The notes beneath the pieces were generated by a model. It did no database searches. It saw nothing but the letters and a program-made list of their open reading frames with translations, and had not been told where the DNA came from. A stretch of 64,000 nt of DNA from Arenicola marina. Its lineage: Eukaryota; Annelida; Polychaeta; Arenicolidae. The DNA is taken from positions 19,197,123 through 19,261,122 of the forward strand of contig OZ025263.1 of assembly GCA_964019135.1 (NCBI GenBank), written 5' to 3'. Both the position numbers and the translations under genes were made by a program. Below, piece after piece: positions 1 to 64,000 of this stretch (position 1 is its first letter; each line of letters begins with the position of its first letter).

Positions 1-690
1 CTCCTTCAAGGTATCGAAAGGTCAGTCCCATCGTGCCCTGCATCGCGGCTGTTGACTGCAGTTACGGTTCCTTTATGGCTCAATGACTCCCCTTGCAAGT
101 GCTACGTTAGTTTACACGCTCATTACTCCGCTTTAATAACAATAATAGCGTTTATTTGCTATAAGTGTTGTGTCTCCCGTATATAAACAGACGTGCACAT
201 CACAACTAGCAGCAGAAGCCCCAGCGTATATGCTAACACACTGTGTAATATAACTATGCAGGGACCCCCACACACCCTTAACAATATTGTTATAAATTTT
301 ATTATTGCTATTCCTATAATTATTACTATGACACTGGCGATACCGGAAAAACATAGTGATGCATTGCATTTGAAATCAGTCGATAATGTGCACTTCATTC
401 AGCAGAATTGCAATGTCATTTTGGTGACTATTCTTTACCGCCGTCTAAGAACGATTAGCTCCATGCATTTAAACATTACTTATGTGCAATCAGGCAATTG
501 TATCTGTATTTTCATAAGGGTAGATATTGTATCGATAGATGTGAATATATATACGGTTGTGGGCATTTTAGGGCGGATTCCGTGTCGATCTCCTTCCACA
601 AGTTGGTGGGTGCACCCTTACAATGTGCTGCCGTGATGACAAGGCATCGTGTAAGTGTCGTAATGCGCTACTATAGGGAGGGGGCGGGGG
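1..690. other. No supported gene; intergenic or intronic DNA
   Basis: AT-rich, unremarkable sequence. Open frames here (for example plus 193-636) have no recognisable motif, no codon pattern and no supporting splice sites. The first 60 bases contain a possible donor-like AAG/GTATCG and could belong to a gene outside the window, but nothing supports this. Confidence 0.5.
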
Positions 691-693
691 GAG

Positions 694-830
694 CCCGAAT
701 GGCTTAGTGGCTAATGCGCTCGGTTTTGTCGTGTGAACTCTGCAAGGCCAGCCATCGTGCCCGAGATCTGGGGTTCGCTGTGTCCCATTGTACGAAAGAC
801 TACGTGCGAGCAGAATAAATATCTTTGACA
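694..830 (+). repeat. tRNA-derived SINE head
   Basis: An excellent RNA polymerase III A box (TGGCTTAGTGGCTAATGCGC, about 700-720) is followed about 50 bases later by a B-box-like GGGGTTCG (about 770-778). No tRNA cloverleaf closes, so this is read as a tRNA-derived SINE or a decayed tRNA pseudogene. The 3' boundary is not defined. Confidence 0.5.
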
Positions 831-1130
831 AGGGTATGGTTTATCCATAGGGGGTGATGCAAAATTTAAGTGCCCTTTGTCTGGGTACGTTATGATTTGA
901 GCTGTTCGGTTAGTTTGGCTTCAAGTAAAATTTACCGGCGCAATTATCGGTGGCGGAGTAACGTCTCATAATCGACATCCGAGGCACAAAATGTTTATAA
1001 GCTAAACAGTTTAACTGTGAATATGAATAGTCATATTTACAACTCAGAAACTGTTGATTTTTCTTCGATACGATCACTTTATTGTAGGCTACATGCACCA
1101 TGCATTCTCACTTTCTTGCTCACTGATCAT

Positions 1131-1248
1131 TCAAACATTCATTCATTCATTCACACATTCATTCATTCATTCACACATTCATTCATTCATTCACACATTC
1201 ATTCATTCATTCACACATTCATTCAAACATTCACAACTCATTCAAAAT
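1131..1248. repeat. CATT-type microsatellite
   Basis: Runs of (ATTC)3-4 interrupted by CACAC, giving a compound unit of about 20 bases repeated about five times. Confidence 0.9.
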
Positions 1249-1560
1249 TACTGGGAGGACAGTTGTGTCGCCGGCTTGGAGGCGCTGTACCAAGCAGGTT
1301 TCGCAGAGCCAGGGCTGGCTTGCATCGCGCAAGGATGCATTAATTCGAGCGTGAGCCAGTCTGAAACGAGATATTGATGTGTTTATTCGTCTTCTTGCAT
1401 GCATACTAAATATGCCGTTAAAGTTGATTAATTAATTAGAAATATATAGGCCCTTATTTGTGTTCTGGTTTATCTGCCAATGACATAAAGATATGATAAA
1501 CGAGACATTTTTTACAATGAACAATGCTAACAATACTGATTAGGTGTATCAGCATCATAG

Positions 1561-1804
1561 TCATAGATAATTGACGTACTCGTCCAGGCAATTCTGGTGC
1601 CACCAGAGTTCGCAGCCATCACAGCCGAACCACACTTCTTCCTCAGCCCCGTCCTCAGACTTGCCGCACTCTGGACATCGGTCGGTCACAGGTAGCGGTG
1701 CCGGTGGCAGTACCAACGGGTCTTCTTCGTCCGTGTCGCAATCCATTTGAATATGGACTTGCGGCACTGTTAATCCGTCCCGCAAGCCATCCATGTCCCA
1801 ATAT
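1561..1804 (-). CDS. Last exon of the DDE gene: partial PHD-like zinc finger
   Basis: Begins after TGTAG at 1805 and completes an Arg codon split with exon 7. It encodes an acidic stretch (DCDTDEEDP), then C-x2-C, 14 residues, C-x2-C-x4-H-x2-C (CPEC ... CDGCELWWHQNC) and stops at TGA 1561-1563 eight codons later. This matches the first six zinc ligands of a PHD finger, with the aromatic WW just before the His as in true PHDs; the last C-x2-C pair is absent. Either the domain is truncated or a further exon is used in another isoform. Chromatin binding is only a family-based inference. Confidence 0.65.
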
Positions 1805-4800
1805 CTACACGAAGAAAGTATTAAGAAGTGATTACTTTTCGGGTACGACTTAATTTGAGCGAGGTATGTGGTAATAACATGAAGCAAATTAAGGGATTTT
1901 TTCCCGGCCCCTCCATCGAGCACGGAAATTTGCAGACCAGCTGCATCAATGTGCCACGTGCCAAAGTTATACGTACATGTACGTGTATCCCCCCCCCCCC
2001 CAAAAAAAAAACACACAAAAAAACAGAAACACCCATACACGCACGCGGAGTGAGGTGACACGATAACTTATTGACCATGCCATTTCTAAAGAATTATTTA
2101 ATGAGTGCTAGGGTGATCAAATCAGATAAATACTTGTGTATATAACGTGTATATATACGTGTGTATAACGAAAACGAAAAGTTGCATCATACCACTCCAC
2201 CCAATACCATTAAAAATTGTAGGAACAAGAACAAACCTTTTCTCCACCTTCTCGACATGTGAAACGAAAGAGGGCCACATGTTGACAGCTACCACTTTCT
2301 GCCGCCCTTCAAGAAAAAGCCGGTGGACGTCCTCCATGGATTGGGAAGTATTGTTCCGGGCCACATGACCCTTCTCCACCGCCCATACCATCTCAATCGG
2401 GTTGAGATCGCAATGGTAGGGCGGCAGCCGAAGGACTGTGTGGCCGGCCTCCTCGGCGAGGACATCCACACGGTATTTTTTGGAAGGGCGGTTCTGCTTG
2501 ACAAGCTGTGCCAGCTCGGGCTTAAGCATGTCCTCTGTTGTGACACATCCTGGAAAAAAATTAAAAATTTTATATGCCATTTAGCTGCGGAGCCAGGTTA
2601 TAAACTAAATACTACATAAATATGGAGAGTTCTACAGTCATAGGCACCTCAGTAACTACCAGTAAATGTTGGCAATGTGGTAATGCACCAAATGATATGT
2701 TTCGTAAAGACATAAATACAGCAGACAAATTGTTATTATAGCCATAGAAGGCAGTAATTTTAGTATGGAAACAGCCGCTTTCTTGGCTCCCTTGTGGTCA
2801 GACAATGAATTCAATTAAATCCTTAGTTACAAATTAACAGTTGTGAACGTTACACATTGTGCTTTGTATTTTTGCCTTGGTTAATCATTCAACATTATAT
2901 TTATATCCACTTGCCTCAAAATATTGATTTCCACACAACACCTATGAACTGTTCCTGACTAACTAGTTATGGATTGATTTCAGTTTCATCAGTTACTAGG
3001 GTTACCTCTTGCAATAAATTTAAACACTCGATAACGTACGGTACTCGTGTAACGAAGTGATAATACTGATGTAAACATGGATACTAGGTGGGTGTCTGTA
3101 CGGATATGGCAAGAAATAATAATTGTTTGTAAATTTCTGATAGAAAAATGCTACTTTACAATCTTGTAATGCCAGAGTGTAGTTTGAGAATGTTTAATAC
3201 TGGCAGTTTCTATATATATGTTGCAACCGGGGTCAACATTGGACAACCCTGGAAAATCGTAGCGAGTCCGTAGCGAGTCCAATTTTTTTGGAGATAGCCC
3301 CGGTTCTTCTCGGTATATAGACCGGGAAGGACCGGATAGGGCCGGGGTAAACCGTAGCCAACACTGGCATAGCGTGAGCTAGGCTTTACACCTAATTAAA
3401 TAATTTGATTGTCTTACCACAATGAGACAAAAAGGGCCCATATTCAGATTCTTACTACAGTTTACTCAAACAGAACTATCGCTGAGGTGCTTAGTATAGA
3501 TTCTATACCTTTCTCTGTTAACCAAGCTTTCATTTGTTCTTTTCTGCTTGATGAGGTTGGGCAGCGACATTCATCCGTCAAGACTGTGTGGTAGGGCGCA
3601 TTGTCAACGACAACTACCCCTCGCGGAGGGAGACCTGGCAGTAGTTGTTCTTTGAACCAACATTTCATTTTATTTATATGAGCGATAAATTTATAAACCA
3701 TGGCAAGTAACCGGGTTAGTGTGGGAGAGGGGTTCTAAATGTAGGATTTAATACTATAAATGTTCTACGGCATGATATCCGAGACCTGCTTAATTTTTTT
3801 TTTGAAAAATAGTCTATCAAAATCTATTTTTATTTTACAGTTATTTAGGCAATTGCAAACTTCAAATTTCTTGTACATTAATATGGGCATTTGCCACAGA
3901 TATTTTACATCGTGCGGGTCTTGTTCATTAGTATTACAGCTGCATATTTATAAAATAACCCACATAAATCATAGGTGACATAGCAAAACGTACAAATTTT
4001 ATGTGGATACACTTGTGTGTTTCTTACCTGAAGATCAATGACGCGCCCTCGATGAAGCCGTCCTTGCCACCAGCGTCCACCACAATCCACCTGAGAAAAC
4101 AAAACGGTTCCGTATGCTATCAAAAGATCATTAAGTCCGCTATATCGCGTTACATGCTGGGGTCGGATTCAGGATTTGGGAAATAGGTGGCTTCGCGAGA
4201 CTCCAGGATAGCCGACTGTGGTTGTGAGGTAACCAAATTAGTCCGAAAGAGGCCTAAATGTCCACGAGTTTTTATTTTGGCGGGGGAGGAGTCGAAAGAA
4301 TTTCCTTAGCTTGGAAGAAATGAAAATGCGCATTAAGGCGATAGCGGATCCATTTCGTAAAAAAAAAACGGTATTTACCGATATCAAGTTTTTTTCCTTG
4401 ACATTTATCATAAAGATTTGAAGTCACGATCGACCAGGCATCGTGTTGCCACAACAAACAAATTCAATTGTTCAATACTTCAAGAAAAAATTATAATATG
4501 CTAACCTTCCACCTCTCCCTGGTTCGATTTTCTTTTTACGCTTGTGTTGGTCTGACTGCCATTTTTTGGTTGGTGCATGTCCGGCATTAACCCAGGTTTC
4601 ATCCAGGTAGATGATTGGACGACCTTGGGCTTTGAAGGCCTGCAGCTGACGCAGATATTGGCGTCTCCACGTAATGATATCGCTCCTTTCACACAAGGTT
4701 CCATTTGCCTTGCTGTTGTCATGGCGATCATATCTGCATTATAAATCAGGGCTAGTGGTAAAAATTTTATCGCTGCTATTTTTTTAACGTAAACTTACTC

Positions 4801-6752
4801 GTTTATACAGTTTCGCTGCGCATTTTACACAAGATTATTTCGAGCAGAAATTAGTTTTTTTCTTTTAGTATTAAACTCAGTTTTTCATAAAGCCAGTTTT
4901 GTTGCAATTCTGAAATAAACGTTACAGTAATTTGAAGTAATTCCATAAGAATTAAAAAATATTACGCTGAAAAGGGTCTGAGTAATGTTAAGCCATATAT
5001 ACTATATCATTCCCGCCAATTTCACTGGATGATCCTTACTCGAAACCAAGGGTCTTGAGGCTCATGCGAAGAGTGGTAGCAGAAACGTTTATGTCGAACG
5101 CCACCAGTTGGGCCCGAAGCGTATACACGTTTAACACTTCTCCCTTGTTTAGTTTTTGCACGACCTGTAAGTATGAGTAAAATACATGAAACGTAAAATA
5201 TGATGTATTGGTTTCTTTGAAACTACAACCACTGACAATGTTTGTTAAATTCTTCGCAGAGTATTTATTGCATTATCGTTTCCTCGGCGCTAAATAACGT
5301 TTTAAGTAAATTTAAAAAATATATGAAAAGAGCCCAAATGTTAATTAGCGTCCTAAAGTGCATGTTATCCGCGTAATACATATTAGCATCATCGACGGTA
5401 TACATGCGCGAAAGCGATTTAACAACTGCAGTTACAAAATTAGTTAAGAGACCACGTACCTGTCTCCTAATCACATCCAGATCGAAGTTATCGACCTTGG
5501 CCGGCCGCCCCTGTTTCTTATGCTCAGTTTCTGAAAGAAAATGTGCCATCATGTGTAACTATCAAATCGTACATACTGGTATTTTATCTATATTAATATA
5601 AGTTAATAAGACGTGCGCAAGAAGCAGGTTAAGGACCTTAAATCTGTTTTTCAGTTTTGCCTTGAATCGAGCAGGGGGGGGGGGGCATAGGAAATAAACC
5701 AAACACCCACACGCAGGGACAAACGATGAAATCCTTGGTTGCGTCAATTGTCCACTCTTGTAATATTTACAACCACTCTTGGTAAGCGGGCTGCGGTTCA
5801 CTTGTGTAAATGGTCTCATGAATCTTTCTTATTAGAGACCACGAAATTTTTAAATACTATCATTTATGCTCTGGACTGAAATTATGGTTGACCCTAATAT
5901 GGAAGATCGACCTTTGAGGATGGTGTACACAGACCCTCCCATATTCCAAAATAGCCGAAAAACAACCTTGTTGGGGGCACTATTATATAAATCGCAGGGG
6001 CGGATCCAGGGGGGGGGGGGGTAGAGGGGTTGCAACCCCCCCGCCCTTGGAAACCTGAACATACACTGTTAAAGTCTGCTTCTCCGAAGTCTGTTTCGCG
6101 CTCCCCCCCCCCACCCCCGATCGCAAGTTTTAGCCAGAGAGCCCCCCCCCCGGTCCCAAGTTTTCAGAGAGCAACCCCCCCAAGCCCCCTTGGCAAATTC
6201 CTAGAAAAAAATATCCCTTCCGAGCGGATTTTGGCGGTAAGACGCGAGAGGGTTTTGGAGGTTAAAAAAGGGTTCCTATACCGCGGAACACCCCCCCCCC
6301 CCCACCAACCAAAAAAAAAATGTCAGCAATGTCTTAAAATACCCCCCTCCCCTCCCCCCCGGGTGGGTAGGGGTGCGGGGCGGGCTTTAAAAGTGGCTCC
6401 GGAAGCTCGACCAATGCCCCTCACCATATGGAGATGATATTCTAATTGTAAATATAAAATAATACAAATTTCTGCAGGATATAGGTCCCATTAGAGCCAT
6501 TAAACTGCTATTAGATCTATGTCTTTGAAGCCGGTCCTATCGGCCGAATGATATTCTGTAGGCCAAACGAGTGCACTTACCGATGGCGTTATGATGATCA
6601 TTTCCTCTCTCTCTTCGGAGTTCCCGGTCGGATATTCCGAGTGCCGCGCAAGCTCTATCGTTAACTCGATTTACTGAAATCAACAACTCCCCTCTTTTCT
6701 TTTCCTTCTCAAAATATCTTAAAACGTTTCGAATTAGCTGTTGCGCGTCCAT
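1561..6752 (-). CDS. Intron-split IS630/Tc1-type DDE transposase-like protein with C-terminal partial PHD-like finger
   Basis: Eight exons on the minus strand: 6752-6581, 5530-5460, 5164-5040, 4733-4506, 4090-4028, about 3680-3509, 2534-2237 and 1804-1561, all with GT/AG borders except the 5' edge of exon 6. Phases agree at every junction but 5/6. Exons 1-3 give N-terminal helix-turn-helix regions, including GRPAKVDNFDLDVIRR. The catalytic triad is visible: D in IYLDETWVNAGH (exon 4), D in VVVDNAPYH (exon 6), E in LPPYHCDLNPIEMVW (exon 7). Exon 5 encodes WIVVDAGGKDGFIEGASLIF. Exon 8 continues the usual acidic C-terminus, then adds a Cys-rich segment. About 450 residues. The family (DDE_3/IS630-like) normally cuts and pastes DNA. 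With eight introns and no terminal inverted repeats seen, this copy looks like a host-resident, possibly domesticated gene rather than an active element. Start chosen at the first ATG (MDAQQLIRN) preceding the helix-turn-helix. Weak point: the residues between exons 5 and 6 are missing or degenerate, so it may be a decaying gene. Confidence 0.75.
3220..3365. other. Low-information intronic stretch with a short direct repeat
   Basis: Within the 2535-3508 intron of the DDE gene. Contains GTAGCGAGTCC twice in tandem and several CCGG-flanked segments. No coding or transposon ends recognised; the rest of this intron and those at 4091-4505, 4734-5039 and 5165-5459 are plain AT-rich sequence. Confidence 0.3.
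5995..6440. mobile_element. GC-run-rich non-autonomous element in intron 1 of the DDE gene
   Basis: Starts with CAGGGGCGGATCCAGG, nearly the terminal repeat seen at 24875, followed by many G and C homopolymer runs. Contains CCTTCCGAGCGGATTTTGG (near 6218), a motif found again near 63555 and, inverted and diverged, near 20105. No second terminal repeat was found, so the right end is approximate. Confidence 0.45.
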
Positions 6753-6790
6753 TGTAGAGTGGAAAATGGCGTCTGCTCCATAATAAACAT

Positions 6791-6960
6791 TCGCCAGAGG
6801 GCGCTGTCAAGCAGCGCCATCTACCGCATCTCACTTACCTGGAGAAATTGCTCTGTCCCCTTTTTGTGGGCCTGATATTAGACTCTTCCATGTGCCTTTT
6901 TATTCCAACCAATGAAAACGCAGTAACATGACCTTCACCTTACGACGTCATAAATTCGCG
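6791..6960. promoter_or_regulatory. Candidate bidirectional promoter region
   Basis: Lies just upstream of the minus-strand DDE gene start (6752) and 450 bases before the plus-strand decarboxylase exons. It holds a perfect inverted repeat GGCGCTG-TCAAG-CAGCGCC (6800-6818) whose left arm is part of CAGAGGGCGC, resembling half of a CTCF-type site, plus a CCAATG box (about 6906) and a CRE-like ACGACGTCATAA (about 6942). Promoter function is inferred from motif density and position only. Confidence 0.35.
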
Positions 6961-7416
6961 GCTGTCAACAAACTTTCGTCTGCTATCCTTTATGCTGGAG
7001 ACTATCGTGTTGTGCCGTTATTAAACAAGATACACATAAAAGTAAGTATAAATCATAAGCGACTCGTGTGATGGAGCAAATAAATACATAAATCGTGGCT
7101 GCAAATGGTGCAGGGACAAAAATATTCACGAAAGCGAGGCTGCAGATATTAAACGCGCCGACTATAGGTAATGGCCTGCTTTTGAAAGAATTGACTAACA
7201 TATGCTTTTTACTTATTTGTCAAATTATCGATCATGGTGTACCAGTTTCTCCATATATATATGATAGTAAATTATTTGTGTGACGTTATTATCATATAAT
7301 GATGAACAATATTTCACGGAGCCATATAAATATGTCCAAAGTTGGATTATAGCATTCTAGGTGACCTTATATGACGTGACGCTGGCCTCTGTCATAATTG
7401 TATATTTGTCCAACAG

Positions 7417-7619
7417 CTTCTTTGATACAAATGAAAGCGCACGCAAGTGCCTAAAACACAGCACTGAGCAGTCTTACTTGCTATATAATGCAATTTTAGG
7501 GAACCTTACCATCCAATGCGGACGAAAGGCCGACGGTTACAAGTTCTGGATGCTGTGGAAAGCGCTTGGCCACAAAGGGATCAACGACTTGGTAGACAAG
7601 TTCTTTGACCAAGCCAGGT
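7417..7619 (+). CDS. Decarboxylase exon A
   Basis: Acceptor tentatively CCAACAG at 7416 (an alternative AG lies about 20 bases downstream). Ends GCCAG/GTAGAC, leaving two bases of an Arg codon completed by exon B. Carries the family signature IQCGRK..KFWMLWKALG and the helix GINDLVDKFFDQAR. Confidence 0.75.
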
Positions 7620-7984
7620 AGACACCTCTGTCAGCTATTACACTAGCTATATTCAATATTCTATGGACAATTATTTCAATCCATAATCATGAGTCAATTA
7701 TTCACGAACTCATAAGCAAGCGGAGAAGCACTGGCAGATCACGAATCCGCTAAGGTTGATATATATCGATGAATATTTCGAAATCTGGTAATGTATACAC
7801 TGTAAAAAGACCAGGGTCGGTATTCATAATTGTATAGGACAATCTACGGTCTGAAAGTTGCTATTTAAACCAAATGTAAATAAACGAAGCGGTGGGGTCA
7901 CATGAACTATAAATTTCGATTAGTCTTAGAATAACCGATTAAGGTCAAAGTAGCTACCATGGGAAAGGCCACATTTTCAGCCTA

Positions 7985-8065
7985 ATTGAGCGGGAATTAA
8001 ACGCACAATCATACGGTCAGAGGTTCGCCGCTCTACCAACTGACCTATCAGGGTAGCTGTCTCAA
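7985..8065 (-). repeat. tRNA-like sequence in the decarboxylase intron
   Basis: On the minus strand AGGTCAGTTGGTAGAGCGGCG (A-box type) is followed by CGTTTAATTCCCGC (B-box type) at tRNA spacing. The acceptor arms do not pair, so this is a tRNA pseudogene or SINE head rather than a working tRNA. Confidence 0.5.
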
Positions 8066-8341
8066 GACGCATGCTTGTGAACTCATGCTTGTAAAACTCT
8101 TCCCGCCAAATTTGTGCGGTCCCGCTCATCTAATGTTTACCTTTTGTGGAAATTATTTAAGAGGAAAAAGAAAAAGAGAAAAAGAAATGTCGGCAAGATT
8201 TTCCATACCGCCTCAACACACCATACATGTTGATATATATATATACCACATGCAAACAAATTCGAACATATTACAGTGCATACAATTAACGCAGAAGTAG
8301 GCTTAAGGTAATTGTGATGACATATGTCGTACCCTGTCAGG

Positions 8342-8393
8342 TACTTTACGGAGAAGCTGAAGGCGACAGATGGCTTCAGACTGGTGTTACCGG
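8342..8393 (+). CDS. Decarboxylase exon B
   Basis: Small exon between CCCTGTCAG and GTAAGAACAG. Completes the Arg codon from exon A and ends on a codon boundary (LVLPE), in phase with exon C. The sequence YFTEKLKATDGFRLV corresponds to the linker helix before the small C-terminal domain. Confidence 0.8.
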
Positions 8394-8843
8394 AGGTAAG
8401 AACAGTCCCATATTTTACTTCATCAAATTGGTCACGGACTGGGTGATACACAACTGTCCATCTGTCCACTCACTCAAGACTGAAGTTATTTGTAGCCGTT
8501 GTCAACACGAGGGCCTCGGGCTTGTTGTTTAAAAAAAAAAAAAAAAAAATTTAATCGCATTTTGAGCGCACGCTTCGCCAAGTGACTCTAGTGTGATCTT
8601 GGTGACGGGTGTCCAACGATGCATGTTCCGACTGCTGGTGAAGCGTGCTGTAGGCGTCACCATGACCAGACATGCGCGCTGCAACTTCCGTTCATAGACT
8701 AAATAGTCCACAACCGAAGTCGCTCGTAGCCCCGACTAGTCTCCGATGGAAATAAAGTAGGTTAGTGTTTTGGGTGACACATGTGAATATATAGGCTAAA
8801 TGGAGCCATGGGATTCCCCGAGTACAGAAATGAAGTAGGTGGA

Positions 8844-9010
8844 TGGATGGATTGGTGTTTAGGCCACTTTTGTACACGCATAGGCTGGGGCAAGGAACCC
8901 GTGGGAAAGTGATATGAAAGGATAACACGGTCCCGGACACAGATCGAGTTTGAACCCGCAACCTGGTGGTCTTCAATCGAGAACGCTACCTCTCGACCAC
9001 GGCGGCTCCT
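8844..9010 (-). repeat. tRNA-derived SINE, best-preserved copy
   Basis: Minus strand: A box in GTGGTCGAGAGGTAGCG (about 9000), B box GCGGGTTCAAACTCG (about 8950), a body of about 90 bases ending in GTGGCCTAAACACC, then a short (ATCC)n tail near 8850. Sits in the intron between decarboxylase exons B and C. Related copies are at 21.6, 22.9 and 62.8 kb. Confidence 0.75.
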
Positions 9011-9171
9011 TAAATGAAACGGGATGGGATAAAACATGCCCTAGATGCAAGGTACAAACAAATGAGACGCTGTAGGTTGACAGCTCAGCCCGCCTACCGA
9101 TTAAACTAGAGGAATCCATAAACACGTGACTGTGAAGTCGAGATGCTGCAAGTCCCTTTCCGTTGTTGCAG

Positions 9172-9261
9172 TTTGAATATGTGAACATCAGCTTCTGGTA
9201 CATCCCACCCAGTATGCGAGGTCAACCGGAAACCGCCAAATGATGGCAGCGAGTAGGCAAG
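9172..9261 (+). CDS. Decarboxylase exon C; contains the first unit of the minisatellite
   Basis: Acceptor CCGTTGTTGCAG, then FEYVNISFWYIPPSMRGQPE in phase 0. The last 36 bases (9226-9261) are already the exonic part of the 58-bp repeat unit, ending GGCAAG/GTAAGAG. In the repeat consensus this part reads ETAEWWQRVGK, as expected for the family; in this first copy the first Trp codon is TGA. A 30-codon exon. Confidence 0.8.
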
Positions 9262-12200
9262 GTAAGAGTGGTCTGATATACCACCGGAAACAGCCGAATG
9301 GAGGCAGCTGGCTAGCAAGGTAACTGTGGTCTGCTATACCACCGGAAACAGCCGAATTGTGGCAGCTAGCTGGAAATGTAAGAGTGGTCTGATATACCAT
9401 CGGAAACAGCCGAATGGTGGCAGCTGGCTAGCAGGGTAAGTGTGGTCTGATATACCACCGGAAACAGCCGAATGGTGGCAGCTGGCTGGAAATGTAAGAG
9501 TGGTCTGATATACCACCGGAAACAGCCGAATGGTGGCAGCTGGCTAGCAGGGTAAGTGTGGTCTGATATACCACCGGAAACAGCCGAATGGTGGCAGCTG
9601 GCTAGCAAGGTAAGAGTGGTCTGATATATCACCGGAAACAGCCGAATGGTGGCAGCTGGCTAGCAAAGTGTGAGTGGTCTGATATATCACCGGAAAAGCA
9701 GCTGAATGGGGGCAGCTGGCTAACAAGGTAAGAGTGGTCTGATATACCACCGGAAACAGCCGAATGGTGGCAGCGAGTAGACAAGGTAAGAGTGGTCGGA
9801 TATACCATCGGAAACAGCCGAATGGTGGCAGCTGGCTAGCAAGGTAAGAGTGGTCTGATATACCACCGGAAACAGCCGAATTATGGCAGCGAGTAGGCAA
9901 GGTAAGAGTGGTCTTATATACCACCGGAAACAGCCGAATGGTGGCAGCTGGCTAGCAACGTAAGAGTGGTCTGATATACCACCGGAAACAACCGAATGGT
10001 GGCAGCTGGCTAGCAAGGTGTGAGTGATCTGATATATCACCGGAAACAGCCGAATGGTGGCAGCGAGTAGGCAGGGTGTGAGTGCTCTGATATATCACAG
10101 GAAACAGCCGAATGGTGGCAGCGAGTAGGCAAGGTAAGAGTGGTCTGATATATCACCGGAAAAACAGCCGAATGATGGCAGCTGGCTAGCAAGGTAAGAG
10201 TGGTCTGATATACCACCGAAAACAGCCGAATGGTGGCAGCGAGTAGGCAAGGTAAGAGTGGTCTGATATACCATCGGAAACAGCCGAATGGTGGCAGCTG
10301 GCTGATAAGGTAAGAGTGGTCTGATATACCACCGGAAACAGCCGAATGATGGCAGCTGGCTAGCAAGGTAAGAGTGGTCTGATATACCACCGGAAACAGC
10401 CGAATTATGGCAGCGAGTAGGCAAGGTAAGAGTGGTCTTATATACCACCGGAAACAGCCGAATGGTGGCAGCTGGCTAGCAACGTAAGAGTGGTCTGATA
10501 TACCACCGGAAACAACCGAATGGTGGCAGCTGGCTAGCAAGGTGTGAGTGATCTGATATATCACCGGAAACAGCCGAATGGTGGCAGCGAGTAGGCAGGG
10601 TGTGAGTGCTCTGATATATCACAGGAAACAGCCGAATGGTGGCAGCGAGTAGGCAGGGTGTGAGTGCTCTGATATATCACAGGAAACAGCCGAATGGTGG
10701 CAGCGAGTAGGCAAGGTAAGAGTGGTCTGATATATCACCGGAAAAACAGCCGAATGATGGCAGCTGGCTAGCAAGGTAAGAGTGGTCAGATATACCACCC
10801 AAAACAGCCGAATGGTGGCAGCGAGTAGGCAAGGTAAGAGTGGTCTGATATACCATCGGAAACAGCCGAATGGTGGCAGCTGGCTGATAAGGTAAGAGTG
10901 GTCTGATATACCACCGGAAACAGCCGAATGATGGCAGCTGGCTAGCAAGGTAAGAGTGGTCTGATATACCACCGGCAACAGCCGAATGGTGGCAGCTGGC
11001 TAGCAAGGTAAGAGTGGTCTGATATACCACCGGCAACAGCCGAATGGTGCCAGCGAATAGGCAAAGTAAGAGTGGTCTGATATACCACCGGAAACAGCCG
11101 AATGGTGGCAGCGAGTAGACAAGGTAAGAGTGGTCTGACATACCACCGGAAACAGCCGAATGGTGGCAGCTGGCTAGCAGGGTAAGTGTGGTCTGATATA
11201 CCACCGGAAACAGCCGAATGGTGGCAGCTGGCTAGCAAAGTGTGAGTGGTCTGATATATCACCGGAAAAGCAGCTGAATGGGGGCAGCTGGCTAACAAGG
11301 TAAGAGTGGTCTGATATAACACCGGAAACAGCCGAATGGTGGCAGCGAGTAGACAAGGTAAGAGTGGTCGGATATACCATCGGAAACAGCCGAATGGTGG
11401 CAGCTGGCTAGCAAGGTAAGAGTGGTCTGATATACCACCGGAAACAGCCGAATTATGGCAGCGAGTAGGCAAGGTAAGAGTGGTCTTATATACCACCGGA
11501 AACAGCCGAATGGTGGCAGCTGGCTAGCAACGTAAGAGTGGTCTGATATACCACCGGAAATAACCGAATGGTGGCAGCTGGCTAGCAAGGTGTGAGTGAT
11601 CTGATATATCACCGGAAACAGCCGAATGGTGGCAGCGAGTAGGCAGGGTGTGAGTGCTCTGATATATCACAGGAAACAGCCGAATGGTGGCAGCGAGTAG
11701 GCAGGGTGTGAGTGCTCTGATATATCACAGGAAACAGCCGAATGGTGGCAGCGAGTAGGCAAGGTAAGAGTGGTCTGATATATCACCGGAAAAACAGCCG
11801 AATGATGGCAGCTGGCTAGCAAGGTAAGAGTGGTCTGATATACCACCGAAAACAGCCGAATGGTGGCAGCGAGTAGGCAAGGTAAGAGTGGTCTGATATA
11901 CCATCGGAAACAGCCGAATGGTGGCAGCTGGCTGATAAGGTAAGAGTGGTCTGATATACCACCGGAAACAGCCGAATGATGGCAGCTGGCTAGCAAGGTA
12001 AGAGTGGTCTGATATACCACCGGAAACAGCCGAATTATGGCAGCGAGTAGGCAAGGTAAGAGTGGTCTTATATACCACCGGAAACAGCCGAATGGTGGCA
12101 GCTGGCTAGCAACGTAAGAGTGGTCTGATATACCACCGGAAACAACCGAATGGTGGCAGCTGGCTAGCAAGGTGTGAGTGATCTGATATATCACCGGAAA

Positions 12201-15200
12201 CAGCCGAATGGTGGCAGCGAGTAGGCAGGGTGTGAGTGCTCTGATATATCACAGGAAACAGCCGAATGGTGGCAGCGAGTAGGCAGGGTGTGAGTGCTCT
12301 GATATATCACAGGAAACAGCCGAATGGTGGCAGCGAGTAGGCAAGGTAAGAGTGGTCTGATATATCACCGGAAAAACAGCCGAATGATGGCAGCTGGCTA
12401 GCAAGGTAAGAGTGGTCAGATATACCACCCAAAACAGCCGAATGGTGGCAGCGAGTAGGCAAGGTAAGAGTGGTCTGATATACCATCGGAAACAGCCGAA
12501 TGGTGGCAGCTGGCTGATAAGGTAAGAGTGGTCTGATATACCACCGGAAACAGCCGAATGATGGCAGCTGGCTAGCAAGGTAAGAGTGGTCTGATATACC
12601 ACCGGCAACAGCCGAATGGTGGCAGCTGGCTAGCAAGGTAAGAGTGGTCTGATATACCACCGGCAACAGCCGAATGGTGCCAGCGAATAGGCAAAGTAAG
12701 AGTGGTCTGATATACCACCGGAAACAGCCGAATGGTGGCAGCGAGTAGACAAGGTAAGAGTGGTCTGACATACCACCGGAAACAGCCGAATGGTGGCAGC
12801 TGGCTAGCAGGGTAAGTGTGGTCTGATATACCACCGGAAACAGCCGAATGGTGGTAGCTGGCTAGCAAAGTGTGAGTGGTCTGATATATCTCCGGAAAAG
12901 CAGCTGAATGGGGGCAGCTGGCTAACAAGGTAAGAGTGGTCTGATATACCACCGGAAACAGCCGAATGGTGGCAGCGAGTAGACAAGGTAAGAGTGGTCG
13001 GATATACCATCGGAAACAGCCGAATGGTGGCAGCTGGCTAGCAAGGTAAGAGTGGTCTGATATACCACCGGAAACACCCGAATTATGGCAGCGAGTAGGC
13101 AAGGTAAGAGTGGTCTTATATACCACCGGAAACAGCCGAATGGTGGCAGCTGGCTAGCAACGTAAGAGTGGTCTGATATACCACCGGAAACAACCGAATG
13201 GTGGCAGCTGGCTAGCAAGGTGTGAGTGATCTGATATATCACCGGAAACAGCCGAATGGTGGCAGCGAGTAGGCAGGGTGTGAGTGCTCTGATATATCAC
13301 AGGAAACAGCCGAATGGTGGCAGCGAGTAGGCAGGGTGTGAGTGCTCTGATATATCACAGGAAACAGCCGAATGGTGGCAGCGAGTAGGCAAGGTAAGAG
13401 TGGTCTGATATATCACCGGAAAAACAGCCGAATGATGGCAGCTGGCTAGCAAGGTAAGAGTGGTCTGATATACCACCGAAAACAGCCGAATGGTGGCAGC
13501 GAGTAGGCAAGGTAAGAGTGGTCTGATATACCATCGGAAACAGCCGAATGGTGGCAGCTGGCTGATAAGGTAAGAGTGGTCTGATATACCACCGGAAACA
13601 GCCGAATGATGGCAGCTGGCTAGCAAGGTAAGAGTGGTCTGATATACCACCGGAAGCAGCCGAATTATGGCAGCGAGTAGGCAAGGTAAGAGTGGTCTTA
13701 TATACCACCGGAAACAGCCGAATGGTGGCAGCTGGCTAGCAACGTAAGAGTGGTCTGATATACCACCGGAAACAACCGAATGGTGGCAGCTGGCTAGCAA
13801 GGTGTGAGTGATCTGATATATCACCGGAAACAGCCGAATGGTGGCAGCGAGTAGGCAGGGTGTGAGTGCTCTGATATATCACAGGAAACAGCCGAATGGT
13901 GGCAGCGAGTAGGCAGGGTGTGAGTGCTCTGATATATCACAGGAAACAGCCGAATGGTGGCAGCGAGTAGGCAAGGTAAGAGTGGTCTGATATATCACCG
14001 GAAAAACAGCCGAATGATGGCAGCTGGCTAGCAAGGTAAGAGTGGTCTGATATACCACCGAAAACAGCCGAATGGTGGCAGCGAGTAGGCAAGGTAAGAG
14101 TGGTCTGATATACCATCGGAAACAGCCGAATGGTGGCAGCTGGCTGATAAGGTAAGAGTGGTCTGATATACCACCGGAAACAGCCGAATGATGGCAGCTG
14201 GCTAGCAAGGTAAGAGTGGTCTGATATACCACCGGCAACAGCCGAATGGTGGCAGCTGGCTAGCAAGGTAAGAGTGGTCTGATATACCACCGGCAACAGC
14301 CGAATGGTGCCAGCGAATAGGCAAAGTAAGAGTGGTCTGATATACCACCGGAAACAGCCGAATGGTGGCAGCTGGCTAGCCAAGTCACAGTGGTCTCATA
14401 TAATAGTAAGAGTGGTCTGATATGCCACCGGAAACAGTGGCATGGCGGCAGCTGGCTGACAAGGTAAGATTGGTCTGATATACCACCGACAACAGCCGAA
14501 TGGTGGCAGCGAGTAGGCAAGGTAAGAGTGGTCTGATATACCATCAGAAACAGCCGAATGGTGGCAGCTGGTCAGCAAGGTAAGAGTGGTCTAATATACC
14601 ACCGGAAACAGCCGAATTGTGGCAGCTGGCTAGCAAGGTAAGAGTGGTCTGCTATACCACCGGAAACAGCCGAATGGTGGCAGCTGGCTAGCAACGTAAG
14701 AGTGGTCTGATATACCACCGGAAACAGCCGAATGGTGGTAGCTGGCTAGCAAGGTGTGAGTGGTCTGATATATCACCGGAAACAGCCGAATGGTGGCAGC
14801 GAGTAGGCAAGGTAAGGGTGGTCTTATATACCACCGGAAACAGCCGAATGGTGGCAGCTGGCTAGCAACGTAAGACTGGTCTGATATACCACCGGAAACA
14901 GCCGAATGGTGGCAGCGAGTAGGCAAGGTAAGAGTGGTCTTATATACCACCGGAAACAGCCGAATGGTGGCAGCTGGCTAGCAAGGTAAGAGTGGTCTGA
15001 TATACCACCGGAAACAGCCGAATTGTGGCTGCGAGTAGGCAAGGTAAGAGTGGTCTTATATACCACCGGAAACAGCCGAATGGTGGCAGCTGGCTAGCAA
15101 CGTAAGAGTGGTCTGATATACCACCGGAAACAACCGAATGGTGGCAGCTGGCTAGCAAGGTAAGGGTGGTCTGATATACCACCGGAAACAGCCGAATGGT

Positions 15201-15343
15201 GGCAGCTGGCTAGCAAGGTAAGAGTGGTCTGATATACCACCGGCAACAGCCGAATGGTGCCAGCGAATAGGCAAAGTAAGAGTGGTCTGATATACCACCG
15301 GAAACAGCCGAATTGTGGCAGCGAGTAGGCAAGGTAAGAGTCC
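9226..15343 (+). repeat. 58-bp minisatellite spanning an exon-intron junction, about 105 copies
   Basis: The unit runs from CCGGAAACAGCCGAATGGTG through GGCAAG/GTAAGAGTGGTCTGATATACCA. The first part equals the 3' end of the decarboxylase exon C and the second the start of its intron, so nearly every unit carries a consensus 5' splice site (AAG/GTAAGA). Main variants are GCGAGTAGGCAAG and GCTGGCTAGCAAG before the donor, and GTGTGAG or GTAAGAG after it. A higher-order period of about 1,630 bp repeats three times (blocks starting near 10037, 11667 and 13297) with almost no differences, showing recent block amplification. Long open frames on the minus strand are by-products of the repeat. Confidence 0.95.
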
Positions 15344-15680
15344 TGCACGGATATGTTGTTTGTGTTTTCCGCAGTGAGTTGTCTGACATTTGAACTACAG
15401 CTTTGGAGTCATCTTGTTGTCTAAACTATGAGTTTGAAGTGAAATGAAAGAAATATAATATGATACGGATTTGGAAAAAAAATTGCTGCCTATCAAGTTA
15501 AAGGACGATATTTCTAAATTGAGACCCTATAGCAATGCATTAGTAAGTATAAAGGCTAACATTGTTCGTATATACAACAGTAATCCGATAGGTTTTAATA
15601 ATATGTACAACTGTTATATATTGATTTTCTACACTACAATCATTGATCCAATCGAATGTAGTCGTGCAAATAATTTGACC
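15344..15680. other. No supported gene downstream of the 58-bp array
   Basis: The intron-like sequence continues. A possible acceptor TGTTTTCCGCAG (about 15395) is followed by a sequence with immediate stops that does not look like the next decarboxylase exon. I saw no match to the family's conserved C-terminal end up to 22 kb. Confidence 0.4.
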
Positions 15681-16156
15681 TATCAGTTTAGTTTATTGTT
15701 CTAACTAGACTGGTGGCTTCAATCCTCTAGTTTATAATTCAACCTAGACTGGTGGTTTCAATCCTCTGGTTTATCTTACTAACTGGACTGATAGCTTCAA
15801 TCCTCTAGCTTATTGTTCTACCTAGACTGGTGGTAAATTTCAATCATCTGGTTTATCTTACTAACTAGACCGGTGGCTTTAATCCTCTTGTTTATCGTGC
15901 TACTTAAACTGGTGGCTTCAATCCTCTATTTTATGGTTTTAACTAGACTAGTGGCTTCAATCCTCTAGTTTATCGCACTATCTAGACTGGTGACTTCAAT
16001 CCTCTAGTTTATCGTTCTGACTACACTTGTGACTTCAATCCTCTAGTTTATCGTTCTAACTACACTGGCGGCTTCAATCCTCTAGTTTATCGCACTATCT
16101 AGACTGGTGGCTTTAATCCTCTAGTTTATCGTTCTAACTAGACTGGTGGCTTCAAC
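15680..16156. repeat. 39-bp minisatellite, about 12 copies
   Basis: Imperfect tandem copies of CTAGACTGGTGGCTTCAATC followed by CTCTAGTTTATCGTTCTAA. Unlike the 58-bp and 51-bp arrays it carries no splice-donor motif. Confidence 0.9.
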
Positions 16157-16159
16157 AAA

Positions 16160-17690
16160 GGATGGAAAGCCAATTGAGCTTTATCGTTTTATACAATATA
16201 AACGACGCTCGACGCTGATTGGTTGACAATTCCCAAACCTTGAAGTTGATTGAAACTTTTGAACATGCGCTAAGCTTACAATGCGTGGAAAACCGGCCCT
16301 CCAACTGCAGAGTTGCTCGAAAACTTGATTTCTTGCAATGAACTTTACAACGTATTGCATCGTGTGACAATGTCATTACGGGGATTGCCAAGTCGAAAGG
16401 CATGGCCATCGTGATCCGGAGGCAGAAACTATGGCAAGCCGAAACGTTATCTATATATACATGTATTACGAACTTCTGACAATACTATTACCGCGGGACG
16501 TATTCGTAAGAAGGTATTACACAAATTCCGACTTTCATTTGCTTGGTTTTTCTAATATAAATTATAGTGTTAGTTGTATATTCAGGACGCTTTACCACTG
16601 TTGGTCATATCGCGTAAATGGGAGAAGGAAGGGAGAGTGAAGCCGGTTCTAGGACCACTCCCCCAGCCCCCGGACAACAATTTTGACTCCTACTTGTGAC
16701 GTCAAAGCGCACTCGGCTATCTTCGGTGCGTGGTCGGGAAAGTCCGTCATGGCTGACACAAAAATTGATATTGCGACCCTATGTCGGCGAGTTTTTGTTA
16801 AAACACCTATCTCATCCGATTTTTGTAGCTCTAATGCCTAGCCTTTTACGAAAATGACCCCCTCTGAATTTTCACGCACTTTAAGCCGGATAATAGAATT
16901 TCTTAGGATTTGCATATTTTGTAATATGCTTTGCACACTTGTGTAAATCCTTAAGACTGCGAAGTGAGAGGTTTTTCTCTCAATAGATCGGCCGTTCATA
17001 CCTCTCTGAGCAATTGCGCATGCCTTAAAGTAGGTTACGCAGTGCATAAGCCATTTTCACGTTCCGCCGCCATATTGGATGTCGCCACCTAGCGAGTAAA
17101 CGGGGGACTACCAGAGGGGAACGGGCTGGTTGCCGCTTCGCCTCTCAACCTTGTGTTCACTGTAAACCACCGAATCCCTGGGCCGAAAACTACTACCTTA
17201 AGTTCCCGTCGACCGACACGGCAGACTCGCGGCTATGTTTGGAGAAAACAACAAAACACCTGGTAAGGGTGAAAATGGGGTTCATTAATAAAGGTAATGG
17301 CCAGCCGGCAGCGGTACGCGCGTGCGCAACCTGAACATTGGCATCGCGCAGAGAGCTGAGACCTAACGCGTGTGTTAGCACCCAAGGTGGGGCAGCAGTC
17401 ACCACCCACACGCGTAATACAAAGTGATGTACGAATAAAAAGAAACTTAGACCATAAGGCAACTCGGCGGCGATGGGGATGGACGGTGGGAAAACGAGTG
17501 AAATGAGACTGCCGGCTTGGATTATAAAATGCATTAAACTTGTGACTGACAGCTATTTGGGTCACAGGTAAACGGCTTAGTAAGCGGTAAAGTTTGCGTT
17601 CGCCGATGGTGCGGGCTGCGGCAGGTTGTAGTTATTTCAGGACCAGTGTCAAGCCTGGTGAGGACAGGAGAGGGGGATTCCGGGGAGTGG
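16160..17690. other. No supported gene; one repeat fragment and a possible YY1-type start
   Basis: GGTCATATCGCG ... GAAGGAAGGGAGAGTG at about 16603-16640 repeats almost exactly at 27407-27443, so both are pieces of one dispersed repeat. On the minus strand CCAATATGGCGGCGGAACG (about 17079-17061) looks like a YY1-type translation initiator, but the frame closes after 12 codons and no following exon is evident. Confidence 0.35.
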
Positions 17691-17699
17691 GGGGCAGGA

Positions 17700-19868
17700 G
17701 AATCATTTTTCCTTTTTTTAAAGAAATCTTTTTATTATCCGAAAAGCGGCATATAACACATTGACAATATCGTCACATCTAAGTATCAGCGATGACATCA
17801 TATATTGGGTCCCAGTTGGCTTTAAAACTCTCCCTCGCTCTTCCCGGTTTTTCTGCCACTCTGCTCTCTAGCTCAAAATAGTATTTTATAAGCCGAATTA
17901 TAGCCGTTACGTTTGGGGTATCTCCTTTCCACTTACAAAGATATATATGATATTTGGTAACAATGAAAATAAGATTAATCATTTTTTTTATGTGGTGAAG
18001 CTGCCCAGAGTATAGCAGATGTGAAGTTTATATATTTACTAAAGTTGGATCGGCTTGACTCCTCTAACCATGCGCCTATGTTTTCCCATATCTGCTTTAC
18101 TATGACACAATCCTAAAACATATATTCTATTGCTTCGTCATTCTGGTTACATAAGGCGCATCTGTTTGATTCAGCCAATTTTCACAAAAACAAGTATAGT
18201 AGGAGTTGGTAACCATATTTCTACACACAAAATTATACTGGAAACCCCGCAGTCGTTCGTCCAGGGTGGAGCTCAAGGGTAACATGAATTGTTCACCATT
18301 GGTATTCATCAATATCTTGGTTAACCATCTCTTCCCATTTCGATTCACTTGTCTTGGCAAAAGTACACTTTTTCACGAGTAGCTTATAGACAACATTACA
18401 AATTCTCCCATTCTGCCTTTAAAATATATACACTCTCTATACTAGGTTGCTTTTTCCGCTGATCTTGGCATTGTGCTCTCAATTATCTGGGAAAGCTATG
18501 CATTAAACTATCCTCGAAGTTCATAATAACATTATGCCTTTTACAAAACTCGCTCCACCCATAGGGAGAACCGTCTTCACTTAGCATATCGTTATAGAAA
18601 ATCACCCTTTTCTTCGTAACTTCAGCTTTTCGTCGAGTAAGATTTTCGTTTTTTAAGAAGTAAGAATTCCAAATTGGCGCATCAAAAGGATGCTCCGCAC
18701 GTATTATATTTTTGACATGAATCCATTTTCTTAAAACGTCTGACCGAAAAGGGTTTGCTTTCGCTTCCAACAGATGCAGCGATTGCGGGTCAAGCTCCTA
18801 ACATAAGGTTTTGTCTTCGCAAATAGTTTCAGTAAAGAGGTTTTGCCAGGCTCCTTCAGTGGCACCTAGTCTTTTTATCCAAGTAATCTTTAGCGCCTTT
18901 ATAAAGGATGTTATGTGGATCAGGTTTAGACCCGTCCTCTACCTGTTGTACCATGCGTTTCAGCGCAATCTTAGACCGTATTTTCTTCCCCAAAGAGGAC
19001 CGTACAATACCCTCAAGACGATTCACAAATGATTTTTCTGGTAGGGGCGGAACAGATAAAACGTGCACCAACTTCGGTATAGCTAAAGTTGTCAAAACTG
19101 ATACCCTGCATCTTAACGACAGCTTTACGTCGCCCATAAGCTGTTAACATATTTTCAACTTCTACCCCCATCAAGATTTAATTTAGGTACTTTAGTTAGA
19201 TCAATGTCAAATGGTATCCCTAGCAGTACTAGCAAAACTTGTGACCCAACAAAGTTCTAGATCTGTACATATGTTATCTTTATATTTTGGCCTTCTTCCC
19301 AGCCACACTGCCTTCGTTTTGTCGACATTTATCTTCAAAGCTGAACATTTGCTAAACGCCTCTAATATCCGCATAGCAGCTCTCAAAGAACCTTCACTGC
19401 CTTCCAAGAACAGAAAAGTGTCATCGACATGTTGATCGAGTTTGTACAAATGCTGGAAAAATTAATAGCTCTGATATTACTGTCATTCTTAATTACCATA
19501 GAGAGTGGCTCAACGGCCAAGACAAATAAATACGGTGACAAGGTGACCTTGTCTACACCCTCTCCACTTTAAAGAAGTCTGACAAGTCGCTATTGTTAAA
19601 GACACGGCTAGCTATTAGATTCAAAATATAAAATATTACAATATATCCTAAACGACTCACCAAAACCGTATTCATTTAGTACTCGTGTTGTATATGACCA
19701 GTTCACCGTATCGAAGGCCTTTTCGAAATCTATTAACAGTAGCAATGCTGTCTTATTTTGTTCTTTTAAATAATGCATAACATCGTAGACTAGCCTCGTG
19801 TTTTCGTCAATAAAACGAACACTTTGATCTGAACTAATAATATGTGGAAATACTTTTTTCATGCTCAA
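17700..19868 (-). mobile_element. 5'-truncated L1/Tx1-like LINE
   Basis: Minus-strand pieces in order: RT palm segment ENTRLVYDVMHYLKEQ ... LLLIDFEKAFDTVNWS (19868-19610), active-site region reading HVDDTFLFLEGSEGSL (about 19440-19390) with HVDD where the family has YADD, then C-terminal segments including GFQYNFVCRNMVTNSY (about 18250) and a Cys-containing CALCNQNDEAIEY (about 18150). The ORF ends near 17780. Several frameshifts and stops separate the pieces, so it is inactive. No 5' part or endonuclease is present; the break is next to a TATATGGGT microsatellite. Confidence 0.75.
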
Positions 19869-19907
19869 AGCCTCACTCCCGACAGAATCCTCTGCGTTAA
19901 GATTAAA

Positions 19908-19995
19908 TGTTATATGGGCTATATGGGTTATATGGGTTATATGGGTGTTATATGGAATATATGGGTTATATTGGGGTTATGTGGGTTATATGAGG
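19908..19995. repeat. TATATGGGT microsatellite
   Basis: About eight or nine imperfect copies of a 9-base unit (TATATGGGT) directly beside the truncated 5' end of the LINE. Confidence 0.85.
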
Positions 19996-20039
19996 CGCCA
20001 ATTGTTCCTATATTCCCTTTGTCCTGTTTTGGGGGAGGC

Positions 20040-20130
20040 GTACCTAATACAATGCTGGGTTTGGGAGGGTTCCGCTGCAACCTCCCCCCTTTTTTCACCC
20101 CCACGAACCGTTCGGAAAGGGTATTTCACC
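20040..20130 (-). repeat. Diverged copy of the GC-rich repeat family
   Basis: CCGTTCGGAAAGGGTATTTCAC (about 20106-20127) is the reverse complement of the GATATTTCC/CCGAGCGG motif of the elements near 6.2 and 63.55 kb, with a few mismatches, and is flanked by similar C runs. Confidence 0.4.
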
Positions 20131-21310
20131 TCGATGGCGTTTACATCGATACTAGGAATCGAGGCGGAAGTGCAAACAATGGAACAGCGTACAATGTTAT
20201 TTGCATGCATGAAGCATGATGTCAAATAACTAATAGTGGTATCGGGGGGGCATATCTGTGGCTCAATGTCTTAGTTTGATTGCATGTCTAGATGCGCGCG
20301 GGTTTATTTACTGTAGCACATTTTACTAAATACATACACCAACCCCCACCGCTCGCCCATTGCAACACGGCGCGCTGCTATTGTATCTCATCAGACTGTG
20401 TAATCACAAGGGCCCCTGAGAGGGGCGAGGAGTGGGGGGGGGGGGGGGGTAGCCATGTCGCATGTCGATTTTAAGAAAAGGTTCATGTCGCGCGTCGCTA
20501 AGTGTAAAGCCGTGTCGGTACTGTCGCTAAATGGCACCACGCATGAAATACGCACCAGATTATGTGCAGAAATTCAGGGGATACGAGTGATAATTCAACC
20601 AAATATTGAAATAAACTGTTACGCGAGACTTCAGGAAAATAGGTAGCACGAGTGCCAGGGAAAGTCGGAGATATTGCACTGGAAAGGTATTAATTTATTC
20701 CGTAATTATACAGTTGGTTACATTGGTTACAATTGGTTTAATTAATGCTTATAAATGCACGAACCACTTACTAATCCTTATGCAAGACAATTGTACGTAT
20801 ACATTCATAAGTAACTATATTATTGAGACAGCCAAAACTGGTGCGAAAATAACACACAACAGAAACCTTCAAGACAGAATGTTTTGTATTACAAAACGTT
20901 AGGTAAAGGCAAAACCTTGATTTTGTGCTATAGTTAATTGTATTTGGTCTGCAAGATAACAACATTGATCAAATAATTGTCAAGAAACGCCTGCGCTAAG
21001 ATACAACTCAAGCGGTGATTCAAAACACAGCTAGAACAGGGCAACGAACACAAACAGACGACTTATTATATTTTTCTATATACAAATAACGAGAATGTAT
21101 GCTGGAAACTGATGAACGGTTATATTAATACAATGCCATTTGGGGTGTTGTTATTATTAAACATATGCTTTAACACAACCTTCATTAATCAGTAACAGAA
21201 AAGACATTTTATCCTCGGTAGGTCATATCTCGACACTGATAGTCTGGTCTACGATTAACCTAATAATCTTTACAAAGAAAGACACAGAACCTTCATCCAC
21301 CATAAATATA
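20130..21310. other. No supported gene
   Basis: AT-rich sequence with a G homopolymer near 20436. Short open frames here have no recognisable motif. Confidence 0.45.
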
Positions 21311-21321
21311 TACATTTGCAC

Positions 21322-21405
21322 AGGTGGGTTCAAACCGGCCGCTTGGGCTGGCGTATCGGAGCACACTCGACAGTAGCCGAAGGCGCTATACACTAGGCCA
21401 CGGGA
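21322..21405 (-). repeat. tRNA-derived sequence (SINE head)
   Basis: Minus strand: GTGGCCTAGTGTATAGCGCC (A-box type, about 21400) and CGGTTTGAACCC (B-box type, about 21330), with tRNA-like spacing plus an insertion. No complete cloverleaf. Confidence 0.5.
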
Positions 21406-21613
21406 TTACCACATGTGGGTCTTGCATATCAATCTATGAAAGGAGTTACAACTGGTCAGCGCGAACATCAACTGAACCGAATAGAAAGAAGCCCCATATT
21501 GTTCATAACATAACTCTCCAGTCTTCTTTTGGTAGTGTGTATCACTGATCCATACTACATATAATGCGTATCCGTAACCCGACATCATACAATATACAAT
21601 AACCAGTTAGTAG

Positions 21614-22250
21614 TTTAGGCCGCTTTTGTGGAAGGCTGAATTGGACCCATAGACATCGCGGGACAACGGACGCCATGGGGCGGGATTAAACAGGCCCCAG
21701 ATGTACGCCATGGAGCGGGATTAAACAGGCCCCAGATGTACGCCATGGGGCGGGATTAAACAGGCCCCAGATATACGCCATGGGGCGGGATTAAACAGGC
21801 CCCAGATGTACGCCATGGAGCGGGATTAAACAGGCCCCAGATGTACGCCATGGGGCGGGATTAAACAGGCCCCAGATATACGCCATGGGGCGGGATTAAA
21901 CAGGCCCCAGATATACGCCATGGGGCGGGATTAAACAGGCCCCAGATGTACGCCATGGGGCGGGATTAAACAGGCCCCAGATGTACGCCATGGGGCGGGA
22001 TTAAACAGGCCCCAGATGTACGCCATGGGGCGGGATTAAACAGGCCCCAGATGTACGCCATGGGGCGGGATTAAACGGGCCCCAGATGTATGCCATGGGG
22101 CGGGATTAAACAGCCATCCCCCCCCCCCAGATGTACGAATGGGGCGGGATTAAACAGGCCCCAGATGTACGCCATGAGGCGGGATTAAGCAGGCCCCAGA
22201 TGTACGCCATGGGGCGGGATTAAACAGACCCCAGATGTACGGCATGGGAA
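21614..22250 (-). repeat. SINE copy whose body has expanded into a 35-bp minisatellite (about 16 units)
   Basis: The left end (21614-21670) is the SINE 3' end: reverse complement GCGGCCTAAAC, as in the copies at 8.84, 22.9 and 62.8 kb. From about 21673 to 22245 the unit GGGGCGGGATTAAACAGGCC/CCAGATGTACGCCAT repeats about 16 times. The same sequence occurs once, diverged, in the other SINE copies (near 9015 and 62854), so the array grew from inside the SINE. One unit near 22115 carries an inserted C run. Confidence 0.8.
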
Positions 22251-22607
22251 ATTTAGGAGACAGATGAGAGGAATTAAAGGATGAAGGTCTAAACGTAAAA
22301 AGATTCTGGTAGGGATAGGCTGGTTGCAGTTGATTCTGCAGGTCCCTTCAATGGGCAGTTCCTTCTTATCCTTTTTCATAACGGCCGCCATGTATAGCTA
22401 CACACAATTCTTTCCAACACTACCCTTTCACTCCCATGAGGCTACCTTACGAGGAAGGGGTCCAAGTCTGAAATAAAATAACAATAAATGACAGATATAT
22501 TAGAATGTGAATGACATAATATGATAACTGACAATATGCATCTGTGTTTTTTTTACAACAAATAAATGTATGTTCTTTGATGATGATCGTATTATTACTA
22601 ACAACCA

Positions 22608-22790
22608 TTACATACAGCGAGGCAGCACCCCGGATTCCCGAAGGCCACCATTATTGTGCTGGGGATCTCTACCTACCCAGGATGAGGACTTTGGTGGGGC
22701 TACCGTATCATCGAATGGGCCCGAGGGACCCTGGTGGTCAGAGTAACGATGGGATACGCGAAGGTCCGGGTCATAAGTCAACGACGGACT
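22608..22790 (-). CDS. Mucin last exon: end of cytoplasmic tail
   Basis: Acceptor GTTCTTACAG at 22791, phase 0, 60 codons to TAA at 22608-22610. Begins SPSLTYDPDLRVSHRY and ends GVLPRCM. Polar, with several Ser and Tyr residues and no known domain. The plus-strand frame over the same bases has a signal-like start but no other support. Confidence 0.7.
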   Translation of the reverse strand, partial: SPSLTYDPDLRVSHRYSDHQGPSGPFDDTVAPPKSSSWVGRDPQHNNGGLRESGVLPRCM

Positions 22791-25700
22791 CTGTAAGAAC
22801 AGCACAATCGCTACTGACGAGATCTGGCGATGAATGACAAGCAATACATGTACCTAGAAATAACTTGCACCCCAGAGACAGGAAATGAACGGGCGTTTTA
22901 GGCCGCTTTCGTGCGCACAATGGCTGAACTGGGCCCAGTAACCTCCCGGGACGAGGAAGGACGAGCGGATGAACAGTCCTCCATATATCGTTCCCGATTC
23001 AAATCCGGATTCGTATGCGAGACCGATTGATCTGCGATAACCAAAAACCAGGGAGACCTCCTCGATAATGATTGAGATGCAATCCCATTTGCACGGGATG
23101 GGTTCAGTTTTTCTCTTTTCATTCATTGGTTACTTTGCTAACCCTATTTGGTCAATTATTTCACTTTCCAAATGGCTTCCATGACAACTTACCCGAGAGG
23201 ATGCCCTCGCAGGCTCCGAGGCTAGAGACCGTCCCTCATCGTGATAGAGGGCTTGGCCCGTGACGAGGCCACCGAAGATGGGGTCAGGTGCGGTGGGACG
23301 GAAGCGATTGGCCGCGAAGTCTCGCATGACAGACCAGTTCTGGAAAACATGAATGTTGGGTCGCTTTTAAGGCCATTCAAGAACCCTTGAATAACGATAT
23401 GAGACGCCAGACAGCCGCTATGTCAGGTTTGAGGATCGAACACGGGCTGTGGGTGACCAGTGGAAATACGGAGACGGCTTCTGAGGGACAACGCGATGCT
23501 CGGCAACGTTCCCTGACCGCACTGAGAGGTCACGACTCCATCACAGAAGAAATCGACGAAAAGACGTTACGAGTGCACGATTATGCACGCAAAAGAACAA
23601 TGAAATGAAATGTTGTTTATGTCCGTGTTGAGCACACGGGGACTCATTTATTCCAAGGAACCTCTTGGGAGTGAATGACTCGGATGAAATATATCCCAGA
23701 TAACATCGCCACACCGGGTTCGAACCAGACATTCTTGTATATTACGTCGTGCCATTTAAACTCTGTATATAATACATTTCTTAAGGAAACATATCGTACA
23801 AAACGCCCGGGACATTGCTACGGAACAATCTGAAATTGCTTATTTAGAGTGACTTCAACAAATATAAGGTGGACGGCTGCCTTTGAACCTCATTGTACTC
23901 ACGATTGGGGTATGATCGTCAACAGCCCTACTGATGTTGACAAGTTTCTCTCTGGAGGGCACGTAGTCGTAGGCCGTCTTCTCTAGGGGCTCATGTTCCT
24001 TCAGACTACCCCCGTCGTCCATCCACAACCGAGTGAAAGGACCACTGAAACAAATGAAGGAAATGGCGGTTTACAGAAATGTCGACATGTTGACACCCAT
24101 AAAACTAAAGTTTGTGTCAGCATACAATATGCGTTTAAGTCAACTGAACGTCCTTGTGCCCCCTATGTCTGTACACGTAAATGGTTTCCGCACAATTCAA
24201 GAGTTGGTGCTAGCACAACAGATGTACTTTGCACTGCTTTGATAATTTGAACTTTAGAATCATGATCCAAAATTGACTTTGAAGAATTAACCAGATTTTA
24301 CTGTGTAAACGGCAGCTGAGATATAATTAGGCTACTTGTGGGGAAAGAATGCAGGAATGTACATTACAGAAGACGGACAAGCATAACACCTTACCCAGCC
24401 CAAGTTGGCTTAACAGTTATTTCAAATTTGATAATATATAAAGCGAAAGAAAGAAACTAGAAAACTAGTAGGCCGGCCGCCAGAGTAATCTGGAGCCGAC
24501 AATGCGTGCTAAAGCGTGTCTAAACGGCGGTCTTGCACATGGCGGGGGGGGGGGCGGCAAGGGGTATTTGCGATTCATCGGGATTGGGCTTTTCATTTAA
24601 CCGTGAACTGGGAATGAGGAACATTATTCTTCGTGAATTGGAAATGGGGTATTAGCCGACCGCCGTGATCAAGGATTTTCATTAATCATGAACCGGGAAT
24701 TTTAATATTAAAACCGTGAAACGGCGATTCTGTCGTAGTCGGGTTTAGGCGGTTTATAAGGTAGGAATATATATAGTATAGTATATATAACATAATATAT
24801 AGAATGTATTTTTTATATTATGTATAGAATATAATACAGTATATGTAATATAGTATATATATTATAGTATATATCAGTGGCGGATCCAGGAGGGGCACAG
24901 TGCATGGGCACGTGCACCTCTCTCGTTGGACAATAGGCGAAAGAAAGGGACGTGCCACTTCTTTCTCTGAAGAAGGGGGCACAGTATTTCTGCACAACCT
25001 CACCAGCACCTCCACCTCACCCCTCCGCCCCACCCCCCTCCCCCGCCCCGCAAGTTTTTCGGTGGATCTGCCTTGGATAGTACTTAAATAAATGGATCCG
25101 CCACTGTATATAATATGCGTAATAACGTGACTGTGTTTCTCGAGGTTACCCGAAGAAGTCACGGCTGTCCCAGGACGTCGTGTCCGTGCTCGCGTCCGTG
25201 TCGGAACGAGCTCCAGCCAATCGCCGCTTCGCTAACCGACGAGCCACGAGGAAGAGGACAATCGTTGTCATGACTACTATGACGCCCATGATCACAGCGA
25301 CCACCCATAGCGGGAAATCTGAAGGCCAAATGATGATGAAACCAGTGTTATTCTGGTGACCAAGATGAACGTAATAACAAAATACTTGTTACGAACAAAA
25401 TGCACGATATTGCACGGCGTTCCTGGAATAAAGTAAACGATCTTTTTACCCCAATTATTTAAGGGCACTCCGCAGCAAAGCGTACATACCATCGTCAGTT
25501 GCCGTAAGACTTGATTCTAAAACACAAAAAGAGAACTTTGATGAAAACAATATTATATAGATCTATTATTAATATGCAGTTGATTAGAAAAGTACATTTT
25601 ACTTTTACCGAACCGCAGTAAGCATGAGTTAACAATACCAAATTGTTTTTTACGAAACAGGCAAGGCGCGGTACTTGCGGTGCTATCATTCTGACTTATC

Positions 25701-28700
25701 TTGCACAACTTTTTCTTCTAGCAAATGGTAGTATTTTATATGTTTTAATAAATATATCACATCTGGAATGGAGTTTTTCCATTTACAAGCATAAATATAA
25801 TTCTTAACAATAATATATATCTGGTTGACCAGTATCTTGTTTTGTCCGTTTTCTACCTGTAGAAAATACTACTAATAATATACTATATTATATATATTAT
25901 ATAACCTATAAACAGCCAAACAATATCAAACCAAAATATACACGCAAACGACCTTGATTATGTGTCAGGTAAAAATCAATTAAATATCATCAATCAAAAA
26001 ACCCAAAATTATCCACGATGCTAGCCTTAAAGTACACAATTGACATTGGCCTCCACATTCCATGCACATGTCAAACATGGACCGCGACAGCTATTTATGG
26101 AAAATCCGACTGTGACTTTTGACAAAACGATCGTAGAGTCAACAATGGACACTATAAACAACGAAAATTTACACAAATAAACACTGGAACCCCCTTCTTG
26201 ACCCCTAATATTTAAACAGACCACATGTGCCATTGGTCTATTGCATGATTATATCTAAAGCCGTTTAGGTTATTCTGGGCAGTAACGGGTGTTAGAATTG
26301 TTATAATTCATGCGATAATGAATTCCTCTACCAACCCTCAGCGTCAATGGTAGCAGCATCAATCCTGGCGTCAGCGCTGCTCAGCAGGGCAGCTGTAATC
26401 TGCTGAGAAGTTCGCTCTTCCAACAACGACAAGGTGAAGGTCACGTGGATCGGGGTGTCAGGGAGAGATCGCGCGGTGCGCATGGCTCTCGCCACTCGCG
26501 TGGCATCAACATCCGAGGACCTAGAGCCAGGCATAAGTGACAGTAATTCTGACAACTTGGTCAATATACTGACGGGTATCCAGTGCTGTAGGATATCGCG
26601 TGCGGATATCCGGGATTGAGTCGTATTGTAGTGACAAAGGAAGAAGTCACAGGTTTATTGTAATGTGTCGAAGGCCAGTGATCATGATGGTGTCAGTCCG
26701 CGATTGCTGCTTGAAACCAGCTTTTTAATATGTGAACCTCGAAATTGTTTCACGTTTTGCTTGAAACGTGTAAGATGCCTCTCTTGTGGAAGCAGGCGAA
26801 CGTTATCCCTATATACACAAAAGGTAGCCGTAATGGGGTCCCACAAGGATCAGTCCTAGGTCCCATGTTGGTTTTAATCTATATAAATGATATTGTGGAT
26901 GGTTTACAGTCGAATATACGAATCTTTGCTGATTGACACGACTGTATATGTAATTATAGATGATGCTGACGAGACTATTGGAGCTGATATGTTAACCCAA
27001 GACCTAGGGCGTATGGAAACGTGGGCATCAGATTGGTTTATTACGTTTAGTGTCCCCAACACAAAATCTATGCTGACGTATAACAAACATAGACGCGATG
27101 TTCTAGCGTTGCATATGGGTAATGAAACTTTGAACAGCGTCATTGAACACAAACACCTCGATGTCACCTTAAGCTCAAGAGTAACTTGGACGACCCATAT
27201 GAATGAAATGTATTTGAAAGGTAATTGAAGGGTAGATATGTTGGCAAGGGTGCGTTTTAAACTCAATATGGGTGTATTAGACTTGATGTATAAAACGTTT
27301 GTACTCCCAACTATGGAATATGTATGCGTCGTGTGGGATGGCTGCACCCAAGCGGACGCTGATAAATTAGATTGGTTGGTTATTCAGGACCCTTTAACCA
27401 CTTTTGGTCATATCGCGTCAATGGCAGAAGGAAGGGAGAGTGGAGCCATGCCTCCGGGGGTGTTATATAATGACCTACTCGTAATATTCGAGTAGTACCC
27501 CTGTGATCTTCAGTATTCATTAACCAATGACCATCGTTCTTCATTACCACGTGATCCCTAGACAAGCCTGTATATAAGACTATGCAACCTGTGTGCCGGC
27601 CTTCTTCAGACAGCTACCAACCAAGCAAGACACAAGATGTATTATTGAACTGGAATTAAAAGAACTCTGTTTAGTATGTCTCTGTCTTTAAGCACACGAC
27701 ACAACATGGTGGCAGCGGTTCAAGAAGAATGAGACCTACCAAGAGACAGAAAGGAACAATGTAGCAAATACAAGACAAGACAAACAGAAGAAAGATATTC
27801 CAAGGAGAACACGTGTCACCGCCGTGAGTACTGACCAGCATGTTATTCCATAGAGCTCATTGTACACGTGTCATTAACTATCACAATGGAGGCACCCAAA
27901 ATAAACTGGGAAGCCAGTGACAGAGCTCAGGAATGTTCAAGGTTCAGGCAAAAATGCGAACTGATGTTTAGCAGCGTTCATAAATCTGCGACCACTGAAT
28001 CTAAAGTTGCCTTCATATTATTGTGGTCAGGAGACGAAGGAATTAAGATTTCTTAACCTAACAGCAGACGAGCGTAAGGACCCGGAAAAAGTGTTTGAAG
28101 GACTGAAGAAACACTTAGAGCCAGTATCATGTTTCCGTGTGTATCGTTACCAGCTCCAATGCATGCGTCAAGGAACATTACCAGTAGATGATTTTGTGAA
28201 AGAAATGAGAATAGTGGCTGGAAAATGCATGTTCCACAATGACGCTATCAAAGAAAACAGAATATTGGATCAATTGGTTTGGGATTGTAATAGTGTTACA
28301 TCTCAGAAACAGCTAATTGGCAAAGAAGAACTCTCTTTACAAGCAGCTATTGACCTCATCAGGACAGAAGAAGCTACGAAGCGACAAATGGAGTGTTTGA
28401 TGGAATCAAACAGCCAGCTCAACAGCGTAACCAGAAACAGCAGTTCCAAGGTATGTGGGAAATGTGGCACCAAACACCAACTGTATCCCCGCACTGCGTG
28501 TCCAGCCTTCGGAACCGTATGCAACAAATGCAGGAAGCGCAACCACTGGGCATCAGTTTGTAAATCTTCGGGGACCACGACTTATAATCGCGGTAAGCCA
28601 TTTAGCAGGCAAGACCGATCTTTGTCACGTGGCAGAAGATATAGGAGCAATAACGGCCCGAAACGATATGTTCACAACGTTGACTATGATACACCATGTC

Positions 28701-31700
28701 TTGACTTTGAAACATTCTCCCTAGATACTGTTGTTGGCATGAATGCGAGCCGGCAGGAGCTCGAGAACGACACCAGAGAAGAGGTGTATGCAACGTTGGC
28801 CGTTATTCTGCCAGGACGGAAGGAGACACTGCGCCTGAAAGGAAAGGTAGACACCGGCGCCAGTCGGAACATCGTGCCTATCGACGTCTATCGTCGCCTT
28901 TATCCAGAGAAATTGAATCACAGCGGTTACCCTCGACCTGGCGCCCTGACTGACAGTCAGATGGTATTCAGCTCATTCGGTGGGCCAATCATCAAGCAGC
29001 TGGGCAAGGCATCCATATCATGCAGACGCAATTCTCTCCAATTTATGTGCAACTTTTATGTTACAGACTGTCCTGGTCCTGTTTTATTAGGGCTACCAAC
29101 TGCGAGGCGGTTGAAGCTAGTAACGCTTCACTGTCCAGTGGAGACCCACAAGGTCAGCATTCCTCCTGCGTCAATGTCACCGGCGAAATCAGCGGCTCCG
29201 CAAGCGTCACGAGCGTCATCACAGCGCGGGTCTGAGAAGTCAGTACGATTCGCCAGCGGTGAAGAGGAAGATACGATTGATGATATGAAAGTAAACATTC
29301 ACCATGTGCTTAATATCTCACCAGTTAGGTTGGAGGAAATCCGGAGCGAAATCAATAAGGATGAAACCCTTCAGATGCTGGTTCAACAAGTGGTTCAGGG
29401 TTGGCCTGGTAGCATTAAACAAGTCCAGTCTTCTCTTCGTCCTTATTGGACTATAAGGGATGAAATTTCAGTGGAGCAAGGTGGACTTCTTGCTGGCAGT
29501 CGTCTCATCATTCCGGACACGATGAGAGGACGGATCCTGGGACAACTGCACCAAGGTCATCAAGGAATGGACAAATGCAAGCTTAGAGCTCAAGCCACCG
29601 TATATTGGCCCGGTATCTATAAACAAATTGAACAAACTGTGTCTAATTGCCATGAATGTCAAACTCATTTGAATTCTCTTCCAAAGGAACCAGCCACATC
29701 GCCAGAGATCCCTTCACGACCATGGCACACCTTGAGCGCAGATCTTTTCTTTCATGACAGCAAACGGCACTTGATTGCAGCTGATTTATACAGTAAATTT
29801 CCATTTATCCGCACACTACGCGACACGTCAAGTAAGTCTGTCATAGACGCCATGAGATACAAATTCAGTGAAAATGGAATTCCAGAGGAAGTAGTCACCG
29901 ATAACGGCACCCACTTCACTTCCAAAGAGTTCAGGGACTTCAGTCTCCGTTACGGGTTTTCCACGATGACGTCATCTCCGCATTACCCGAGAGGTCATGG
30001 TCTCATTGAGAGACAGGTCCAGACGATCAAGAAAACTCTCACAAAGTGCAAGGAATCAAACGAAGATCCAGCCTTCGCTTTGCTAACTCTGAGGGCAACC
30101 CCGTTGACTAGCCGAATGTCAACGCCAGCTGAGTTATTGCAAGGTCGAATGTTTAAGACTACTCTCCCTTGCAGAATCCCGATGCCGCGAGATCAAGAAA
30201 ATCATCACTATCATCTTGAACAACAACGGGAATTGCAGAATCACTATTACAACAGGAACACCTTCCAGCGCCCTGAAATGTTACCTGGACAATTTGTCGG
30301 AATTCAGCACCCTGTTTCAAAGATTTGGACCCCCGGGAAGATAGTTAACCGTGAAGACACTTCAAGATCTTTCACGGTCCAGACTCCTGAAGGACGTGTG
30401 TTACGGAGAAATTCAATACACATGAGACCCCGCAGTCATACCGAGATGACGGAGACTGCCGAAACAACCACTTCGGATCAACAGATTCACCACCGTGGTT
30501 CCGTAGGGAGTCAACCAATTGCTCAAGCACAACCTCACCCCCCTAATCAAAGCTCAAACCTGCAGAGGTCCATCTCTAATGAAGGAGGGAGTCAATTCCC
30601 AGAGCCAATTTCAACCAGATGTGGGCGAATCATCAAGCCGCCTGAGAGACTTGAATTATAAGGTGTTATCAGAAATATATGTCTGTTCTAATTGTATTGT
30701 TTAAATCATTTCAGAGTTTTTGTCCAAGTATACTGTTATTTACAAGGACCTATGATTACTACAGCTGAAGATGATCCTGTGAAGCTGAAGCCACACCATG
30801 ATGAAGAAGCCAAACACAATGCGCTAAACTGTTATGATATATACACTAGATATCATTTGTATGGCTACATATAAAAGCAGCTGGTAATTAGATTTATATA
30901 TATAATGATCCCGAAGAGTATTTATCGAAGGAAATTATTCTTAAAGTAAATTGAGAGATATATCTAAGAGAGGGATGTTATATAATGACCTACTCGTAAT
31001 ATTCAAGTAGTACCCCTGTGATCTTTAGTATTCATTAACCAATGACCACCGTTCTTCATTACCACGTGATCCCTAGACAAGCCTGTATATTAGACTATGC
31101 AACCTGTGTGCCGGCCTTCTTCAGACAGCTACCAACCAAGCAAGACACAAGATGTATTATTGAACTGGAATTAAAAGAATTCTGTTTAGTATGTCTCTGT
31201 CTTTAAGCACACGACACAACAGGGGGTAACCCCTACTCTTTACGAAGAGCAGACGCTGCCAGCTAATCAGCAATCTTCTGATGTAGAAAAATGCTGGGGC
31301 ACACTGCGCTGTGCCATTTACGGCGCTGCGATGACAGCCTTCGGGAAAATAAAATCTGACAACAAAGACTAGTTCGCAGCGCATACAACACAAACAAAAT
31401 CCGACAAACACGTCTTTGTTACAGCTGAGGCTGGCGAAAAAAAGGCAGTGCAAAAACCTGCGCGTTATTGCGCCAGTCAATACTGGATAAACCTCTGCGA
31501 GGAGATCCAGGAGGCTTCAGACAGAGGTAATATGCGGGCAATGTACACCGGAATTAAAAAAGCCCTGGGCCCCACGGTCACCAAAACAGCCCCCTTAAAG
31601 TCTCTTGATGGCGAGGTGATTACAGATCGTACAAACAGATGTCTCGCTGGGTGCAACGCTATGTCTCATTGTACGCGCACGAGTCTCATACGATAGACTG

Positions 31701-34700
31701 GCGCTAAGTATTCTGAAATATACATCTATGTCTATAGGAACTATTTCGTATGGGAACAGTGAATTACCATCTATATATCTTTAATCTATATATCAATGAT
31801 TTAGCTGTTCAACATAAAAGGACTAGATGGTGGAATTAAGGTTGGCAATGAAACAGTATCTATCCTATTATACGCTGATCACATTGTACTCCTGGCGGAA
31901 AGTGAAGATAAATTACAGCAGATGTTAAGTTTTACATGTGAATGGTGCAAAAAGTGAAAACTAAGCCTTAATATAAATAAGTCAGGTATCGTTCACTTCC
32001 GGCCTCGTAGGCGTAGACGAAGCATGTTTGAATTTCATTTCGGGAATCAGAGAATATCGCTTGTCAATAACTATTAATGTCTTGGAGTCATATTTGACGA
32101 GCACTTGTTGTTCCTTGAGTGCTCTACGGTGCTAGCTGAATCTAGCGGGAGAGCCCTTGGAGGTATTATCGGTCGCTTTAAATCTCTTAAAAACGTAGGT
32201 TACGAAACGTTTACTCATCTTTACCACGCAGGAGTTGTACCCATCTCTGACTATGGAGCTGGAGTATGGGGAATGGGTAGACACGCTAAATGTAACTCCA
32301 TTCATTACAGCGCCATGAGGTATTTTATGGGTGTTCATAAGTTTGCACCCATAGAGGCTATTACTGGCGACATGGGGTGAATCATACCAAAGTATAGACG
32401 ATATCTATGTATGCTACGGCTATGGAATGTTTTAGTGAAATTACCAGATTATCGCTTACCGAAAATAATGTTTAATTGGGAATACGGACGAAAAGAAGGA
32501 ACCTGGTGTGGTGACATAGAGTCTATACTAGACAAACTGGGGATGATTAATCTATTTGAAGCTAAGGAGGTATCTTGATGTATGTGCTACCCGTCTAACA
32601 GACCTGCAGAATATTGAATGGAAAGAAAGCGTGCAATCAAAACCTAAGTTTAGAACTTACATAAGGTTTAAAAGTCACATCGAACCAGAGCCATATCTCC
32701 GGCAATACCTGAGCAGAAGTCAGCGAGCCCTCCTCGCACAATTCAGGTGTGGTATTTTACCGTTGGAAATCGAAACGGGGAGATTTAGAACGAAGAAAGA
32801 TCAGGACTCTAACCGGTACAGGAGAAGGGAAGCGCATGAATGCTTATGTCGGATATGCTCATCCGGGGAGGTGGAAGATGAGGTACACTTTCTTTGCTGC
32901 TGTCGGGAGTATAGCAGTCAACGTGAAAACCTGTATCGGAAAGTATCTCATCCTGATTTTATGGCCCTGTCTAACTATGATAAATTTACTCTTCTAATAC
33001 AAAACTACTGGAAGGAGGTAGCGCAATTTTTAAGCAATGCATGGATGTCCCGGCGTAGTTTGTTATATAACTAAGGCATAAAAAAACTTAAATTTAGTCA
33101 AATACTATTATTGTATCGTATTGATTTATTGAATTGAATTGATTTTTTTTCTTTCATTCTATTTTTCTTCGTGTGTTTTTTCAGTTTTTTTGTTCTTTTT
33201 TTTTCTTTTTTTTTATGTCATTATTATTATATATATATTTTTTTCGTTCTCTTTTTTGGCCGATGTGCGGCAGTCCTAACACCATCAATTTCATAAGTCA
33301 CTTGTAAGCCCGGTCGGGCTGGGTGAGGGGTTATATTTTGTGTTTAACTGGTTGTTAATGTTATCAGTTGTATACCTCATATGTGACTTAAATAAACAAA
33401 TTACTTACTTACCAATTGAAGAACACAAGGCAATAGTAGAGTTGTCCATGATTATATTGATAGAACTAGGAGATTCTAATTCTAAAAATTAATTGCCTTT
33501 GTAATGACGTTTTGTGCGTAGATTAGTATCTTGTGGAGTTTCCCAGACTAACCCTGGGTTTTGGGCGTAGATTGGTTGGCGTAGTTTTGTATCCTGTGGC
33601 GTTTCCCAGGCAAAGCCTGCATTTGTTTCACTTGTTTTTTCTTTCTTTACTTACTTGATGTTAATTTAAGACGAAAGATGATTCTACACATGCTTATATC
33701 TGAATAGATTTATAATATTAAGCAAATTAGGGGAATTTGTATAGGCCATGCCTGCTTTCAAAAAACCTAATTGCAATGAACGATAACCGTCGACGATAAA
33801 AGTCGTCAAAATGGATGATTCATAGCACGATTTGCACCGTTTGGCGGACTGCTTTATTTACGACAGTTGTCATCAATCTTAGCTGACCGACGACATAAAC
33901 TACTAAACGTAATCATAATATGCTGTGTAGACAAAATAGCTTTTAATACAACATTCCTTGAAATGGTTAAACCAGATATTACATTATAGAGTTCATTATT
34001 GACACGATTAGTGTGTCAGGCGACAGTTGCTCTTCCTTTTTTGTTTGTTCATTAAGTGTATATATATGTACAACAAAAGTTGCATATATACTGAATGTAT
34101 AATGGCCCATAGTTGAGTTTACCTACCGGAAGACAAAGTTTGAAAACATCACTACAATGTTCTTGAAATCCCCGTGACAGCCAAGTGAGTTCCACATCTG
34201 TAACAGAATACATATCATCGATTAACGATCACATTATAAGATGTATTAATGGTAACAATGGTACCTGGTCAATATCAAAAGGCAAAGAGGTTTCCACAAA
34301 ATAGGTGGCCTATTTGGTGACCACGTGTAATTGTGTTCGCCAGTTGCCCTTAATGTATTATATAACCCCCATGTCTGCTTCGACTATCAAGGAAAAATAT
34401 AAAAGGTGTTAATTGAATTGAAGATCCAACATTATACAAGGGTAAACACTCAATCTGACTATACACTTACCGAACTGGTGATATTGGCTTCCAGGTCTTT
34501 GAACTCATGGGATTTGCTGTCTGTGTGTTTATCATTGTAGCCCTCGAGCCACGTGAAGCTCACAGAATAGTCGAAAGTCGTGGCACTGAAGACGAACTCA
34601 GCCGGACACTCTGGAAGCCAAACACATTTCCATTCCGCGATGGTTCTCGTGTTTGCTTCACTCACATAGTGTTACATTTAATATCTACTAGTTTTAATGA

Positions 34701-37700
34701 CGATATATAACAATGCCATGTCCGTATGTACTACCAAGCCGTGCACATCCAACTATTTTCATACCTTTCTGTCTCGGCCTCGTTTTACTGATGACAAATA
34801 TGCTCGCTACCATGCACATTGCCAGCACGTATCTTTGTGTGTGTACAGAATCACGTCTAATTTGAGTAATTAAAAACATCCGATTCATTGCTCTAACTAA
34901 TTTAAGTATTGCTTCTCCAATACTCTATGCCATTTCCTTTGAATATAGATTACAACACCCACCACCAACAAACCACACACTTGCACGCTGCTGGGTCCAT
35001 AGAATCTCCTCGGTTGTGAGCACGCACCGAGGTGATAACTCCCAGTCATATGATGCGTGGCGATGGATGTAATATTAGATTAAAGCAAACTTACCGAGAA
35101 TGGCTGGAAGTAAACCCAAAACGATTATAAGAAATTATATGATGAATGAGAGAGCCCAACGTAGGTCAATTAATGGCTGTAGAGCAAATGCCACAATAGA
35201 TATTTACCTGAGCAAACGTTCGATCACTGACTAATAGCTATGCATAAGAGCTCACATATGTTTTACTCGCCAACGGGCGCCCACTTAATTCGTAATCGTA
35301 CCTCGCCCCTCTTCACTCGTATTGGATCAATCTATAAATAGCCTGGTACTACGGATGTCCACATGCACACGTATTTTCTTTTTTCCACACCAGGATGTTA
35401 TTACTGATGCGTTAATGACAAGCATCAATGACAAGGTAACACGGGTTAATGGCGTCAGCTTGGTATTACTGGTGCGCTACATGAATGACAAACTAGTCTG
35501 TTGCCATGAGTTACTCACGTGTTTCGCACAGCGCTCCCATCCAGTTCCCAGAACACTCGCACAGGAAGCTGTTGACGCGGTCCACACACAGACCGGAATT
35601 CATACAGGGATCGCTAACACACTCGTTGATGTCTGAAAGCCGTGTCGCATTGAGAAAAATCACATCGATAAGAATAATCATAAAGCGTGCACTGTGACTG
35701 ATGAAAACAGCTGGCCGCTGGGGTTGCCCGTCAAGAAACTGCGGGCCGCGAAAAAAGGTCAATTACTTATGATATGTTTGGCAATAATCTCAAGAAGGGA
35801 GAGAATGTAAGGTATCGAAAGTAACATGATGCTTCTAATACTTATTCCGGTATAAACTAGGCAAAGCATGGGAGGAAAGACTTCATGATCAGATACCATG
35901 TAGGTATAATCTATTCCAATCCGCACAATTCTACATGTACGCGTCTCAATTCAATGTTATACAACGACTCGACTCATGTCGAGTTCGATGCAAGTCAGAG
36001 TATGCGGTATCTTCACAACTGTGCGCAGACAATATACAGCTATACAGTTTGATTCAGACTGGGAGGATTTGAATGATATGGATACCGCGGGTACATAGAC
36101 CTACCATAGAGCGATCAACGGTGATACGTATGTATTAGACGCTACCAGGTAGACCGTTCGGCCTGTAGCATGTGACACTTTCCCTGGCGTCAGTGGCAAG
36201 AACACGACTTGAGTAAACCTACCGGTGGAGCAGTTCCTGTCTGTGTACCCTGCCAAGCACTCACAGCTGTAGTCCATATGCTGACTGGTACAGCTAGCAG
36301 CGTTCAGACACGGCAGGCTGGCACAGCTGTCGATTTCTGGTAACCATGACAACCAATCATTTATATTTTGTTATGATATATAGCCTTGTATTCACGGTTT
36401 CTGTTATTTTCAGTAGCAGTGGTTACAGCATGACTCTGTGGGTAGTGCGTTCGTCATGTAGAGTGTGTTCTCCAAGGCCAGTTATTCTATGCGTATCTAG
36501 GCTCAGATCCGTGTCGGAACAGGTTAGGCGGTAATACAATATCCGAAGCGTAAATTGGTATCTTTATTTCATATGCATATATAATATCCAGTGAAAAGCT
36601 TTATCCATGGCGATACATATCTCTTACTCATTGATTTGGTATATGATTGATTTCCCGTTCAGATTACTGCACCGCATACTATAAACGAATGAAACGCTCT
36701 TGGCTACATATAGGATTTCAAACCATATGATTTATGTTATCTTCGTCAATCCCAAGAAGACAGGGTCAGCCATGCACCGTCTTAAATAATGCAAAGATAT
36801 ACCAGTGGTTTTATGGGCATAGGAAGAACAATCATCAGGTTTTTCAATGCCCGTTATATAGTAAAAAAAAAACAGCAAAAAGGCAATGGCACATTATATA
36901 TATTTAGTTATATATACCGTACCTTGACAGTGTGTTTTGTTGATGACGTCATACCCCTGCTGACAGTCACAGCGGTAGTCCCCCGGGATGTCCGTACAGA
37001 CAGTGTTAGCCCCACAGGGGGCGCTCCCGGCGCACTCGTTGATGTTCTCCGTGCAGTCATCTCCCATCCACCCTGTTGCGCATGCGCTGCAGCCGGTTTT
37101 CGGGTCGCAGGGTGTGTCGGATGTTTGACACGTGCACACCAAGGCGCAGTGCGGGCCGAAGGTCCCCTCAAGACAGGCTGGATGGAAAGTCGTGATATTG
37201 GGCTTTTTGAACATGCCCCCCAAGTCTGACTGTGAACATTGCTGGGGAAGTATTTTTAATTTGTTCACCTATTTCTAATTTGAGAACCTGCGTTATGGGT
37301 TGTAGTTCGTAATGACGTATGTTGGTCATGATGAGGGTACGCATGTTGTACTTTAATGAGAATACTATTGATATAGATTAAATTGAACAAAGGCAAACGT
37401 GTGCTGTATAGCTGTCTTCAATATACGTAGTATTCAAATATGAATAATGATGCATATGAACTGTTACAGTAGATACTTTAATAATAACTAAAATAACTAA
37501 AAACGTGTAACTACCCTCTCAGTGTGTTCATAGTTCACCCCTTTCATATGTAGTCAATAGTCTTTGGGTACGATCTTATGAAACTGTAAAATACTGTTCC
37601 AGAATGCCTTTAAATTTGCAACGAAAGAAATAATTACTTGAGCGAACACATATTTCACCAGTCAATCTAGTATAATCTAGTATAGTTAATCTATGTGTTG

Positions 37701-40700
37701 GAGATACGTGCCTGCACTAATTGCATAGCTTAGGACAACATAGGACCAGTTGACTCACGTATGCAGGTGGTTCCGTCCGGCTGAAGCTTATAACCGTCCG
37801 TGCAGTCGCATTTGTAGGCACCGTGGGTATTTTCGCACGTGCCGTGGATGTCGTCACAGAAGATCGTGGTCGCACACTCGTCCACGTCTCATTGAAAGTA
37901 AAGTATAAAACCGTAACACAACTATAAAAGGAAGAGCATATATTGGAACATATGACAAGTTCCTCTTTGATAATCGACTGAGAGAAATAAATACCTGAAA
38001 CGGTTGTCATTACTTATTGCGTAGGAGGTTACCTTCACAAGTTTGTCCGTCGGTTGCCATGGTGAATCCACGGGGACAGAAGCACTGGGCGCTGGTTGCG
38101 TTACATCCGTGGCTACAGGTCAAGTCCGCGCCCTCGCAAGGCGTCCTGGGGTTGCTGGACCGGTCTGACAGGACGAGGGAACCATGGCCACTTTAAGGCA
38201 TCTATTACAACAGCATCAGTGTGATGTAAAGCCGTCTCTGATTGGCTGGGTTAATAATCGAGCCAGTTTATCACTGCTTTCTATTTGCTTAACTCTGTGG
38301 CCAGCCCCAATTTATAAATTTACGAAATGCGACCATTCCCAATAAGTCTAATGTCCTAAATATGTAACCCACGACCGTATTTCTAACTGTGCCCTCTCCT
38401 CTCACTCGCTGTATTCACTCACCGTGTTCACACACCCCATCGGCTGTCAGCGTGTAGCCGTCCAGACACTCACCGTATTCGCACGCCCCATTGGCTGTCA
38501 GCGTGTAGCCGTCCAGACACTCACCGTATTCACACGCCCCATTGGCTGTCAGCGTGTAGCCGTCCAGACACAAACCGTTTTCACATGCCCCATTGGCTGT
38601 CAGCGTGTAGCCGTCCAGAAACTCACCGTATTCACACGCCCTGTTGGCTGTCAGCTAGTAGCCGTCCAGACACTCACCGTATTCACACGCCCCATTGGCT
38701 GTCAGCGTGCAGACGTCCAGACACTCACCGTATTCACACGCCCCATTGGCTCTCAGCGTGCAGACGTCCAGATACTCACCGTATTCACACGCCCCATTGG
38801 CTGTCAGCGTGTAGCCGTTCAGACACCCACCGTTTTCACACGCCCCATTGGCTGTCAGCGTGTAGCCGTCCAGACACTCACCGTATTCTGAGGCCCCATT
38901 AGCTGTCAGAGTGTAGCCGTCCAGACACTCACCGTATTCACACGCCCCATTGGCTCTCAGCGTGTAGCCGTCCAGATACTCACCGTATTCACACGCCCCA
39001 TTGGATGTCAGTGTAGCCGCCCAGACACGCACCGTATTCACACGCCCCATTGGCTGTCAGCGCGTAGCCGTCCAGACACTCACCGTATTCACACGCCCCA
39101 TCGGCTGTCAGCTAGTAGCCGTCCAGACACTCACCGTATTCACACGCCCCATTGGCTGTCAGCGTGCAGACGTCCAGACACTCACCGTTTTCAGACGCCC
39201 CATTGGCTCTCAGCGTGCAGACGTCCAGATACTCACCGTATTCACACGCCCCATTGGCTGTCAGCTTGCAGCCGTCCAGACACTCACCGTATTCACACGC
39301 CCCATTGGCTCTCAGGGTGCAGACGTCCAGACACTCACCGTATTCACAGGCCCCGTTGGCTGTCAGCTTGCTGCCGTCCAGACACCGTATTCACACGCCC
39401 CATCGGCTGTCAGCGTGTAGCCGTCCAGACACTCACCGTATTCACACGCCCCATTGGCTGTCAGCGTGTAGCCGTCCAGACACTCACCGTATTCACAGGC
39501 CCCGTTGGCTGTCAGCTTGCAGCCGTCCAGACACCGTATTCACACGCCCCATCGGCTGTCAGCGTGTAGCCGTCCAGACACTTACCGTATTCACAGGCCC
39601 CGTTGGCTGTCAGCTTGCAGCCGTCCAGACACCGTATTCACGCGCCCCATTGGCTGTCAGCGTGTAGCCGTCCAGACACTCACCGTATTCACACGCCCCA
39701 TCGGCTGTCAGTGTGTAGCCGTCCAGACACTCACACTCGTACGTGCCCTCTATCAATAACCTCTATGTGTGGCTTAAGTCTAACGAATATATTAAATATA
39801 TACATGTATTAAAACAAATACCCTCTAAATTAAGCGACCGTATTGTTAATAATTTGGACTGCTTTTTTTCAGTCAAAATGTGTTTATTATTGAAGAAAAA
39901 AGTTATTTTGCGATAAATTGAACATACTTTTTGGAACAGCTTCTTTTGTAAAATATCATTCATTGACTTTTGTTAATGTTTGTGACTGCATGTGCAGGTA
40001 AAATTGACTATATTGATATAAATTAGAGAAAACCCATATGAAAATTAAGGTTGTATAATATATTAATTTGTGCATATACCAATGCTATAAATTCATTTAT
40101 CTTTAGCGATGCTGAAGAAATGTAAAACAAAAATTCTACATTTTGGAAGAACAATTTTAAGGTCAGCCTTAAAACTTTTCACCATATCTTTTGTTTACGC
40201 AATACAAATGTTTTTATGGTGAGCAGTGGTTGGTGAAGAAGGAGGATGCCTCGGTTAAGCTAGGGTCCGCCTTCATCCCCTTTTTGAGAGAGAGGATGTC
40301 CTTTTTCAATGAAAATTATATATCTTAGATATGAACATAATGAATCCGCCAAGTGATTTCAAGTGATCACTCCTCTATCAGAGGTCGAAGCCCACACGCA
40401 TGCTTTTTAAATATACCCCAAAGTGGAGCCTCGCCGCCCCCCCCCCCCCCCACCCCCCTTGGATCCATTCCCTTGACCAGAGCCAAAAGAGGTAAAGGTA
40501 AATGTAAAGGTAAAGGTAAGGTAAGGTAAGGTAAGTTAAGGTAAGTTAAGGTAAGGTAAGGTGCATAACGTGATACACTGAGTAACAGATGAACAGATTG
40601 ACAATGCTTATTGCAGTAAAAATGTTCAAACTACTCACACGGTGGCGTCACTGGCATCATCCGTTTCATGGTCAGGGTGGGCGTTCCTAGACTTGGAGGT

Positions 40701-43700
40701 CGTTCAAGGTCAGTGTTCTTTAATGATGTATCTGAGGTATGATGTATTGCTTCATGGCTTTCGGTGCTGACAATGTTAGTCGACACCGCAGCTGTGACAC
40801 CGTCAGTCGACGCCGCAGCTGTGACACCAAATGTGGGATCAGTGTCACCCTTAATGCTGACAATGTCAGTCGACGCCGTAGCTGTGACACCAAATGTGGG
40901 ATCAGTGCCGCCCTTAGTGCTGACAATTTCAGTCGACGCCGGAGCTGTGACACCAAATGTGGTATCAGTGTCACCCTTAATGCTGACAATGTCAGTCGAC
41001 GCCGTAGCTGTGACACCAAATGTGGGATCAGTGCCGCCCTTAGTGCTGACAATTTCAGTCGACGTCGGAGCTGGGACACCGAAGGTGGGATCAGTGTCAC
41101 CCTTAGTGCTGACAATGTCAGTCGACACCGGAGCTGTGACACCAAAGATGGGATCAGTGTCATCCTTAGTGCTGACAATGTCAGTCGACGCCGGAGTTGT
41201 AACACCGAAGGTGGGATCAGTGTCACCCTTAGTGCTGACAATGTTAGTCGACGCCGGAGCTGTGACAACAAAGGTGGGATCAGTGTTCTCCTTAGTGCTG
41301 ACAATGTCAGTCGACGTCGGAGCTGTGACACCGAAGGTGGGATCAGAGTCACCCTTAGTGTTGAAAATGTCAGTCGACGTCGGAGGTGTCGTAACTTCAG
41401 AGCTGGTGATCTTACGCGAAGCAGTGTGATCTCCGAGGTCAGTGTTGGGCTCCGTGAACATGGTGCCGTGACCAGGATCCGTGAACATGGTGCTGAGACC
41501 AGGATCCGTGACGTCGTTGCGGTCAGTGTATGGTGTAACGCTGCGGGAATTTGTTGTAACTCCTGGCGTACTGGCCCCATATGGTACGGTGCCTTCGCTG
41601 GTAGTGCTGGTGGCATTCATACGGCTGGTGTCAAAGAAAACGGTGGTGTGACCATAATCTTTGGTAGCTCGTTGGGTGCTGGTGTCAGTAAACATTACGC
41701 TGAGTCTGGAATCCCGCGTCATATCACTAAGGGTCTCAGTTAGAGCTGTAGACGATGCCTCTGGGCTGAAACTTGGCATAGCTTCTGTGGTGTTTGCATC
41801 AACCCTCAATCTAGTCGTAACGGTTTGTCTGGTGGTTGGTACAGTATCTGTGGTACTGGCATCGGATTGAACTACAGTCGTCAGTCCTTGGCTCGTACTT
41901 GATACAGTTTCAGTTATACTGGCGTCAAGCTGAGCTAAAGTAGTCAGTCCTTGGCTCGTGGTTGATACATGTGCAGTTGTACTGGCGTCAGACTGAGCTA
42001 CAGTCGTCAGTCCTTGGCTCGTAGTTGATAGAGTTCCTGTGGTACTGGCATCAGACTGAGATACAGTAGTCAGTCCTTGGCTCATAGTTGATACAGTTCC
42101 TGTGGTACTGGCATCAGACTGAGGTACAGTAGTCAGTCCTTGGCTCATAGTTAATACAGTTTCAATGGTACTGGCATCAGACCGAGCTACAGTAGTCAGT
42201 CCTTGGCTCGTAGTTGATACAGTTTCAATGGTACTGGCATCAGACCGATCTACAGTAGACAGTCCTTGGCTCGTAGTTGATACAGTTCCTGTGGTACTGG
42301 CATCAGACTGAGCTACTGTCGTCAGTCCTTGGCTCGTAGTTGATAGAGTTTCTGTGGTACTGGCATCAGACTGAGCTACAGTCGTCAGTCCTTGGCTCGT
42401 AGTTGATAGAGTTTCTGTGGTACTGGCATCAGACTGAGCTACAGTCGTCAGTCCTTGGCTCGTAGTTGATACAGTTTCTGTGGTACTGGCGTCTGACTGA
42501 GGTACAGTAGTCAGTCCTTGGCTCATAGTGGATACAGTTTCAATGGTACTGGCGTCAGACTGAAGTACAATCGTCAGTCCTTGGCTCACAGTTGATACAG
42601 TTTCTATGGTACTGGCGTCAGACTGAGCTGCAGTAGTCATTCCTTGGCTCGTAGTTGATACAGTTTCTGTGGTACTGGAATCAGGCTGGGCTTCAGTCTC
42701 TAGTTCTTGGTGTGTAGTCGATGCAGTTACAGTTGCAGTTGTACGGGCATCAGACTGAGCTACAGTAGTCAGTCCTTGGCTCGTAGTTGATACAGCTCCA
42801 GTTGTACTAGCGTCAGACTGAGTTACAGTAGTCAGTCCCTGGCTCGTAGTTGATACGGTTTCTGTGGTACTGGCATCCGACTGAGCTACAGTAGTCAGTC
42901 CTTGGCTCGTAGTTGATACAGCTCCAGTTGTACTAGCGTCAGACTGAGCTACAGTAGTCAGTCCCTGGCTCGTAGTTGATACGGTTTCTGTGGTACTGGC
43001 ATCCGACTGAGGTACAGTAGTCAGTCCTTGGCTCATAGTTGATAGAGTTTCTGTGGTACTGGCATCCGACTGAGGTACAGTAGTCATTCCTTGGCTCGTA
43101 GTTGATACAGTTCCTGTGGTACTGGCCTCAGACTGAGCTACAGTCGTCAGTCCTTGGCTCGTAGTTGATAGAGTTTCTGTGGTACTGGCATCAGACTGAG
43201 CTACAGTAGTCAGTCCTTGGCTCGTAGTTGCTACAGTTTCAGTTGTACTGGCGTCAGACTGAGCTACAATCGTCAGTCCTGGGCTCGTAGTTGATACAGT
43301 TTCTGTGGTACTGGCGTCAGACTGAGCTGCAGTAGTCAATTCTTGGCTCGTAGTTGATACAGTTTCTGTGGTACTGGCGTCAGGCTGAGCTACAGTAGTC
43401 AGTCCTTGGCTCGTAGTTGATACAGTTTCTGTGGTACTGGCATCAGGCTGGGCTTCAGTCGTTAGTTCTTGGTGTGTAGTCGATGCAGTTACAGTTGTAC
43501 TGGCATCAGACTGGGCTACGGTAGTCGGTCCTTGGGTCGTAATTGATACAGCTCCAGTTGTACTGGCGTCCGGCTGAGCTACAGTCGTTAGTTCTTGGCT
43601 CGTAGTTGATACAGTTTCTGTGGTACTGGCATCAGACCGAGCTACAGTAGTCAGTCCTTGGCTCGTAGGTGATATAGTTTCTGTGGTACTGGCGTCAGAC

Positions 43701-46700
43701 TGAGCTACAATCGTCAGTCCTTGGCTCGTAGTTGATACAGTTTCTGTGGTACTGGCGTCAGGCTGAGCTACAGTAGTCATTTCTTGGCTCATAGTTGGTA
43801 CAGTTTCAGTTGTACTGGCGTCAGGCTGAGCTACAGTAGTCATCCCTTGGCTCGTAGTTGATACAGTTTCTATGGTACTGGCCTCAGACTGAGGTACAGT
43901 CGTCAGTCCTGGGCTCGTAGTTGATAGAGTTTCTGTGGTACTGGCATCAGACTGAGCTACAGTCGTCAGTCTTTGGCTCGGAGTTGATACCGTTCCTGTG
44001 GTACTGGCATCAGACTGAGCTACAGTCGTCAGTCCTTGGCTCGTAGTTGATACAGTTTCTGTGGTACTGGCATCAGGCTGGGCTTCAGTCGTTAGTTCTT
44101 GGTGTGTAGTCGATGCAGTTACAGTTGTACTGGCATCAGACTGGGCTACGGTAGTCGGTCCTTGGGTCGTAATTGATACAGCTCCAGTTGTACTGGCGTC
44201 CGGCTGAGCTACAGTCGTTAGTTCTTGGCTCGTAGTTGATACAGTTTCTGTGGTACTGGCATCAGACCGAGCTACAGTAGTCAGTCCTTGGCTCGTAGGT
44301 GATATAGTTTCTGTGGTACTGGCGTCAGACTGAGCTACAATCGTCAGTCCTTGGCTCGTAGTTGATACAGTTTCTGTGGTACTGGCGTCAGGCTGAGCTA
44401 CAGTAGTCATTTCTTGGCTCATAGTTGGTACAGTTTCAGTTGTACTGGCGTCAGGCTGAGCTACAGTAGTCATCCCTTGGCTCGTAGTTGAAACAGTTTC
44501 TATGGTACTGGCCTCAGACTGAGGTACAGTCGTCAGTCCTGGGCTCGTAGTTGATAGAGTTTCTGTGGTACTGGCATCAGACTGAGCTACAGTCGTCAGT
44601 CTTTGGCTCGGAGTTGATACCGTTCCTGTGGTACTGGCATCAGACTGAGCTACAGTCGTCAGTCCTTGGCTCGTAGTTGATACAGTTTCTGTGGTACTGG
44701 CATCAGACTGAGCTACAGTCGTCAGTCTTTGGCTCGGAGTTGATACCGTTCCTGTGGTACTGGCATCAGACTGAGCTACAGTCGTCAGTCCTTGGCTCGT
44801 AGTTGATACAGTTTCTGTGGTACTGGCATCCGACTGAAGTAGAGTAGTCAGGCCTTGGCTCGTAGTTGATACAGTTTCTGTGGTACTGGCGTCAGACTGA
44901 GGTACAGTAGTCTGTGCTTGGCTCATAGTGGATACAGTTTCAATGGTACTGGCGTCAGGCTGAGCTACAATCGTCAGTCCTTGGCTCATAGTTGATACAC
45001 TTTCTGTGGTACTGGCGTCAGACTGAGCTGCAGTAGTCATTCCTTGGCTCGTAGTTGATACACTTTCTGTGGTACTGGCGTCAGACTGAGGTACAGTAGT
45101 CAGTCCTTGGCTCATAGTTGACACACTTTCTGTGGTACTGGCGTCAGACTGAGCTGCAGTAGTCATTCCTTGGCTCGTAGTTGATACACTTTCTGTGGTA
45201 CTGGCGTCAGACTGAGGTACAGTAGTCAGTCCTTGGCTCATAGTTGATACACTTTCTGTGGTGCTGGCGTCAGACTGAGCTGCAGTAGTCAGTCCTTGGC
45301 TCGTAGTTGATACAGTTTCTGTGGTACTGGCGTCAGGCTGAGCTACAGTAGTCATTCCTTGGCTCGTAGTTGATACAGTTTCTGTGGTACTGGCGTCAGA
45401 CTGAGCTACAGTAGTCATTCCTTGGCTCGTAGTTGATACAGTTTCTGTGGTACTGGCGTCAGGCTGAGCTACAGTAGTCCGTCCTTGGCTCGTAGTTGAT
45501 ACAGCTCCAGTTGTACTAGCGTCAGACTGAGCTACAGTAGTCAGTCCCTGGCTCGTAGTTGATACGGTTACTGTGGCACTGGCATCCGACTGAGGTACAG
45601 TGGTTATTCCTTGGCGCGTAGTTGATACAGTTTCTGTGGTACTGGCATCAGGCTGGGCTTCAGTCGTTAGTTCTTGGTGTGTAGTCGATGCAGTTACAGT
45701 TGTACTGGCATCAGACTGAGCTACAGTAGTCAGTCCTTGGCTCGTAGTTGATACAGTTTCTGTGGTACTGGCATCAGGCTGGGCTTCAGTCGTTAGTTTT
45801 TGGTGTGTAGTCGATGCAGTTACAGTTGTACTGGCATCAGACTGAGCTACAGAAGTCAGTCCTTGGCTCGTAGTTGATACAGCTCCAGTTGTACTGGCGT
45901 CAGGCTGAGCTACAGTCGTTAGTTCTTGGCTCGTAGTTGATACAGTTTCTGTGGTACTGGCCTCCGTCCGAGCGACAGTATTCATGGCATGGCTCGTAGT
46001 TGATACTGTTCCTGTGGTACTGGCGTCAGACTGAGCTACAGTCGTCAGTCCTTGGTTCATAGTTGATACAGTTCCTGTGGTACTGGCATCAGATTGAGGT
46101 ACAGTAGTCAGTCCTTGGCTCATAGTTGATACAGTTTCAACGGTACTGGCATCAGACCGAGCTACAGTAGTCAGTCCTTGGTTCGTAGTTGATTCAGCTC
46201 CTGTGGTACTGGCCTCAGACTGAGCTACAATCGCCAGTCCTTGGCTCGTAGTTGATACAGTTTCTCTGGTACTAGCATCAGACTGAGCAACAGTAGTCAG
46301 TCCTTGCCTCGTAGTTGATACAGTTTCTGTGGTACTGGCGTCAGGCTGAGGTACAGTAGTCAGTCCTTGGCTCATAGTGGATACAGTTTCAATGGTACTG
46401 GCGTCAGACTGAGTTACAATAATCAGTCCTTGGCTCGTAGTTGATACAGTTTCTGTGGTACTGGCGTCAGACTGAGCTGCAGTAGTCAGTCCTTGGCTCG
46501 TAGTTGATACAGTTTCTGTGGTACTGGCGTCAGGCTGAGATACAGTAGTCAGTCCTTGGCTCGTAGTTGATACAGTTTCTGTGGTACTGGCATCAGGCTG
46601 GGCTTCAGTCGTTAGTTCTTGGTGTGTAGTCGATGCAGTTACAGTTGTACTGGCATCAGACTGAGCTACAGTAGTCAGTCCTTGGCTCGTAGTTGATACA

Positions 46701-49700
46701 GTTTCTGTGGTACTGGCGTCAGACTGTGCTGCAGTAGTCAGTCCTTGGCTCGTAGTTGATACAGTTTCTGTGGTACTGGCGTCAGGCTCAGATACAGTAG
46801 TCAGTCCTTGGCTCGTAGTTGATACAGTTTCTGTGGTACTGGCATCAGGCTGGGCTTCAGTCGTTAGTTCTTGGTGTGTAGTCGATGCAGTTACAGCCGT
46901 ACTCGCATCAGACTGAGCTACAGTCGTCAGTCTTGGGCTCATAGTTGATACAGTTTCAATGGTACTGGCATCAGACTGAGCTACAGTAGTCAGTCCTTGG
47001 CTCGTAGTTAATACAGTTTCAGTTGTACCGGCGTCAGACGGAGCTACAATCGTGAGTCCTTGGCTCGTAGTTGATACAGTTTCTGTGGTACTGGCGTCAG
47101 GCTGGGCTTCAGTCGTCAGTTCTCGGTGTGTAGTCGATGCAGTTACAGTTGTACTGGCATCAGACTGAGCTACAGTAGTCAGTCCTTGGCTCGTAGTTGA
47201 TACAGCTCCAGTTGTACTAGCGTCAGACTGAGCTACAGTAGTCAGTCCCTGGCTGGTAGTTGATACAGTTTCTGTGGTACTGGCATCCGACTGAGGTAGA
47301 GTAGTCAGTCTTTGGCTCATAGTTGATACAGTTTCTGTGGTGCTGGTATCCGACCGAGCTAAAGTAGTAATTCCTTCGCTCGTAGTTGATACAGTTCCTG
47401 TGGTACTGGCGTCAGACTGAGCTACATTCGTCACTCCTTGGCTCGTAGTTGATACAGTTTCAGTTGTACTGGCGTCAGGCTGAGCTACAGTCGTTAGTTC
47501 TTGGCTCGTCGTTGATTCAGCTCCTGTGGTACTGGCATCCGACTGAGGTACAGTAGTCAGTCCTTGCCTCGTAGTTGATACAGTTTCAATGGTACTGGCA
47601 TCAGACCGAGCTACAGTAGTCATTCCTTGGCTCATAGTTGGTACAGTTTCTGTGGTACTGGCATGAGACTGAGCTACAGTCGTCAGTCCTTGGTTCGTAG
47701 TTGATTCAGCTCCTGTGGTACTGGCCTCAGACTGAGCTACAATCGCCAGTCCTTGGCTCGTAGTTGATACAGTTTCTCTGGTACTAGCATCAGACTGAGC
47801 AACAGTAGTCAGTCCTTGCCTCGTAGTTGATACAGTTTCTGTGGTACTGGCGTCAGGCTGAGGTACAGTAGTCAGTCCTTGGCTCATAGTGGATACAGTT
47901 TCAATGGTACTGGCGTCAGACTGAGTTACAATAGTCAGTCCTTGGCTCGTAGTTGATACAGTTTCTGTGGTACTGCCGTCAGACTGAGCTGCAGTAGTCA
48001 GTCCTTGGCTCGTAGTTGATACAGCTCCAGTTGTAATAGCGTCAGACTGAGCTACAGTAGTCAGTCCCTGGCTGGTAGTTGATACAGTTTCTGTGGTACT
48101 GGCATCCGACTGAGGTAGAGTAGTCAGTCTTTGGCTCATAGTTGATACAGTTTCTGTGGTGCTGGTATCCGACCGAGCTAAAGTAGTAATTCCTTCGCTC
48201 GTAGTTGATACAGTTCCTGTGGTACTGGCGTCAGACTGAGCTACATTCGTCACTCCTTGGCTCGTAGTTGATACAGTTTCAGTTGTACTGGCGTCAGGCT
48301 GAGCTACAGTCGTTAGTTCTTGGCTCGTCGTTGATAGAGTTTCTGTGGTACTGGCATGAGACTGAGCTACAGTCGTCAGTCCTTGTGTCATAGTTGATAC
48401 AGTTCCTGTGGTACTGGCATCAGACTGAGGTACAATCGTCAGTCCTTGGCTCGTAGTTGATACAGTTTCAATGGTACTGGCATCAGACCGATCTACCGTA
48501 GTCAGTCCTTGGCTCGTAATTGATACAGTTTCTGTGGTACTGGCATCAGACTGAGCTACAGTCGTCAGTCCTTGGCTCGGAGTTGATACAGTTCCTATGG
48601 TACTGGCCTCATACTGAGCTACAGTCGTCAGTCCCTGGCTCGTAGTTGATAGAGTTTCTGTGGTACTGGCATCAGACTGAGCTACAGTCGTCAGTCCTCG
48701 GCTCGTAGTTGATACAGTTTCTGTGGTACTGGCGTCAGACGGAAGTACAGTAGTCAGTCCTTGGCTCATAGTGGATACAGTTTGAATGGTACTGGCGTCA
48801 GACTGAGCTACAGTAGCCAGTCCTTGGCTCGTAGTTGATACAGTTTCTGTGGTACTGGCATCAGGCTGGGCTTCAGTCGTTAGTTCTCGGTGTGTAGTCG
48901 ATGCAGTTACAGTTGTACTGGCATCAGACTGAGCTACAGTAGTCAGTCCTTGGCTCGTAGTTGATACAGCTCCAGTTGTACTAGCGTGAGACTGAGCTAC
49001 AGTAGTCAGTCCCTGGCTGGTAGTTGATACAGTTTCTGTGGTACTGGCATCCGACTGAGGTAGAGTAGTCAGTCTTTGGCTCATAGTTGATACAGTTTCT
49101 GTTGTGCTGGTATCCAACCGAGCTAAAGTAGTAATTCCTTCGCTCGTAGTTGATACAGTTCCTGTGGTACTGGCGTCAGACTGAGCTACATTCGTTAGTT
49201 CTTGGCTCGTCGTTGATAGAGTTTCTGTGGTACTGGCATCAGACTGAGGTACAGTAGTCAGTCCTTGGCTCGTAGTTGATACAGTTTCTGTGGTACTGGC
49301 ATCAGACTGAGCTACAGTCGTCAGTCCTTGGCTCGTAGTTGATACAGTTTCTGTGGTACTGGCATCAGACTGAGGTACAGTAGTCAGTCCTTGGCTCATA
49401 GTGGATGCAGTTTCAATGGTACTGTCGTCAGACTGAGCTACAATCGTCAGTCCTTGGCTCATAGTGGATACAGTTTCAATGGAACTGGCATCAGACCGAG
49501 CTACAATAGTCTGTCCTTGGCTCGTAGTTGAAACAGCTCCAGTTGTACTGGCGTCAGGTTGAGTTACAGTCGTTAGTTCTTGGCTCGTAGTTGATACAGT
49601 TTCTGCGGTACTGGCATCCGACCGAGCTACAGTATTCATTGCATGGCTCGTAGTTGATACAGTTCCTTTGGTACTGGCGTCAGACTGAGCTACAGTCGTC

Positions 49701-52700
49701 ATCCCTTGGCTCGTAGTTGATAGAGTTGCTATGGTACTGGCCTCAGACTGAGCCACAGTCGTCAGTCCTTGGCTCATAGTGGAAACAGTTCCAATGGTAG
49801 TGGCATCAGACTGAGCTACAGTAGTCAGTCCTTGGCTCGTAGTTAATACAGTTGCAGTTGTACTGGCGTCAGACGGAGCTACAATCGTCAGTCCTTGGCT
49901 CGTAGTTGATATAGGTTCTGTGGCACTGGCGTCAGACTGAGCTGCAGTAGTCATTCCTTGGCTCGTAGTTGATACAGTTTCTGTGGTACTGGCGTCAGGC
50001 TGAGCTACAGTAGCCAGTCCTTGGCTCGTAGTTGATACAGTTTCTCTGGTACTGGCATCAGGCTGGGCTTCAGTCGTTAGTTCTTGCTGTGTAGTCGATG
50101 CAGTTACAGTTGTACTGGCATCAGATTGATCTACAGTAGTCAGTCCTTGGCTCGTAGTTGATACAGCTCCAGTTGTACTAGCGTGAGACTGAGCTACAGT
50201 AGTTAGTCCCTGGCTCGTAGTTGATACGGTTCCTGTGGTACTGGCATCCGAGTGAGGTACAGTAGTCATACCTTGGCGCGTAGTTGATACAGTTTCTGTG
50301 GTACTGGCATCCGACCGAGCTACAGTAGTCATTCCTTGCCTCGTAGTTGATACAGTTTCTGTAGTACTGGCATCAGACTGAGGTACAGTAGTCAGTCCTT
50401 GGTTCATAGTTGATACAGTTTCAATGGTACTGGCATCAGACCGAGCTACAGTAGTCAATCCTTGGCTCATAGTGGATACAGTTTCAATGGTACTGGCATC
50501 AGACCGAGCTACAGTAGTCAGTCCTTGCCTCGTAGTTGATACAGTTTCTGTGGTACTGGCGTCAGACTGAGCTGCAGTAGTCATTCCTTGGCTCGTAGTT
50601 GATACAGTTTCTGTGGTACTGGCGTCAGGCTGAGCTAAAGTAGTCAGTCCTTGGCTCGTAGTTGATACAGTTTCTGTGGTACTGGCATCAGGTTGGGCTT
50701 CAGTCGTTAGTTCTTGGTGTGTAGTCGATGCAGTTACAGTTGTATTGGCATCATACTGAGCTACAGTAGTCAGTCTTTGGCTCGTAGTTGATACAGCTCC
50801 AGTTGTACTGGCGTCAGGCTGAGCTACAGTCGTTACTTCTTGGCTCGTAGTTGATACAGTTTCGGTGGTACTGGCATCCGACCGAGCTACAGTATTCATG
50901 GCATGGCTCGTAGTTGATACAGTCCCTGTGGTACTGGCGTCAGACTGAGCTACAGTAGCCAGTCCTTGGCTCATAGTTGATACAGTTCCTGTGGTACTGG
51001 CATCAGACTGAGGGACGGTAGTCAGTCCTTGGCTCATAGTTGATACAGTTTCAATGGTACTGGCATCAGACCGAGCTACAGTCGCCAGTCCTGGGCTCGT
51101 AGTTGATATAGTTTCAATGGTACTGGCATCAGACCGAGCTACAGTCGTCAGTCCTTGGCTCGTAGTTGATCCAGCTCCTGTGGTACTGGCCTCAGACTGA
51201 GCTACAGTCGCCAGCCCTTGGCTGGTAGTTGATATAGATTCTGTGGTACTGGCGTCAGACTGAGCTGCAGTAGTCATTCCTTGGCTCGTAGTTGATACAG
51301 TTTCTGTGGTACTGGCGTCAGGCTGAGCTACAATAGCCAGTCCTTGGCTCATGGTTGATACAGTTTCTGTGGTACTGGCATCAGGCTGGGCTTCAGTCGT
51401 TAGTTCTTGGTGTGTAGTCGATGCAGTTACAGTTGTACTGGCATCAGATTGATCTACAGTAGTCAGTCCTTGGCTCGTAGTTGATACAGCTCCAGTTGTA
51501 CTAGCGTCAGACTGAGCTACAGTAGTCAGTCCTTGGCTCGTAGTTAATACGGTTTCTGTGGTACTGGCATCCGACTGAGGTACAGTAGTCATTCCTTGGC
51601 GCGTAGTTGATACAGTTTCTATGGTACTGGCATCCGACCGAGCTACAGTAGTCATTCCTTGGCTCCTAGTTGATACAGTTTCTGTGGTACTGGCATCAGA
51701 CTGAGCTACAGTAGTCAGTCCTGGGCTCGTAGTTGATACAGCTCCAGTTGTACTAGCGTCAGACGGAGCTACAGTAGTCAGTCCCTGGCTCGTAGTTGAT
51801 AAGGTTTCTGTGGTACTGGCATCCGACTGAGGTACAATCGTCAGTCCTTGGCTCGTTGTTGATAGAGTTTCTGTGGTACTGGCATCAGACTGAGCTACAG
51901 TAGTCAGTCCTTGGCTCATAGTGGATACAGTTTCAATGGTACTGGCATCAGACCGAGCTGCAGTAGTCAGTCCTTGGCTCGAAGTTGATAAGGTTTCTGT
52001 GGTACTGGCATCCGACTGAGGTACAATCGTCAGTCCTTGGCTCGTTGTTGATAGAGTTTCTGTGGTACTGGCATCAGACTGAGCTACAGTAGTCAGTCCT
52101 TGGCTCATAGTGGATACAGTTTCAATGGTACTGGCATCAGACCGAGCTGCAGTAGTCACTCCTTGGCTCGAAGTTGATACAGTTTCTGTGGTACTGGCGT
52201 CAGACTGAGCTGCAGTAGTCATTCCTTGGCTCGTAGTTGATACAGTTTCTGTGGTACTGGCGTCAGGCTGAGCTACAGTAGTCAGTCCTTGGCTCGTAGT
52301 TGATACAGTTTCAATGGTACTGGCATCAGACCGAGCTACAGTAGTCAGTCCTTGGCTCGTAGTTGATACAGTTTCAATGGTACTGGCATCAGACCGAGCT
52401 ACAGTAGTCAGCCCTTGGCTCGCAGTTGATACAGTTTCTGTGGTACTGGCATCAGACTGAACTACAGTCGTCAGTCCTTGGCTCGTAGTTGATTCAGCTC
52501 CTGTGGTACTGGCCTCAGACTGAGCTACAGTCGCCAGTCCTTGGCTCGTAGTTGATACAGTTTCTGTGGTACTAGCAGCAGACTGAGCTACAGTAGTCAG
52601 TCCTTGTCTCGTAGTTGATACAGTTTCTGTGGTACTGGCGTCAGACTGAGCTGCAGTAGTCAGTCCTTGGCTCGTAGTTGATACAGTTTCTGTGGTACTG

Positions 52701-55700
52701 GCGTCAGGCTGAGCTACAGTAGTCAGTCCTTGGCTCGTAGTTGATACAGTTTCAATGGTACTGGCATCAGACCGAGCTACAGTAGTCAGTCCTTGGCTCG
52801 TAGTTGATACAGTTTCAATGGTACTGGCATCAGACCGAGCTACAGTAGTCAGCCCTTGGCTCGTAGTTGATACAGTTTCTGTGGTACTGGCATCAGACTG
52901 AACTACAGTCGTCAGTCCTTGGCTCGTAGTTGATTCAGCTCCTGTGGTACTGGCCTCAGACTGAGCTACAGTCGCCAGTCCTTGGCTCGTAGTTGATACA
53001 GTTTCTGTGGTACTAGCATCAGACTGAGCTACAGTAGTCAGTCCTTGTCTCGTAGTTGATACAGTTTCTGTGGTACTGGCGTCAGGCTGAGGTACAGTAG
53101 TCAGTCCTTGGCTCATAGTGGATACAGTTTCAATGGTACTGGCATCAGACTGAGCTACAGTAGTCAGTCCTTGGCTCGTAGTTAATACAGTTTCAGTTGT
53201 ACTGGCGTCAGACGGAGCTACAATCGTCAGTCCTTGGCTCGTAGTTGATACAGTTTCTGTGGTACTGGCGTCAGACTGAGGTACAGTAGTCAGTCCTTGG
53301 CTCATAGTGAATACAGTTTCAATGGTACTGGCATCAGACTGAGCTACAGTAGTCAGTCCTTGGCTCGTAGTTAATACAGTTTCAGTTGTACTGGCGTCAG
53401 ACGCAGCTACAATCGTCAGTCCTTGGCTCGTAGTTGATACAGTTTCTGTGGTACTGGCGTCAGACTGAGCTGCAGTAGTCAGTCCTTGGCTCGTAGTTGA
53501 TACAGCTCCAGTTGTACTAGCGTCAGACTGAGCTAGAGTAGTCAGTCCCTGGCTGGTAGTTGATACAGTTTCTGTGGTACTGGCATCCGACTGAGGTAGA
53601 GTAGTCAGTCCTTGGCTCATAGTTGATACAGTTTCTGTGGTGCTGGTATCCGACCGAGCTACAGTAGTAATTCCTTTGCTCGTAGTTGATACAGTTCTTG
53701 TGGTACTGGCGTCAGACTGAGCTACAGTCGTCAGTCCTTGGCTCGTAGTTGATACAGTTTCAGTTGTACTGGCGTCAGGCTGAGCTACAGTCGTTAGTTC
53801 TTGGCTCGTCGTTGATAGAGTTTCTGTGGTACTGGCATCAGACTGAGCTACAGTCGTCAGTCCTTGGCTCATAGTTGATACAGTTCCTGTGGTACTGGCA
53901 TCAGACTGAGGTACAATCGTCAGTCCTTGGCTCATAGTTGATACAGTTTCAATGGTACTGGCGTCAGACTGAGCTACAGTAGTCTGTCCTCGGCTCGTAG
54001 TTGATACAGTTTCAATGGTACTGGCATCAGACCGATTTACCGTAGTCAGTCCTTGGCTCGTAATTGATGCAGTTTCTGTGGTACTGGCATCAGACTGAGC
54101 TACAGTCGTCAGTCCTTGGCTCGGAGTTGATACAGTTCCTATGGTACTGGCATCCGACCGAGCTACAGTATTCATTGCATGGCTCGTAGTTGATACAGTT
54201 TCAGTTGTACTTGCATCAGACGGAGCTACAATCGTCAGTCCTTGGCTCGTAGTTGATACAGTTTCTGTGGCACTGGCATCAGGCTGGGCTTCAGTCGTTA
54301 GTTCTTGGTGTGTAGTCGATGCAGTTACAGTTGTACTGGCATCAGATTGAGCTACAGTAGTCAGTCCTTGGCTCGTAGTTGATACAGCTCCAGTTGTACT
54401 AGCGTCAGACTGAGCTACAGTAGTCAGTACCTGGCTCGTAGTTGATACAGTTTCTGTGGTAATGGCATCCGACTGAGGAACAGTAGTCAGTCCTTGGCTC
54501 ATAGAGGATACAGTTTCTGTGGTACTGGTATCCGACCGAGCTACAATAGTAATTCCTCCGCTCGTAGTTGATATAATTCCTGTGGTACTGGCCGCAGACT
54601 GAGCTACAGTCGTCAGTCCTGGGCTCGTAGTGGATACAGTTTCAGTAGAACTGGCATCAGACCGAGCTCCAGTAGTCTGTCCTTGGCTCGTAGTTGATAC
54701 AGTTTCAGTTGTACTGGCGTCAGACGGAGCTACAATCGTCAGTCCTTGGCTCGTAGTTGATACAGTTTCTGTGGTACTGGCGTCAGGCTGAGCTACAGTA
54801 GTCAGTCCTTGGCTCGTAGTTGATACGGTTTCTGTGGTACTGGCATCAGGCTGGGCTTCAGTCGTTAGTTCTTGGTGTGTAGTCGATGCAGTTACAGTTG
54901 TACTGACATCAGACTGAGCTACAGTAGTCAGTCCTTGGCTCGTAGTTGATACAGCTCCAGTTGTACTGGCGTCAGGCAGAGTTACAGTCGTTAGTTCTTG
55001 GCTCGTAGTTGATACAGTTTCTGCGGTACTGGCATCCGACCGAGCTACAGTATTCATTGCATGGCTCGTAGTTGATACAGTTCCTGTGGTACTGGCGTCA
55101 GACTGAGCTACAGTCGTCAGTGCTTGGCTCATAGTTGATACAGTTCCTGTGGTACTGACATCAGACTGAGGTACAGTAGTCAGTCCTTGGCTCACAGTTG
55201 ATACAGTTTCAATGGTACTGGCATCAGACCGAGCTACAGTAGTCAGTCCTTGGCTCGTAGTTGATACAGTTTCAATGGTACTGGCATCAGACCGAGCTAC
55301 AGTAGTCAGTCCTTGGCTCGTAGTTGATACAGTTTCTGTGGTACTGTCGTCAGACTGAGGCACAGTAGTCAGTCCTTGGCTCATAGTGAATACAGTTCCA
55401 ATGGTACTGGCATCAGACTGAGCTACAGTAGTCAGTCTTTGGCTCGTAGTTAATACAGTTTCAGTTGTACTGGCGTCAGACGGAGCTACAATCGTCAGTC
55501 CTTGGCTCGTAGTTGATCCAGCTCCTGTGGTGCTGGCCTCAGACTGAGCTACAGTCGCCAGTCCTTGGCTGGTAGTTGATACAGTTTCTGTGGTACTGGC
55601 GTCAGACTGAGCTGCAGTAGTCATTCCTTGGCTCGTAGTTGATACAGTTTCTGTGGTACTGGCGTCAGGCTGAGCTACAGTAGCCAGTCCTTGGCTCGTA

Positions 55701-58700
55701 GTTGATACAGTTTCTGTGGTACTGGCATCAGGCTGGGCTTCAGTCGTTAGTTCTTGGTGTGTAGTCGATGCAGTTACAGTTGTACTGGCATCAGATTGAT
55801 CTACAGTAGTCAGTCCTTGGCTCGTAGTTGATACAGCTCCAGTTGTACTAGCGTGAGACTGAGCTACAGTAGTTAGTCCCTGGCTCGTAGTTGATACGGT
55901 TTCTATGGTACTGGCATCCGACTGAGGTACAATCGTCATTCCTTGGCGCGTAGTTGATACAGTTTCTGTGGTACTGGCATCAGACTGAGCACCAGTAGTC
56001 AGTCCTTGGCTCGTAGTTGATACAGCTCCAGTTGTACTAGCGTCAGACTGAGCTACAGTAGTCAGTCCCTGGCTCGTAGTTGATACGGTTTCTATGGTAC
56101 TGGCATCCGACTGAGGTACAATCGTCAGTCCTTGGCTCGTAGTTGATAGAGTTTCTGTGGTACTGGCATCAGACTGAGCTACAGTAGTCAGTCCTTGGCT
56201 CATAGTGGATACAGTTTCAATGGTACTGGCATCAGACCGAGCTATAGTAGTCAGTCCTTGGCTCGTAGTTGATACAGTTTCTGTGGTACTGGCGTCAGAC
56301 TGAGCTGCAGTAGTCATTCCTTGGCTCGTAGTTGATACAGTTTCTGTGGTACTGGCGTCAGGCTGAGCTACAGTAGGCAGTCCTTGGCTCGTAGTTGATA
56401 CAGTTTCTGTGGTACTGGCATCAGGCTGGGCTTCAGTCGTTAGTTCTTGGTGTGTAGTCGATGCAGTTACAGTTGTACTGGCATCAGACTGAGCTACCAT
56501 AGTCAGTCCTTGGCTCGTAGTTGATACAGCTCCAGTTGTACTGGCGTCAGGCTGAGCTACAGTCGTTAGTTCTTGGCTCGTAGTTGATACAGTTTCTGTG
56601 GTACTGGCATCCGACCGAGCTACAGTATTCATGGCATGGCTCGTAGTTGATACAGTTTCTGTGGTACTGGCGTCAGACTGAGCTACAGTCGTCAGTCCTT
56701 GGCTCATAGTTGATACAGTTCCTGTGGTACTGGCATCAGACTGAGGTACAGTAGTCAGTCCTTGGCTCATAGTTGATACAGTTTCAATGGTACTGGCATC
56801 AGACCGAGCTACAGTAGTCAGTCCTTGGCTCGTAGTTGATACAGTTTCAATGGTACTGGCATCAGACCGAGCTACAGTAGTCAGCCCTTGGCTCGTAGTT
56901 GATACAGTTTCTGTGGTACTGGCATCAGACTGAGCTACAGTCGTCAGTCCTTGGCTCGTAGTTGATTCAGCACCTGTGGTACTGGTCTCAGACTGAGCTA
57001 CAGTCGCCAGTCCTTGGCTCGTAGTTGATACAGTTTCTGTGGTACTAGCATCAGACTGAGCTACAGTAGTCAGTCCTTGCCTCGTAGTTGATACAGTTTC
57101 TGTGGTATTGGCGTCAGGCTGAGGTACAGTAGTCAGTCCTTGGCTCATAGTGGATACAGTTTCAATGGTACTGGCGTCAGACTGAGCTACAATCGTCAGT
57201 CCTTGGCTCGTAGTTGATACAGTTTCTGTGGTACTGGCATCAGACTGAGCTACAGTCGTCAGTCTTGGGCTCATAGTTGATACAGTTTCAATGGTAGTGG
57301 CATCAGACCGAGCTACAGTAGTCAGTCCTTGGCTCATAGTGAATACAGTTTCAATGGTACTGGCATCCGACTGAGCTACAGTAGTCAGTCCTTGGCTCGT
57401 AGTTAATACAGTTTCAGTTGTACTGGCGTCAGACGGAGCTACAATCGTCAGTCCTTGGCTCGTAGTTGATACAGTTTCTGTGGTACTGGCGTCAGGCTGA
57501 GCTACAGTAGCCAGTCCTTGGCTCGTAGTTGATACAGTTTCTGTGGTACTGGCATCAGGCTGGGCTTCAGTCGTTAGTTCTTGGTGTGTAGTCGATGCAG
57601 TTACAGTTGTACTGGCATCAGACTGAGCTACAGTAGTCAGTCCTTGGTTCGTAGTTGATACAGATCCAGTTGTACTAGCGTCAGACTGAGCTAGAGTAGT
57701 CAGTCCCTGGCTGGTAGTTGATACAGTTTCTGTGGTACTGGCATCCGACTGAGGTAGAGTAGTCAGTCCTTGGCTCATAGTTGATACAGTTTCTGTGGTG
57801 CTGGTATCCGACCGAGCTACAGTAGTAATTCCTTTGCTCGTAGTTGATACAGTTCTTGTGGTACTGGCGTCAGACTGAGCTACAGTCGTCAGTCCTTGGC
57901 TCGTAGTTGATACAGTTTCAGTTGTACTGGCGTCAGGCTGAGCTACAGTCGTTAGTTCTTGGCTCGTCGTTGACAGAGTTTCTGTGGTACTGGCATCAGA
58001 CTGAGGTACAATCGTCAGTCCTTGGCTCGTAGTTGATACAGTTTCAATGGTACCGGCATCAGACCGAGCTACAGTAGTCAGTCCTTGGCTCGTAGTTGAT
58101 ACAGTTTCAATGGTACTGGCATCAGACCGAGCTACAGTATTCATTGCATGGCTCGTAGTTGATACAGTTCCTGTGGTACTGGCGTCAGACTGAGCTACAG
58201 TCGTCAGTCCTTGGCTCGGAATTGATACAGTTCCTATGGTACTGGCATCCGACCGAGCTACAGTATTCATTGCATGGCTCGTAGTTGATACAGTTCCTGT
58301 GGTACTGGCGTCAGACTGAGCTACAGTCGTCAGTCCTTGGCTCGTAGTTGATACAGTTTCTGTGGTACTGGCATCCGACTGAGGTACAGTAGTCAGTACT
58401 TGGCTCATGGTGGATACTGTTTCAATGGTACTGGCGTCAGACTGAGCTACAATCGTCAGTCCTTGGCTCATAGTTGATACAGTTTCAGTTGTACTTGCGT
58501 CAGGCTGAGCTACATTAGTCATCCCTTGGCTCGTAGTTGATAGAGTTGCTATGGTACTGGCCTCAGACTGAGCTACAGTCGTCAGTCCTTGGCTCGTAGT
58601 TGATACAGTTTCTGTGGTACTGTCGTCAGACTGAGGTACAGTAGTCAGTCCTTGGCTCATAGTGAATACAGTTCCAATGGTACTGGCATCAGACTGAGCT

Positions 58701-61700
58701 ACAGTAGTCAGTCCTTGGCTCGTAGTTGATACAGTTTCTGTGGTACTGGCGTCAGACTGAGCTGAAGTAGTCATTCCTTGGCTCGTAGTTGATACAGTTT
58801 CTGTGGTACTGGCGTCAGGCTGAGCTACAGTAGCCAGTCCTTGGCTCGTAGTTGATACAGTTTCTGTGGCACTGGCATCAGGCTGGGCTTCAGTCGTTAG
58901 TTCTTGGTGTGTAGTCGATGCAGTTACAGTTGTACTGGCATCAGATTGAGCTACAGTAGTCAGTCCTTGGCTCGTAGCTGGCACAGCTCCAGTTGTACTA
59001 GCGTCAGACTGAGCTACAGTAGTCAGTACCTGGCTCGTAGTTGATACAGTTTCTGTGGTACTGGTATCCGACCGAGCTACAATAGTAATTCCTTCGCTCG
59101 TAGTTGATATAGTTCCTGTGGTACTGGCCTCAGACTGAGCTACAGTCGTCAGTCCTTGGGTCGTAGCGGATACAGTTTCAATGGAACTGGCATCAGACCG
59201 AGCTCCAGTAGTCTGTCCTTGGCTCGTAGTTGATACAGTTTCAGTTGTACTGGCGTCAGACGGAGCTACAATCGTCAGTCCTTGGCTCGTAGTTGATACA
59301 GTTTCTGTGATACTGGCGTCAGACTGAGCTGCAGTAGTCATTCCTTGGCTCATAGTTGATACAGTTTCTGTGGTACTGGCGTCAGGCTGAGCTACAGTAG
59401 TCAGTCCTTGGCTCATAGTTGATACAGTTTCTGTGGTACTGGCATCAGGCTGGGCTTCAGTCATTAGTTCTTGGTGTGTAGTCGATGCAGTTACAGTTGT
59501 ACTGACATCAGACTGAGCTACAGTAGTCAGTCCTTGGCTCGTAGTTGATACAGCTCCAGTTGTACTGGCGTCAGGCAGAGTTACAGTCGTTAGTTCTTGG
59601 CTCGTAGTTGATACAGTTTCTGCGGTACTGGCATCCGACCGAGCTACAGTATTCATTGCATGGCTCGTAGTTGATACAGTTCCTGTGGTACTGGCGTCAG
59701 ACTGAGCTACAGTCGTCAGTGCTTGGCTCATAATTGATACAGTTCTTGTGGTACTGGCATCAGACTGAGGTACAGTAGTCAGTCCTTGGCTCATAGTGAA
59801 TACAGTTTCAATGGTACTGGCATTAGACTGAGCTACAGTAGTCAGTCCTTGGCTCGTAGTTAATACAGTTTCAGTTGTACTGGAGTCAGACGGAGCTACA
59901 GTAGTCATTCCTTGGCTCGTAGTTGATACAGTTTCTGTGGTACTGGCGTCAGACTGAGCTGCAGTAGTCAGTCCTTGGCTCGTAGTTGATACAGTTTCTG
60001 TGGTACTGGCGTCAGGCTGAGCTACAGTAGCCAGTCCTGGGCTCGTAGTTGATACAGTTTCTGTGGTACTGGCATCCGACTGAGGTACAGTAGTCAGTCC
60101 TTGGCTCATAGTGGATACAGTTTCTGTGGTACTGGTATCCGACCGAGCTACAATAGTAATTCCTTCGCTCGTAGTTGATGCAGTTCCCGTGGTTCTGGCG
60201 TCAGACTGAGCTACAGTCCTCAGTCCTTGGCTCGTAGTTGATACAGTTTCAGTGGTACGGGCATCCGACTGAGGTACAGTAGTCAGTCCTTGGCTCATAG
60301 TGGATACAGTTTCTGTGGTACTGGTATCCGACCGAGCTACAATAGTAATTCCGTCGATCGTAGTTGATACAGTTCCCGTGGTTCTGGCGTCAGACTGAGC
60401 TACAGTCGTCAGTCCTTGGCTCGCAGTTGATACAGTTTCAGTTGTACTGGCGTGCGACTGAGCTACACTAGTCAGTCCTTGGCTCGTAGTTGATACAGTT
60501 TCAGTTGTACTGGCGACAGGCTGAGCTACAGTCGTCTGTCCTTGGCTCGTAGTTGATACAGTTTCAGTTGTACTGGCGTGCGACTGAGCTACACTAGTCA
60601 TTCCTTGGCTCGTAGCTGATAATGTTTCTGTGGTACTGGTGTCAGGCTGAGATACAGTAGTCAGTCCTTGGCTCGTAGTTGATACAGTTTCGGTGGTACT
60701 GGCATCAGGCTGGGCTTCAGTCGTTAGTACTTGGTGTGTAGTCGATGCAGTTACAGCTGTACTGGCGTCAGGCTGAGCTACAGTAGTCATCCCTTGGCTC
60801 GTAGTTGATAGAGTTTCTATGGTACTGGCCTCAGACTGAGCTACACTCGTCAGTCTTTGGCTCGTAGTTGATAGAGTTTCTGTGGTACTGGCATCAGACT
60901 GAGTTACAGTCGTCAGTCCTTGGCTCGTAGTTGATACAGTTTTTGTGGTACTGGCGTCAGACTGAGGTACAGTAGTCAGTCCTTGGCTCATAGTGAATAC
61001 AGTTTCAATGGTACTGGCATCAGACTGAGCTACAGTAGTCATTCCTTGGCTCGTAGTTAATACAGTTTCAGTTGTACTGGCGTCAGACGGAGCTACAATC
61101 GTCAGTCCTTGGCTCGTAGTTGATACAGTTTCTGTGGTACTGGCGTCAGACTGAGCTGCAGTAGTCATTCCTTGGCTCGTAGTTGATACAGTTTCTGTGG
61201 TACTGGCATCAGACTGAGCTGCAGTAGTCATTCCTTGGCTCGTAGTTGATACAGTTTCTGTGGTACTGGCATCAGACTGAGCTACAGTAGTCAGTCCTTG
61301 GCTCGTAGTTGATACAGTTTCTGTGGTACTGGCGTCAGGCTGAGCTTCAGTCGTTAGTTCTTCGTGTGTATTCGATGCAGTTACAGTTGTACTGGCATCA
61401 GACTGAGCTACAATCGTCAGTCCTTGGCTCGTAGTTGATACAGTTTCTATGGTACTGGCATCAGGCTGAGCTGCAGTAGTCAGTCCTTGGCTCGTAGTTG
61501 ATACAATTTCTGTGGTACTGGCATCAGGCTGGGCTTCAGTCGTTAGTTCTTGGTGTGTAGTCGATGCAGTTACAGTTGTACTGGCATCAGACTGAGCTAC
61601 AGTAGTCAGTCCTTGGCTCGTAATTGATACAGCTCCAGTTGTACTAGCGTCAGACTGAGCTACAGTAGTCAGTCCCTGGCTCGTAGTTGATACAGTTTCT

Positions 61701-62086
61701 GTGGTACTGGCATACGACCCAGCTACAGTAGTCATTCCTTGGCTCGTAGTTGATACAGTTTCTGTGGTACTCGCTTCGGCAGTCGCTTTTTTTTCTTGGC
61801 TGGTACTTTCTACGGTTTGGGTGCTATTTGAATCAGTAGAAGCAGTAGACGTTGCGCCTTGGCTGGTACTTGCTATTGTTTGAGTGGTACTTGAATCAGT
61901 AGATGCAGTAGACGTTGTATCTTGGCTGGTACTTGGTATGGTTAGTGTGGTACTTGAATACTCATAAGCCATACTTGATTTCGGACCGGTTGTCCCTGGT
62001 GGTGGTGCGTTGGTTGTAGTGCTTATCACACAACTGACTCCCAAGGTAATCAAGGGCAGTAAAACTGACCAAACGGATGCCTCCAT
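22608..62086 (-). CDS. Giant membrane-anchored mucin (Ser/Thr repeats - EGF - SEA-like - TM - cytoplasmic tail)
   Basis: Reconstructed minus-strand exons: 62102-40639 (start codon 62086), 39749 to a donor in the 51-bp array (down to 38423), 38164-38033, 37887-37759, 37177-36923, 36336-36223, 35632-35519, 34610-34471, 34197-34127, 26520-26336, 25516-25490, 25318-25150, 24044-23903, 23339-23193 and 22790-22608. From 39749 to the stop all junctions keep phase (EGF exons are all 1-1), which strongly supports one gene. Layout and order match animal transmembrane mucins: a highly O-glycosylated extended ectodomain, EGF modules, a SEA module near the membrane, and a tail. Predicted length is about 7,770 residues. 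Expected at an epithelial surface as glycocalyx or mucus anchor; this role is by family. Unresolved: the link between the giant exon and the first EGF exon, because the first half of that EGF domain was not found between 39.75 and 40.64 kb. No poly(A) signal or upstream UTR exon was identified. Confidence 0.8.
22893..23035 (-). repeat. SINE copy in a mucin-tail intron
   Basis: Minus strand: B-box-like GGATTTGAATCGGG (about 22998), body with CTGTTCATCCGCTCGTCC, and 3' end GCGGCCTAAAAC (about 22903). Same family and same orientation as the 8.84, 21.6 and 62.8 kb copies. Confidence 0.6.
23193..23339 (-). CDS. Mucin exon: cytoplasmic tail, middle
   Basis: Acceptor TGTTTTCCAG, 49 codons, phase 0-0, donor GTAAGT. 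Reads NWSVMRDFAANRFRPTAPDP ... ASEPARASSR. Basic and Ser-rich with Pro; no recognised domain. Confidence 0.7.
23600..23740 (-). repeat. Partial tRNA-derived repeat
   Basis: Minus strand contains a near-perfect B box GGTTCGAACCCGG (about 23713-23725) followed by a unique body, but no convincing A box, so it is called a truncated SINE with low confidence. Confidence 0.35.
23903..24044 (-). CDS. Mucin exon: cytoplasmic tail, membrane-proximal part
   Basis: Acceptor TTGTTTCAG, first base completes a Gly codon from the transmembrane exon, ends on a codon boundary at GTGAGT. Reads GPFTRLWMDDGG ... LEKTAYDYVPSREKLVNISR. Contains YDYV, a possible tyrosine phosphorylation or endocytosis motif next to a basic stretch; this function is speculative. 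Confidence 0.75.
24770..24874. repeat. AT-rich TATA/GTATA microsatellite
   Basis: About 100 bases of TATATA/ATAGTATA, the target of the adjoining MITE. Confidence 0.8.
24875..25106. mobile_element. 232-bp MITE with 14-bp terminal inverted repeats
   Basis: Ends CAGTGGCGGATCCA (24875-24888) and TGGATCCGCCACTG (25093-25106) are perfect inverted repeats; flanks are TATATA on both sides, so the target duplication cannot be sized. No coding capacity. Lies in the intron just after the mucin transmembrane exon. Confidence 0.8.
25150..25318 (-). CDS. Mucin exon: transmembrane segment
   Basis: Acceptor GGCCTTCAG at 25319. About 24 hydrophobic residues, PLWVVAVIMGVIVVMTTIVL onwards, then the stop-transfer RRLAKRRLAG and an acidic/Ser-Thr run ending SWDSRDFFG, split across the donor GTAACC at 25149. 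A type I orientation follows from the signal peptide, extracellular EGF/SEA modules and positive-inside residues. Confidence 0.85.
25490..25516 (-). CDS. Mucin 27-bp micro-exon, juxtamembrane
   Basis: Bounded by TGTTTTAG and GTATGT. It completes a Glu codon from the previous exon, encodes SSLTATDD, and leaves one base for the Asp before the transmembrane segment. Phase fits on both sides, which is the main evidence because the exon is so short. Confidence 0.7.
26336..26520 (-). CDS. Mucin exon: second half of SEA-like module
   Basis: Acceptor TGGCTCTAG at 26521 joins in phase (CG+G) with the exon ending at 34127. Encodes SSDVDATRVARAMRTARS, then strand-like TPIHVTFTLSLLEE and a helix QQITAALLSSADARID, as in the C-terminal half of SEA modules. 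Ends GAGG/GTTGGT. Confidence 0.65.
26640..27460 (+). mobile_element. Decayed CR1/Jockey-like LINE fragment
   Basis: Plus-strand reverse-transcriptase pieces: KASDHDGVSPRLLLETSF, then PLLWKQANVIPIYTKGSR, VPQGSVLGPMLVLIYINDI and IRIFAD. An extra T splits the catalytic FADD (near 26930) and shifts the frame. Thumb-like segments follow, e.g. LPTMEYVCVVWDG (about 27310). The region between KGSR and NGVPQG is deleted. Its right end is interrupted by the LTR element. Confidence 0.75.
27461..27706 (+). repeat. 5' LTR
   Basis: TG...CA ends. Contains a TATA-like TGTATATAAGAC (about 27569-27580) for the element promoter and AATTAAAAG, a possible weak poly(A) signal, near 27653. Confidence 0.92.
27886..28056 (+). 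pseudogene. Start of gag, separated from the rest by a frameshift
   Basis: ATG at 27886 opens MEAPKINWEASDRAQECSRF, typical of the beginning of a retrotransposon gag. The frame stops at 28054-28056, while the continuing gag sequence is in the next frame from about 28030, so one frameshift breaks the element's first ORF (or marks a programmed shift, less likely here). Confidence 0.65.
28007..30661 (+). CDS. gag-protease-integrase polyprotein of the LTR element
   Basis: A single open frame of 884 codons. Order by residue: gag capsid-like region (1-140), zinc-knuckle-type Cys/His clusters (about 148-185, CGKCGTKH and CNKCRKRNHWASVC), aspartic protease with VDTGASRNIVP (about 280), a linker (about 390-440), the integrase HHCC zinc domain (H about 514 to C about 550), the integrase core with D in SADLFFHD (about 578), D in VTDNGTHF (about 631) and E in GLIERQV (about 667), then a basic C-terminus. 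No YxDD reverse transcriptase or RNase H lies between protease and integrase. The ATG at 28007 is unlikely to be the natural start, given the gag start at 27886 in another frame. Confidence 0.85.
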   Translation: MPSYYCGQETKELRFLNLTADERKDPEKVFEGLKKHLEPVSCFRVYRYQLQCMRQGTLPVDDFVKEMRIVAGKCMFHNDAIKENRILDQLVWDCNSVTSQKQLIGKEELSLQAAIDLIRTEEATKRQMECLMESNSQLNSVTRNSSSKVCGKCGTKHQLYPRTACPAFGTVCNKCRKRNHWASVCKSSGTTTYNRGKPFSRQDRSLSRGRRYRSNNGPKRYVHNVDYDTPCLDFETFSLDTVVGMNASRQELENDTREEVYATLAVILPGRKETLRLKGKVDTGASRNIVPIDVYRRLYPEKLNHSGYPRPGALTDSQMVFSSFGGPIIKQLGKASISCRRNSLQFMCNFYVTDCPGPVLLGLPTARRLKLVTLHCPVETHKVSIPPASMSPAKSAAPQASRASSQRGSEKSVRFASGEEEDTIDDMKVNIHHVLNISPVRLEEIRSEINKDETLQMLVQQVVQGWPGSIKQVQSSLRPYWTIRDEISVEQGGLLAGSRLIIPDTMRGRILGQLHQGHQGMDKCKLRAQATVYWPGIYKQIEQTVSNCHECQTHLNSLPKEPATSPEIPSRPWHTLSADLFFHDSKRHLIAADLYSKFPFIRTLRDTSSKSVIDAMRYKFSENGIPEEVVTDNGTHFTSKEFRDFSLRYGFSTMTSSPHYPRGHGLIERQVQTIKKTLTKCKESNEDPAFALLTLRATPLTSRMSTPAELLQGRMFKTTLPCRIPMPRDQENHHYHLEQQRELQNHYYNRNTFQRPEMLPGQFVGIQHPVSKIWTPGKIVNREDTSRSFTVQTPEGRVLRRNSIHMRPRSHTEMTETAETTTSDQQIHHRGSVGSQPIAQAQPHPPNQSSNLQRSISNEGGSQFPEPISTRCGRIIKPPERLEL
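30976..31221 (+). repeat. 3' LTR
   Basis: Same length as the 5' LTR, with five substitutions, and followed by the GGGGG target duplication. Confidence 0.92.
31240..33412 (+). mobile_element. Second decayed non-LTR retrotransposon (LINE)
   Basis: Plus-strand fragments in order: a linker before the RT domain (WINLCEEIQEASDRGNMRAM ... KTAPLKSLDGEVITD, 31480-31625), RT active-site region reading YADHIVLLAESEDKLQ (about 31870-31920; the second catalytic Asp is His), then VVPISDYGAGVWGMGR (about 32230-32280) and a C-terminal domain of 172 codons (32556-33074) with a Cys-rich LCRICSSGEVEDEVHFLC. Ends with an ACTTACTTACTTACC tail near 33412. Many frameshifts and a deletion in the RT core make it inactive. 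Confidence 0.75.
33413..34126. other. Mucin intron sequence, nothing recognised
   Basis: AT-rich intron. A near-duplicate segment (GCGTAGATT...TATC(T/C)TGTGG(A/C)GTTTCCCAG) occurs at about 33516-33545 and 33576-33609. No exon found on either strand. Confidence 0.4.
34127..34197 (-). CDS. Mucin exon: SEA-like module, middle
   Basis: Acceptor TTCTGTTACAG, phase 0. Reads MWNSLGCHGDFKNIVVMFSN, then FVF and two bases of an Arg codon at donor GTAGGT. Fits the DxFxNVxVxxF strand of SEA modules, but the following GSVVV autocleavage motif is absent. Confidence 0.65.
34471..34610 (-). CDS. Mucin exon: SEA-like module, first half
   Basis: Acceptor TTGGCTTCCAG. Reads CPAEFVFSATTFDYSVSFTW ... TDSKSHEFKDLEANITSS: a beta strand followed by the S-x-E-F-K-x-L-E-x-x-I helix typical of SEA modules, with one N-glycosylation sequon (NIT). 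Donor GTAAGT in phase 0. Confidence 0.7.
35519..35632 (-). CDS. Mucin exon: calcium-binding EGF-like domain
   Basis: 114 bp, phase 1-1, acceptor GGCTTTCAG, donor GTGAGT. DINECVSDPCMNSGLCVDRV, then a C-x-C and final C: six Cys with the DINEC calcium-binding start. Last EGF before the SEA-like module. Confidence 0.9.
36223..36336 (-). CDS. Mucin exon: EGF-like domain
   Basis: 114 bp, phase 1-1, acceptor GGTTACCAG, donor GTAGGT. EIDSCASLPCLNAASCTSQH, then CECLAGYTDRNC. Six Cys; the calcium-binding D/N-x-D/N-E pattern is incomplete. Confidence 0.88.
36923..37177 (-). CDS. Mucin exon: laminin-type EGF-like plus calcium-binding EGF
   Basis: 255 bp, phase 1-1. The first part, CLEGTFGPHCALVCTCQTSD ... 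GCSACATGWMGDDC, resembles extended EGF repeats of the MEGF/laminin type. The second part, NINECAGSAPCGANTVCTDI ... CDCQQGYDV, is a calcium-binding EGF. Acceptor TTCCATCCAG, donor GTACGG (weaker). Confidence 0.88.
37759..37887 (-). CDS. Mucin exon: calcium-binding EGF-like domain
   Basis: 129 bp, phase 1-1. DVDECATTIFCDDIHGTCEN, then YKCDCTDGYKLQPDGTTC. The acceptor (CTTTCAATGAG) is weak but its phase is right; donor GTGAGT. The leftover C joins the next exon as Pro. Confidence 0.85.
38033..38164 (-). CDS. Mucin exon: EGF-like domain
   Basis: 132 bp, phase 1-1, acceptor CGTCCTGTCAG, donor GTAACC. RSSNPRTPCEGADLTCSHGC, then QCFCPRGFTMATDGQTCE: six Cys, close to LDL-receptor-type EGF modules. 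Confidence 0.85.
38423..39749 (-). repeat. 51-bp minisatellite built from an EGF exon and its splice donor, about 26 copies
   Basis: The 5' edge (39749) is an acceptor-like TTGATAG followed by GTYECECLDGYTLTADGACE, the second half of an EGF domain. Each further 51-bp unit encodes LTANGACEYGECLDGYT in frame and contains TACG/GTGAGTG, a strong 5' splice site with the same phase (one base left over) as the next EGF exon requires. The last unit ends GAACACG/GTGAGTGAATACAG at 38423. About 20 units keep a GTGAGT or GTAAGT donor. Three units have a 4-bp deletion (near 39383, 39531 and 39628) that removes the donor and shifts frame; two have a TAG stop (near 38657 and 39114). So the whole array cannot be translated as one exon. 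Confidence 0.93.
40491..40562. repeat. GGTAA microsatellite
   Basis: GGTAAAGGTAAA... grading into (GGTAA)n, just downstream of the giant mucin exon's donor. Confidence 0.9.
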
Positions 62087-62102
62087 GTTGGTTGAGCTCC
62101 AC
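40639..62102 (-). CDS. Mucin giant exon: signal peptide and about 330 Ser/Thr-rich repeats
   Basis: Acceptor CGTCCCTTCAG at 62103, start codon at 62086 in AACCAACATGG, open for 7,149 codons to a donor GT/GTGAGT after 40639. The N-terminus MEASVWSVLLPLITLGVSCV is a clear signal peptide. The bulk is a 21-residue (63-bp) unit, consensus DASTTETVSTTSQGLTTVAQS, with variants such as VTASTTHQELTTEAQP. Near the C-terminal end (about 41370-40760) a second 21-residue unit takes over, GDTDPTFGVTAPASTDIVST, about ten copies. Almost no Cys and about half Ser/Thr, so dense O-glycosylation and an extended rod are expected. The in-frame ATG at 62248 lies upstream of the acceptor and is not used in this model. 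A block of ten units (630 bp) is duplicated at about 43.4-44.0 and 44.0-44.6 kb. Confidence 0.9.
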
Positions 62103-62760
62103 CTGAAGGGACGAGAACAGTAGAACACATGTGTTAATGATGTTTGTATTATTATTTGCACGTTTTTCTGTCCTAACATGTTTGCATCAAGTGTAGAGTT
62201 CACGCACACTGAAAACAAGGGAACAAAATACAAAATATCAGGGGACATCAGTACTTAGCGATTTACTTATATTATCGAATGTCTGGTCTGAAATGAGTTA
62301 ATTAATGACATAATGAGTTAGTAGATAATAAGTGAACTTATTATTCCCAATATTAAAGTATATATTGGACTCGAGTGTATGTGGCATTTTACAAGCTAGC
62401 ACGTCATAACTTCCCCTATTTATGCTAAAAGTACATATTTGACTCAAAGTGGGTATGCCATTTTGTGAGTTAGTACGCTATAATTACACCCATTATGGCC
62501 AATACCAAATTATATGTATATGATTCGGGTCAATGTGACATTTTATAAGTTAGGACGCGAACACCATGTCTATAATCGCCAATATCAAAGTATATATTTG
62601 ACTTGGGGTGCGTGTTACATTTGGTGAGTTGGCACCTAATAACTATGCATCTTTTCGTTATATTTAAGTATAGATTTGATTTGGGTGCATGTGACATTAG
62701 ATCAGTTAGTACGCAATAAGTATGCCTAATATCGCCAATATCAAACTATATATTTGACTA
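62103..62760. repeat. Degenerate tandem repeat of about 80 bp upstream of the mucin start
   Basis: Five or six diverged copies (about 62340-62760) share a core like ATATTTGACT...GTGACATTTT...GAGTTAGTACGCAATAA. Lies in the presumed first intron or promoter; no exon or core promoter recognised. Confidence 0.55.
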
Positions 62761-62794
62761 GAACATTTTCTAGAACTCATAGAAAGTTGTGTTA

Positions 62795-62925
62795 TGCTGC
62801 GTTTGTGGACACAAGGGGTAATCTGGGCCAGGAAACCGTCCTGGACGACGAAGGAGGAATGGATGAAACATGCCTAGATTAGGTGAACGGGTTCGGAGCC
62901 AGACGTTTTGAAACAAAGGCAAACC
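62795..62925 (-). repeat. SINE copy upstream of the mucin gene
   Basis: Shares with the other copies the 3' end (TGCTGCGTTTGTGGACACA on plus), GGAAACCGTCCTGGACGACGA and GGATGAAACATGCCTAGA. Same orientation as the other three. The tRNA-like head is weak (GGGTTCGGAGCC near 62888). Confidence 0.6.
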
Positions 62926-62929
62926 ATCA

Positions 62930-64000
62930 TCGTATGTTTCCTTAGTGATACAAGAGGGAGTAGTTAGTTATGATCCTTCGAATGGCGTTCGAAGACTTAA
63001 AATAGCTAAAGACGTTAAAGAAATTCACAGCGGAGCTAATGTTGGGACTAGGATTGAATTGAAAAATGGAAAGACAAACCCATGTCCTTTTTCTCATGTG
63101 AATGTGGTGACTAGCGCACGAAAAGGGCAAACCAGTTAGGGCGGGGGCTGGGTGGTGGGGGGATGTGGGGCATGGCCTTGAAAGTTGCAGGGAGCTTCGG
63201 TGCTCGACCCCAAGATATAATTCAAGCAAGGTGCAATGCAGATGGAGCCCCCATGGGGGGGACACTAATACACACGTCTGGTGGGGGGGTTCGGCGGGTG
63301 CCCCTTGATGCCTGGGAGAGTGGACATTTGTGATGAAAAAGATACCCGTATAGAACGGACAATTGTGACGAGAGAAGATAGATCATATTTTAAAACTTGC
63401 GACCGCGTGTGTGTAGGTGTAGGTGCGTGGGGGCGGGGGGGGGGGGGGGCAGGGGGGTGCAGTCATAGTGCGGGTTTTTTATGGAAAAAATAACAAATGG
63501 AGCGGGTCTGCATGGAGCGGCGACAGTGGAACAAAGCCAGTGAAATATCCTTTCCGAGCGGATTTTGGAGGTGAAAAGTGTGGGCTTTACCACGGAAGCA
63601 TGTCAAACTCAGCGTTGTTTTAAGTGCCCCACCCCCCTCCCCCGGGAGATGACGCCTCGGCAAATGTAAATATAGCGTTCTGCTGACGTCACTGCTCTGA
63701 TCAGGCGCATTTTACGAAAATAAACGGTTAACTACGGGGCATACGCTGGCTTGCTCAGCCCCAACCTGATCAAACGCATTCGCAGAACTCGTCACACATG
63801 CGACATAGCCACCCCACCCCGACTGCTCACCCAGAGTTTCTGTAGCCTGGTTTCGCGGCCCCAACTTCGCTTGTATGATTGTACCAGCTTAGCGTTTCTG
63901 GGGTTCTCGCTTAGTGAGGTGCTGCCACCTTGTGGGGTCTCTTGGAGACAGGGGCATACGTGTTCTACTCCTAGACAGAGAATAATTTCGAGTGATTATA
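62930..64000. other. No supported gene; GC-run repeat near 63.4-63.65 kb
   Basis: Contains long G runs and ATATCCTTTCCGAGCGGATT at about 63545, shared with the element near 6.2 kb. A CRE-like CTGACGTCAC at 63683 and other GC-rich patches could be regulatory for the mucin gene, but no transcript start can be placed. Confidence 0.35.

Follow-up and report, generated by a model that had tools for sequence, protein, structure and literature searches.

What becomes of a gene when the end of one of its exons, together with the splice donor, is repeated about a hundred times at the start of the following intron? The question is raised by a 64,000-nucleotide stretch of the Arenicola marina genome (C18:19197123-19261122, referred to as the window), in which a long 58-bp minisatellite begins inside an exon, here called exon C. 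To place this array, we searched the whole assembly (867 Mb, 762 contigs) for related copies and compared the locus with known systems. The features are collected in Table 1.

Table 1. Features of the decarboxylase copies and exon-edge arrays; positions are those of the window unless preceded by C18.
Feature	Position	Strand	Remarks
Decarboxylase exon, 3' end	1..20	+	reads LLQGIER; donor GTCAGT
Decarboxylase exon, PLP-lysine region	572..650	+	ADSVSISFHKLVGAPLQCAAVMTRHR; donor GTAAGT; E 6.3e-6
Insert of 6.3 kb	861..7164		replaces 475 bp of P1, nearly all of exon LLKECN..YDLG (the loop exon)
Decarboxylase exon	7500..7617	+	NLTIQCGRKADGYKFWMLWKALGHKGINDLVDKFFDQA; E 6.4e-14; ends placed by reading AG, GT
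Short decarboxylase exon	8341..8395	+	YFTEKLKATDGFRLVLPE; donor GTAAGA; E 0.21 alone, weak; collinear, present in P1 and P2
Exon C	9172..9261	+	FEYVNISFWYIPPSMRGQPETAK-stop-WQRVGK, in-frame TGA; E 1.4e-9 for the part before the stop; donor at 9262
58-bp minisatellite, 105 copies	9225..15341	+	28-unit (1630 bp) higher-order repeat; TRF, alignment
3' flank, from last-exon deletion junction	15342..16624	+	97.9% identity to P1 (19120492 onward)
Second exon-edge array, outside this gene	38416..39734	-	~26 copies of 51-bp unit; EGF-like exon end and GTGAGTG
P1, exon and array, 54 units	C18:19116068-19119299	+	~90 kb from window array
P2, exon and array, 13 units	C18:19176282-19177069	-	~29 kb from window array
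Paralog intron without array	C18:7.10 Mb		391 bp
Paralog intron without array	C18:12.19 Mb		323 bp

An exon-edge minisatellite in a decarboxylase family

Wrap-around alignment resolved the array into 105 copies, the final one partial, and Tandem Repeats Finder reported it as two rows, 9225-14402 and 14406-15341. Start-to-start spacing is 58 bp in 94 of 104 intervals, 60 bp in nine and 80 bp in one. Each unit is composed of 37 bp resembling the exon 3' end and 21 bp resembling the intron start, donor included, and the copy alignment bears out the claim of the preliminary description that the unit is the end of exon C plus its splice donor, with the exonic part one base longer than the 36 given there. 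The same description counted about 105 copies of AAG/GTAAGA; the copy number holds, but the exact 9-mer (AAGGTAAGA) is found in 61 of 105 units, the remainder carrying ten other 9-mers. Two unit types can be distinguished by a short patch. The exon-like QRVGK type, which accounts for 44 of the 105 units, corresponds to the previously given consensus ETAEWWQRVGK, although the commonest unit peptide is ETAEWWQLASK. With 105 units, a chance origin of the array as such was rejected.

Comparison with GAD and CSAD proteins, which had been proposed as a check on exon C, gave a match to the CSAD/GADL1/GAD family. Entering the stop codon discussed below as tryptophan, E values against CSAD and GADL1 were 3e-4 to 4e-4; with the sequence unaltered, profiles from four solved group II PLP decarboxylases of the CSAD/GADL1/GAD group (PDB 6enz, 2jis, 6zek, 2okj) matched the part before the stop at E 1.4e-9. 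By sequence similarity exon C is thus a member of this family. The three neighbouring worm copies read I-S-F where the solved relatives have W-N-P before H-K, and the copy in the window is broken, whereas its neighbour P1 matches GADL1 over query residues 7-488.

The best explanation, to which we give a probability of about 0.85, is a minisatellite of the type called mirage, created by tandem duplication over the 3' edge of an exon and amplified in the next intron of an annelid CSAD/GADL1-like gene. Mirage minisatellites have been described in amphioxus in Adh3, the globins BflGb6 and BflGb9, troponin C and imperfect PGBD5 duplications (PMC3087553, PMC3902484); the alcohol dehydrogenase precedent mentioned in the preliminary description is not the only one. 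Here as there, the unit spans the exon-intron edge (in three gene copies of the worm), the splice signal is repeated and the boundary copies stand apart, having escaped homogenisation. Copy number varies between alleles in the amphioxus cases cited and between gene copies of one assembly in the worm; the BflGb6 haplotypes carry 6 and 3 units (PMC3087553), compared with 105, 54 and 13 here. The worm differs further in being an annelid and in having its longest array in a pseudogene. The reported range of mirages is cephalochordate, which is a range and not a definition, and the worm array lies outside it.

Two other systems are related in part. The minisatellites in intron 1 of an earthworm metallothionein also lie in an annelid gene, with 10-19 kb of repetitive intron region, but the cited part of that report does not mention an exon edge in the unit, and it describes fourth-exon duplications as absent from the final transcript (PMC12783039). 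In the Rogers model (cited in PMC3087553), introns are gained through tandem duplication of an exon containing AG/GT, and a potato RdRp gene has been presented as a case of intron gain by tandem duplication (PMC4974935). Exon sequence and donor, from which that model starts, are both present in the worm repeats, but the locus shows no new intron or exon. Among the literature matches listed, which cover titles and abstract beginnings and the subscription literature thinly, no exon-edge array outside amphioxus was reported. The worm array shares with amphioxus mirages the structural features compared above, with the phylum and the unit number appearing new among those matches; barring an earlier case, mirages and the intron-gain model built on them would extend from amphioxus to another phylum.

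The preliminary description had assigned the DNA to a lancelet. Contig C762 (15,942 bp) is the mitochondrial genome and has on one strand the order cox1-N-cox2-D-atp8-Y-G-cox3-Q-nad6-cob-W-atp6-R-[gap]-H-nad5-F-E-P-T-nad4L-nad4-C-M-[srRNA]-V-[lrRNA]-L-A-S-L-nad1-I-K-nad3-S-nad2, as read from tRNA calls and open frames named by eye, with rRNA places inferred from gaps and three surplus tRNA calls out of 25 (at 383, 3346 and 13224) left out. All six gene blocks conserved across the annelids compared in the cited part of PMC2667193 are present, indicating that the animal is an annelid and that the lancelet assignment was mistaken. A lancelet-derived GFP query found no match, which is weak evidence taken alone. 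A sea urchin affiliation was also considered and rejected, as COX1 shared 71% identity with an urchin-like query, which we judged too low.

As to the cause of the array, we lean slightly towards an ordinary intronic minisatellite whose seed straddled the exon edge by chance, with no part played by the splice site; this is a statement on cause, leaves the structure untouched and can stand alongside the mirage reading. Tandem arrays are common locally (38 rows in 171 kb at periods of 20-250 and at least three copies). P1 alone holds five arrays and about 24 inner exon edges within 15.6 kb, for which 0.5 edge-straddling arrays are expected and one is seen, so chance placement suffices for some arrays of this kind. 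A general enrichment of donors in local arrays was not supported: five rows hold a near-consensus donor where shuffled units would give 1.49, and the 58-bp family accounts for four of these rows. The counterweight is that two independent families straddle a donor within the 64-kb window, and two is few. The second of these, which ends an exon called EGF-like from translation alone, also contains shortened and TAG-bearing copies. There, GTGAGTG occurs within the exon and next at the donor 51 bp on, a distance equal to the unit length, and the last unit likewise ends in GTGAGTG. Slippage between an exon-internal and a true donor motif would make such an array; a similar start for the 58-bp array, from GAGGTC in the exon and GAGTGGTC in the intron, is our guess.

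Splicing and history of the neighbouring copies

The combination of exon and array was found at at least two further places in the genome, P1 and P2 being among the best candidates. Matches around both span CSAD residue 18 to the end, and the matched pieces are free of stops. With its exons joined by eye, P1 matches PF00282 (E 9.1e-79) and GADL1 (E 1.3e-147), giving a domain and full-length match where the window copy yields pieces only, and the phases of its last six exon joins agree as read. Both copies look intact and are presumably active. The activity of P2 is less sure, as it has cysteine at a site occupied by tryptophan in P1 and in the four solved relatives.

These are the copies to which the idea of competing 5' splice sites, put forward in the preliminary description for the window copy, can be applied, with 54 and 13 units. 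The donor GT is preserved in 53 of 54 P1 units and 13 of 13 P2 units, as it is in all 105 of the window. An open join between exon C and exon D is obtained from the first donor only (1 of 54 in P1, 1 of 13 in P2). Its pairing with U1 was calculated as -9.5 kcal/mol, a value equalled or exceeded, the first donor included, by 46 of 54 donors in P1, 10 of 13 in P2 and 67 of 105 in the window. Predicted accessibility did not mark the first donor either, which ranked 11 of 54, 10 of 13 and 45 of 105, respectively. Since neither property singles it out, donor sequence does not explain the choice. Because that join alone keeps the frame, the spliceosome would normally use the first, exon-attached donor in P1 and P2 and remove the rest of the array as intron. 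If the two genes make protein, the simplest inference is that the first donor is chosen for its position beside the non-repeated exon sequence. The array itself would have no function and be tolerated.

Alternatively, the array might be used, with internal donors yielding alternative or unproductive transcripts that regulate P1 and P2. The many donors whose U1 pairing matches or exceeds that of the first speak for this, as does the lack of an open frame from any internal donor, any use of which would lower protein output. Moreover, within the unit, intronic bases vary less than exonic ones in P1 (0.038 v 0.107) and P2 (0.017 v 0.060), but not in the pseudogene array of the window (0.091 v 0.079), values that exclude the unit-type patch and the first and last copies. 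These figures, however, rest on few independent mutations because of block amplification, and we give them no weight. In amphioxus, both the data on Adh3 and RT-PCR of globins point to regular splicing (PMC3087553). We consider a regulatory use unlikely and retain the reading in which the array is passively removed.

Another possibility is that the three neighbouring copies are in part one locus, represented by misplaced haplotypes of a heterozygous animal. Pieces outside the array are about 92-99% identical, in line with this idea, but orientation differs among the copies, as do their exon content, the insert and the 5' truncation, and we consider this reading unlikely, slightly more so than a regulatory use. 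P1 and P2 have the same exon C sequence, from which the window copy departs at 2 of 90 bases. Two distant paralogs on C18 have an array-free intron at the equivalent place (before VAP). With an array in all three neighbours and none in the distant paralogs, the array probably arose after the distant split and before that of the neighbours. It would have been born in the common ancestor of the three, its length then diverging in each copy through unequal exchange (28-unit higher-order repeat).

Units are homogenised within each array. When lags of 1-59 units were compared in the window array, 28 was the best; shifted by 1630 bp, the array is 94.65% identical to itself over 4505 aligned bases. 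An identical twin exists in the same array for 80 of 103 inner window units, and in P1 for 8 of 103 (insertions ignored). A unit with a 22-bp insert has one occurrence in the window array and three in P1, which suggests that this variant predates the split of the two copies. C at unit position 10 occurs in the first copy of all three arrays and in none of the other 169 copies, which indicates that the exon end takes no part in the homogenisation of the array.

Decay of the window copy

The first copy of the window array, which is the end of exon C itself, reads ETAK-stop-WQRVGK, with a TGA in frame six codons before the donor that the earlier reading of the exon end had overlooked. A transcript containing the whole of exon C would meet this TGA whichever array donor was used. 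This codon is TGA in 13 of 105 units in the window, 5 of 54 in P1 and 2 of 13 in P2, and the TGA of exon C might have come from the array by conversion.

Other parts of the gene are missing. Homology to P1 begins at window position -4080, and in the 5' region from there on no match to CSAD residues 18-184 was found. A profile search of both window strands gave no credible match to the catalytic-loop exon or the C-terminal exon (best E 1.6 and 0.86). The insert that replaces the loop exon is absent from the corresponding place in P1 and P2. Compared with P1, about 1.2 kb including the last exon has been deleted, and the 3' edge of the array is the deletion junction. The window copy is a pseudogene: its 5' exons are missing, one exon is swapped for an insert, exon C contains a TGA and the last exon has been deleted. 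It does not fit the view of a functional gene with about a hundred donors lined up at the start of the intron, as exons have been lost at both ends and inside and a stop precedes the first donor. That it is nevertheless a working gene of unusual exon structure is highly improbable: several of its exons are still open and collinear, but the full set of open exons of a functional decarboxylase gene is not there, the 5', catalytic-loop and last exons of P1 and P2 not being found in addition to the stop in exon C.

Minus-strand frames in the insert resemble transposase pieces by eye; an inverted repeat of at least 20 bp was not found in it. Elsewhere in the window, an 898-aa open frame (27965-30661, plus strand) resembles by eye an LTR-retrotransposon polyprotein.

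To our knowledge, the choice of the spliceosome among identical neighbouring donors has mostly been studied with artificial constructs. Here one genome contains the homologous intron in several states: array-free, carrying 13 or 54 units in genes that look intact, and carrying 105 in a dead one; a single donor would give protein. Speculatively, genomes rich in minisatellites could give rise to mirages as a general by-product, so that these would not be peculiar to lancelets, and this family would be a natural dose series (0, 0, 13, 54 and 105 units in one homologous intron). One donor among as many as 54, the majority of equal strength, would then be picked by position, and growth of the array would push the gene towards decay; it is the dead copy that has the longest array, whose 3' edge is the deletion junction.

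Several further repeats accompany the locus. A 39-bp minisatellite (15689-16155 in the window) occurs in the 3' flank of each of the three neighbouring copies. The unit of a 35-bp array at 21670-22248 recurs at C18:19126785 and, on the opposite strand, at 19169322. A Ser/Thr-rich stop-to-stop frame of 7207 aa (40631-62254, minus strand) includes a stretch, 41835-61771, in which a unit of 63 bp (21 aa) is repeated about 316 times, and arrays of similar units lie at C18:19135049-19160893.
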